In this document: one piece after another, positions 1-64,000 of the stretch | How the letters are laid out: every line of letters starts with the position of its first letter | Numbering within the stretch: the stretch's first letter is position 1 | From: Neoarius graeffei | Taxonomy: Eukaryota; Chordata; Actinopteri; Siluriformes; Ariidae | Assembly (NCBI RefSeq): GCF_027579695.1 | Contig: NC_083577.1 | Coordinates: forward strand, 36,301,698-36,365,697 | Direction: 5' to 3' | DNA length: 64,000 nt | Position numbers and translations under genes: made by a program | The notes under the pieces: model-generated | What the model was told of the DNA's origin: nothing | The model's input: the letters and a program-made list of their open reading frames with translations, nothing else | The model's database searches: none

Positions 1-1029
1 CAACACCAGGCTCTTGTTGAACCTGATTTAAAAAAAAAATAAATGCAGCACTAGATGCCGCATGACAGAAAACCCAATAGAAGAAGGAAAAGTCGTAGTA
101 GTAGGTAAACCTGCGCGTGTGCACACGGATTTCCTCTGTCTGCTTGACTGCGCGAAGCGAGTGATTTCATGCGGGTTATTTGCTAGGGAATCCCCTCAAA
201 TTAAATAACTTCCCAGCCACAGAACGGGGTTTTTAAATAGATGTTTATTTCTGTAGTATCACAGTGACCAAATTTCAGAGGGAACTAAATTTCACCAATT
301 TTATGAAATCGAAACGCCTACTACTTTTAATGATTATTACTTTAATGACATGAACTTCATTTACTTTTAATACAGTCATCATTGTTTTGTTGAATGTGAA
401 AGATAAATCATCATTGTATTTACTGAGTGACAAATTAACCTGATTTCTGTATGTGATTACATATGAAAAACACCACATTCCTCCACTGTATTTACTGTTC
501 CTCTTGACTGGAGGACAAAGTGCCAGTATCGGGTGTTTTTAGTGCTGGTTGGCCCCACTACCCTTCACACTTCCAAGTTTTTCTTGTTCTGGTACACGTG
601 AACCACATTATCATCTGACTAACATAAGTTTAGTTAGCAGGGAAGGGAAAACCTGAAATGGTTCAGGGCAGTGGAGCCTGAGGCCTGGATTTGAAAAGCC
701 CTAATCCATTTGCCATACACAGCACAAACTACCTCTCATCATTTTTGTCTGGCTTGTTAGCTAATATAATACTATAATGAAGTATATCAGCCAAGTACAA
801 TTATGGACAGAGCAACTGTCTGGCTAAAACACAATTTTGAACCTATATTAAAAACAATACTTCAGGAGTGTTACTTCTATTTACGCTAACAAAACTTACT
901 TTGAAGAGCTACACATGCAAAATAAAAAGCTATTGTCTTATGGAGAATCATTGCCTGTCATATGTTGGGTATTAACAAAGCTTTGACTTTAAATAGGGTA
1001 TGTTTTCACATACAGAAGAAAAAGAATCC
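1..1029. other. No gene seen; presumed piga intron
   Basis: AT-rich sequence before the first recognisable piga exon. I found no open frame resembling the missing upstream piga exons and no element with clear ends. It is probably intron, because the exon at 2149 starts inside a codon and so needs an upstream exon. Confidence 0.5.
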
Positions 1030-2075
1030 ACAGTTGTTAGCAGAGCTCCACACTTAAGAGAATATGGTAATGCATCGACCTGACTTTTGATGGCTTTGAC
1101 CATACGACATGCGTACATACGAACGTGTACCATCACAGGGAACCCGATCAGAAGTGCAAGGCAAGGTATCTCAAACACTTGACCACCGGACAGTGACATT
1201 TCTCTCTTTATTTACATAAGAGAGATGGGTTTTTATCCAGCGCTTATTTTTAATTTGCTTTTTAAGGGACTGTTTTTACTAACACGTTTTACGGAAAATA
1301 TTCATGACAGTTTCATATAAAACTAGATAACGATTTTATTAGTCCACTAGCTTGTTGGACAGTTCAGTTTGTCATGTAAGTGCAGGAAGAGTTTTATTGA
1401 AAGTACGCTAGCAAACATCCAAAACGTAGGTAAAGGCAGAACCGAAAAATGGGTAGTGGTTGAGTGAGGCACAAACACGATAACAGAGGTAATACAGTAC
1501 TCACAGTCCAAAACCAGAAAAGTGATACAAAATACAAGGCTTTCTCAAAGTCTGTGCATTATTGAGTCCTTTATATGTATGCACGGAGATTGAGCTCTAA
1601 TCAGGAACAGGTGCAAGGTAATTAGTCCTAATGGCGTGCGCACGCTTTACGATCTCCAGCTGTGCATTCCAAGCTCCAACACGCGTGGCTGTGACAGATG
1701 TGTCAAACAGCTGTCTGGTTACATCAAGTTTGATATTTGATTGTAACTATACAGTATTGATGTAAAGTGAAGATGCTGGTTCACTGCTATCCACCAGACA
1801 CGCAGCAGAGTCACACCATAATAAATGTTGTGGTGTTGTTTCTGGCTCATGGCATGTGGTGTCAAAGAAAGGAATAAATGTATATTGAAACTGCGATGCA
1901 TCTCTCATTATTGGTATCGCTGTCACAAGGCAATGCAGTAATTTATTAATGTGAAATACACGACACAATTCAATGATTCATATGCTTTTATTATTATTTT
2001 ATTCAAGATTTTGTGATCTTGCAAATATTTTGCTCTCCCAGTCATCAGGAGCTCTAGTTTTAGGCAGTGGACTGG
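1030..2075 (-). repeat. Unclassified dispersed repeat, copy A (uninterrupted)
   Basis: Read on the minus strand, this stretch matches 37935-38607 followed by 40173-40640 on the plus strand. The order is the same and identity is high by eye. It has a TATA-like stretch, a segment resembling teleost LTR leaders, and an AATAAA followed by CTCTTCCTGCAC, so it may derive from an LTR retrotransposon, but I cannot find both ends. Copy A lacks the Tc1 element that splits copy B: its TA at 1427-1428 is the empty target site. It lies in the piga intron before the exon at 2149. Confidence 0.7.
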
Positions 2076-2113
2076 GTCGTGTACATGGTGTATATTACAT
2101 ACTAATGGGTTGA

Positions 2114-3068
<955 letters not shown>

Positions 3069-3400
3069 CATGTGGCCAGGATTCAGCTTCTGATATTTGG
3101 GACCATGTTTTAACCTTCAGCGAATCTATAAACGTGCACTGAATTTACTTATTTACATTCCAGTCTAGGGCGTCTGGTGCAACTGTGATGAACTAATTAT
3201 TCCACAAAAAGTCTGTAATAGTTATATTAGTCAAGAAGACGCACTGCGTCCATCTTCATTTATTAAATCGCTGTAACATGAAGTCCTTTTGTTGTGAATA
3301 CAATGGTTGTTTTCCAGCCGCTGATAAATGGTGCCTAAGCACTAACTGCTACAAACATTTTTGTTTATCTTGTATATTCTTATTTGTTAACCTCTAAGCC

Positions 3401-3406
3401 AATAAA
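3401..3406 (+). terminator. Probable piga polyadenylation signal (AATAAA)
   Basis: A canonical AATAAA lies 333 bases after the piga stop and just before a dispersed repeat begins. It is the first such hexamer after the stop that I found. Cleavage would be expected about 15-25 bases later. Confidence 0.55.
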
Positions 3407-3411
3407 CAGTC

Positions 3412-3725
3412 TTGTTTCCAAAACAGTTGGGACACTGTGTGAAATGACATCAAATGTTCAAACTGAGAAATTTTATTGTTGTTTGTTTGAAAAACATATG
3501 CTCATTTTGAATTTGATGTCACCAACACATTTCAAAAAAGTTAGGACGGGGCATATTTACCACTCTGTCGTATCACCTCTACTTTTAACAACACTCTGTA
3601 AACGTTTGGGAACCGAGGAGACCAATTGCTGTAGTTTTGAAATGTTGTTGCATTCTTGCCTGGTCTTGCAAATCAGCTGCTCAGCAGTTCAGGGTCTTAT
3701 TTTGTCATATGTTTAAATAATATTG
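3412..3725 (+). repeat. Teleost dispersed DNA repeat fragment
   Basis: The stretch begins TTTCCAAAACAGTTGGGACAC and includes a part reading AAACGTTTGGGAACCGAGGAG. This matches, from memory, a short non-autonomous DNA repeat common in teleosts. Termini and target duplication were not resolved. It may lie just past the piga 3' end. Confidence 0.5.
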
Positions 3726-3767
3726 GCTGGCTTTTTTTCACGGTATCTCATATCTTCCATTCAGCTA

Positions 3768-5327
3768 CAGTGGATGTAAAAAGTGTACACATCCCTTTTA
3801 AAATATGTTTTTCTGATGTAAAATATGAGACCACAATAACTTCAAAACTTTTCCCACCTTTAATGTGATCTGTAACATGTACAATTCAATTGAAAAACAA
3901 ACAAATCTGTTCAGGGGGAAAACATAAAAAAAAATGCAATAAGCTGGTTGCACAAGTGTGCACACCCTTAAACTAATACTTTGCTGAAGCACCTTTTGAT
4001 TTAATTAGAGCGTTCAGTCTTTTTGGGTTCACACCTGCCATCAATTAAAATGACATTGATTAACCCCAAATAAAGTAACAGCTATCCTAGTAAGATTTTC
4101 CTGACATTTACTCCGTTGCATCCTCCAGCAAAGGCCAGGGTTCACAGAGAGCTTACAAAGCATCAAAGGGATCTCATTGTTGAAAGGTATCAGTCAGGAG
4201 AAGGGTACAAATATTTTTCCATGGCATTAGATATACCATGGAGCACAGTGAAGACAGTCATCAAGAAGTGGAGAAAATATGGGATAACCGTGACATTACT
4301 GAGAACTAGATGTCCTTCCAAAATTGATGACAAGACAAAAATTGGTCAGGCAGGCTGCCAAGAGGCCGACAGCAACACTGAAGGAGCTGCAGGAATTTCT
4401 GGCAAGTACTGGTTGTGTACTACATGTGACGACAATCTCCCGTATTCTCCATATGTCTGGACTATGAGGTAGGGTCAAAGAAAAACATCCAGGCCTGGCT
4501 AAATGTTGCAAAAAAATACATCAACTCTCCCAAAAGCATGTTGGAAAATGTGTTATGGTCTGAAACCAAGGTTGAACTTTTTGGCCACAATTCCAAAAGG
4601 TATGTTTGGCGCAAAAACAACACTGCACATCACCAAAAGAACACCATACCCACGGTGAAGCATGGTGGTGGCGGCATCATGTTTTGGGGTTGTTTTTCTT
4701 CAGCTGGAACAGGGGCTTTAGTCAAGGTGGAGGGAATTATGAACAATTCTAAATACCAGTCAATTTTGGCCCAAAACCTTCAGGTGTCTGCTAGAAAGCT
4801 GAAGATGAAGAGGAATTTCATCTTTCAGCATGACAATGACCCCAAGCATACATCGAAATCAATAAAAGAATGGCTTCACCAAAAGAAAATTAAAGTTTTG
4901 GAACGGCCCAGCCAGAGCCCAGACCTAAATCCAATTGAAACTCTGTGGGGTGACCTGAACAGGGCTGTGCACAAGAGATGCCCTCACAATCTGACAGATT
5001 TGGAGCACTTTTGCAAGGAAGAGTGGGCAAATATTGCTAAGTCTAGATGTGACAGGCTGATAGACTCCGACCCAAAAAGACTGAATGCTGTAATTAAATC
5101 AAAAGGTGCTTCAACAAAGTATTAGTTTAAGGGTGTGCAAACTTATGCAACCAGCTTATTGTATATTTGTTTTTCCCCCTAACAGATTTGTTTTTTAATT
5201 GAATTGTACAGGTTATAGGTCACATTAAAGGTGGGAAAAGTTTTGAAATTATTTATCGTGGTCTCATTTTTTTTTTTACATCAGAATAACCTATCATTTT
5301 AATGGGTTGTGTACACTTTTTATATCC
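3768..5327 (+). mobile_element. Tc1/mariner element A
   Basis: The left end is TA followed by CAGTGGATGTAAAAAGTG. The terminal ~150 bases recur inverted at 5160-5327 (for example GTGGGAAAAGTTTTGAA against TTCAAAACTTTTCCCAC). The right end has lost the terminal CACTG-TA, so the element is decayed at that side. It carries a broken transposase gene at 4116-5125. Confidence 0.88.
4116..5125 (+). pseudogene. Tc1-like transposase, broken (element A)
   Basis: The paired N-terminal helix-turn-helix region is read from 4116 (ELTKHQRDLIVERYQSGEGY). The frame is lost after about 4340, and the catalytic half reopens at 4538-5125 with GRPR-side sequence missing between. The C-terminal half shows VKHGGGGIMFWGCF, the second catalytic aspartate in [11 protein letters not shown], and the final glutamate in [11 protein letters not shown]. 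The first catalytic aspartate is gone: the frame reads VLWSETK where the family has WSDETK, as if one codon were deleted. The protein cannot be active as read. Confidence 0.85.
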
Positions 5328-5521
5328 TTTTATTATTAGTATACATACACATTTGATGGCACTGCCGGCGAACAAAAAAATGCTTCTGCGCATGTGCAGC
5401 AGAAAACTTTCTCATGGAATATTCACGTTGGCTCCTAGAAAGAGACACAGCATTATTTTTATTTATATAGCTTCATGGTGATTTCATTCTTCCATCATCA
5501 AGAGTATACAGCCAGCCTTAA

Positions 5522-6200
5522 AGGAGAACTGAAGACAAAATTTTTATCAAAATTCTATTTATCTCATTTTATTAAATATAGGAATGCATTTTTGATAGCT
5601 ATTTTGTCGCTGCTATAGCAAGTTATGAGTGTTTGAAATATGCTATGTAATACAGTATATCAGTCCATATGTCAAAGCAATGGCCGTAAACGAGATTCAT
5701 TGAGACCTGTGCAAGACATCGTAGGACGGAAGTAAAATGTACAGTTGAAATCAAAGTGACCAACATCTGCCAACGTTGTCAAAAGACGCATGCACCCTCT
5801 TTCGAATGCTGATGTAACTAAGCCGGAAGTTTTGTTTGTTTTGATAGCAATCAGGAAAGTTTGAAAAAAGTAGGCAGTCATTGTCATTTAAATTCAGTTT
5901 TGTGCAATATTTTGTTTGGAAAACAGTTTTCAAAATGGCGGCACTGACACCTGGCTGACACTTCACGTTTCGAAGTCTGGCACAAGTCTCGTGAAGATCG
6001 CGCAGATAAGTGACGCTTGCCATGGACCAAACGAACTAAATTCAACATGGCTAAAAACTGAACAGGCTGATAAGTATAATATTTAATTGCAATTAGTTGC
6101 CAATACGAGTCACGATATAAGGTTACTAAGACCGAAAACGTAATTGAATAACACGTTAATTAAGAAATAAAGCAAGTTTAAAAATGACTTCAGTTCCCCT
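5522..6200. mobile_element. TTAA-flanked non-autonomous DNA element (Kolobok-like), copy 1
   Basis: TTAA at 5518-5521 and at 6201-6204 bracket inverted ends AGGAGAACTGAAG and CTTCAGTTCCCCT. A related copy lies at 57594-58742. TTAA duplications are known for Kolobok and piggyBac; these ends look more like Kolobok, but that is inference. There is no coding potential. Confidence 0.72.
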
Positions 6201-6204
6201 TTAA

Positions 6205-6985
6205 TGTCTACTGAGAAAGCCAAGCAAGAGTGATGGGGCAAAGGGAAAGAAACCTCAGAAGTCTCTGCAGAGGAATGACCTTCTAGCTAACAGTGTGAAT
6301 CAGGAGTCAGATTTGTATCAGATAATCCAGATACACACAACAAAAAAGGTAAAGTATAGTAGTTTGTACTCTAGGTAAATGTGACGAGCTGATCAGAGTC
6401 AACAATCAATCAATAAAGAGACAACAGGAGCTTGTGGACTCCAGGATGGCTGGATGAGTTTTATAGTAAAGGAAATGTTCACCCTGATAAACATTAAATA
6501 TGTTTATACTGAAATACTGAGTCATTCTGTTGTTAATTTGTTTGTTGGTGCTGTATTTGTGTCATTCCTGTCAGAAGTTAGTGGTTTTGTTGCGCACTGA
6601 TGTCACAGGGGGACAGTTACAATCGGGGAAGTCATCCCAACAGTCTCTAACATAAAGGATAACCACTTTTAAATGCAAAAAGTCGACTCCTAAATTTTAT
6701 GACAAAATACATTTTGAATGCTGCTAAATATCGTGTTAGTTGTAAAAGTGAAGTTTAATAATGTTTATGCTTAATGTTGTGTACAGGCATCAACTGAGAT
6801 GATCATTTGCTGCAGTTGCTGTGCTCTTTTTGTTAATATTTCTTGTCTTTTTTGTTCTTTTATTGTATATAAGTACCTAGGTAGTTTTTTCTAAGTTGTA
6901 CCCTTCTAAAACGTGGTTTAGAGGACTTTTGATCATTTTTATGGTGTTTGGACTACTTTCATTGGAACGACATATCTCTATGGGA
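6205..6985. other. No gene or recognisable element
   Basis: AT-rich spacer between the TTAA element and the LINE copy. I see no conserved frame, no clear termini and no tandem structure. The 5' edge of the LINE may begin somewhere near 6900. Confidence 0.45.
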
Positions 6986-7045
6986 CAGCAACATGGCGGC
7001 TCCATTGTTTACAGTTGGGGTAATGTGTGGTCACTGGCTAATTAA

Positions 7046-8050
7046 ATGGAGGAGCTAACAGTGCTAGCCAGGAGTCAAAGGGAGTTTGAAGAATGTAGCA
7101 TCATGTATTTTATGGAATCATGGTTACACCAGGATATCCCCAATTGCAATGTTTCTATCGAGGGCTTTCAGACTGTGCGGCCAGACAGAGACAACATTGA
7201 GAGCAATAAGCAGAAAGAAGGGGGACTTCTGTTCTTATAACAGATGGTGCAAACCTGGTCACATTATGACCAAAGAACGGATTTGTTGCCCGGACATTGA
7301 ACTGTTAGCTGTAGGGCTCTGTCCATATTACTTACCCAAGGAAATGTCTCATGCTATCGTTATGGCTGTCTATGTCCCACCATCAGCCAACCTAACATTG
7401 ACATATGTGACCCACATGGATAGGACATTGATGAGCTCAGTGAGTGCATTACAGATTACATCAACTTCTGTGTGGGCTGCATTGTCCCAGAAAGGGCTGT
7501 CATTTTTTATTCAAATAGCAAGCCATGGGTAAAAATAGACATAACATTCACAATGCCAAAAAGAGAGCTTTTAGAGCTGGCTTTTAGATGAGTTGAGGAC
7601 TATCCAATTGGAGCTGAAAGTGAAGATCAGGGAGGCTAAGGAGAAGTACAAGAGGAAACTTGAGCAGAAACTCCAGCAGAATAACATGAAAGAGTTATGG
7701 AGTGGCATAAAGACAGTCACTGGTTTCAGACTGACGGGTGGCAGAGTGCCTGAGGGTAGTGTGGATAGGGCCAATGAATTAAATCTGTTTTTCAATATAT
7801 TTGATTTGGTGTCCACTGCCCATCCCCCCAACCCATCTATTGTCTGCACCATCAAGTCCACCATCAACACCTCCACCCCTCGCCCGACTTTCTAATGGCT
7901 CACCATTGTCAAGTGATGGCCTTCCCCTCCCCTCTTCCCCTCCCCTCACTGCCCTGGACAAACTGACACCACCACTTCTCCCACACCTGAAACCTCCATA
8001 ATGAGTTTCACTGCTGGCCAGGTGAAAAGACAGCTGAAGCATCTCCACTG
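7046..8050 (+). pseudogene. LINE ORF2 fragment: endonuclease and pre-RT region
   Basis: Frames at 7046-7240 and 7086-7532 together read like the AP-endonuclease of L2-type LINEs (ESWLHQDIPNC, then VMAVYVPPSAN). 7593-7895 reads like the charged pre-RT region (KVKIREAKEKYKRKLEQKLQQ). Frame jumps and stops break it, and no RT motif follows. The pre-RT part also occurs on the minus strand at 24288-24660. Confidence 0.7.
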
Positions 8051-8072
8051 AATCGGGGTTGTACATAATATA

Positions 8073-9682
8073 CAGTGGTGCTTGAAAGTTTGTGAACCCT
8101 TTAGAATTTTCTATATTTCTGCATAAATATGACCTAAAACAACATCAGATTTTCACACAAGTCCTAAAAGTAGATAAAGAGAACCCAGTTAAACAAATGA
8201 GACAAAAATATTATACTTGGTCATTTATTTATTGGGGAAAATGATCCAATATTACATAGCTTTAAGTGGCAAAAGTATGTGAACCTCTAGGATTAGCAGT
8301 TAATTTGAAGGTGAAATTAGAGTCAGGTGTTTTCAATCAATGGGATGACAATTAGGTGTGAGTGGGCACCCTGTTTTATTTAAAGAACAGGGCTCTATCA
8401 AAGTCTGATCTTCACAACACATGTTTGTGGAAGTGTATCATGGCACAAACAAAGGAGATTTCTGAGGACCTCAGAAAAAGCGTTGTTGATGCTCATCAGG
8501 CTGGAAAAGGTTACAAAACCATCTCTAAAGAGTTTGGACTCCACCAATCCACAGTCAGACAGATTGTGTACAAATGGAGGAAATTCAAGACCATTGTTAC
8601 CCTCCCCAGGAGTGGTCAACCAACAAAGATCACTCCAAGAGCAAGGTGTGTAATAGTCGGCAAGGTCACAAAGGACCCCAGGGTAAGTTTTAAGCAACTG
8701 AAGGCCTCTCTCACATGGGCTTATGTTAATGTTCATGAGTCCATCATCAGGAGAACACTGAACAACAATGGTGTGCATGGCAGGGTTGCAAGGAGAAAGC
8801 CACTGCTCTCCAAAAAGAACATTGCTGCTCGTCTGCAGTTTGCTAAAGATCACATGGACAAGCCAGAAGGCTATTGGAAAAATGTTTTGTGGATGGATGA
8901 GACCAAAATAGAACTTTTGGGTTTAAATGAGAAGTGTTATGTTTCGAGAAAGGAAAACACTGCATTCCAGCATAAGAACCTTGTCCCATCTGTGAAACAT
9001 GGTGGTGGTAGTATCATGGTTTGGGCCTGTTTTGCTGCATCTGGGCCAGGATGACTTGCCATCATTGATGGAACAATGAATTCTGAATTATACCAGCGAA
9101 TTCTAAAGGAAAATGTCAGGACATCTGTCCATGAACTGAATCTCAAGAGAAGGTGGGTCATGCAGCAAGACAACAACCCTAAGCACACAAGTCATTCTAC
9201 CAAAGAATGGTTAAAGAAGAATAAAGTTAATGTTTTGGAATAGCCAAGTCAAAGTCCTGACCTTAATCCAATCGAAATGCTGTGGAAGGACCTGAAGCGA
9301 GCAGTTCATGTGAGGAAACCCACCGACATCCCAGAGTTGAAGCTGTTCTGTACGGAGGAATGGGCTAAAATTCCTCCAAGCCGGTGTGCAGGACTGATCA
9401 ACAGTTACCGGAAATGTTTAGTTGCAGTTATTGCTGCACAAGGGGGTCACACCAGATACCGAAAGCAAACGTTCACATACTTTTGCCACTCACAGATATG
9501 TAATATTGGATCATTTTCCTCAATAAATAAATGACCAAGTATAATATTTTTGTCTCATTTGTTTAACTGGGTTCTCTTTATCTACTTTTAGGACTTGTGT
9601 GAAAATCTGATGATGTTTTAGGTCATATTTATGCAGAAATATAGAAAATTCTAAAGGGTTCATGAACTTTCAAGCACCACTG
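8073..9682 (+). mobile_element. Tc1/mariner element B, both ends intact
   Basis: TA (8071-8072), then CAGTGGTGCTTGAAAG at the left; CTTTCAAGCACCACTG then TA (9683-9684) at the right, giving 1610 bp. Inverted repeats of about 200 bp can be read at both ends. It is inserted in LINE copy 1, and the empty site is preserved in LINE copy 2 at 17873-17874. It belongs to the same family as elements C and D. Confidence 0.95.
8440..9534 (+). pseudogene. Tc1-like transposase, two nonsense codons and a lost stop (element B)
   Basis: The start MAQTKEISEDLRKS is followed by an intact helix-turn-helix/paired region ([16 protein letters not shown]), a GRPR-like stretch, and WMDETK (first catalytic D). The frame stops at TGA 9052-9054, where element D has a Trp codon, and again at TAG 9241-9243 inside the family's [12 protein letters not shown] motif. 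The second D (QQDNNPKHT) and the E (NPIEMLW) are present. The normal stop after GGHTRY has become CGA, extending the last frame to 9534. All are single-base changes, consistent with neutral decay. Confidence 0.88.
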
Positions 9683-9927
9683 TAACTATTCAATACCTCA
9701 CTCAATGTGCAATACTAGTGCAATAACTTCTGTGTACCATAGAAATAATTTACGACTTATATGCAATAACTGTAGTAATACCTGTGGAATAATTTTCTTT
9801 ATTCCATCCACATAGCTATGTTTCCTTCCACATGGATAGTTATGTGCAATATATATTTTTATATATTCTTCTACATATATTATTTTTATATATTATTTCA
9901 TATTTCATACATTTTACATACGTTTTA

Positions 9928-10304
9928 GGGCGGCACGGTGGTGTAGTGGTTAGCGCTGTCGCCTCACAGCAAGAAGGTCCTGGGTTCGAGCCCCGGGGCC
10001 GGCGAGGGCCTTTCTGTGCGGAGTTTGCATGTTCTCCCCGTGTCCGCGTGGGTTTCCTCCGGGTGCTCCGGTTTCTCCCACAGTCCAAAGACATGCAGGT
10101 TAGGTTAACTGGTGACTCTAAATTGACCGTAGGTGTGAATGTGAGTGTGAATGGTTGTCTGTGTCTATGTGTCAGCCCTGTGATGACCTGGCGACTTGTC
10201 CAGGGTGTACCCCGCCTTTCGCCCGTAGTCAGCTGGGATAGGCTCCAGCTTGCCTGCGACCCTGTAGAAGGATAAAGCGGCTAGAGATAATGAGATGAGA
10301 TGAG
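9928..10304 (+). mobile_element. tRNA-derived SINE (DANA/Mermaid type), full length, copy 1
   Basis: The head has box A (TGGTGTAGTGGTTAGC) and box B (GGTTCGAGCCCC). The conserved core follows (TTTGCATGTTCTCCCCGTG, GACATGCAGGTTAGGTTAAC), and the tail is (GAGAT)n. A 12-bp target duplication ACATACGTTTTA flanks it at 9916-9927 and 10305-10316. It interrupts the LINE 3' UTR. Open frames crossing it are not genes. Confidence 0.93.
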
Positions 10305-10410
10305 ACATACGTTTTACATATATGTTTCTCTACTTGAGTGTAAGCAACTGCATATGTACTCAATTTCCCCTCTGAATTATTAAAGTATTCCTGATTCTGA
10401 TTAATAAGAA

Positions 10411-11228
10411 AGTTGTTCAGGTTGGAGTTTTCTTTTAAGCTTTTTTTTTTTTAACAAAATGACTGCACATAATATACCATATTTCTTAAGACTATTCATT
10501 TCTTTTTTGTCTGTCTTCTATATAAATAGAAATTTACGCAATTGAACTGAACTTTTACTGTCCTTAATTATAACTTTTACTGTCCTTTATGTACTTTACT
10601 TTTAATAATTTTAATAAATTAGGAGAATTCTTCCATTCTTTTTTCCACCACTGGACCACAGGAAAATGATGCATTGTGTTTGTGATAAAGTGACTGAAGG
10701 ATGAGTGAAATAAGGAAGGGTGACTTCTTGAGCATCTCATTCTTCTCAGTCGAACAATGTGGACCAGTAGTTTAACACAAAACTATAGTTGTAACTTTAC
10801 TTTTAAGGTTGGTGGTTGGTGCATACTATCAGTACAGTGCATGCTCCGGTGAGTTATTTATATTAACATCTGTACGCTGTGTCTGTGTGACTCTGAACTC
10901 AGACCAGAGTTTGTGTCCTTTGTTCCTCTTAAAGTACACTGCTAGAGAAGCATGTAGCAAGTCCACTACAAAGCTCCTTCAGTAGGGATTAAGCTCATGA
11001 CTCAGCAGGGATTTCCTGACCATGTGTATGCCCAAGCAGGCAACATTTACTAATTCAATTGGGTTTTTTTTATTTTTATTTTTATGAATTAAAAGATACT
11101 CCATGTCTTAAAGTAATGATGGATGTCATTTCTTTTTACTTAGTTAAGCGGTTCTGGACATAATATGGATTACTACAGTTGTGGAATAGGGCTATTTACT
11201 GCATTTTTACTATTTTCTATTTACTGTT
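10411..11228. other. No gene or recognisable element
   Basis: AT-rich intergenic spacer. No exon-like frame, no inverted ends and no strong regulatory signature were recognised. Confidence 0.45.
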
Positions 11229-11578
11229 TGATCTGAAACGCATTAAGAAGGCTAGAAATTGCACTAATTAATTTTTGACGAGGCACCTATTAATTGAAAA
11301 GCATTCCAGGTGACTACCTCATGAAGCTGGTTAAGATAATGCCAATAGTGTGCAGAGTGTCATCAAGGTAAAAAGTGGCTACTTTGAAGAATCTAAAATA
11401 TCAAACATTTTGTTGTTTTTTTAAAGATTTTTTTTTGTTCATCACATAATTCCATATCTGTTGCATGTGTTATTTCATAGTTTTGATGTCTTCAGTATTG
11501 TTCTACAATGTAGAAATTAGTCAAATTACAGAAGACCTATGAATAAGCAGGGGGTGTCCAAACCTTTGGCTGGTACTG
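11229..11578 (+). mobile_element. Tc1-like element, 3' end only
   Basis: The sequence runs from an ACGCATTAAGAAGGC-like transposase 3' UTR, through TGGCTACTTTGAAGAATCT, to the terminus GGCTGGTACTG followed by TA (11579-11580). This is the right end of a common teleost Tc1 family; the left end and transposase are absent. It is a different family from elements A-E. Confidence 0.7.
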
Positions 11579-11734
11579 TAGTTAGCAGTGAGAAGTATAA
11601 TTACTTAGTTTGAAAGACAAAGGCCAGGGTGTGATATTCAGTACTTAACCCAAACATATCTGATAGTGCAGACGTTTCCCTTCAAGGCTGAACAAAAGAT
11701 CCTCATTAACACCCTGTTCTCACCTTCTGTACAT

Positions 11735-11738
<4 letters not shown>

Positions 11739-11797
<59 letters not shown>
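11739..11797. repeat. (TC)n(AC)n microsatellite
   Basis: About 21 TC dinucleotides are followed by about 8 AC dinucleotides. Confidence 0.95.
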
Positions 11798-11903
11798 TTT
11801 TTTGTAAACTTGGGCATAATCTGAACAGTGTAGAGTTTTAATGTTCATGTAAATAGATTTAAAGACATGTAAATAATCAAGTTTATAACAAAGAAAGACT
11901 TAA

Positions 11904-12601
11904 AGTGCATATCCTGGACCAAATTTGTTTTTTTTTATATGAAAGAATGTCCCTTTACACACTCATCCAGAAGGGTAATTTTGCCCAAGGCCATCTGTCT
12001 ACAGCAGAAAAAAATTAAATAACAAAACGCATCTGGAAAAATCCCAAGGGAGTCTGGACCCAGATTCATGACATCACCTGCGGAAGCGCCAGCAGGCTGC
12101 GCGAGCTTGTATGGTTTCAGTGAACAGCCTGTGTAGACCAAGTTTAGCAGCTAGCGATTTTGCATTGAAATATGGGATTGTCACCTGAGCGCAATGTGGG
12201 AAACAATGAGTACTAATCCCATCAAGCTTGGTGTTGCTACACCCTCCTACGATACATCTGTTAACCATTTTAAATTTACGTGATAACATTGAAGAAATTT
12301 GCAGAAAACCACCAGGTCGTTTTCTCATAAACAAACCAACGCTGACGTAGGATTCAGAAGGAGGCATCACGAACGCAATGTCACGAAAATCAATGTTTGC
12401 TGGGAAATCCAAATGGCAAGTTTTTTCAGAGGCGGACCAATTTGCCTCAAATGGCTTGATCTCAACTGAATTTTTCTGGTATTGCGCAAGGTAAAAAAAA
12501 ATTGCACAAAATGCAAAATGTGACAGATATTTGACCAAAGTTGAATATAAAATAGGAGAATTACATTGATCTTGCTCCTGAATTTACCCGTGATATGCAC
12601 T
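11904..12601 (-). mobile_element. Kolobok-like DNA element with TTAA target duplication
   Basis: TTAA at 11900-11903 and 12602-12605 flank inverted ends AGTGCATATC and GATATGCACT (perfect over 10 bp). Inside, on the minus strand, is a short THAP-like N-terminus (12268 downward). Kolobok transposases are known to carry THAP fingers, so the TTAA site and the THAP remnant support the same call. It is internally deleted, at 698 bp. Confidence 0.75.
12170..12268 (-). pseudogene. THAP zinc-finger N-terminal fragment
   Basis: Reading down from the ATG at 12268 gives MVNRCIVGGCSNTKLDG, the typical start of a THAP domain (C-x4-C), and a further THCFPHC. The frame then leaves THAP consensus, and the rest of the transposase is missing. 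Confidence 0.6.
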
Positions 12602-12649
12602 TTAAAGTGCCTAGTTCATAGGACCCTTTCCTTGTTCCACTCAATAGAA

Positions 12650-12728
12650 AATCTGTGTGTGTGTGTTTAGTTTGAAAACCTTTCTCTCACTAGGAACCAC
12701 AGATCAGATTCTTCAACATTTTTTTTAT

Positions 12729-12765
<37 letters not shown>

Positions 12766-12825
12766 AGTTTGAAAACCTTTCTCTCACTAGGAACCACAGA
12801 TCAGACTATTCAACATTTTTTTTTT

Positions 12826-12874
<49 letters not shown>

Positions 12875-12925
12875 TTAGTTTGAAAACCTTTCTCTCACTC
12901 GGAACCATAGATCAGATTCTTCAAC

Positions 12926-12957
<32 letters not shown>
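12650..12957. repeat. Threefold tandem repeat with embedded (GT)n tracts
   Basis: Three units begin with TTTAGTTTGAAAACC (or a one-base variant, GATTAG for GTTTAG), then TTTCTCTCACTAGGAACCA and CAGATCAGATTCTTCAAC. Each is separated by a variable (GT)n tract (about 12732-12763, 12829-12872, 12927-12956). The array ends about 225 bases before the asb9 start codon. Confidence 0.9.
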
Positions 12958-12958
<1 letters not shown>

Positions 12959-13182
12959 CAGAAATCTCTATCACATTGTTATGTAGAAGATCTGTGCTCC
13001 ACTGTGGGAGATAAATGTGTGTATTTGCATGATAACTGGTGGGAGGTACAGTTTTGCCAGGGGAGTAGGTGATATTGTGAAGGCCATATAACACTGGCAA
13101 GCATGTCCTCACTGAACTAAAACTTTTAGATCTTTGTTTCTGCAAGACACAAGTTGTTGAGCCTTTTCACAAAGTTTGAAGG

Positions 13183-16100
13183 ATGACTGTTGCCCATGCT
13201 GAGGTGTGTGTTTGGAATGATCCATGGCAGCAAGATTTTCGGGTCTATGGAGGACGGGTGTGTAACACACTCATGGAAGGTGAGCTTGATCTTTTATGAT
13301 ACATCTGTAGATCCAAATTCTTATTTTATTTTTTTACATGTGTTTGTGGATGGTGGGACTGGATGAGCAAGCTGAAAGTTATAGCATGTATAGGTCTGTT
13401 TTGTTATAATTGGTGCAGACCAAATGTCTTTTGGGACTTGATTCTCATTTTGGGACTTATTATACAAAAACAACAGCTTAATTTAAAAAAAAAAATGTGT
13501 GTGTGTTTAAGGTCCTTGGGCAGACAGAACTCCTCTCCATGTTGCAGCTTTGCAGGGCCGACTACTCCCACTTAAGAAGCTCCTATCTCATGTACAGAAT
13601 ATAACACACACAATGTGAAGCTCTAAATCTCAGAAAGATTTTGTCTGTTAATTCATATTACACAAGTGATGTCAATTTTGAATTCCTCTACAAGAATACT
13701 CATGTAATTAATGTATTTAACAGTGGTCCAATGTTTGTGTTTGCCCAGGGGATGCGTGCTGATGTGGTCACGCTGGATGGCATCAATCCATTACATGAGG
13801 CCTGTCTAGGGGGCCATTTTGCCTGCGCTAAACTGCTGCTGGAACATGGGGCTGATGTATGTCCTGAACTGCGTGAATATTTCCTGGTCATAAATACAAG
13901 TTGGTGTGTGTAATTTGTTATCTGTATGTGTATGTTCCCTCAGGCTAGTGCCGTGTCTGTTGATGGAATCACACCTCTCTTCAATGCATGCTTCAGTGGT
14001 AACACTGCCCTTCTCCAACTCCTCCTAAAGCATTGCTCTGTCCATCACCCAGCTCACCTGCGTAATTCACCTATCCATATTGCTGCAAAGCAAGGTATGT
14101 TTTCTCACATAACTACTTATTATTCTTGCTTCAACTATTCCATTGTTCATATTACAATACAAGGATAGGCATACAGTGTCTTGCAAAAGTATTCATTCTC
14201 CTTGGTGTTTGTCTTGTTTTGTCACATTACAAGCTGGAATTAAAATGGATTTTGGGGGGGTTAGCGCAATTTGAGTTACACAACATGCCTACCACTTTGG
14301 TGCAAATAGTTTTTTTTTTAAATTGTGACACAAACAGGAATTTCATACGAAAGGGGGTGAATACCTATACACACTCCAGACTTCTGTTTTTCATCTTAAT
14401 TATTATTTGTGTCACAATAAAACAACAATTTTCACCTTTAAAGTGGTAGGCATGTTGTGTAAATCAGATGGTGCTAACCCTCCAAAAATCCATTTTAATT
14501 CCAGTTTATAATGCGACAAAACAGAACAAACACAAAGGGAGATGGATACTTTTGCAAGACACTGTATAACAGTGTGACCTTTGTATTATGTGGGTGAAGG
14601 TCTGTTTTAAGATGGGACATCAAAATTTTGACATTCCAGCGAGCAATACTCTAAGCCCATGTTTACATTAGACCGTATCAGCGGATCATCAGATTAACGT
14701 TTTTAAAACGATTAGTACCAATACGTGGATACGCTCGGCTCCGCAGGCATCCCGCGCTCCAAATCACTCCGCCCTGAACAGCGAGTGCCCTCTGGAGGGT
14801 GCGCACTCCGGCCCTGCGCAGCTCACAGAGCGCGCGAGTGAAGCACACTAGCAGTGTTTTCGGGACTGAGCCGCTGTGTGTGTGATCCCAGCGCATATCA
14901 CTTACCACTTGCAAGTGGAAGGATGGCAAGCCTAAAGACAATCATAACTACACAATGGGCAGTATTTGCATCAGTATTTGCAGTATTTTCATACTTTTAT
15001 ACTCTTTAATGAAAGGTGATACAAGGCGGAAGTCCGCGCCGTTTTTCAGCAGTCGCGTCACATGACCAACGCCAGCGAATCAGGAAGGTGGATGTCACAG
15101 TGACGTTGTCCAATGAGGACGCCAGCTAGAGCTCAGCACAGCGTATTCGCGTATCTCAATGTTTACACAGCACCGGACCAGATACGATCTGGATTGAATA
15201 CGTGGACGCTGGCGGATTCCCGTTTCCCGGCGTTTCCAGGCGTTTTAATGTAAACGGACAGTGCATCCGCGAAGGAAACGAGACAGATACGGTCTAATGT
15301 AAACGTAGCCTAAACTGCTGTAATCTATATTTACAGCTCAACAAGCCATATACTTGAAGGTCACTTCAAATTTACATTCCTGAAATCCTGAGACAATTAG
15401 GAAGTAAATCTTTGAACAGTTGCCAAACACAGACAGAACTGTAATTATTCTGATAAACTAATTTTCTAAGCTATTTTTAAACTAACCTGATAATATTTTT
15501 GTGACGCAAACTCTTAACCTCATTATATCACAAATAAATGACAATAAACTTACCAAAGAAAGATATATTGAGATTGTTAACTACATTATGAACATTATGA
15601 ATGCTTGTTAATACATTTGATTGTATTCTCTATGATCTAAAATATAAGTTGAAGCTGTTCCTAAATAAATATTTTATCATGAAATGTAATTGTAAAACTT
15701 TTAACAATATTGAAATACATTAGAGTATACATTACATGTTTTAGGTGCAACCACACAAACACAACTTGCAAGTCTACTAGCTGACCTTCAGTCCTGGGTC
15801 ACAGTGGAAATTTCAGTTTATTATGGAATTAAAGACACTAAAAAGTTAATTTAAGTGTTTGATTATGTTTCAGGTCACACAGCTTGTGTGGAGTTGCTAT
15901 TTTCTTATGGGCTGGATGCTGATATGGAGTTGGATGCAGTAGGCACACCACTTTATTGTGCGTGTGAAACCAAGAGCACGGAGTGTGTACAGAGGCTTCT
16001 GATCTTGGGTCAGTATACACACACCCACATTTATTCACACACATCCATACACAGGTACAGATTCTTAGGACTCTGGGAGCACATTCACAAAAAAAAAAAT

Positions 16101-19100
16101 CCTTCTTTTGGGTTTTACAGCAGTTGACATACAGTGTTGCATTACTGCCATCTACAGGTTTATCTTTGACCGTGCTCTGACAGTTACATCATTCTGTCAC
16201 TAAACAAACAGCTAATCATACCGAGATGCTTGCTGACTGCCGATATTTATTAGTTTGGTCCTGCGTTTCCTTTCCTTTGCAACATAATGTCCTTTCTTCT
16301 CACTTTCCGTTACTGTAGTCGGTCTTTCACATTTCATTCGCACACTCACATCCTCCATTTTTCTCTCCTGTTTCAAATTTGTATCCCACAATGCCTTGTG
16401 CGAACGGGGAAAATCTACCACGTGATGCATGATGTAGTGTCTTGAATTGGGTCATGGTGAAGCAGGAAAAAATAGCAGAGAATTTAGAGCCACATGGCCC
16501 TAAATTCATTAATTGTTCTATTTTAAAAAAAATAAAAAAAAAAACTAATGAAATTGGAAGTCTTTGATTTGAATTCAGTAGCTTTCGGTCCATTAAACAA
16601 AAATAACTGGGTGTTGGGGAAACTTCTTTTTATGACATACACTTGAAAAATCTGAAAGGCAGTATAGCTTTAAACAACATTGCTTAATCTTCATGCATTT
16701 TCTTCAAACAATTTTGAATATGTTTAAAGCTTTAAAGTGTTTTGAGTGATAATGCAGTTGGAATTTGATTGATTAATTTATTTTAATACAGATTTATCCA
16801 GGATTATTCTGTATGAAACTGTTTCTATACAAATGAAATAACTGAGCAATGCATTTTGAGGCGAAGATGTGATGATTAAACAAACACACTGAGTTCGGTG
16901 TTAAAATGGAAGCTACTGTGACAATCATACATATCCATACATCCACTATCTGTAGCCGCTTATCCTGTACAGGGTCGCAGGCAAGCTGGAGCCTACCCCA
17001 GCTGACTATGGGCGAGAGGCAGGGTACAATGTGACTATCTCTGTGCAATACTTTATATGTGCAATACCTCACTCCATAATGTGTAACACAACACATACAC
17101 CTCAGACTGTGCACCTTACACCCCCCCTTTTTTTCCCTCCCCCCTCATCTCTCTCTCCCTCTCTACATGCTGTTTGCACTGTTATTGGAGATGCTTTAAT
17201 CTCATTGTACATGTGTATAGTGACAATAAAGGCATTCTATTCTATTCTATTCTATTCTATTCTATTCTATTCTATTCTATTCTACATCCTGGACAAGTCG
17301 CCAGGTCATCGCAGGGCAACACATTCAACCATTCACATTCACACCTATGGTCAATTTAGAGCCACCAATTAGCCTAACCTGCATGTCTTTGGACTGTGGG
17401 GGAAACCGGAGCACCCAGAGGAAACCCACACAGACACGGGGAGAACATGCAAACTCCACACAGAAAGGCCCTCGTTGGCCGCTAGGGCTTTCTTGCTGTG
17501 AGGCGACAGTGCTAACCACTACACCACCATGCCGCCCCACTATGAGAATCAGAAATACTTTAATAATCCTGAGAGGAGATTGAGTACATCTGCAGTTGCT
17601 CACACTCAAGTGGAGAAAAGAAATTACAAAATTGAACACATATGTAAAACTTATGAAATATGTAAAAATCCATGATATATGTAAAAATATGTAATATCTA
17701 AACCATATATCACATAACTATCCACGTGGAAGGAAAAATAGCTGTGGAGATGAAATAAATAAAGTTATTGCACAGTTATTACTACAATTATTGCAGATAA
17801 GGAGTAAATAATTTCTATGGTAAATAGAAGTTATTACACTAGTATTACACATTGAGTGAGGTATTGAATAGTTATATTATGTAATTATTGAACCTAGGTA
17901 CAATGTGGATGGATGTAGTACAATGGAATTATTACACAGGTGCAGTACTGAACAGTCCATTGGGTTGAGGTCCCTGGTGGTTTAGCCTGAAGTTTATTAG
18001 CCCCATCCTCAAGTGTTTTAGCCCCATCTTCTTGGTTTAGCGGGCTATATAATTTCTGATCCGTAACTCTAAAAACTGATAAATTAATGTTATTGGTGTC
18101 TTAGAAGGCAAAATTATGATCAAATTTAGTTTAATTCAATGATGGGGCTAAAACACCTGAAGATGGGGCTAATACACTAGGGGCTAAACCACCATAAGCC
18201 ATCCATTCTCTGTTGAATATCAGAGCCTCTGAGGGAGAGGTTGAAAAGTTTGATGGCCATGGGTAGGAATGATCTCCTGTGGTGCATTTTGGGGGAATGA
18301 GTCTTTCACTGAAAGTACTCCTTTGATTAGCCAGCATGTTATGGAGTGAGTGGGAGACACTGTCCAGGATGATATGAAGTTTAGCCAGCATCCTCCTCTC
18401 GGACACTGTCTCCAGAGTCCAGCTCTACTCCCACAAAGTCACTGGCCTTGCGGATCAGTTTATTGAGTCTGTTGGCATTTGTTGCCCTCAGTCTGCTACC
18501 CGAGCACACCACAGCATACAGGAGAGCACCGGCCACCACAGACTCAAAAAGCATCCTCAGCATAATCCTGCAAATGTTGAAGGACCTCAGCTTTCTCAGA
18601 AAGTAGAAACGGTTTTGGCCCTTCTTGTATATGGTAACTGTATTTTTAGTCCAGTCCATTCTATTGTCAATATGTACTTGCAGTCCTTTACAATGTCCAC
18701 ACTGACCCCATGGATGAAAATGGGGGTCATTGATGCCTTGTTGCATCTCATGTCCACCACCAGTTCTTTGGTTTTGTTCACATTGAGCTGCAGATGGTTC
18801 CACTCACACCATGAAACAAAGTAGACAAAGTTTTGCAATCAGCCTCATCATCCTTACTTATATGTCCAACTATAGCAGAGTCATCAGAGTACTTCTGAAG
18901 ATGGCAGGATTCTGTCTTATAGTTGAAGTCTGTGGTGTAGAGGGTGTACAGAAAGGAAGAGAGGACTGTCTCCTGTGGTGCCCCAGTATTGATGACCACC
19001 TTATCTGACATGGTGTTGTAAGCATACATACTGTGGCCAGCACATGGGGGGGGGCTCTACATTCATCAGCTTCTCACCAAGACACTGTGGCATGGTATCT

Positions 19101-22100
19101 TTGGCACTGGGATAAGGCATGATATCTTCCACATCATGGGGACTTTCTGAAGTCTTAGGCTGATGTTGAAGACATGATGCAGCACTCCACATAGCTGGGG
19201 GGCACAGGCTGTGAGCACCCTGGGGCTGACACCATCAGGACCAGCAGCCTTGCATGAGTGGAGATGCTTCAGCTGTCTTCTTACCTGGTTAGTAGACAGA
19301 AAACTCATTATGGAGGTTTCATGTGGGGGATGGGTGTTGGTGTCAGTTTGTTTGTCCAGGACAGTTGCTCCAAAAGACGGGGGGGGGGGATGCTGTCACT
19401 TGACAAAGGTGAACCATTAGAGCAGGGGTGGGGAACCTTTTTCCTATTAAGGGCCATTTCGAGTTTTATAACATCCTATGGAGGCCAAACTAAATTTTTT
19501 TAACCCATAACCACTGCTGAAAATTTTAAGATGCAGCCCATTTATTTTAGCTTTCTTTCATGCTATTCAAATGAAAAAGCAACTTTATTGGTGTAACTTT
19601 GTTTTATTCGTTTTTAATCTGCCCATTTTCTTTTTAAATTTTATCCACCTCTTATTGTTTTAATGCTCTGTTTTTAGTCATGTTCTTATTGATTTTATAC
19701 AGTGGTGCTTGAAAGTTTGTGAACCCTTTAGAATTTTCTATATTTCTGCATAAATATGACCTAAAACATCATCAGATTTTCACACAAATTCTAAAAGTAG
19801 ATAAAAAGAACCCAGTTAAATAAATCTCATCTCATCTCATCTCATTATCTCTAGCCGCTTTATCCTGTTCTACAGGGTCGCAGGCAAGCTGGAGCCTATC
19901 CCAGCTGACTACGGGCGAAAGGCGGGGTACACCCTGGACAAGTCGCCAGGTCATCACAGGGCCGACACACAGACACAGACAACCATTCACACTCACGGTC
20001 AATTTAGAGTCACCAGTTAACCTAACCTGCATGTCTTTGGACTGTGGGGGAAACCAGAGCACCCGGAGGAAACCCACGTGGACATGGGGAGGACATGCAA
20101 ACTCCGCACAGAAAGGCCCTCGCCGGCCAGTTAAATAAATGAGAAAAAAATATGCTTGGTCATTTATTTATTGAGGAAAATGATCCAATATTACATATCT
20201 GTGAGTGGCAAAAGTATGTGAACCTTTGCTTTCAGTATCTGGTGTGACCCCCTTGTGCAGCAATAACTGCAACTAAACTTTTCCGGTAACTGTTGATCAG
20301 TCCTGCACACTGGCTTGGAGGAATTTTAGCCCATTCCTCCATACAGTACAGCTTCAACTCTGGGATGTTGGTGGGTTTCCTCACATGAACTGCTCGCTTC
20401 AGGTCCTTCCACAATATTTCGATTGGATTAAGGTCAGGACTTTGACTTGGCCATTCCAAAACATTAATTTTATTCTTCTTTAACCATTCTTTGGTAGAAC
20501 AACTTGTGTGCTTAGGGTCATTGTCTTGCTGCATGACCCACCTTCTCTTAAGATTCAGTTCATGGACAGATGTCCTGACATTTTCCTTTAGAACTCGCTG
20601 GTATAATTCAGAATTCATTGTTCCATCAATGATGGCAAGCCGTCCTGGCCCAGATGCAGCAAAACAGGCCCAAACCATGATACTACCACCACCATGTTTC
20701 ACAGATGGGATAAGGTTCTTATGCTGGAATGTAGTGTTTTCCTTTCTCCAAACATAATGCTTCTCATTTAAACCCAAAATTTCTATTTTGGTCTTGTCTG
20801 TCCACAAAACATTTTTCCAATAGCCTTCTGGCTTGTCCACATGATCTTTAGCAAACTGCAGACGAGCAGCAATGTTCTTTTTGGAGAACAGTGGCTTTCT
20901 CCTTGCAACCCTGCCATGCACACCATTGTTGTTCAGTGTTCTCCTGATGGTGGACTCATGAACATTAACCTTAGCCAATGTGAGAGAGGCCTTCAGTTGC
21001 TTAAAACTTCCCCTGGGGTCCTTTGTGACCTTGCCAACTATTACACGCCTTGCTCTTGGAATGATGTTTGTTGGTCGACCACGCCTGGGGAGGGTAACAA
21101 TGGTCTTGAATTTCTTCCATTTGTACACAATCTGTCTGACTATGGATTGGTGGAGTCCAAACTCTTTAGAGATGGTTTTGTAACCTTTGTTTATGCCATG
21201 ATACACTTCCATTCATGCCATGATACATTTCCACAAACATGTGTTGTGAAGATCAGACTTTGATAGATCCCTGTTCTTTAAATAAAACAGGGTGCCCACT
21301 CACACCTGATTATCATCCCATTGATTGAAAACTGTTAGGGCTGGTGGAGGTATGGTGAAGTTAGGATCCAAAAACAGAACGCAGACAGTAATCCAATAAA
21401 TAAGATGATTTAATACAGGGAAGAAAGGGTGTGGCAAAAGATGAACAAACAGGATGAAAAACAAATAGCAAAAATAGTCAGGACAAAATGAGAACAAACA
21501 ACTTGCCAAAACATGAGACAGGCAAAGAAAAATGCTAGCGCAAAAAAACATAAACAAGAAAAGACCCTTAGTGCAAAAACCATGAACCAGAAATTACCCT
21601 TAGTGCAAAAAAAAAGAACCATAAATAACCCTTTGTGCAAAAAAACAAAAACCAAAAAAATGCTAGTGCAAAAACCATGGACAAGAGAAAATAGCTAGAG
21701 AGGAAAACCATGAGGAGCAAGAGAGGCACAGAAACGGTTAGAGAAGCAAACAAGACGTTCTGGCAAAAACAGTCTGAGAATGGCCTTTAAATAAGCAGCA
21801 GTGAAAACCAGGAAGTGAGTACAGGGGAGAAGGAATTCCTGTCCCGGATCCGGATCGGCGCCGGCGTGAGAGATCTGTAATCTCCGGAGTGGATGTCTGA
21901 GGCGGAGCATAACAGTACCCCCCCCCCCCCCAACGAGCGCCTCCAGGCGCTTTAGGAAGAGCGTTGGGGTGTTGCCGGTGGAAGTCAGAGATGAGGGTTG
22001 GGTCCAAGATGAACCTGGCGGGGACCCAACTTCTCTCCTCGGGACCATAACCTTCCCAGTCCACCACGTACTGGAGTCCTCTGCCTCGCCACCGCACCTT

Positions 22101-25100
22101 CAGCAGTTTCTTGACCGTGTAGGCCTCACCGCCATCGATGAACCTGGGAAGAGGAGGGGGTTTGGAGGATGGGAGCAAAGAACTAGAGACCAGAGGTTTA
22201 AGCTGTGACATGTGGAATGTGGGGTGGATGCGTTGCATGGTGAGTGGTAGTGCCAGTTTGACGGAACATGGGTTGATTACCTTTTTGATGAGGAAGGGTC
22301 CTAGGTACCTGGGATCCAGCTTGCGGGAGACGGTTCTGAGTGGCAGATGGCATGTGGAGAACATGACTCGTTGCCCCACCCGGTAAGTGGGCGCCTTAGA
22401 GCGGCGTTTGTCACCCTGCCTCTTGGATGCTAGGGCAGAGTGAATGAGTTTTCTCCGGGCCAATGCCCATGTCCTCCTGCAGCGGCATGTGAAGGTCTGG
22501 GCTGAGGGTATGGTGACCTCCTTCTCTTGGTTGGGGAAGAGTGGTGGTTGGTAACTTAGGGAGCACTGAAAGGGTGAGAGACCTGTGGCAGATGAAGGAA
22601 GAGTGTTATGAGCGTACTCAATCCAGGGTAGGTACTTACTCCAAGAACTGGCATCCCTGGATGCCATGCACCTGAGTGCAACCTCCCAAGCCTGGTTTGC
22701 CCGTTCTGCCTGGCCGTTGGTCTGTGGGTGGAAGCCTGAGGTGAGACTACAGATGGCCCCGATGAGTTTGCAGAAGGCCCTCCAGAACTGTGCAGTGAAC
22801 TGAGGGCCCCGGTCAGAAACGATGTCAGTGGGTAGTCCATGTAAGCGGAAGACGTGGTGGATGAGTAATTCTGCAGTTTCTTTGGCTGAGGGGAGCTTGG
22901 GCAGAGGAATGAAATGGATGGTCTTGGAGAAACAGTCAATGACAGTGAGGATGCATGTGTTGCCACCTGAGTTGAGGAGTCCTGTGACAAAGTCCAGGGC
23001 TATCTGAGACCAAGGTTGATGTGGAGTCGGGAGGGGTCTTAGCAAGCTGGCAGGGGGTCGATTGGTTGTCTTGTTCCAGGAGCACGTGTCGTAGGCTACC
23101 ACAAACTTCTGAATGTCCTCCTTGATGGATGGCCACCAAAAACGCTGCTGGATGAGTGCCAGGGTTCGGGCGGCTCCCGGATGACAGGCCAGCTTGGAGC
23201 CATGACTCCACTGCAGCACCTAGGTTTGCACAGGACAGGGAACAAACAGATGGTTAGGAGGAATGTTGTTGGGGTTACCTTCACCGGGGTCCTGCTCCAG
23301 GGCCTTCTGCATGAGCGTCTCAACCTCTAGAATGGCGGCTCCCACCAGGCAGCATGGAGGAAGGATGGTCTCGGGTGGCTTAGACTCCTCTTGGTGGGAA
23401 GAAAACATCCTGGACAGGGCATTGGGTTTGCCGTTCTTGAAGCCTGGGCGGTAGGAGAGTGTGAAGTTGAACTGGGAGAAACCCTGAGGAGCAAGAGAGG
23501 CACAGAAACGGCTAGAGAAGCAAATGAGACATTCTGGCAAAAGCAGAGTCTGAGAATGGCCTTTAAATAAGCAGCAGTGAAAACCAGGAAGTGAGTACAG
23601 GGGAGAAGGAATTCCTGTCCCGGATCCGGATCAGTGCTGGTGTGAGAGATCTGTAATCTCCGGAGTGGATGTCCGGGGCAGAGTATGACAAAAACATCTG
23701 ACTTTAATTTCACCTTCAAATTAACTGCTAATTCTAGAGGTTCACATACTTTTGCCACTCACAGCTATGTAATATACTCCGCCGAAGAGCATTAATTTTA
23801 TCCACACGCACTTGTTCTTTCAGCTCGTCCAGCTTGGCGTGTTTGGTGCTGTAATGAAGCTCCAGATTAGCCTTTTTTATCACTGCAAGGGCATCCCCAC
23901 AAACTAAGCAAACTGGCTTGCTTTTTACTTCTACAAAAAAAAATTGTTTGTCCATTTTTCTTGATAAGCATGACATTCCACATCTACCTTTCCCTTCTTC
24001 ATACTCACCATGGTGCGTTTTGGTGAAATCGTTAAACAGTCTGTTTATGCCCGCTAAATGACGTGACGTGACCGCACATGACCATGCTCTGCTTGTGTGG
24101 GGTTCAGGACCCTGACCTTGGCCTGGAAAGATAACCACTCGCCTATTTTATTAATTGTGGTCTGATTTTTCCTGATTTAATTTTTTTTGTGTGTGTTTGA
24201 GTAATTATGAATCATCTTGTGGGCCGGATCAAATGGTCTCGCGGGCCATATACGGCCTGGAGGCTGCATTAGAGGGTCAGGTGAGGGGTGGAGGTGTTGA
24301 TGGTAGACTTGATGGTGCATCTGATCAGACAGGAGCTCAGGAATCAAAGGAGGGATGGAGTCGATGGATGGGGGGGATGGGCAGTGGACACCGAGTCAAA
24401 TCTATTGAAAAACAGATTTAATTCATTGGCCCTATCCACACTACCCCCAGCCACTCTTCTGCCCGTCAGTCTGAAGCCAGTGATTGTCTTCATACCACTC
24501 CATACCTCTCCCTGCTGGTGTTTCTGCTCAAGTTTCCTCCTGTACTTCTTAGCCTCCCTGAACTTCACTTTCAGCTCTCGCTGCATAGTCCTTAACTTCT
24601 CCCTATTACCAGTTCTAAAAGCCCTCTTTTTGGCATGTTTGAATGCTCTTTATGTCTATTGTTACCCATAGCTTGTTATTTGAATAAAAAAATGACAGTT
24701 ATCTTATGCAATTATGTGTGGTATTCCATTATTACAGTCTGCAATATTGACTTATTGTATTGTATCCTACTGACTTAGGTGCTAATGTGCAGTGTGGGCA
24801 TGGCCTTGATACACCACTGCACGCTGCAGTTCGAGTGGGTGGAGCCAAGGAGGTGGCACTGTTGCTTGAACATGGGGCTGATGGGAAATGTAGAAATTCA
24901 GAAGGCAAGACACCTCTGGACCTGGCTACAGATAAGCACATCCAGCATCTACTGCTGACAGCAGGCAAGAGAATACACACAAAAACATGTTTATAGTAGC
25001 AGTAAATAGTAAAGCTATATTACTAAAACAGTCTAAATTATCATCTGTGCCTTGTGTTGTAGGTCCACAGTCTCTGTCACAGTTGAGCCGGTTGTGCATT

Positions 25101-25187
25101 CGTCGTTCTTTGGGCCAAAAAAGACTGAACAGAGCCAAAGTTCTCCAAATACCACACATTCTACAGGCTTATATTCTGTATCAATAA
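13183..25187 (+). CDS. asb9: Ankyrin repeat and SOCS box protein 9-like, complete, seven exons
   Basis: ASB proteins use ankyrin repeats to hold a substrate and a SOCS box to recruit elongin B/C-Cul5-Rbx2 for ubiquitination. Exons are 13183-13279, 13512-13591, 13749-13856, 13944-14094, 15874-16008, 24779-24964 and 25063-25187; phases agree throughout and the product is 293 residues (human ASB9 is 294). The start ATG has A at -3. The N-terminus [19 protein letters not shown] resembles ASB9 and lacks the membrane segment of ASB11/ASB5. About six ankyrin repeats follow: residues 34-60 ([10 protein letters not shown]), 61-95 ([10 protein letters not shown]), 96-128 ([10 protein letters not shown]), 129-160 ([10 protein letters not shown]), 161-193 (TPLYCAC) and 194-250 (TPLHAAV). 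The SOCS box spans about 253-293. In it, the BC-box reads SLSQLSRLC, with Ser where the family has the elongin-contacting Cys. Intron 6 has a GC donor. Intron 5 is 8.8 kb of nested transposons. ASB11 is the main alternative. Confidence 0.85.
14174..14564. mobile_element. Tc1-derived MITE, long-arm hairpin, in asb9 intron 4
   Basis: TA then CAGTGTCTTGCAAAAGTA at the left, and TACTTTTGCAAGACACTG then TA (14565-14566) at the right. The arms are inverted copies of each other for about 190 bases, nearly meeting in the middle. The ends match Tc1-E at 41420-43045, so this is an internally deleted relative of that family without the transposase. Confidence 0.9.
14655..15310. mobile_element. Non-autonomous TIR element in asb9 intron 4
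   Basis: Inverted ends GTTTACATTAGACCGTATC (near 14661) and GATACGGTCTAATGTAAAC (near 15287-15305) are perfectly complementary over 19 bp. TAA flanks both ends (14652-14654; 15311-15313), which would fit a PIF/Harbinger-type 3-bp duplication, but a longer CTAA is also possible. The interior is GC-richer than its surroundings and has no coding frame. Confidence 0.7.
15311..15873. other. asb9 intron 4 remainder, no element recognised
   Basis: AT-rich intron sequence ending in TTATGTTTCAG, the acceptor of exon 5. No repeat ends were found. Confidence 0.6.
16009..16926. other. asb9 intron 5, 5' part, no element recognised
   Basis: From the donor GGGTCAGT to the first SINE. Short A-rich runs occur near 16090 and 16530. 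No termini or coding remnants are recognised. Confidence 0.5.
16940..17537 (-). mobile_element. tRNA-derived SINE copy 2, split by a LINE 3' end
   Basis: SINE sequence (minus) is at 16940-17031 (tail side, with ATCCATCC-type repeats) and resumes at 17287-17537 (core and head, ending GGCGGCATGGTGG when read on the minus strand). The interruption 17032-17286 is a foreign LINE end. It is an older, divergent copy. Confidence 0.82.
17032..17286 (+). mobile_element. 5'-truncated LINE 3' end with (ATTCT)n tail
   Basis: The insert ends in TGACAATAAAGG followed by about nine ATTCT units, a typical LINE 3' tail. It interrupts the SINE between GGGTACA and CCTGGACAAG. The same tail occurs on the minus strand at 58754-58838. 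Confidence 0.75.
17976..18193. repeat. Foldback repeat inside the LINE 3' region
   Basis: The left arm GGTGGTTTAGCC...TATTAGCCCCATC...TGTTTTAGCCCCATC returns inverted at the right, ending GGGGCTAAACCACC. The arms are about 50 bp, imperfect, around an AT-rich loop of about 110 bp. It contains no coding sequence, and it breaks the C-terminal RT remnant. Confidence 0.7.
18200..19420 (-). pseudogene. LINE reverse transcriptase remnant
   Basis: Minus-strand frames between 19308 and 18131 give the RT fingers ([11 protein letters not shown]), palm ([23 protein letters not shown], from an ancestral FADD-like core) and thumb ([26 protein letters not shown]). Several frame changes show that it is dead. 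Confidence 0.8.
19826..20126 (-). mobile_element. tRNA-derived SINE copy 3, 5'-truncated, inside Tc1-C
   Basis: The (CTCAT)n tail starts at 19826 and the copy ends at CCTCGCCGG, so the tRNA-like head is missing. A 14-bp duplication CCAGTTAAATAAAT is at 19812-19825 and 20127-20140. The flanking Tc1 terminal sequence joins cleanly across it. Confidence 0.93.
20232..21212 (-). pseudogene. Tc1-like transposase, long open frame with DDE residues kept but N-terminus deleted (element C)
   Basis: A 326-residue open frame, the best preserved transposase here. It has [16 protein letters not shown] (helix-turn-helix), [14 protein letters not shown] (first D), [25 protein letters not shown] (second D) and [11 protein letters not shown] (E), ending GGHTRY and stop. 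Relative to element B it lacks about 18 residues at the start (the EISEDLRKS...AGK segment), and the frame now begins in a duplicated 5' UTR segment (MEVYHGIN). DNA binding is probably lost, and the surrounding element has lost one terminus and gained two insertions, so it is treated as a pseudogene. A catalytic-domain protein could still be encoded. Confidence 0.85.
21333..21912 (-). repeat. Gypsy 3' LTR, complete
   Basis: 580 bp from TGTTAGGG to GAGCATAACA. It contains several imperfect internal repeats of a TTAGTGCAAAAACCATG-like unit between about 21530 and 21680. Its last ~210 bp match 23478-23690. Confidence 0.88.
21915..23460 (-). pseudogene. Gypsy pol remnant: RNase H end, integrase, chromodomain
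   Basis: From 23460 down, the minus strand gives the RNase H tail ([17 protein letters not shown]), then an in-frame TAG at 23220-23222. A long frame follows with the integrase zinc finger, the core ([28 protein letters not shown], giving D, D and E), and a C-terminal chromodomain ([21 protein letters not shown]). The HHCC finger is damaged: [11 protein letters not shown] has Tyr where the first Cys is expected. The frame runs on into the LTR. It is non-functional as read. Confidence 0.9.
23478..23690 (-). repeat. Gypsy 5' LTR, truncated
   Basis: Matches the last ~210 bp of the complete LTR with roughly 15 differences by eye. The deletion junction at about 23478 falls directly against the RNase H coding remnant. 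Confidence 0.85.
23780..24095 (-). pseudogene. hAT transposase N-terminal zinc-finger fragment
   Basis: Minus-strand frame with [21 protein letters not shown] followed by [16 protein letters not shown], a C-x2-C...H-x4-H finger of the type found at the start of hAT transposases. The frame then runs into Tc1-C at about 23774. No catalytic core is present. Confidence 0.75.
24965..25062 (+). other. GC-AG intron (asb9 intron 6)
   Basis: The only consistent junction is CAG|GCAAGA at 24964/24965, with acceptor TTGTGTTGTAG. A GT donor that keeps the frame was not found. AG|GCAAG is the known strong context for the GC-AG class. The intron is 98 nt. Confidence 0.8.
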
Positions 25188-25600
25188 CATACACAGACAC
25201 ACAGATTTCATGTTTACTGCACCATCTACACAGATTATACAACTACACATAGACAAGTCTTTAGGAACTAGCTTTCTGAATATGGAAATATTTTTGTTGT
25301 CACTAAATTCTTTGTGTTCAACTAATACAGGTTTGTTAATTTAATTTGAAAAAAAAAATCCTTTTATTATTATTATTAGTTGGGGCCAAGTAGTGAAGCT
25401 GCCTCGGCACCCAATGTGTTTCTCCCTTGTATTCATCATCATCATCTTCTTCTTCTTCTTCTTCTGGCTGGAGTGTCTATAGCAGCTAATATAACTGCAT
25501 GGTAAAAAAGTTTTGAAATGCAGACTGAGGACAGTCCCCTGATTCTTTTCACCAAGTTTCATGTTTGTGTCTTGAGTGCTGTAATGACGTCAATGGGTCA
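25188..25600. other. asb9 3' flank
   Basis: Probable 3' UTR. No AATAAA was seen in the first 300 bases after the stop. A (CTT)n-like run and an (ATT)n run occur near 25360-25465. Confidence 0.45.
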
Positions 25601-27120
25601 AAGTTGGAGGTGCGTTTATGCATGTAACTTTTGAACCATATGCCGGATTTCAAAACTGAGGTACCATGGCTCAAGCTGAGTTCCTGGCTCAAGCTGAGTT
25701 CTAGCTAAAACCCATGATGCCAATTTCCATCATATTGCATTTTTGCAATATTGGATTTTATGAAAAAGTTTTAAAAGCTTCACAGGCCACAAATTTTGTG
25801 TAATTTTAAGCAAAATCGCAACAGGTGATCTTTATATGAAGCCTCATAAATATTATGATACAGATTTTTTTTCTTCAAAAGCTGTTCATTACCAAATTGG
25901 TGGCGAAGCCATCAAACAGGAAGTGAGGTCATATCTCAGCAATTGTTTGATATGTCAACACAGAGTCAGTACCCCTTCATTAGGACATGAAAAAAAAACT
26001 TGAGTCATTTGACCACCAGGGGGCTTAATAAGTAAAACACATTTTGTTAAAAAAAACTATGTGTTTGCCTTACAAAAGTATAAAGTGTTGCCAGGCAAAA
26101 CAAACCTCACCCAGTTGCATTTACGATGAATATGAAGGAAGATATCGCGAAAAAAATAGCTACCCTATGGGGCTACTGCTTATAAATAAAATTGTTTTCT
26201 GATACCATGTCCATACAGTAAATATAGCATATATATATAGCCACAAAAATGAAGCGTAATCCAAAAAATGAACAATTTAAAAATCACAGAAGTAAAATAT
26301 ACCAAGTGTCTGTACTTTATATTATTCTACTCTTACTTCTTACAATTTTTGAAACTGAAACCGCCGAACTGAGGCTGACATACACACGCTGTCACCATGA
26401 CCCAAACTCTTATTTCCCGGAAATGGCCCGGCGCTAGAGCTCAGTGGAACGCACTTTCCCTCTGTAATAAGCATAAACATGTCTGAAAGCAATTTCTTTA
26501 GTCTAGTTCATTTATTTCGAATGGTGAACTGAATTGTATACACTCACCGGCCATTTTAATTGGAACACGTGTATGCGCATGTGCAGTGTGTGACTGTTAC
26601 ACTCTTACATTCTTACAGCACGACGACATAGTGGCTAGCGCCTCTACTGTATATGAGGCAATAGACACAACAAAAATGATTTTGACCTTTTTGGTGACCT
26701 TGACTGGATGCCCCTCAAAATGTTAGAGGTTCTATTTGAGACCAATGCCCATCTATCCTGAAAGTTTCTTTAAGATTGATCCAGTTGTTTTAACGTAATA
26801 AAAAAACCTGACTGGAAACAATACCTCAAACCCCCCCAGTGGACTCCATCCTGGGCGAGGTAATTATTGTTGTGGTTGTATCTTGGGAGATCCCAAGGCA
26901 TAGAAAAAGTGTTTGTCCATTACAAAGTGGTGATGATGATGATGCCACCAAACAAGAAGTGAGGTCATAACTCAGTAATGCTTTGATGTATCAAAACCAC
27001 TGATCTCTACGTAAAATATCTGGATGGATCATTGGCTCATCAAAGTGAAGCCATCTGGCCGCCATATTACCATGCACATCAAATCAATACAGTCATATCT
27101 CTGCCTGGGAAGCTACACAA
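25600..27120. repeat. Old dispersed repeat family, two or more degenerate copies
   Basis: 25870-26040 and 26930-27120 share sequence such as AAGTGAGGTCATA(A/T)CTCAG. Related stretches lie at 29085-29260 (minus) and 29705-30110, where the order CTTCA(C/G)...GGCCACAAA...GATCTT...AAGCCTCAT also recurs. Ends and class are unknown. A single Tc1-type terminus (ACACTCACCGGCC) is at about 26540. Confidence 0.55.
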
Positions 27121-27284
27121 AACTGGATATGTTATTCGTCTAATTACTGAGAAAAAGCCCACAAACTGGACATGTTATTTATACATGGGTACATAGTGAA
27201 CACAATGTAACTGAAGCATATTTTAAATTGTACATTTTTGAGTTGATTGGTGTACGTGCATGCGTGCTTGCATGCGTGCTTGCA

Positions 27285-27328
<44 letters not shown>

Positions 27329-27427
27329 AATGGTTGATTTTTTTGTGGGGGTGTTTGTATTTTAATCATAATGTACAATATTCAATACAGTTTATCATCA
27401 TGGATACATTCAGGAAGATTACTGCAG

Positions 27428-27461
<34 letters not shown>

Positions 27462-27465
27462 GACC
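27285..27465. repeat. (TG)n and (ATT)n microsatellites
   Basis: (TG)n at about 27288-27326, preceded by a GCATGCGTGCTT repeat; (ATT)n at about 27427-27460. Confidence 0.92.
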
Positions 27466-27747
27466 AAATAGAAAATACATAGACAATACATGCATAACAG
27501 AGAAGAAAACAAAGTGTACATTACAATATATCAGAACAATTCTGGTTTCCACAGAGATGGAGACAGCATGTGGGTCAGGGTCCACAAAAATAATGTCATT
27601 TCCTGTTGCCCAGAGGCATGTGAACCCTTATATACTGTTCCAGATCAGCAATAAAAATTAAACAAATACATTATATTGCACAGAATGAAAAATGAAATGA
27701 AACTAATCATGCAAATAACAGATGGAACAGAGTGTTACATGTTTGAT

Positions 27748-28050
27748 CTTATCCCATGTAGGGTCACAGGAGTCTACCCTGCCATGGGCAAGAGGCAGGG
27801 TACACCCTGGACAAGTTGCCAGCTCAGAGGGCTGATATATACATAGAGACACAAACAACCATTCACAGTCAATTTAGACCCACCAATTAAGCTAACTTGC
27901 ATATCTTTGGACTGTAGGAGGAAACCCACACAGATACAGGGAGAACATGCAAACTCCACACAGAAAGGCCCTCGTCAGCCACTGGGTTCAAACCCAGAAC
28001 CTTTTTGCTGTGAGGCGACAGTGCTAACCACTACACCACCGTGCCGCCCC
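27748..28050 (-). mobile_element. tRNA-derived SINE copy 4, old
   Basis: A divergent minus-strand copy with the core GACAAGTTGCCAGC...CATGCAAACTCCACAC and a head ending GTGGTGTAGTGGTTAGC on the minus strand. Flanks GAGTGTTACATGTTTGAT and GAGAGTTATATGTTGAT look like a decayed target duplication. Confidence 0.85.
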
Positions 28051-28463
28051 GAGAGTTATATGTTGATACCACAAATTAACTATTTAGAAACAGATTTAGA
28101 TTTAACTATTTAGAAACCATTCCGTAGCGATACTTTCAAATTATGTATAATCAACCAATCTCATAATAATAAAATTGAACAAGTCCTAAATTAATAACAA
28201 TTTACTGCATAATTATAGCAAAACAATAAATTATTCTAATACTCCATTTATTATAAAATATTTCCAAAGAAATTAAAATTTCCAAAACATTAAAAATATT
28301 TGACATAAATTTCAAGAAAACCTAAATAACATCAGGGAATATCTATTTATAACTATATCAAACAAAAATAAGATCTATATAACAATTCAATAGTATAAAA
28401 AGCCAATGTGTATTAAAGAAAATGAGATGTGAGATATTAGTGTGAGCACTAAGGAATAAGCTT

Positions 28464-28590
28464 TAGGGGAAGCCATGGCCAAATGGTTAGAGAAACAGCT
28501 TTAGGACCTGGTTCAAGCCAGCAGAACTGGCTCAAGTGCCCTTGAGCAAGGCACCTAACCCTCAAGAGTGGTGAAGTACCTTGTGTCTGA
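28464..28590 (+). mobile_element. Second tRNA-derived SINE type, fragment
   Basis: GGGGAAGCCATGGCCAAATGGTTAG resembles a tRNA box A head, and CCCTTGAGCAAGGCACCTAAC is a motif I recall from another teleost SINE family. The copy is degraded, with no target duplication seen. Confidence 0.5.
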
Positions 28591-29084
28591 TTAGCCAAAG
28601 AAAAACTGATAATGCGATTATCAGTTCGGGCAAAAACCTGGCCATAATGTAATAACGAGGAATACTCTACAAGTTATCAGGATCGATTTATGTGTGATGT
28701 GAATTATGTGACCAATAAATGCTATTAAGACATGACCATGAGAATGAAGTGAAAATGGCAAATAACACGAGAAAATAACCCTGTTTAACCAGCTGTCCTA
28801 AACAGAAAGGAAGAAAAAATGTAGAAAAGAGAAAGATGCACTGTATGAGAGAAAAACTGGAACAATCTCCAGTTAGTAAAAGAGCAGTTAAAAAAAAATG
28901 ATCAGAGACTGAACTTGAAAAGGAAAAAAAACAATGACAGTAAAGGGAAGCATATAAAGATATGTAAGGAATATAGTTAAAGTTGAGAAAATAAGAGGAG
29001 GTAATGAAAGGGGGAAAAGTCAGGAGACACTTTTCTTGTGGCAAATTTGATCGAATATGATGCTTTAACACGTAAACCAAATAC
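28591..29084. other. No gene or recognisable element
   Basis: AT-rich. The minus-strand open frame here is low-complexity (Ser/Phe/Leu-rich) and resembles no family. Confidence 0.45.
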
Positions 29085-29320
29085 ACGCAATGGGCATGGT
29101 AAAATGGTGGCCAGATGGCTTCACTCGTGTGTACAGCAGGGATTGGCTAATGAGCTATCCAGATATTTTACATAGAGATCAGTGATCAAAACCAGACTTG
29201 GTATATCGACTGAGAAACCATTTTGAGGAAATACAATATGACCACTTGGGGGCACTGCAAGCAAAAAAAACCCAACCAAACAAGCGTTTTAGCTAATTAA
29301 TTCTGATGTGTTTGCCTTTA

Positions 29321-29693
29321 GGGCTGCACAGTGGTGTAGTGGTTAGCATTGTCGCTTCACAGCAAGAAGGTTCTGGGTTTGAGCCCAGTGGCCAACGGGG
29401 GCCTTTCTGTGTGGAGTTTGCATGTTCTCCCCATGTCTGCGTGGGTTTCCTCTGGGTGCTCCAGTTTCTCCCACAGTACAAAGACATGCAGGTTAGGCTA
29501 ATTGGTGGCTCTAACTTGACCGTAGGTGTGAATGTGAGTGCGAATGGTTGTTTGTCTCTATGTGTGAGCCTTGCGATGGTCTGGTGACTTGTCCAGGTTG
29601 TACCCCTCCTCTTGCCCATAGTCAGCCAGAATAGGCTCCAGCTTGCCTGCGATCCTGCACAGGATAAGTGGTTACGGTTAATGGATCAATGGA
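29321..29693 (+). mobile_element. tRNA-derived SINE copy 5
   Basis: Full-length plus-strand copy with a GGATCAATGGATG tail. The 12-bp duplication TGTTTGCCTTTA is at 29309-29320 and 29694-29705. Confidence 0.92.
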
Positions 29694-30148
29694 TGTTTGC
29701 CTTTAAAAAAATGATTCACAGGTCTGGTGATACCATGGGAGGCGCCAAGACTGAGACATGACATAATTTTTCATGTCAACCTAATTGACATCCTGAGAGA
29801 TTCCAAGGACATGACCACTTTTCATGTTGACCAAATTTATGCAGCTACCATACTGGGTTGAATCAAAAACCTTGCAAAGTTTTCAGTGGCCACAAACCTT
29901 GTTGAATTTTCACTAGATTTGGCACAGATGATCTTCAGACAAAGCCTCATGAAAGTTATCAGATGGATTTTTTATTTTCAAAACCATTTGTCCGTTACAG
30001 CCTGTCGAATTTTGTGCCAAAAGGAAAGTGAGCTCATATCTTACCCAATCTTTGGTAACTTGACACGAAACTTTCTGTGAGTGCAAACAGTCATGCCCTT
30101 GAAAATATGACATTGCAATGATTCCCTGCTTGGTCTACTTGCCTGCCA

Positions 30149-30151
<3 letters not shown>

Positions 30152-30200
<49 letters not shown>
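30152..30200. repeat. (ATT)n microsatellite
   Basis: About 16 uninterrupted ATT units. Confidence 0.95.
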
Positions 30201-30365
30201 GTCAATATAAGTGAACAGCGGATGGCGACATAGTGATATGCAAAATAAGAAGGTTGTGGTGAGAGGGAAAGAGAGAGAAAGATTTCTAGTCCAGAACTAC
30301 ACACAGAACCCCAAAGACACACAGTGTGCAGGAAGAGTTTCTCAGTGAGGATGTGTAGAAGTAAG

Positions 30366-30990
30366 GAAATTCGCCCTGGAGGGCATTAGCTCATGATTTT
30401 TCTACTACAGAAGCACCTTAGAGGGCACATTTTCTTGCAAATTGGAGAACCTAGAAGGCACTTCATCAAATTTTCCTTCATGAAAGGGAGCCTATAGGGC
30501 ACTGTATCTCCTTTTTTCACCTGAAAGGGCACCCTAGAGGGCACTTTATCATGTTTTCTTGCACATAAAGGTACATTAGACCAGCATTTCTCAACCTTTT
30601 TTTAGTTATGGCACCCTTCAAAAGTATGGAAATTCTCAAGGCACCCCCATATAAAATATACGCAGTCATGCTGACCATACGCTGACCCCAGCAGTGACGT
30701 TGTGACATGGGAAAGGGGGCCTTGAGACAAATTTTGATGATGCATGAGGCGGCGATGATCTGCATTAGTGTAACTATCATTTTTTGGAATTTTAATTCAT
30801 TTTATTTATTTATTTCAATGTTAGAATATATAATTTTTTGACGGCATCCCTGACAAAGCCAGACGGCACCCCGGTTGAGAAAGGCTGGATTAGACATTTT
30901 TCATTGCCTTTTTCATTTAAAGGGAAGCTATTAGGGCACCTTATCAGATTTTCTCGACTGTAGAGGCAACCTAGAGGGCACTTCTAACTA
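30366..30990. repeat. Degenerate ~50-bp tandem repeat, interrupted by a hAT MITE
   Basis: The motif (C)CTAGAGGGCAC(T/A) or a one-to-three-base variant recurs at roughly 50-bp spacing, joined by T-rich stretches such as TTTTCTTGCA. At least seven units are visible on both sides of the insertion at 30582-30887. Confidence 0.7.
30582..30887. mobile_element. Short hAT-type MITE
   Basis: CAGCATTTCTCAACCTTTTT and GGTTGAGAAAGGCTG are inverted ends. CATTAGAC and GATTAGAC flank it (7 of 8 bases equal), fitting a hAT 8-bp duplication. The interior has no coding frame. Confidence 0.8.
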
Positions 30991-31510
30991 CTTATTAACT
31001 GAGCACTAGGTCTTTACAGGAAAATATCAGACTGAGGTCTTGACAGAACGGACCGAACCATAGGTGAGGTCTGATATTTTCCCATAAAGACCGAGCAAGC
31101 AAGGTTAATAAGGAGTTTATTATATGGCATTTTTATTTCTAAGATTAAAATAGATGGTCATTATAATGAGGCATGATGCTGCTTTCAGTCATGTCATTTT
31201 TGGAACGTAGTTGAGTCACGCATGCAGAATAAACAGCTAGCAATTTCAAAATTGAACTTCTGTTAGTAGTTAGCAGTTTCTGAATGCTCTTTGTTGCTCA
31301 TTTCTTGAATAACTTGGTGACTCTTGTTTGATTCCATTTTGATTTCCAATTAATCTTTTTTGTTGTTGTTTTGTTTTTGTTTTGTTTTTTGCAGCATTGA
31401 AAGCCGGTGCCTTGGAAACAATGTTTGTAATCAGCCAGGAAAATACTGCCCACCAAGGAACCCATCAGAGTGTACGATTTTACCAGAAGTAGCTCGTTCC
31501 ATGTAATGAT

Positions 31511-31838
31511 CTCATCTCATCTCATTATCTCTAGCCGTTTTATCCTTCTACAGGGTCGCAGGCAAGCTGGAGCCTATCCCAGCTGACTACGGCCGAAAGG
31601 CGGGGTACACCCTGGACAAGTCGCCAGGTCATCGCAGGGCTGACACATAGACACAGACAACCATTCACACTCACATTCACACCTACGCTCAATTTAGAGT
31701 CACCAGTTAACCTAATCTGCATGTCTTTGGACTGTGGGGGAAACCGGAGCACCCAGAGGAAACCCACACAGACATGGGGAGAACATGCAAACTCCACACA
31801 GAAAGGCCCTCGCCGGCCACGGGGCTCGAACCCGGACC
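31511..31838 (-). mobile_element. tRNA-derived SINE copy 6, head truncated
   Basis: Minus-strand copy from (TCTCA)n to GAACCCGGACC, without box A. A 14-bp duplication TTCCATGTAATGAT is at 31497-31510 and 31839-31852. Confidence 0.93.
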
Positions 31839-31857
31839 TTCCATGTAATGATGTCAC

Positions 31858-32400
31858 ATATTATTCTATCCACATTCACTGGATATGAGCAATCAAGCGC
31901 TCTGATTGGCTACTCTACGACTACTATATCAGCTCATATACCATGAGTAGAGAAAAACAAAATGGTGGAGCGTGTTGCTGAACCAACTGAGGATGAAATA
32001 AAAACTACTCGAAAATACCCCCCCCAAAAAAAAATACAAAAAAAGAAACAAAATATGGAATAAAAGTATTTGATGATAAGAATGTATCTTTTTTAATTTT
32101 TCAAGAATTATTATTATAGCATTTTTCAGAAATTGGTACTGCCATTTCACCGGTTTGTTTACATTCTAAGCGGAAATGATTTTGTCAGATGTTTTGTATA
32201 AACTTTTTATTTATTGAATTTGCAAAAAATTAAAATAAAAAAACACTCTGTTTCTCAAAATCCAATGAATATGGATATAATAAAACAGTTATTCCACTCA
32301 ATTTTGTTGTATATGGCTTATAGCCAACTCGGATGCATCTCGTCGGCTATCAGCTCATGTATAACTCGATTTCATGGAATAACTGTTAAATATCATCTGG
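31858..32400 (+). repeat. Dispersed repeat, copy 1 of a pair
   Basis: Matches 59761-60300 throughout (TATTCTATCCACATTCACTGG at the start, AATAACTGTTAAAT at the end). It contains an internal inverted pair, ATTCTATCCACATTCACTGG and CCA(A/G)TGAATATGGATA-like. Probably a non-autonomous DNA element; ends are not certain. Confidence 0.65.
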
Positions 32401-32625
32401 GACCCTGGGCAACTCTTTTGACCATGGGGGTGCATGCTGGGGGGCTGTCCAGCAGTTTCAAATAGTACATCTTAAAAGTACCCTCTCCTGCTCACCTGTG
32501 TGTTCGGAAACTGTCTGGAAAGTATTCTGGGTAAAAGTGTCTGCTTAATGAATGAATGAATGTCAGTGCCTGCAGTTTTGAGGCTACATGACAAACCAAG
32601 AAGTCTTATATGTCCAGTGCAAAAC

Positions 32626-32626
<1 letters not shown>

Positions 32627-32662
<36 letters not shown>

Positions 32663-32679
32663 GTTGTTGTTGTTATTAT
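32627..32679. repeat. (ATT)n(GTT)n microsatellite
   Basis: Runs directly into the hAT element at 32680; its last 8 bases GTTATTAT are that element's target duplication. Confidence 0.92.
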
Positions 32680-33824
32680 CAGAGATGGATAGTAATGAAG
32701 TACATTTACTTGAGTACTGTACTTAAGTGCACTTTTTGAGTATCTGTACTTTACTTGAGTATTTTTTATTTTTTGGAAATTTCTGACTTTAACTTCACAC
32801 CATTTGAAAGGCAAATATCGTACTTTTTACTCTACTACATTTCTATCAAGGTCCTCATTACTATGAAGCAGCTTTGAAAGTGGATGTTTTTTCTTTTTTC
32901 GATAAAGTGATTGATTTTTTTTTTGCAGGTGACACTGAGACAGCCTATCAGTAATCACTAGGATCATGTCACATCCATAGACTGTATAAAATCAAGTTCA
33001 ATGATTTCTCAGCAGCTTTATTTGAACACGATCAGTTGATGGCAGAATGGAAGGAGGCAGTTCTTCTGGAGAATGCACGCACCCATGGCCGTACCTAGAA
33101 CCCATGTTTCAGTTTTGTGAAAGGATTAAAGATTTGTTTCATTTTAAATGTTTGCTTTTGTTTGTCAAAAACAAACCACATCACGGCCTACAAAAACTCG
33201 CCATCCAACCTGCGGAAGCATATTGAGGTATATACGTAAACGTTTTCTTCCAAGAGAAAGCTTGCAACGAAGTTGTCTGTGCTTTTACAGCTAGCGATAA
33301 TGTTGCAATAGCTATGCAGTCTGGTTAGTCAAAGGACTTTCTATGGATTTGCCCGCCAAGTTGCCATCGCCTTGTCCACAGCTAACGTTAACACATAGCT
33401 AGTTAACTTGGACACTGTTAGTTAGCGTGTAAAAACGGAGTTACGCTAACATGAATAACGTTAACTTATCTGAAGTCCTTTCAGAAATATGCTTTAGCAA
33501 AATCTTGCCAAATAAACAATGTAGAAATCATTCTTTTCCAGTCACGTTAGCTACCCAATATGATTTCGAGTTTGAAAAGCGTTTGCTAGCATGTCAGGTG
33601 GAGCTTCACTGACTAGCTAGCTTAACGTTAAACCACCATGACGTTCATTTTGTGAATTCACATTTCAGTCTTTGGTAACAGCATTAGGTTTGTTAGCGTT
33701 GTGGCAATAATACAACGATGCGGTGACAGAAAATTTACTTTTAATACTTAAGTATTTTTAAAAGCAAATACTTCAGTATTTTAACTGAAGTAAAAATTTG
33801 ACTAGACAACTTTGACTTGTATCG

Positions 33825-35246
33825 CACGGGCGCAGATAGAGGGTGGGACGGGTGGGATTCGTCCCACCCAGATTTAAATTCACCTCGTTCGGTCCCCCCC
33901 ACTTATAGGGAGGAAAAAACGTCTATGCTGTCTTTCTTTGCATAAGGCAAACCTCACGGAAAAATCAAAAGACTAATTACCATTCGGTTTATTGAAGTGC
34001 ACAGCAGTACATACATAGTTGCAACTGCACAGACTGCACAGGTTGCGAGCTCGAGCTTGGTTGCTATGGTTACCCACAAGTTTGACAGGCATATTGGGGA
34101 CAGCTCCTCCTAGTTCAGGACCCCAACACGGCATGATGAAGGGTTCCAAAAGGCAGAAAACGATTGCATCGTTGTTGTTGTTGTTTTTTTAAAAAAAAAA
34201 TGACTGTAAGTATACTGTGCCTTACTTTATCATATCACCTTGCAATTTTTTGATAGTCTGTTCAAAGTAATGTCGTAGTGAAAGTAAAATCGTATGGAGT
34301 AGAGATGCCTTTCTGGTAGCCTCCTTCTTTCGGTGGTAGCCTTTAGATACAGTGCTCAGAAGGCAGTTTTAATGTTTAATCTGGCGTTCCCTGCCATAAT
34401 TTCAGTGAGCATATTGTTTCATAAGGAAACTTTGCGAAAAGTTGTTGACTGACTGCCGCTCACGCAACACACAGGCATAGTTAGAAAGTCAGGATGCACT
34501 GGTTTACACTTTACACACACACACGTAGCCCAGCCTCTCGCTATGGTTAACAGTTGGAACTTAGCGGTTTTAAAACTAGTTTTGCAGTTTTGCAATTTCT
34601 GTGTGTGATGATAATGTGTAAACTTTGGATTTCCATAGGCTATGTTAAAATGTTATCATTGTCCTGGCCTGCAGGTAGTTCCTGGTGATGGCAGTGAGGG
34701 AGGTGAAATAACATGTATACACATTACCGTTCAAAAGTTTGGGGTCACCCAGACAATTTTGTGTTTTCCATGAAAAGTCACACTTTTATTTACCACCATA
34801 AGTTGTAAAATGAATAGAAAATATAGTCAAGACATTTTTCTGGCCATTTTGAGCATTTAATTGACCCCACAAATGTGATGCTCCAGAAACTCAATCTGCT
34901 CAAAGGAAGGTCAGTTTTATAGCTTCTCTAAAGAGCTAAACTGTTTTCAGCTGTGCTAACATGATTGTACAAGGGTTTTCTAATCATCCATTAGCCTTCT
35001 GAGGCAATGAGCAAACACATTGTACCATTAGAACACTGGAGTGAGAGTTGCTGGAAATGGGCCTCTATACACCTATGGAGATATTGCACCAAAAACCAGA
35101 CATTTGCAGCTAGAATAGTCATTTACCACATTAGCAATGTATAGAGTGGATTTCTGATTAGTTTAAAGTGATCTTCAATGAAAAGAACAGTGCTTTTCTT
35201 TCAAAAATAAGGACATTTCAAAGTGACCCCAAACTTTTGAACGGTA

Positions 35247-35316
<70 letters not shown>

Positions 35317-35377
35317 AATGGAATCATTTGCTGACAGCTCAGTCCCCCCCAGTTCAGAAATCCTATCTGCGCCTCTG
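33825..35377. mobile_element. Inner hAT-like element
   Basis: TTGTATCG at 33817-33824 and 35378-35385 flanks ends CACGGGCGCAGATAG and CTATCTGCGCCTCTG, inverted over about 12 bp. The interior lacks a transposase frame. It carries the Tc1 MITE at 34720. Confidence 0.87.
34720..35249. mobile_element. Tc1-type MITE inside the inner hAT
   Basis: TA then CACATTACCGTTCAAAAGT at the left; ACTTTTGAACGGTAGTG then TA at the right. The inverted ends include GGGGTCAC and GTGACCCC. It is a common teleost MITE type. A (TA)n run of about 30 units follows at 35250-35311. Confidence 0.9.
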
Positions 35378-35489
35378 TTGTATCGGAGTAACATTTGATC
35401 AGTGGGATCTGTACTTTGACTTAAGTAATGAAGTTGGGTACTTTGCCCACCTTTGGTTATTATTATTATTATTAGTTGCGTCTTTATCA

Positions 35490-35706
35490 TTTGCCGCCAG
35501 GGAGAAATGCAGCTGTGGCCGCAGTGTGGGGACTCCAGGCCACGCCCCCTGTGTGAGGCACGCGCGGGGGCAGATGGGGCGGGTGGGGGTTGCCTGGTCC
35601 TTTCCGTGCCCAAATAGTGCCCAGAACACACACACACACACACCTTGGACTTCATTACACTCGACTCGCTGACTTCACGGCATAAACAGACAGACGACAC
35701 GGGCAG
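35490..35706 (+). promoter_or_regulatory. GC-rich promoter and non-coding first exon, probably sytl5
   Basis: A GC-rich, CpG-containing island in an AT-rich region, with GC-box/KLF-like sites (CCACGCCCC at about 35542, GGGGCGGG near 35576). It ends in a strong donor GGGCAG|GTAAGC at 35706/35707. No coding frame fits. The next + strand gene is sytl5 (start codon 56097), so this would be its 5' UTR exon with a ~20-kb intron. This is inference; RNA evidence is absent. Confidence 0.5.
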
Positions 35707-36364
35707 GTAAGCTCTGCTTCCTTTACCATGGCTTATTTATTTATTTTTATTTATTTATTTCACCTCACCGGTGACAAATGAGGGGGAAACCCAGTGAGCT
35801 GAGCCTCTGCGACTGAGGGAGATGTGAGACAGGAGATGGGCTTTTTTGAATCGACCAAACACGAACCCTCACCATCCTTTTATCGTTAATGTTTTCCCAT
35901 TCCGGATGAAATGGACCGGCTGTGTTTGAAATGTAACGTTGAGACGTATCAAAGCGCCCCAGGCCACTTTAATGCTTTACCGCTTTGATGATAATACTGA
36001 TATTTCCCCAGAATCTTCCTAAAGCCCGTGTATGAGACTCAGAAACGCCGAGGTAGATCAAATGAGGCAGGATCTTGGCCAGCAGGAGTGAACAGGCACA
36101 TCAGTGAAACAGCTGTTTGAACAGGTGCAATGCAGCACACAGTCAGTTCAAATGTTTACAAGTTTATAATTACCTTATTGATGTTTGCAGAAGGAATAGA
36201 TAAGCTTCTGTTGCTCCTTATTTTCCTTGTGACTTTAATGATTCTCAGGATTAAGGATCGACAACAAGTCATCTTTAAATGTGAGTTGTGTTCTTTGAGT
36301 ACACAAGTAAATCAACACCGGGCTTGGGATTAGGCTGTTGATGCACATTGAGTTAACGCAGACA

Positions 36365-36577
36365 CTAAATAGAGCTTGTGATATGTGTGTGTGTGTGTGT
36401 GTGTGTACAGATCTTCTCCACCTTCATTTGATTCAAATTAACCTTTGGATGCCACCATACTGATTTCTATCAGATGAGTGACCCGGTCACCTTAGAAATA
36501 GCATCCAGAGATTAATTTGGATCAAATGAAGGGGAGAAGATCTGGACACACACACACACATCACAAGCTCTATTTAG
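36365..36577. repeat. Long imperfect palindrome (foldback), arms about 90-100 bp
   Basis: CTAAATAGAGCTTGTGAT at the left returns as ATCACAAGCTCTATTTAG at the right. Inside, (GT)n pairs with (CA)n, CAGATCTTCTCC with GGAGAAGATCTG, TTCATTTGAT with ATCAAATGAA, and GGATGC with GCATCC. The centre is GTGACCCGGTCAC. The left arm has about 14 extra bases near the centre. It has no coding frame. Confidence 0.88.
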
Positions 36578-36689
36578 TAACCGATTTGGGGAGCACTTGT
36601 GTCTAATGTGCTGAAAACATTTTATCACAGTTTTACAGTATGAATGATTGGGTGGTATAAACCGTCACATATCACCTTTTCTTTAGTGA

Positions 36690-36876
36690 TCTAAAGCACA
36701 CACACACACACACACACTGTGCTCTGCGGATTTACTCGTTGACCTACATGCTCATTCATTTGTCATTTGAATGATTTAAAGCCCCAGACCTGACTTAATC
36801 ATCCAGCTAACAGGACTACAGGAAGATGATATAATCAGTCTCAGACCAACACTCAGCAAATCAAGTTTCACTTATG

Positions 36877-36945
<69 letters not shown>
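36690..36945. repeat. (CA)n microsatellites
   Basis: (CA)n at about 36695-36718 and a longer run at about 36891-36942 preceded by (TC)n. Confidence 0.93.
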
Positions 36946-37229
36946 ATAAAATAGCTTTTAAGATGTACTTTTGAATCTGTCCAGATGTATATGAGTGCTT
37001 GTGGTGTTTAAAAGGTGTTATTTTTAGTGTTATAGCTGTAATTTGTACCTGTTCTTACTCATGCTGTGGAGTTGTGGGAGGAAAACAAGCTGTGTGAACT
37101 TGGGCTGGAGTCAGGGGCGTGCTCTGCTTTGCACTGGATGTCTGGGCGTCTATCATTTGAAGGACTGAGAGATGGGTGTGAATGTCCTATGGTAAAGGAT
37201 GTGGTGGTGCTTCAAAACCTTTACAGTGT

Positions 37230-37606
37230 CTCATCTCATCTCATTATCTCTAGCCGCTTTATCCTGTTCCACAGGGTCGCAGGCAAGCTGGAGCCTATCC
37301 CAGCTGACTACGGGCGAAAGGCGGGGTACACCCTGGACAAGTCGCCAGGTCATCACAGGGCTGCACATAGACACAGACAACCATTCACACTCACATTCAC
37401 ACCTACGGTCAATTTAGAGTCACCAGTTAACCTAACCTGCATGTCTTTGGACTGTGGGGGAAACCGGAGCACCCGGAGGAAACCCACGTAGACACGGGGA
37501 GAACATGCAAACTCTGCACAGAAAGGCCCTCGCCGGCCACGGGGCTCGAACCCGGACCTTCTTGCTGTGAGGCGACAGCGCTAACCACTACACCACCGTG
37601 CCACCT
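37230..37606 (-). mobile_element. tRNA-derived SINE copy 7, full length
   Basis: Complete minus-strand copy with a (CTCAT)n tail and both tRNA boxes. The 13-bp duplication ACCTTTACAGTGT is at 37217-37229 and 37607-37619. Confidence 0.94.
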
Positions 37607-38609
37607 ACCTTTACAGTGTGTTGATAAAATTCTGAAACTAAGATCCCTTTTTGTACCCCTGTACTAAAAACATGATTCTTAAGTTGATAACTCCTTTTTT
37701 TGGATATCTGTTTCCAGTTTGGTTGGTTTGGGGATAAATGTGTTCAAACAGCACTAAATTCATCGAGACCTTCTCAGTACATAGGGAACCAAAACTGATT
37801 CAGTGCACATTATGTATGCAGTCAAGTTTATGCTCTTATGAAAAAGTTGAGTGATGTGAGCATGCTGTAGTTTGGTACGTGAGAAATAAAACATGACTGG
37901 GCGTGTTGTTAAAGGACAATATAGATATATAAGCACTGCCTAAAAGCGGAGCTCCTGATGAGTGTATCCTTGCAAAATATTTGCAAGGATACAAAATCAA
38001 CCTGAATAGAATAATAATATATAGCATATGAATCATCGAATTGTGTAGTGTCATGTATTTCACCTCAGTAAATTACTGTATTGTCTCGTGACCATGATAC
38101 CAATAATGAGATGCACATCACAGTTATGAAGACATATTTATTCCTGTCTTTGACACCGCATACCATGCACCAGAAACAAAACCACAACATTTTTTATGGT
38201 GTGACTCTGCTGGGTGTCTGGTGGACAGCAGTGAACCAGTGCTGTCACTATACATCATTACTATATAGTTATGATCGATTATCAAACTTGTTATGTCAAA
38301 AACTTGTCTGGTTACATCTCTCACGTGCACGTGCTTTGAAGCACGGAACGCACAACCAGAGACTGCAAAACTCATGCATGACATTAGGACTAATTACCAT
38401 GCACCTGTTCCTGATTAGAGTGCAATCACAGCACATACATATGAGGACTCTCAGTATCACACAGACTTTGAGAAAGCCTTGTATTTTTTTTGGTCACTTT
38501 TCTGGTTCTGACCCTGTTTGTGTTTTTGGATTGTGAGTTATTGTATTACCTCTGATATCATGTCTGTGCCTCACTCAACACTGCCTGTTTTAAATGCTGC
38601 CTTTATCTA

Positions 38610-40170
38610 CAGTGGTACTTGAAAGTTTGCAAACCCTTTAGAATTTTCTATATTTCTGCATAAATATGACCTAAAACATCATCAGATTTTCACACAAGTC
38701 CTAAAAGTAGATAAAGAGAGCCCAGTTAAACAAATGAGACAAAAATATTACACTTAGTCATGTATTTATTAAGCAAAATGATCCAATATTACATATCTGT
38801 GAGTGACAAAAGTATGTGAACCTCTAGGATTAGCAGTTAATTTGAAGGTGAAATTAGAGTCAGGTGTTTTCAATCAATGGGATGACAAGCAGGTGTGAGT
38901 GGGCACCCTGTTTTATTTAAAGAACAGGGATCTATCAAAGTCTGATCTTCACAACACATGTTTGTGGAAGTGTATTATGGCATGAACAAAGGAGATTCCT
39001 GAGGACCTCAGAAAAAGCATTGTTGATGCTCATCAGGCTGGAAAAGGCTACAAAACCATCTCTAAAGAGTCTGGACTGCACCAATCCACAGTCAGACAGA
39101 CTGCATACAAATGGAAGAAATTCAAGACCATTGTTACCCTCCCCAGGAGTGGTCGACCAACAAAGATCACTCCAAGAGCAAGGTGTGTAATAGTCAGCGA
39201 GGTCACAAAGGACCCCAGGGTAACTTCTAAGCAACTGAAGGCCCCTCTCACATTGGCTAATGTTAATGTTCATGAGTCCACCATCAGGAGAACACTGAAC
39301 AACAATGGTGTGCATGGCAGGGTTGCAAGGAGAAAGCCACTGCTCTCCAAAAAGAACATTGCTGCTCATCTGCAGTTTGCTAAAGATCATGAGGACAAGT
39401 CAGAAGGCTATTGGAAAAATGTTTTGTGGACAGATGAGACCAAAATAGAACTTTTTGGTTTAAATGAGAAGTGTTATGTTTGGAGAAAGGAAAACACTCC
39501 ATTCCAGCATAAGAACCTTATCCCATCTGTGAAACGTGGTGGTAGTATCGTGGTTTGGGCCTGTTTTGCTGCATCTGGGCCAGGATGGCTTGCCATCATT
39601 GATGGAACAATGAATTCTAAAGGAAAATGTCAGGACATCTGTCCATGAACTGAATCTTAAGAGAAGGTGGGTCATGCAGCAAGACAACAACCCTAAGCAC
39701 ACAAGTCATTCTACCAAAGAATGGTTAAAGAAGAATAAAGTTAATGTTTTGGAATGGCCAAGTCAAAGTCCTGATCTTAATCCAATCGAAATGTGGAAGG
39801 ACCTGAAGAGAGCAGTTCATGTGAGTAAACCCACCAACATCCCAGAGTTGAAGCTGTTCTGTACAGAGGAATGGGCTAACATTCCTCCAAGCCGGTGTGC
39901 AGGACTGATTAACAGTTACTGGAAACGTTTAGTTGCAGTTATTGCTGCACAAGGGGGTCACACCAGATACTGAAAGCAAAGGTTCACAAACTTTTGCCAC
40001 TCACAGATACGTAATATTGGATCGTTTTCCTCAATAAATAAATGACCGAGTATAATATTTTTGTCTCATTTGTTTAACTGGGTTCTCTTTATCTACTTTT
40101 AGGACTTGTGTGAAAATCTGATGCAGAAATATAGAAAATTCTAAAAGGTTCAAACTTTCAAGCACCACTG
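38610..40170 (+). mobile_element. Tc1/mariner element D, both ends intact
   Basis: TA (38608-38609), then CAGTGGTACTTGAAAG at the left; CTTTCAAGCACCACTG then TA (40171-40172) at the right; 1561 bp. It is the same family as B and C. The right terminal repeat has lost about 20 bp compared with B (the GATGTTTTAGGTCATATTTAT part). Confidence 0.95.
38979..39973 (+). pseudogene. Tc1-like transposase, broken (element D)
   Basis: The start codon is followed after one codon by TGA (ATGGCATGA at 38979). The body otherwise reads through the HTH ([16 protein letters not shown]), WTDETKIELFG (first D), QQDNNPKHTS (second D) and PDLNPIE (E). A deletion around 39619, where the ELYQR segment is missing, shifts the frame, and one codon is lost after NPIEM. 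It is dead. Confidence 0.88.
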
Positions 40171-40680
40171 TACGTTTTGGATCTGTTTGTTACCGTGCTT
40201 TCAAAAAAACTCTTCCTGCACTTACATGACAGAAACTGTCAACTGTCCAATAAGGTAGTAGACAAATAAAACTGTTTGATCTCGTTTTATATGAAACTAT
40301 CATGAATATTTTCCGTAAAATGTGTTAGTAAATAATCCCACATTATTTTTTAAAAAGCAAATTAAAAGTAAGTGTTGGATAAAACCCCACCTATCTTATG
40401 TAAATAAAGATACAAATTTCGTTGTCCAGTGGTCAAGTGTTTATGAGATACATTGCCTTGCACTTATAATCGGGTTCCCTATGGTGGTACACGTTTGTTG
40501 TTCATACGTATGGATGTATGGACGTCATATGGTCAAAGCCATCAAAAATCAGGTCGATGCATTTGTCATAAGTATGGGGCTCTGTTCTGCACACGCTTTG
40601 TTTTGAGGGACTGTCATCACCTGAAAGGTAATTATTTTCTTACAGCACATCCCAAAACATCATACTTTTTAAAAAAATAA

Positions 40681-41415
40681 GTTTATGCTTACATTTAATG
40701 TGGTCAGATGTTCACAAAAGGTACAAGTTATAAACAGTTACTCTGTCACATTTTCTTGAAGTCAGTAATATGAAGAATATGTAGCTTGTTAACGAGAAAC
40801 TGCAACATTTTCTATCTTGAAGACTTTACAATAGTGGAAAACCTCTGACTATTAGAATGTAGTCCTTCCATACATGATAAATGACTATCTCCTGACAGGA
40901 AAATGTATTGAAAAAAAAAGAGTTATTATTAGTCTGCGATTATGTGGAGTATCCACAATACATGTTCCTGTGAATTAGCTGTTACTATAGAAACAGTGCA
41001 TTAACATAAACGTCTGTGTAGCCAGCACCATTATCAGAGAAAATTAATCACCTTCTGACCAAGCAGATTTGATAATTTGCTGTGCTGAGGTATATCTGAG
41101 AATAGCAACATGGTTACTGGAACAGCACTACAGAACCTGCAAACTAAGCAAGCTAATGTTAGTGACGAACAAGTCTTGCTTATTATGATATATTCACAGT
41201 TTTGGCTCCTGCTAAATAAGTCACTGAGTATATGACCATGCAAATCAAAAGTCAAACTGAAATCCCACTCATGTCTGCCAGTAAGAAATGTGAGCTAGTT
41301 TACTAATGCAAGCGAGTAAACATGACATTTTTTCACCCCCTGAAAATGTCATATTTTCGAATTTAAAAAAAAAACTTTTTATGGGAAGCCATGTTTAATA
41401 TTAAATATCACCAGA
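40681..41415. other. No gene or recognisable element
   Basis: AT-rich sequence between copy B of the unclassified repeat and Tc1-E. No conserved frame or inverted ends were seen. Confidence 0.45.
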
Positions 41416-41419
41416 AATA

Positions 41420-43045
41420 TAGTGTCTTGAAAAGTATTCATCCCCCTTGGTGTTTGTCCTGTTTTGTTGCATTACAAGCTGGAATTAAAATGGATTTTTG
41501 GAGGGTTAACGCCATTTGATTTACACAACATGCCGACCACTTTAAAGGTGCATTTTTTTTTTATTGTGACACAAACAATAATTAAGATGAAAAAACAGAA
41601 ATCTGGAGTGTGCATAGATATTCACCCCCTTTCGTATGAAACCCCTAAATAAGAGCTGGTCCAACCAATTCACTTCATAAGTCACATAATTAGTTGATTA
41701 AGCTCCACCTGCATGCAATCAAAGTGTCACATGATCTGTCACATGATGTCTGTATAAATCAACCTGTTCTGGAAGGACCCTGACTCTGCAACGCTACTAA
41801 ACAAGCAACATGAAAACCAAGGAGCCTCCAAACAGGTCAGAGACAAAGTTGTGGAGAAGTATAGATCAGGGTTGGGTTATAAAAAATATCCCAAACTTTG
41901 AATATCCCACGGAACACCATTAAATCCATTATAGCAAAATGGAAAGAATATGGCACCACTACAAACCTGACAAGAGAAGGCCACCCACCAAAATCACAGA
42001 CCGGGCAAGGAGGGCATTAATCAGAAATGCAACAAAGACACCAAAGATAACACTGAAGGAGCTGCAAAGATCCACAGTGGACATGGGAGAATCTGTCTGT
42101 AGGACCTTTTTAAGTCGTACACTCCACAGAGCAAGGCTTTATGGAAGAGTGGCCAGAAAAAAGCCATTGCTTCAAGAAAAAAAAGAAAACACGTTTGGAG
42201 TTTGCCCAGCAGCATGTGACAGACTCCCCAAACACATTGAAGAAGATTCTCTGGTCAAATGAGACTAAAATTGAACTTTTTGGCCATCATGGGACACGCC
42301 ATGTGTGGCGCAAACCCAACACCCTGAGATCACCCTTCCTACAGTGAAGCATGGTGGTGGCAGCATCATGCTGTGGGGATGTTTTCATCTGCAGGGACAG
42401 GAAAGCTGGTCAGGACTGAAGGAAAGATGGATGGCACTAAATACAGGACAATTCTGGAGGAAAACCTGTTTGAGTTGGCCAGAGGTTTGAGAATGGGATG
42501 AAGGTTCACGTTCCAGCAGGACAATGACCCTAAACATACTGCTAAAGCTACACTGGAGTGGTTTAAAGGGAAATATTTAAATGTCTTGGAATGGCCTAAT
42601 CAAAGCCCAGACCGCAATCCAATTGAGAATCTGTGGCATAACTTGAAGATTGCTGTACACCAACGCAACCCATCTAACTTGAAGGAGTTGGAGCAGTTTT
42701 GCCTTGAGGAATAAGCAAAAATCCCAGTGGCTAGATGTGCTAAGCTAATAGAGACATACCCCAAGAGATTTGCAGCTGTAATTGAAGCAAAAGGTGGCTC
42801 TACAAAGTATTGACTGTCGGGGGTAAATACCTATGCACACTCCAGATTTCTGTTTGTTTTTTATCTTAATTATTGTTTGTGTCACAATAAATACATAAAT
42901 AAAGAAACAATTTTCACCCTTAAAGTGGTCGGCATGTTGTGTAAATGAAATGGTGCTTAACCCACCAAATCCATTTTAATTCCAGCTTGTAATGCGACAA
43001 AACAGGACAAACACCAAGGGGGATGAATACTTTTGCAAGACACTG
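41420..43045 (+). mobile_element. Tc1/mariner element E (AGTGTCTTG family)
   Basis: AGTGTCTTGAAAAGTATTCATCCCCCTTGG at the left is mirrored by CCAAGGGGGATGAATACTTTTGCAAGACACTG then TA (43046-43047) at the right. The left terminal C is mutated to T. It is the parent-type family of the MITE at 14174-14564. Confidence 0.92.
41811..42812 (+). pseudogene. Tc1-like transposase, several frameshifts (element E)
   Basis: Pieces in different frames read RARRALIRNATKTPKITLKEL (N-terminal side), then WSNETKIELFGHHG, where the family has WSDETK, so the first catalytic Asp is now Asn. [26 protein letters not shown] (second D) and [10 protein letters not shown]-type sequence (E) follow. There is a TAA in the EEWAKI motif at 42711-42713. 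It is inactive. Confidence 0.85.
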
Positions 43046-43126
43046 TACTTCCCAGCCACACGAAATTTGGCTGATATATAAACAAATTTGTTTTTGATCT
43101 GTATAAATGTATTCAGTCTGTCAGTC

Positions 43127-43396
43127 CCACTGCATACCAGGAACACCCAACAAGATGTGCCATTTTGGAGATGCTCAATCCCAGTCATCTATCCATCACA
43201 ATTTGGCCCTTGTCAAAGTCGCTCAGATCCTTACGCTTGCCCATTTTTCCTGCTTCCAACACATCAGCTTCAAGAACTGACTGTTCTCTTGCTGCCTAAT
43301 ATATCCCACCCCTTGACAGGTGCCATTGTAATGCGATAATCAATGTGATTCACTTCACCTGTCAGTGGTTTTAATGTTATCGCTGATCGGTGTATA
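43127..43396 (-). mobile_element. Fragment of a different Tc1-like element
   Basis: On the minus strand it begins at ATACACCGATCAGCGATAAC and includes ACCACTGACAGGTGAAGTG and GGGTGGGATATATTAGGCA, a widespread teleost Tc1-like 5' region. It breaks off after GCATCTCCAAAATGG. The transposase is missing. Confidence 0.7.
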
Positions 43397-44272
43397 TCTA
43401 AGTAAAAAGTAGAATTTAGCAAAGAAGCTTGTGACATGAATGTTGTCTTGGATCAATCTTTAAAAAAAGATTTCTCAAAAAACAGAGGAAAATGATCCAT
43501 TTGCTTTCTATTTTGTCAGAAATTTAAATTTAATAAGACTCTGAAAGTTACGTCCACCCCAATATAGCATTTTGTTCTATTTGAACGTTTCATTTGAAAG
43601 ATTTAAATGGAGGGTGAAGGTGGATGATAGGACTGCCTTGACATTTTGACTTAGATAACATTGTGTGTTAAATATTGTATTTGAATCCAAATCAGTGTAA
43701 AATTCAGGATGTATTTAATGGATCCGGGAATTATGTGAACATTTCCACATAAACATTTGGAGGATTGAGATAATACACTGTTATAGTATTATGTATTATA
43801 ATAAACAAAAATTCACACTATTCACTACTGGTGTTGTGTATAATCCTTTAGGGGTGCGATAATAACTAACTGCTGAGACTGGGATTGATACCACATGTTC
43901 ATGTTAACGCTCAGAGAAGATCAGGTCTGAAAAAGATAGCAAAAATGAATGGAAATGAGAGGAAGCTTTTATCCCATCTCTGATAAAACATTAAAACTCC
44001 AGTAGGACGAGTCATGTTGTGCTCTGAAAGAGTGATGACGGTGTGCCATAACCAGGCTTTGTGTGTGTAGCTAACAGGATATATGGGTGTGTGTGTGTTT
44101 TATTTTTCTTACTAGTTTTATGAAAGAGAACTGATTGTCTTTCTGTTCATATGCCTGTATTTGTTTGACCAAAGTAATGTAAGAGCAAAACATGCTAATT
44201 GTATCCCTCTGTGATTTGTTTGTGTTGTTTGAATTCAGATGGTTGATTATGGAATGCCAAAATGTGTAACTG
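43397..44272. other. No gene or recognisable element
   Basis: AT-rich spacer. Nothing with defined ends or coding character. Confidence 0.45.
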
Positions 44273-44374
44273 TACACTCACCAGCCACTTTATTAGGAAC
44301 ACCCATCCACCTGCTGTTTTATGCAGTTCTCTAACTAGCCAGTCTCTTGACAGCAACACAATGCATAAAATCAT

Positions 44375-44721
44375 CCGTCCATCCATTATCTGTAACCGCT
44401 TATCCTATGCAGGGTCGTGGGCAAGCTGGAGCCCACGAGAGGCGGGGTACACCCTGGACAAGTCGCCAGATTATCACAGGGCTGACACATAGAGACAAAC
44501 AACCATTCACCGTTGATTACGGTCAATTTAGAGCCACCAATTAGCCTAACTTGCATGTCTTTGGACTGTGGGGAAAACCAGAGCACCCAGAGGAAACCCA
44601 CACAGACACTGGGATAACATGCAAACTCCACACAGAAAGGCCTCCACCGGCTGCTGGGCTCGAACCCAGAACCTTCTTGCTGTGAGGCAACAACACTAAC
44701 CACGACACCCCTGTGCTGCCA
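44375..44721 (-). mobile_element. tRNA-derived SINE copy 8
   Basis: Minus-strand copy with an ATCCATCC-type tail. The duplication CATAAAATCAT is at 44364-44374 and 44722-44732. Inserted in element F. Confidence 0.9.
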
Positions 44722-45887
44722 CATAAAATCATACAGATACAAATCAAGAGCTTCAGTTAATGTTCACTTCAAACATCAGAATGGGAAAAATTGTGATCTC
44801 AAAGTGTCACTTTCACTGTGGCATGGGTGTTGGGTGCCAGATGGACTGGTTTGAGTATTTCAGAAACCACTGATCTCCTGGGGGTTTTCACACACAGCAG
44901 TCTCTAGAATTTGCACAGAATGGTGTGAAAAACAAAAATCATTGAGTGAGCGACAGTTCTGTGGGTGGAAACAAACGCCTTGTTGATGAGAGAGTCAAGT
45001 CAAGTTTATTTGTATAGCGCTTTTAACAATAAACATTGTCGCAAAGCTGCTTTACAGAATTTGAATGACTTAAAACATGAGCTAATTTTATCCCTAACCT
45101 ACGGTATCCCCAATGAGCAAGCCTGTGGTGACGGTGGCAAGGAAAAACTCCCTCAGACGACATGAGGAAGAAACCTTGAGAGGAACCAGATTCAAAAGGG
45201 AACCCATCCTCATTTGGGCAACAACAGACAACATGACTATAACATTCACAGTTTTAACATGTCAGTTTCGTTGATGTTATTACTGTTCATTGATGGAAAC
45301 TTGAGTGCAAGACTGTTCATGACAACTGCAGTCCTAAAGTTAGCAAGTCAACTGTAGTCCTCAGCCATAAAAGCATTACTGTAAGTGTCCAGAGCGTCCT
45401 CCAGGTGTGGCTTTCAACTGTCCACATGGGGCCACCCTCCACAGGAGCGATGCAATGAGACTCCAACCAGACACAGGGCACCAGGATGGATCAGGCAGGT
45501 CCGAGGAGCAGAAGAGGTCAGCATCTCGATCTCAGGATTGACATGTAACTCAGAGGGACAGATTTGGGTGGGGGAGAGAGAGAGAGAGAAAGTACAGATT
45601 GTTAGGTATGCCCAATGTCACCTGAATAAGTAGGAACAGTATACATATTGCACTGAGTACAAGCAGGGACTCCGGCAACTAACTATGACAGCATAACTAA
45701 AAGGGGAGAGCCAGAAGGTAACACAGGCATGAGGGAGCCCCAGGATATAAAGCAGCAGCCACTATACCGTCAACAAACTCGAGTGAGCAAGCGAGTAGGG
45801 GACTGACAGCATCCATGCATCCCAGTTTACCAAAACATTCTATGTCTGAGGACCCTCCAGATCTACACCTTTACCTCATAAACATCA

Positions 45888-48627
45888 TTAACACAAGGCT
45901 TGACTAAACAGGTATGTTTTCAGCCTAGACTTAAATGCTGAGACTGTGTCTGATTCCCGAACACTACTTGGAAGGCTGTTCCATAACTGTGGGGCTTTGT
46001 AAGAAAAGGCTCTGCCCCCTGATGAAGCCTTCACTATACGAGGTACCAGCAGATAGCCTGCACCTTTTGATCTAAGTAGGCGTAGCGGGTCATAGAGGAC
46101 CAGAAGTTCACTCAGGTACTGTAGTGCGAGACCATTCAGTGCTTTAAAGGCCAATAGTAGTATTTTATAATCAGTACGAAATTTGACTGGGAGCCAATGC
46201 AGTGTGGATAAGACAGGGGTGATGTGGTCATATTTTCTAGTTCAAGTAAGGACTCTTGCTGCTGCATTTTGAACTAACTGGAGCTTGTTTATGCACTTAT
46301 TGGAACATCCAGACAGTAAGGCATTACAATAATCCAACCTGGAGGTAATGAAAGCATGAACTAGTTTTTCCGTGTCATATAGTGACATTAAATTTCTTAT
46401 CTTGGCAATATTTCTGAGATGAAAGAAAGCTATCCGAGTAACATTATTAATGTGAGTTTCAAATGAAAGACTGGGGTCAATAATCACTCCGAGGTCTTTT
46501 ACTGCTGCACGCAAAGAAACAGAAAGGCCATCCAGAGTTACTGTGTAATCAGAAAACTTACTTCTAGCTGTATGTGGTCCTAATATAAGTACTTCAGTCT
46601 TGTCAGAGTTAAGCAGAAGGAAGTTAATAAGCACCCAGTGTCTAATGTACTTCACACATTCCTCAATTCTATTAAGCTGGTGTCTGGTTTTGCAGAAACA
46701 TGCAACTGTGTGTCATCAGCATAACAGTGGAAACTAATACAATGTTTACGAATAATATCACCCAGAGGTAACATATATAAAGAAAAAAGCAGTGGACCCA
46801 AGACAGAACCTTGTGGAACACCAAACTTTACTTCAGTATGTCTAGAAAAATCACCATTTACATCAACATACTGATAGCGATCAGTTAAATAAGACCTGAG
46901 CCAGGAGAGGGCCATTCCCTTAACTCCCACAACGTTTTCTAGTCTATCCAGAAGAATGGAATGATCAATGGTATCAAATGCTGCACTAAGGTCAAGCAAC
47001 ACAAGCAGCGAGACACAGTCCTGATCAGACGCCAACAGTAGGTCGTTTACTACTTTAACCAGAGCTGTCTCTGTGCTATGATGAGGTCTAAATCCTGACT
47101 GATACATTTCATGGATGTTATTCCTATGTAAATATGAGCATAACTGCTGTGCCACAGCTTTTTCAAGGATCTTGGAGATAAAGGGGAGGTTTGATATTGG
47201 CCGATAATTGGACAGCTGACAGGGATCAAGGTCAGGTTTTTTAATCAGGGGTTTGATAACTGCTAGTTTAAAGGATTTGGGTACATAGCCAATCCTAAGA
47301 GAAGAATTTATTATTTTTAGAAGCGGTTCAATTACTTCAGGTATTATCTGTTTGAATAGACGTGTAGGTAAGGGATCTAGTACACAAGTTGAGGCTTTTG
47401 ATGCCGAGATTAATGAAAGTAATTCAATTTTTCTAAGGGGAGTAAAACATTCTAATTGCTGATCTGATACAGTTATATTGTTAACTACAGGGTCACTTAC
47501 ATTGTCTGACCTTAAATTAGTAGTTTGAATTTTTTGTTGGATATTCTCAATTTTGTCATTAAAAATGTCATGAAGTTGTTGCTACTACATACTGCAGGTG
47601 TGCATGTGTCTATAGTGGACTTATTCCTGGTTAATTTTGCTACAGTATTAAATAGGAACCTAGGATTATTTTTGTTATCTTCTATTAGGGAGGAGAGATA
47701 TGTTGATCTAGCAGTACTAAGAGCTTTTCTATACATCAAGAAGCTCTCCTTCCACGCTAATTTGAACGCTACCAATTTTGTTTGATGCCATTTACATTCC
47801 ATTTTTCGAGTGGTCTGTTTTAAAGTGCGAGTGTCATCATTATACTAGGGTGCTAATTTTTTGTCTCTGACCATTTTCGTTTTAAGAGGAGCTACATTAT
47901 CTAAAGTATGGCGGAACGTTGACTCTAAGCATTCAGTTGCCTGATCAAGTTCTGCAGGGACTGACAGTGACCCAGTCAAAGTTGAGAACTCTGGGAGATC
48001 ATTTATAAAGCTCTGTGCAGTAGTTGACGTGAATGTATGTTTAATACAGTAGCGTGGTGAGGTGCATATATTTTTACTCAGACATATTTTGAATGAGATG
48101 AGATAATGATCTGAGATAACTTCAGACTGTGGAAGTGTGACTATATTTTCTACGTTTAACCCGAATGTTAGTATTAGATCAAGAGTGTGACCACCATTAT
48201 TGGTCAGTCCTGTGACATTCTAATTAATCCCTACTGAATCTAAAATGGACGCAAACACTGTTTTCAAAGGGTTTTCTGGGTTATCCAAGTGAATATTAAA
48301 ATCTCCAACAACTAAAGCTTTGTCTAAGGAAATAACCAGATCTGAGATAAAATCTGCAAATTCAGAAAGAAACTCAGAATATGGCCCCGGGGGCCTGTGA
48401 ATAATAAGTAACGGAATTAACTGGGTAGACCTATTTTTCGAGGCTACATACATTATATGAGTATGAAGAACTTCAAATGTATTAAATCGATAACTAGGTC
48501 TGTGTGTTACACCTAGATAATCATTATAAATATCCGCGACGCCTCCTCCTCTGCCAGTTAGACGAGGCTGGTGTATATAACTGTATCCAGGAGGACTCGC
48601 TTCATTTAATGCTATATATTCATTTGG
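45888..48627 (-). pseudogene. LINE ORF2 remnant: endonuclease, RT, C-terminal domain
   Basis: Minus-strand pieces are: endonuclease end (ALVVGDFNIHLDNP at about 48330), pre-RT linker (about 47800-47510), and RT at 47155-46655 ([51 protein letters not shown]). A frameshift at about 46655 leads into NSDKTEVLILGP and LDYCNALLSG, then WNSLPSSVR at the C-terminus (46154-45888). The YADD core is intact, but multiple breaks make it inactive. Confidence 0.88.
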
Positions 48628-48994
48628 GGGTGGCACGGTGGTGTAGTGGTTAGCGCTGTCGCCTCACAGCAAGAAGGTCCTGGGTTCGAGCCCCGGGGCC
48701 GGCGAGGGCCTTTCTGTGTGGAGTTTGCATGTTCTCCCCGTGTCCACGTGGGTTTCCTCCAGGTGCTCCGGTTTCCCCCACAGTCCAAAGACATGCAGGT
48801 TAGGTTAACTGGTGACTCTAAATTGACCGTAGGTGTGAATGGTTGTCTGTGTCTATGTGTCAGACCTGTGATGACCTGGCGACTTGTCCAGGGTGTACCC
48901 CGCCTTTCGCCCGTAGTCAGCTGGGATAGGCTCCAGCTTGCCTGCGACCCTGTAGAAGGATAAAGCGGCTAGAGATAATGAGATGAGATGAGAG
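48628..48994 (+). mobile_element. tRNA-derived SINE copy 9, inside the LINE
   Basis: Full-length plus-strand copy with a (GAGAT)n tail. The duplication ATATTCATTTGG is at 48616-48627 and 48995-49006. Confidence 0.94.
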
Positions 48995-49333
48995 ATATTC
49001 ATTTGGCTTAATCTATGTTTCAGTTAAACAAAGTACATTAAACTTCTGATCAGTAATGAGTTCATTAACCATTAGCGCTTTAGATGTAAGAGATCTAATA
49101 TTTAATAGCCCCACCTTTAGATCAAAGGTGCTGGCAGCAGCTGTACAGTCAGTATGATCTAATTTTATATTGATTAGGTTACTGGAACAAACTCTCTGAA
49201 TATTTCTACTTTTTTGTTGAGCTCAGGGAACAGACACAGTCTCGATGTAGTGGACCCTGAGTGACGACTCTGTGCAGCTAGCAGACAGTCAGTTTAGCCT
49301 GTTCGTCTGCTCCCTGGCCTTGGCTCTGGATTG

Positions 49334-50236
49334 TCAGAAATTAACTAGGCCTGTTCTGAGACTATGACCTATGCTGCAGGAAATGAGAGCAGCACCTTCC
49401 CGAGTAGGATGGATACCGTCCCGCCCTAACAGGCCAGCAGTGCCCTCAAAATTAGCCCAATTATCTATAAAGCCCACACTGTTTTTAGAGCACCACCTGG
49501 ACAACCAGCAGTTCAGCGACCATAACCTGCTGTAAGCTACATCGCCATGCCGCATTGGAATGGGGCCAGAGCATACTAGAGCATTGGACATCGCCTTCGC
49601 TAATTTAAACACCTCTACAAAGTTACTCTTAGTAACCTCAGACTGACGAAGGCGTATATCATTAGCTCCTGCATGGATAACTATCTTTGAGAACCTGTGC
49701 TTGCCTAGGACCCTAAGATTACCTGCTATGTCCGGTGCCCTGGGTCCCGGTATACGCCTGACTAAAGCTGCTGGTGCCCCTAAAGGCTGAGCTAATTTCA
49801 CATGTTGTATGATAGAGTCCCCTATAACCAGAGCTCTTTCAGGTTTCTCAGTGGGTGCATCACTAAGGAGAGCAAACCTGTTCAACACGTGACGCGGAGA
49901 GGAGTGGTGCTCCCGTGGGCGAGCCTCAGCGGTAGCTTTGGCTCTACACTTATGCCGCCGAGTCGTCATCCATTCGCCCTGCTGTAAGGGCTCTAATGCC
50001 GGAGTTGGGGGATTACTAACTCCTCCTAGGGCATCCAGACTTTCCCCTACAGAAACTATACTGTTCTCATTTTCACTGACCTTCTCTAAAGCCTGAATAC
50101 GCACTTCTAATACTATAATCTTCGTCAGAGAGCTAATTAATCTGCACTTATCACAAATAAAGCTATCGCTAGCGACGGAGGAAGAAGGACTCAACATCCT
50201 GCACTCAGCACACTGAACAGGCTGAAAGTGTGCCAT
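49334..50236 (-). CDS. LINE ORF1 protein with SGNH esterase-like domain, intact 300-residue frame
   Basis: A retrotransposon ORF1, not a host gene. Residues 1-50 hold a CxxC...CxxC cluster (CAECRMLSP; FICDKC), then a coiled-coil-like stretch and a basic linker. From about residue 130 there is an SGNH/GDSL hydrolase fold: VIGDSII (Ser block), HAGANDIR (Gly-Asn block) and DGIHPT (Asp-His block). ORF1 proteins of many L2/CR1 LINEs carry such an esterase. The frame is uninterrupted, while the ORF2 next to it is broken. Confidence 0.82.
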   Translation of the reverse strand: MAHFQPVQCAECRMLSPSSSVASDSFICDKCRLISSLTKIIVLEVRIQALEKVSENENSIVSVGESLDALGGVSNPPTPALEPLQQGEWMTTRRHKCRAKATAEARPREHHSSPRHVLNRFALLSDAPTEKPERALVIGDSIIQHVKLAQPLGAPAALVRRIPGPRAPDIAGNLRVLGKHRFSKIVIHAGANDIRLRQSEVTKSNFVEVFKLAKAMSNALVCSGPIPMRHGDVAYSRLWSLNCWLSRWCSKNSVGFIDNWANFEGTAGLLGRDGIHPTREGAALISCSIGHSLRTGLVNF

Positions 50237-50591
50237 GATGAAAGGATTAATGTACCTTAATCGAAGATGTGTTGATATTAAAGCAGATCCGATGTGGATG
50301 GCCTCCGCTTGTGGTCTTTACACAGGAGGAGAAAAAAAAGAAAGCTTCAGGTCTCTGCGTTCTTCCAAAAAAAGAGAGAGGGGAAAAAAAAGGTCAGAGG
50401 AAAGTGGCCAGATTGGTTCGAGCTGCCAGGAGGGATATAACAACTCATATAATCATTCTTTACAACTGTGGTGAGCAGAAAAGCATCTCAGCATGCAACA
50501 GCAGAAGATCACATTGGGTTCCACTCCTGCAGCCAAGAGCAAGAATCTTAGAATCAACAACAGGTTCCTATTAAAGTGGCTGGGGAGTGTA

Positions 50592-50976
50592 TTTGTAATT
50601 ATCGTCAAAATATATTCTTAAACATTTTTTATATTTTAAAAAGCTGAACAGTTTAAAAAATGACTGGGATTAAAGCTGTGGTCCAATGGAACCCCCCCAA
50701 ACTATTAATCTTTTATTCAAGGCTTATTGAGGTTTCTCTTCCATAATGCAATGGGACTAAATAAACAGAATTGTAAATGTAGTCTTATGAGTATCTAACC
50801 TGTAAGAGCTATCAGGTCTTGACTCTCTTATACTCGGAGGTGCATTTAACTGATAATGAGTTGCTTGGAGCTACTGTGGCCAGCCTGCTTGCAAGGTCAC
50901 CGTAAGCTTCTTTATCATTCCTGTCTATTCTCATGCAGCTCTACGCAGTGCTTACGTGACATTTCCTATTGATTTT

Positions 50977-51020
<44 letters not shown>

Positions 51021-51839
51021 GGAGCACAGCTGGAATGAGAATGGATTGGTTTACATTAGCAGGAAGCAATAGTGCCACCTTTTTGTGTACATCTTTTGTT
51101 ATGTGTTCATCTCCATCAAACAGAATTTTTCTCTTTGAGTTCCTCCTCTACCCGTATGTATGGTATCGAAATTAAAAGGGGACACAGTGCTCAGGATGCA
51201 AGGTGATGCTAATAGTATAATGCTAATCTGCATTTCAGTGATCAGTTTTGTGCTCGTGGTGTTTAATCCGGTTAATAGAGCCATGCAGAAACATATCAAA
51301 GATTCATGAAGCTCATTTACAGGAAGCGTGGTGTCTGTGATGAATGTGGAAGCAGGGTTAGATATATAATGTTGTAATGATGTTCATGAGGCTTTAGTCA
51401 CTCACATTCTTCCTTCCTGCATGAAACTCAATTTCCCATAAGTCTTGGGAGGTTTGTGAGAATGTGTCACATTGTATTTTTCTGCTTCACTCTCAGCACA
51501 AGTGCTAATGAACTGAAGGTGCTAACTGGCACAGTGCTAAGTGCTTTGTCACAATGAGCACATGTCTATCTGGTGTGTGGGCCTGTGTGGGTAACATCAC
51601 AGAGGTAAGGTGATGGTATAGGTGTGTTTGCACTGGGTACTGTGTACACATACAGGTGTGTGTGTGTGTGTGTGTGTGTTTGCGTATGCATGTGTGTACA
51701 CAAGGTGGGAAACCGGTGAGACAACACACCTTGTGAAACCATGGAGATGTTCATTGCAACAGCCCAAGTGTAGTTACGTACAACAATTTTTAGTTATTTC
51801 CTTCTTTCCTTTTTAAGTAATAGATAACAAAGCAGCTTG

Positions 51840-51894
<55 letters not shown>

Positions 51895-52002
51895 AGAGAG
51901 AGCTACAGATGGTGCAGTAGCAGGCAAAGAGGTCCTGTCATTAGTGCTAGCAAATTGAGTTAACTTTTACTTCCTTTGTCTGCAGAGACATCAGAATATT
52001 TT

Positions 52003-52044
<42 letters not shown>

Positions 52045-53250
52045 GAAAACAGCAGCATGAAAAATTTTATTAATTTTGCTTCACATCCTCCCAGTGAATC
52101 TGACACCAAATGAGACTCCAAGACAGACACACACACACACGCAATTTGTCACATTGGTTGAATAAAATGGAAACCTTTTACAGGTAATAAGTGTGTGTGT
52201 GATCTTGATGTGATGAACAGCAACATTAGAATATCCTCATTATGTTGAGTGGTTCTTGAGGCAAGAACAACAACCTCCATTATAATGATGTGGTTTACAA
52301 AACAAGCAAAACGTACAACCTGATGAAACACACACACATGCAGGCACACACACGCAGGCACACACGTAGTCAATTTTCTGTATGAGTTGCCTTCCCAGCT
52401 CTGAGATCTGACAACTAGATTAGACAGCTTTCGGAAATTGATGTGCAGTAATTCAGTGTAAAACAGGAAATGAAGCCCCTTTATTGGATTTATCTGATCA
52501 TATTCCTGTCAGTGAAGAAACACCCACATCAGTCACTGCCTCTGTATAAAAGCTCCCATGTGGTCAATCAGTCACTTATTCATTACCATTCAGTCTGAAA
52601 TCTCAAGCAGGATGTAAAATGATACTTACAAAATAACAAGACTAAGACTGTATTTCGTAATGTGTTGACGTTTGTTTGTATTACACAGTAACAAAATATG
52701 ACTAGAAATGATGACTGTTTACAAGCTAGATATACATTCCCCGAGCACTTTTTTTAATTCATTCCTTTCATGAAAATGCACAATATACAGTATTGAATTA
52801 GAACATAATTCAAGATACATAGATCAAAGTGACTCTTTTCGTGATTGGAAAGGAGCAGCAAGAAGAATATAATTCTTATTTTTGTCTGCCCCTTAGTAAA
52901 ACAAAGAATCTTTGATGGTCTGTAAATTCCAATTACCTACACCGCATATCAGTTACCTACACCATCAGCTACATATGCCAACAACTTAAAAGAAAAAATC
53001 ACCAATAAAAGCAAAAATTTATAAGCTCAAAACAATAGAAATGATCATCTACATTTGATGCCAACAACATAAACAAAAAATAACCCATAAAAATAAAATT
53101 TTACGAGCTCATAACAAATAAAATGAACATCCAGTTAAATTTCATGTGCATATTGTCTCATTTGTCTCTCTTTATACATTTTTTTAAACTGAAAAATATC
53201 TGTGCTACACTTTAAATCATTCTGTTGAGAATTCCAAAGCTTTACGCCAA
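50592..53250. other. Repeat-poor spacer with microsatellites
   Basis: No gene recognised. Microsatellites: (TG)n 50977-51014, (GT)n about 51656-51680, (CA)n(GA)n 51842-51902, (TG)n about 52004-52042, (CA)n 52126-52140. It presumably lies within sytl5 intron 1. Confidence 0.6.
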
Positions 53251-53257
53251 CATTCCC

Positions 53258-54376
53258 CGAGCACCTTATCAGGAACATTACACTGATACTGGGTAGCGCT
53301 TCCATTTGCCCTCAAAACCGCCTCAATTATTCATGATATGGATTCCACAAGAGGTTGTAAACATTCCTCTGAGCTTCTGGTCAGTGTTGACATAATTACA
53401 TCACACAATTCCTGCAGATTTTTCATGCTGTCTTTTTCTGCTGGATTCAGATCCAGTGGCTGGGAAGGCCGCTGAAGAACACTGAACTCAATGTCATGTT
53501 CATGAAACCAGTTTGAGATGAATTTTGCTTTGTGAAATGGTACACTATTATGCTGGATGTAGCCATAAGAAGATGGTCATGAAGGGATGCACACGGTCAG
53601 CAATAATACTCAAATAGACTCTGGCATTCAAGTGATGATGGATGGGTTTTAACAGGCCCAAAGTGCACCAAAAACATTCCCCACACCATTACACCACCCC
53701 CACCAGCCTGGACAGTTGACACAAGGCAGTTTGGGTTCATGGATTCATTTTTGGCTGGTGCCAAATTGTGACCCTACCATCTGTGTGCCTCGGCAGAAAC
53801 CAAGATTCATCAGACCAGGGTACAGTTTTCCAATCTTCAACTTCTGTTTTGTTGCACCTGTGTCCAGTGCAGCCTCAGCTTTCTGTTCTTGGCTGACAGA
53901 AGTGGAACCTATTTGGTCTTCTGCTGTTGGAGCCCATCTGTGTCAAGGTTCGACATGTTGTACAGAGTGATTATCTGAGTTACTGTAGCCTTTCTGTCAG
54001 CTCAAACGAGTCTGGCCATTCTCCATTGACCTCTCTCATCAATTAAGTGTTTCCATCTGCTCACTGGATTTTTTTTTCTTTAATACACCATTCTGAGTAA
54101 TTTCTAGAGACTGTTGTGCATGAAAATCCAAAATCAGCAGTTGTAGAAATACTCAAACCAGTCCTTCTGGCACCAACAATCATGGCACAGTTTAAATCAC
54201 AGAGATCACATTTTTCCCATTTACATGGTTTGACGTGAACATTACTCAAAGCTGCTGGCCCGTTTCTGCATGATTTTATGCACTGCACTGCTGCCACATG
54301 ATTGGCTGAATCGGATTAGATAATTGCATGAATTAGGAGGTATAGAGGTGCTCCTAATAGAATGCTCAATGAGCGT
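53258..54376 (-). mobile_element. Tc1-like element H, decayed full-length relative of element F
   Basis: On the minus strand it starts ATACGCTCATTGAGCATTCTATTAGGAGC and ends GGAATGTTGGCG side (53258). Recognisable parts include GTAATGGTGTGGGGAATG, AATTCACTGAGTTC-like and HTH codons (RTGLSISTTADFGFSC at about 54170-54110). No complete frame survives. Confidence 0.75.
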
Positions 54377-54980
54377 ATATGGATCATTCTAGAATTCGGG
54401 GTACATTTCGCGTCTCCGAGATAAACCTTTTGTTATTTTCCACAAAAGAAATCAGTTTTGAACAATAATGCAAATTATGACAAACTTTCACCAATAGCAA
54501 TGCTTGATGTACATTTTAGACCCAATTTATCCATAAAACATTAATTAAATGACTGCCCCCCCTCCCCCACACATTATTGGCCATCTTTGACTACTGATTC
54601 ATACATTCAACTTGAATAAACATGAAGTGAGTCTGTCTAAAAATCTGTTTTTTGGGGGCTTATTCTATTAACTGTTATCAAATCAGTTGCATCAAAAGTC
54701 TATTTTCTGTATTATGTGAAATTTCAGTAATAAAAAATATATATATTTTCATCCATCCCAGTGTTCTTGTCAACTCCGTTAACTCTGCTGTAAAAGCGCA
54801 TAAAATCCACAAAGACTTTTAATAATACGCATGACACCTGCACCGAGACGTCACTTCCTCTGGCGGGAAACTTCAGAAACGCAGTGAGGTATACACCAAC
54901 AGTAGATTAATTTTTCATCAAATCTGTTATTGTGATATTGGAGTGAGTCTCTCACTCATTTTTTTTTTAAAAACAATAAT
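54377..54980. other. No gene or recognisable element
   Basis: AT-rich spacer. Nothing with ends or conserved frame. Confidence 0.45.
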
Positions 54981-54992
54981 ATGATTAAAATC

Positions 54993-55367
54993 GGCGGCAC
55001 GGTGGTGTAGTGGTTAGCGCTGTCGCCTCATAGCAAGAAGGTCCTGGGTTCGAGCCCCGGGGCCGGCGAGGGCCTTTCTGTGTGGAGTTTGCATGTTCTC
55101 CCCGTGTCCGCGTGGGTTTCCTCCGGGTGCTCCGGTTTCCCCCACAGTCCAAAGACATGCAGGTTAGGTTAACTGGTGACTCTAAATTGACTGTAGGTGT
55201 GAGTGTGAATGGTTGTCTGTGTCTATGTGTCAGCCCTGTGATGACCTGGCGACTTGTCCAGGGTGTACCCCGCCTTTTGCCCGTAGTCAGCTGGGATAGG
55301 CTCCAGCTTGCCTGCGACCCTGTAGAAGGATAAAGCGGCTAGAGATAATGGATGGATGGATGGATGG
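54993..55367 (+). mobile_element. tRNA-derived SINE copy 10
   Basis: Full-length plus-strand copy whose tail is (GGAT)n rather than (GAGAT)n. The duplication ATGATTAAAATC is at 54981-54992 and 55368-55379. Confidence 0.94.
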
Positions 55368-55379
55368 ATGATTAAAATC

Positions 55380-56062
55380 CATAAAATTCTGTTTTTAGAC
55401 ATGCCATGTGGTAGCTAGTTTGACGTTTCCATGTAGAGTTAAGACACAAAATGGTGGAAAATGTCAACTCTCTTACCATCAATTCTGTTAATGGATTGCC
55501 CGGTTTGACGATAACAGAGTTGACGATGACTAACAGGGTCAATACTTGAAATGTACCCATAATTATAGAATGGGCCATATAGTCAGAGACCGTGGTATAT
55601 TGTTTCAAATTGGCTGTTTGCCTAAAAGTGCTTAAACTCTGCTATGCTCGCTCTGTCTTAATATGAACTCGACTCAAATCTTGAGATTGTGAGATCATGA
55701 CTTTGCTCTTTCAGGGAGTGCAATATGCGCAATGGTATCATTCACACTGCTGACTGTAATTACAGTATGTGAAAGTAATGAGTCATCTCTTATAGAAAAC
55801 ATACTGTATGTGAGTCATGATTATGTACTAACAGATTGTTTCTGCTCAGACAGTATGGCTGCAATCTTATGTGGGTGAAAAAGAGCCAGTAAAAACTCTC
55901 AGCAGACTTCAAGCTCTGGATCCCATGATGAATCGCTCAGTGACTCAAGGGTCTCCTCACAGTGTGTAGTGGCCTTTCACATAGAGGACTCTCATGGCAT
56001 GCATTAAAAATTTGTTCTTATTGGATATATGCACTGGCCGATCTGATTATTGGAGCCCCCAG
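55380..56062. other. sytl5 5' flank / intron 1 end
   Basis: No repeat recognised. Possible acceptors for the first coding exon are GAGCCCCCAG at 56061-56062, or TGTTTCTGCTCAG at about 55850, which would bring in upstream ATGs. Confidence 0.45.
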
Positions 56063-56090
56063 TGATTAAACACCGTGATTGGACAACTGA

Positions 56091-63150
<7,060 letters not shown>

Positions 63151-63504
63151 GTGGTATTAACTCCGTACACATACACACACATACACGTCACTGTGTGTTT
63201 ATACCTCTGGTGCAGCTGATATAAATGTGATATATATGTAGAGTCTATGTTTGTATCATGTGGATGTGCTTATAAGTTAACATTTCTGCTTTGGAAAATT
63301 CTATTTTAGAGCATTTTTGGCTCAGCCTTTGGCTGAAGCCTATAGAGGCACGTGTCTGTATGTGTATGTTTAACCGAGTGCGAGTGTGTTTAGGAACGTA
63401 ATTGGCGGGCCAGCCTCAGGTAGCGATTCCACAGTTGCGATGTGGCGCCAAAGCGTACTGACTATGTAAGTGCCACGTTATATAACCTCAGCTTGCAATG
63501 TAAT

Positions 63505-63590
63505 CCTCTGTGGCTGAGTGGTCTAGAGCACTATCCAGGAACGGAACAGGTTTTGCAACGTTGGTTTGAATCCTGGTATTTCTGAGCGGG
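63505..63590 (+). other. tRNA-like sequence, probably a SINE head or tRNA pseudogene
   Basis: TGGCTGAGTGGTCTAGAGC resembles box A of a Leu/Ser-type tRNA, and GGTTTGAATCC 40 bases later resembles box B. I could not close the acceptor stem, so it is not called a tRNA gene. Confidence 0.35.
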
Positions 63591-64000
63591 CTATTTTTTT
63601 CTATTTATGTACCGTAGCTTGTGTCTCCGAATCAGACAAAGGCTGAGCTCAGACCTGCACAAGTCTCGAATCTTTGCTGGATCTTGGCAGGCACGTACAC
63701 ATACTCGTATAAGCGTACTTTTCATCTTCTTTTAAACAGACACAGGTGCACACACAGAGACAAGTGCTTTTTAAACTTTTCCTTCACCTACTCCATGCAG
63801 ATAGGAATATAAAGCATAAAGTGCAATTAAAATTGATAAAGTACAGGTGGGCAGTTTGAAGGGCTCATGAAGTATCTTGCAGCACACTATTTATGCATAA
63901 TTTCTATGTGAGTCATGCTGCAACCAGTGAACTGTACTGCGCTAAAGGAGACAAAATGGAGAAAGGAGATTTCGAAGTAAGCTCTTGCTGTAAAAGCCTT

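Follow-up and report, generated by a model that had tools for sequence, protein, structure and literature searches.

Nested transposable elements in intron 5 of an asb9-like fish gene: an ordinary pile-up with a mostly readable layering

Intron 5 of an asb9-like gene, where joining exon 5 to exon 6 preserves the frame and yields ankyrin repeats, is rich in mobile DNA. Within the window, that is, the whole 64-kb stretch of DNA that was analysed, the cluster of mobile elements runs from 16923 to 24698 and makes up 89% of the 8770-bp intron (Table 1). The nest accounts for most of the intron length. The extent given for it in the initial annotation, 17538 to 24670, is too small because LINE copy 2 reaches 24698 and a split SINE adds 16923-17537. 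The containment described there, in which LINE copy 2 holds a hAT element, the hAT holds a Tc1 element (Tc1-C), and Tc1-C holds both a SINE and a Gypsy element, is right. The nest is a genuine but ordinary transposon pile-up whose layering is mostly readable, and it is a fresh instance of a well-known kind, namely, nested transposons in the intron of one fish ankyrin gene; among the titles listed in literature searches there was no publication on it. As decaying intronic mobile DNA, it can be explained without any function.

Table 1. Positions of the elements and their junctions in and around intron 5 (window coordinates)
Feature	Position	Strand	Remarks
Exons flanking intron 5	Exon 5, 15874-16008; exon 6 starts 24779	+	
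Intron 5, asb9-like gene	16009-24778	+	8770 bp; GT at 16009, AG at 24777-24778
SINE adjoining 3' end of LINE copy 2	16923-17537	-	Split by LINE tail at ~17029-17283; from self-comparison
LINE copy 2	17538-24698	-	5'-truncated, 3' end at left; interrupted by hAT nest and hairpin element
Hairpin (MITE-like) element in LINE copy 2	17975-18194	.	220 bp; inverted repeat
Left target duplication of likely hAT	19415-19422	.	CATTAGAG
Likely hAT with all nested guests	19423-24266	-	Left piece 19423-19699, right piece ~23776 to 24266
Tc1-C with guests	19700-23775	-	Left TIR complete, right TIR 38 bp; inverted repeat
Target duplications of SINE guest	19812-19825 and 20127-20140		CCAGTTAAATAAAT, 14 bp
Head-truncated SINE in left TIR of Tc1-C	19826-20126	-	14-bp duplications
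Target duplications of Gypsy	21328-21332 and 23691-23695		AAAAC
Deleted Ty3/Gypsy (chromodomain) element	21333-23690	-	5-bp duplications
Gypsy 3' LTR	21333-21914	-	Adjoins polypurine tract (minus-strand G-run, 21918-21931)
Gypsy 5' LTR remnant	23479-23690	-	212 bp; joined directly to other element sequence
Damaged Tc1-C/hAT junction	23735-23790	.	TIR stops at 23775, hAT coding sequence resumes
Right target duplication of likely hAT	24267-24274	.	CATTAGAG

The hAT, the SINE and the Gypsy were each removed in silico, their flanks were joined at 11 offsets, and the product was aligned to an uninterrupted copy from the window. In all five of these rejoin tests the exact-edge join scored the highest of the 11 offsets. 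For the hAT the uninterrupted copy is LINE copy 1, which lies on the other strand and aligns on both sides of the insertion (7497-8049, with a 7-base overlap). LINE copy 1 is thus a natural empty site, and it was confirmed that LINE copy 2 holds the hAT between 8-bp duplications. Here the lead of the exact edge was a single point (117 vs 116, spanning 11-105 of 120), as identity between LINE copies 1 and 2 is just ~78%.

Is the element inside the LINE really a hAT? The 8-bp sequence is duplicated as is usual for this class, the left terminus is CAGGGGTGGGGAACC, and the coding part of the right piece opens with a zf-C2H2_12 (Spin-doc) zinc finger (Pfam, 2.9e-08), a domain that we take to be linked to hAT proteins. 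The right end reads ...GGAGGCTG, and its reverse complement, CAGCCTCCAGG, shares by eye only the first CAG with the left terminus. With no counterpart of the left TIR at the right end, the element is classed as a likely hAT by duplication length, left terminus and zinc finger, and its membership falls short of established. A Pfam scan of 10 peptides found no further transposase domains, catalytic or dimerisation, in the right piece; in the left piece every one of the six frames is interrupted by stops. Comparison of the zinc-finger piece with solved structures gave weak zinc-finger matches only (best 0.41) and was of no help on the family. No second hAT copy was found in the window by self-comparison, and the one match of a pattern search there was the element itself.

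The two guests of Tc1-C could be read against two copies of the same family, Tc1-A and Tc1-B, both of which run through uninterrupted at the SINE site and at the Gypsy site and are therefore empty sites. This confirmed that Tc1-C holds a head-truncated SINE with a 14-bp duplication and a Gypsy element with the 5-bp duplication AAAAC. The SINE guest is a short multicopy element with a simple-repeat tail and lacks the head present in other copies in the window. It has 12 other matches in the window, nine of them at least 250 bp long and two of the short ones being the halves of one split SINE. No tRNA match was found between 16500 and 26500 in Rfam at E up to 0.1; the guest is head-truncated. 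In a tree built from 10 of the 13 matches, those of at least 250 bp, the branch of the guest was 0.018, with low neighbouring local support (0.237).

When the flanks were aligned to 200 random partners per test, none reached the true score in four of the tests. In the test of the SINE against Tc1-B, one of 200 did (177 vs 176); this partner starts at 38726 and lies inside Tc1-B at the matching place. Without the five random partners that touch Tc1-B, the highest random scores were 58, 106, 107, 124 and 124, and the true joins scored 117, 186, 176, 215 and 213, respectively. Of 200000 pairs of places drawn at random from the region, 281 had 5 bases in common, 44 had 8 and 23 had 14; the draws allowed identical positions, to which an estimated ~22 of each figure are due. 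An assembly chimera, with junctions that are artefacts of repeat collapse, is conceivable, as all the elements are repeated. Three guests, however, are flanked by exact duplications as long as expected for their class, at sites that are empty in independent copies, which is not expected from a chimera, and we consider this explanation scarcely credible.

Chromodomain Ty3/Gypsy elements have an integrase zinc finger, an integrase core, a C-terminal chromodomain, LTRs with TG...CA ends and a 5-bp duplication. The Gypsy element of the nest shares these domains, LTR ends and duplication: its ORF at 21738-23219 matches Integrase_H2C2, rve, SH3_Tf2-1 and Chromo, all over the Pfam cut-offs, and the rve core together with the chromodomain places it in the chromovirus branch. 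Unlike such elements, it is internally deleted and its 5' LTR is a remnant. This remnant is a direct repeat of 21705-21914, with 15 differences in 210 sites, so that of the two LTRs between the 5-bp duplications one is read as complete and the other is 212 bp. That the 3' LTR is complete we infer because it ends at the duplication and lies next to the polypurine tract. The Gypsy is a deletion remnant, heavily deleted internally.

The one layer that resisted rejoining is Tc1-C in the hAT. The frame of Tc1-C at 20232-21212 matches HTH_Tnp_Tc3_2 (5.6e-22) and DDE_3 (1.4e-15), which makes it a Tc1-type DDE transposase, and it matches Sleeping Beauty at 3.3e-81, although its N-terminal start is disrupted. 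Pattern searches for relatives of this transposase gave seven stretches in a collection of viral contigs and 13 in one of genome contigs, and none was confirmed; those for relatives of the hAT gave no matches in either. Both results are silent on fish, as the DNA in these collections is viral, bacterial or archaeal. The left TIR is ~211 bp once the SINE is left out, is preceded by TA at 19698-19699 and begins at an exact Tc1 terminus, as is also seen at both ends of Tc1-A and at both of Tc1-B. The right TIR retains 38 of ~211 bp and passes at 23775 into hAT sequence, whereas Tc1-A and Tc1-B each extend 176 bp past this point and all four of their TIRs run on beyond it. A search of 23776-24266 at E up to 0.1 revealed no similarity to Tc1. 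Because the right TIR runs into hAT sequence, no right-hand TA can be assigned to Tc1-C, and matching TIRs with TA on both sides are found in Tc1-A and Tc1-B and not in Tc1-C. Judged by its sequence, Tc1-C is a truncated copy of the Tc1-A/Tc1-B family by descent (~6-7% divergent) and not an intact member. The hAT halves cannot be rejoined because they lack most of a transposase and, at the right end, a copy of the left TIR. Therefore, of the earlier claim that a Tc1 sits in the hAT at a TA, the containment and the left TA stand, and the right TA and the read-through do not; likewise, hosts read through across the hAT, the SINE and the Gypsy, and not across Tc1-C, where both partners have lost junction sequence. 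The junction was damaged later, probably by a deletion. That the truncation of Tc1-C and the loss of the hAT body coincide at one point could also mean that the Tc1 piece is filler captured during incomplete repair of a hAT excision gap. This is very improbable, as filler would have no reason to begin at an exact Tc1 terminus after a TA.

The account that we favour, and hold with considerable confidence, is nested insertion followed by deletions. A 5'-truncated LINE would have landed in intron 5 antisense to the gene, and a hAT would next have inserted into the LINE. A Tc1 element is inside the hAT, and two further elements would have entered the Tc1: a SINE, through target-primed insertion, and a Ty3/Gypsy element with a chromodomain. 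One later deletion probably cost Tc1-C 176 bp of its right TIR together with the right-hand TA, and the hAT most of its body. A second probably took most of the 5' LTR of the Gypsy and the coding region after it, and a small loss the right terminal repeat of the hAT. Since no full-length hAT relative was found in the window or the searched collections, we infer the missing hAT body from what is generally known of such elements.

The initial annotation also held that the nesting dates the insertions. It does to the extent that a guest is younger than its host copy, and the claim is slightly too strong for cut-and-paste elements since a hAT or Tc1 could carry guests along, so that the Tc1 may predate the landing of the hAT in the LINE. 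Tc1-C, perhaps with the SINE or the Gypsy, could have entered the hAT elsewhere, and the loaded hAT could have jumped into the LINE later. Cut-and-paste movement of hAT and Tc1, as described in PMC7599744, is compatible with such nesting, and the loaded hAT as a whole is still flanked by an intact 8-bp duplication. We nevertheless regard this as unlikely, given the lack of a second hAT copy in the window and, from general knowledge, the probably lower mobility of loaded elements that are larger than normal. That such a composite landed in the LINE and that the shared junction loss reflects incomplete gap repair after the transposition is quite doubtful. If the composite did travel, then the depth of nesting would record assembly elsewhere and not the local order of landing. 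The branch of Tc1-C is 0.044 (95% 0.031-0.057), or 0.039 without CpG sites, and the Gypsy LTRs diverge by 0.077 (0.040-0.117), ~0.038 per LTR, or by 0.044 without CpG sites, that is, 0.022 per LTR. These divergences, like the branch of 0.018 of the SINE guest, agree with the proposed order and cannot settle it because the confidence intervals of the Tc1 and the LTRs overlap.

In REANNOTATE/TEnest work (PMC2672092), order is resolved from containment, nesting is reported across eukaryotes, and LTR age sets limits on how old hosts and guests are. The asb9 nest resembles those clusters in its containment order and LTR-age bounds, and differs in being one locus read by hand with empty sites from the same window rather than from a repeat library. 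Similarly, Tc1-C has the long TIRs, TA target and Sleeping Beauty-like transposase of the freshwater-fish Tc1-like transposons (PMC7599744; see also PMC4683633), and differs from them in that only a small part of its right TIR is left and the N-terminal start of its transposase is disrupted. The nest is a clean teaching case of relative dating by nesting, with empty sites in the same 64 kb, and it shows two limits of the method: a junction can be wiped out by deletions, and the landing order of cut-and-paste guests may differ from their nesting.

The outer host itself was recognized by four pieces (17542-17618, 17635-17874, 19257-19421 and 24267-24698) that match LINE copy 1 (7497-10401), with which it shares a 3' end. 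Its match to RVT_1 is weak (0.027, under the Pfam cut-off), and another LINE frame matches ALKBH8_N over its cut-off (9.9e-10), a Pfam model that presumably also matches LINE proteins. The frame at 7068-7532, which adjoins the 5' part of LINE copy 1, had no Pfam match. Relatives of 17900-19256 were not found elsewhere in the window. The initial annotation had missed the heavy deletion of the Gypsy, the hairpin element and the split SINE. The arms of the hairpin are 54 nt and 89% complementary, and no target duplication of 4-12 bases was found within 6 bases of its edges. Four Rfam microRNA matches at 17977-18192 lie on this element, score far under the gathering scores and most likely reflect its inverted repeat; they were rejected as microRNAs. 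The split SINE at 16923-17537 has an imperfect 14-bp duplication with 11 of 14 matches, which was reached in 78 of 20000 shuffles.

Comparison of 16500-26500 against the whole window gave uninterrupted relatives for three of the insertions in the asb9 intron 5 nest. LINE copy 1 aligns to LINE copy 2 on either side of the hAT, the two alignments overlapping by 7 bases that are part of CATTAGAG. The two other Tc1 copies, Tc1-A and Tc1-B, align to Tc1-C on either side of the head-truncated SINE (14 overlapping bases) and of the Gypsy element (5 overlapping bases). When 60+60-base flanks at the exact edges were rejoined and 11 offsets compared, the true edge had the top score in all five tests (hAT/LINE copy 1, SINE/Tc1-A, SINE/Tc1-B, Gypsy/Tc1-A and Gypsy/Tc1-B), the margin for the hAT being one point (117 vs 116). 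With 200 random partners per test, the true score was reached by 0/200 in four tests and by 1/200 in SINE/Tc1-B, and this sole partner begins within Tc1-B itself. Thus, the proposal in the initial annotation that each host reads through after removal of its guest holds for the hAT, the SINE, and the Gypsy element but not for Tc1-C in the hAT, because the right TIR of Tc1-C stops at 23775. LINE copy 1 is also a nest, with Tc1-A at a TA that LINE copy 2 has empty, and in its region a SINE is flanked by two copies of ACATACGTTTTA.

Elements of the intron 5 nest and their relatives (window positions)
Feature	Position	Remark
LINE copy 2	17538-24698 (-)
hAT	19423-24266 (-)	with nested content
Tc1-C	19700-23775 (-)	with guests
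SINE guest	19826-20126 (-)
Gypsy	21333-23690 (-)	flanked by AAAAC duplications
Gypsy left LTR	21333-21914	reads as complete; adjoins minus-strand G-run
Gypsy right LTR		212-bp remnant
Hairpin element	17975-18194	sub-threshold Rfam microRNA matches, both strands
LINE tail	17029-17283	ends in (ATTCT)n; splits a SINE
LINE copy 1	7497-10401	strand opposite to LINE copy 2
Tc1-A	8073-9682
Tc1-B	38610-40170

At its start, Tc1-C has a terminus identical to that of the other copies and preceded by TA. In Tc1-A and Tc1-B, each of the four TIRs is traceable for ~200 bases, with an internal gap in the right one of Tc1-B. The right TIR of Tc1-C keeps 38 bases; Tc1-A and Tc1-B each run 176 bases past this stop point, and no similarity to either was found after it. 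In the sequence that follows, the minus strand codes for the beginning of a zinc-finger protein (zf-C2H2_12, 2.9e-08). Since the left hAT piece has stop codons in 6/6 frames, no place was found for the remaining transposase. A single deletion from within the Tc1-C right TIR into the hAT would account for both losses, and the hAT may have been shorter even before this event. The left TIR of the hAT has no counterpart at the hAT right end. Because the right edge reads CTGCATTAGAG, the terminal repeat may possibly have been lost between two CTGCA copies.

The Gypsy ORF at 21738-23219 codes for an integrase zinc finger, integrase core, SH3-like domain, and chromodomain. The Pfam search of the adjoining frame, 23220-23630, gave no match, and gag, protease, and reverse transcriptase had none in the two Gypsy frames scanned. 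Since reverse transcription yields two full LTRs, the Gypsy deletion most likely came after insertion.

A further SINE adjoins the LINE copy 2 3' end and, by self-comparison, is split by the LINE tail; its 14-bp duplication is imperfect (11/14 matches, equalled in 78/20000 shuffles). A similar tail lies at 58752-58839 (97% over 88 bases). The entire cluster, 16923-24698, is 7776 bp or 89% of intron 5, and 80 bases remain before exon 6. Six of the seven elements with readable direction (LINE copy 2, hAT, Tc1-C, Gypsy, and both SINEs) read as antisense to the gene; the LINE tail is the exception, seven being too few for a bias test. Elsewhere in the window, at 46242-47581 and 49334-50317, there is a second LINE type, its reverse-transcriptase match being good (1.3e-29), with a GDSL-lipase-domain ORF close by.

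The insertions had been dated as LINE, hAT, Tc1, then SINE and Gypsy. By containment every guest is younger than its own host copy, and this part stands; containment leaves room for a cut-and-paste host to have taken in its guest before reaching its present site, so the landing order of such hosts is not fixed. The terminal branch leading to Tc1-C has a length of 0.044 substitutions per site (95% 0.031-0.057), or 0.039 without CpG sites. Gypsy LTR-LTR divergence is 0.077 (0.040-0.117), or 0.044 without CpG sites, giving per-copy ages of ~0.038 and ~0.022. For the SINE guest, a tree made from 10 of 13 matches (guest counted, the 3 below 250 bp being left out) gives a branch of 0.018, and local support there is low. 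These ages fit the host-before-guest order, though the Tc1 and LTR intervals overlap. The REANNOTATE paper formalises the same inference from nesting, with LTR ages as bounds, and describes nesting across eukaryotes (PMC2672092); the asb9 nest is therefore a fresh example of a familiar pattern.

The types of element present suggest a bony fish as the source of the DNA. The + strand gene has Ank and SOCS_box domains (Pfam). Among the best 60 of 344 matches, the joined exon 5-6 peptide matched human ASB9 (5.4e-31) somewhat better than ASB11 (4e-29), and at least 10 other chains, all ankyrin proteins of either designed or natural origin, outscored ASB9. Judged from this short stretch of peptide, asb9 would be a reasonable name. 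Intron 5 is 8770 bp, between the exon 5 end at 16008 and the exon 6 start at 24779, and the reading frame is kept across the join. From the reading frame only, exon 6 has an apparent end at 24964 with a GC and not a GT donor (24960-24970). By eye, intron 4 holds another element with inverted ends (TTTACATTAGACCGTATC...) at 14656-15315, and one more inverted-end element lies at about 14175-14570.
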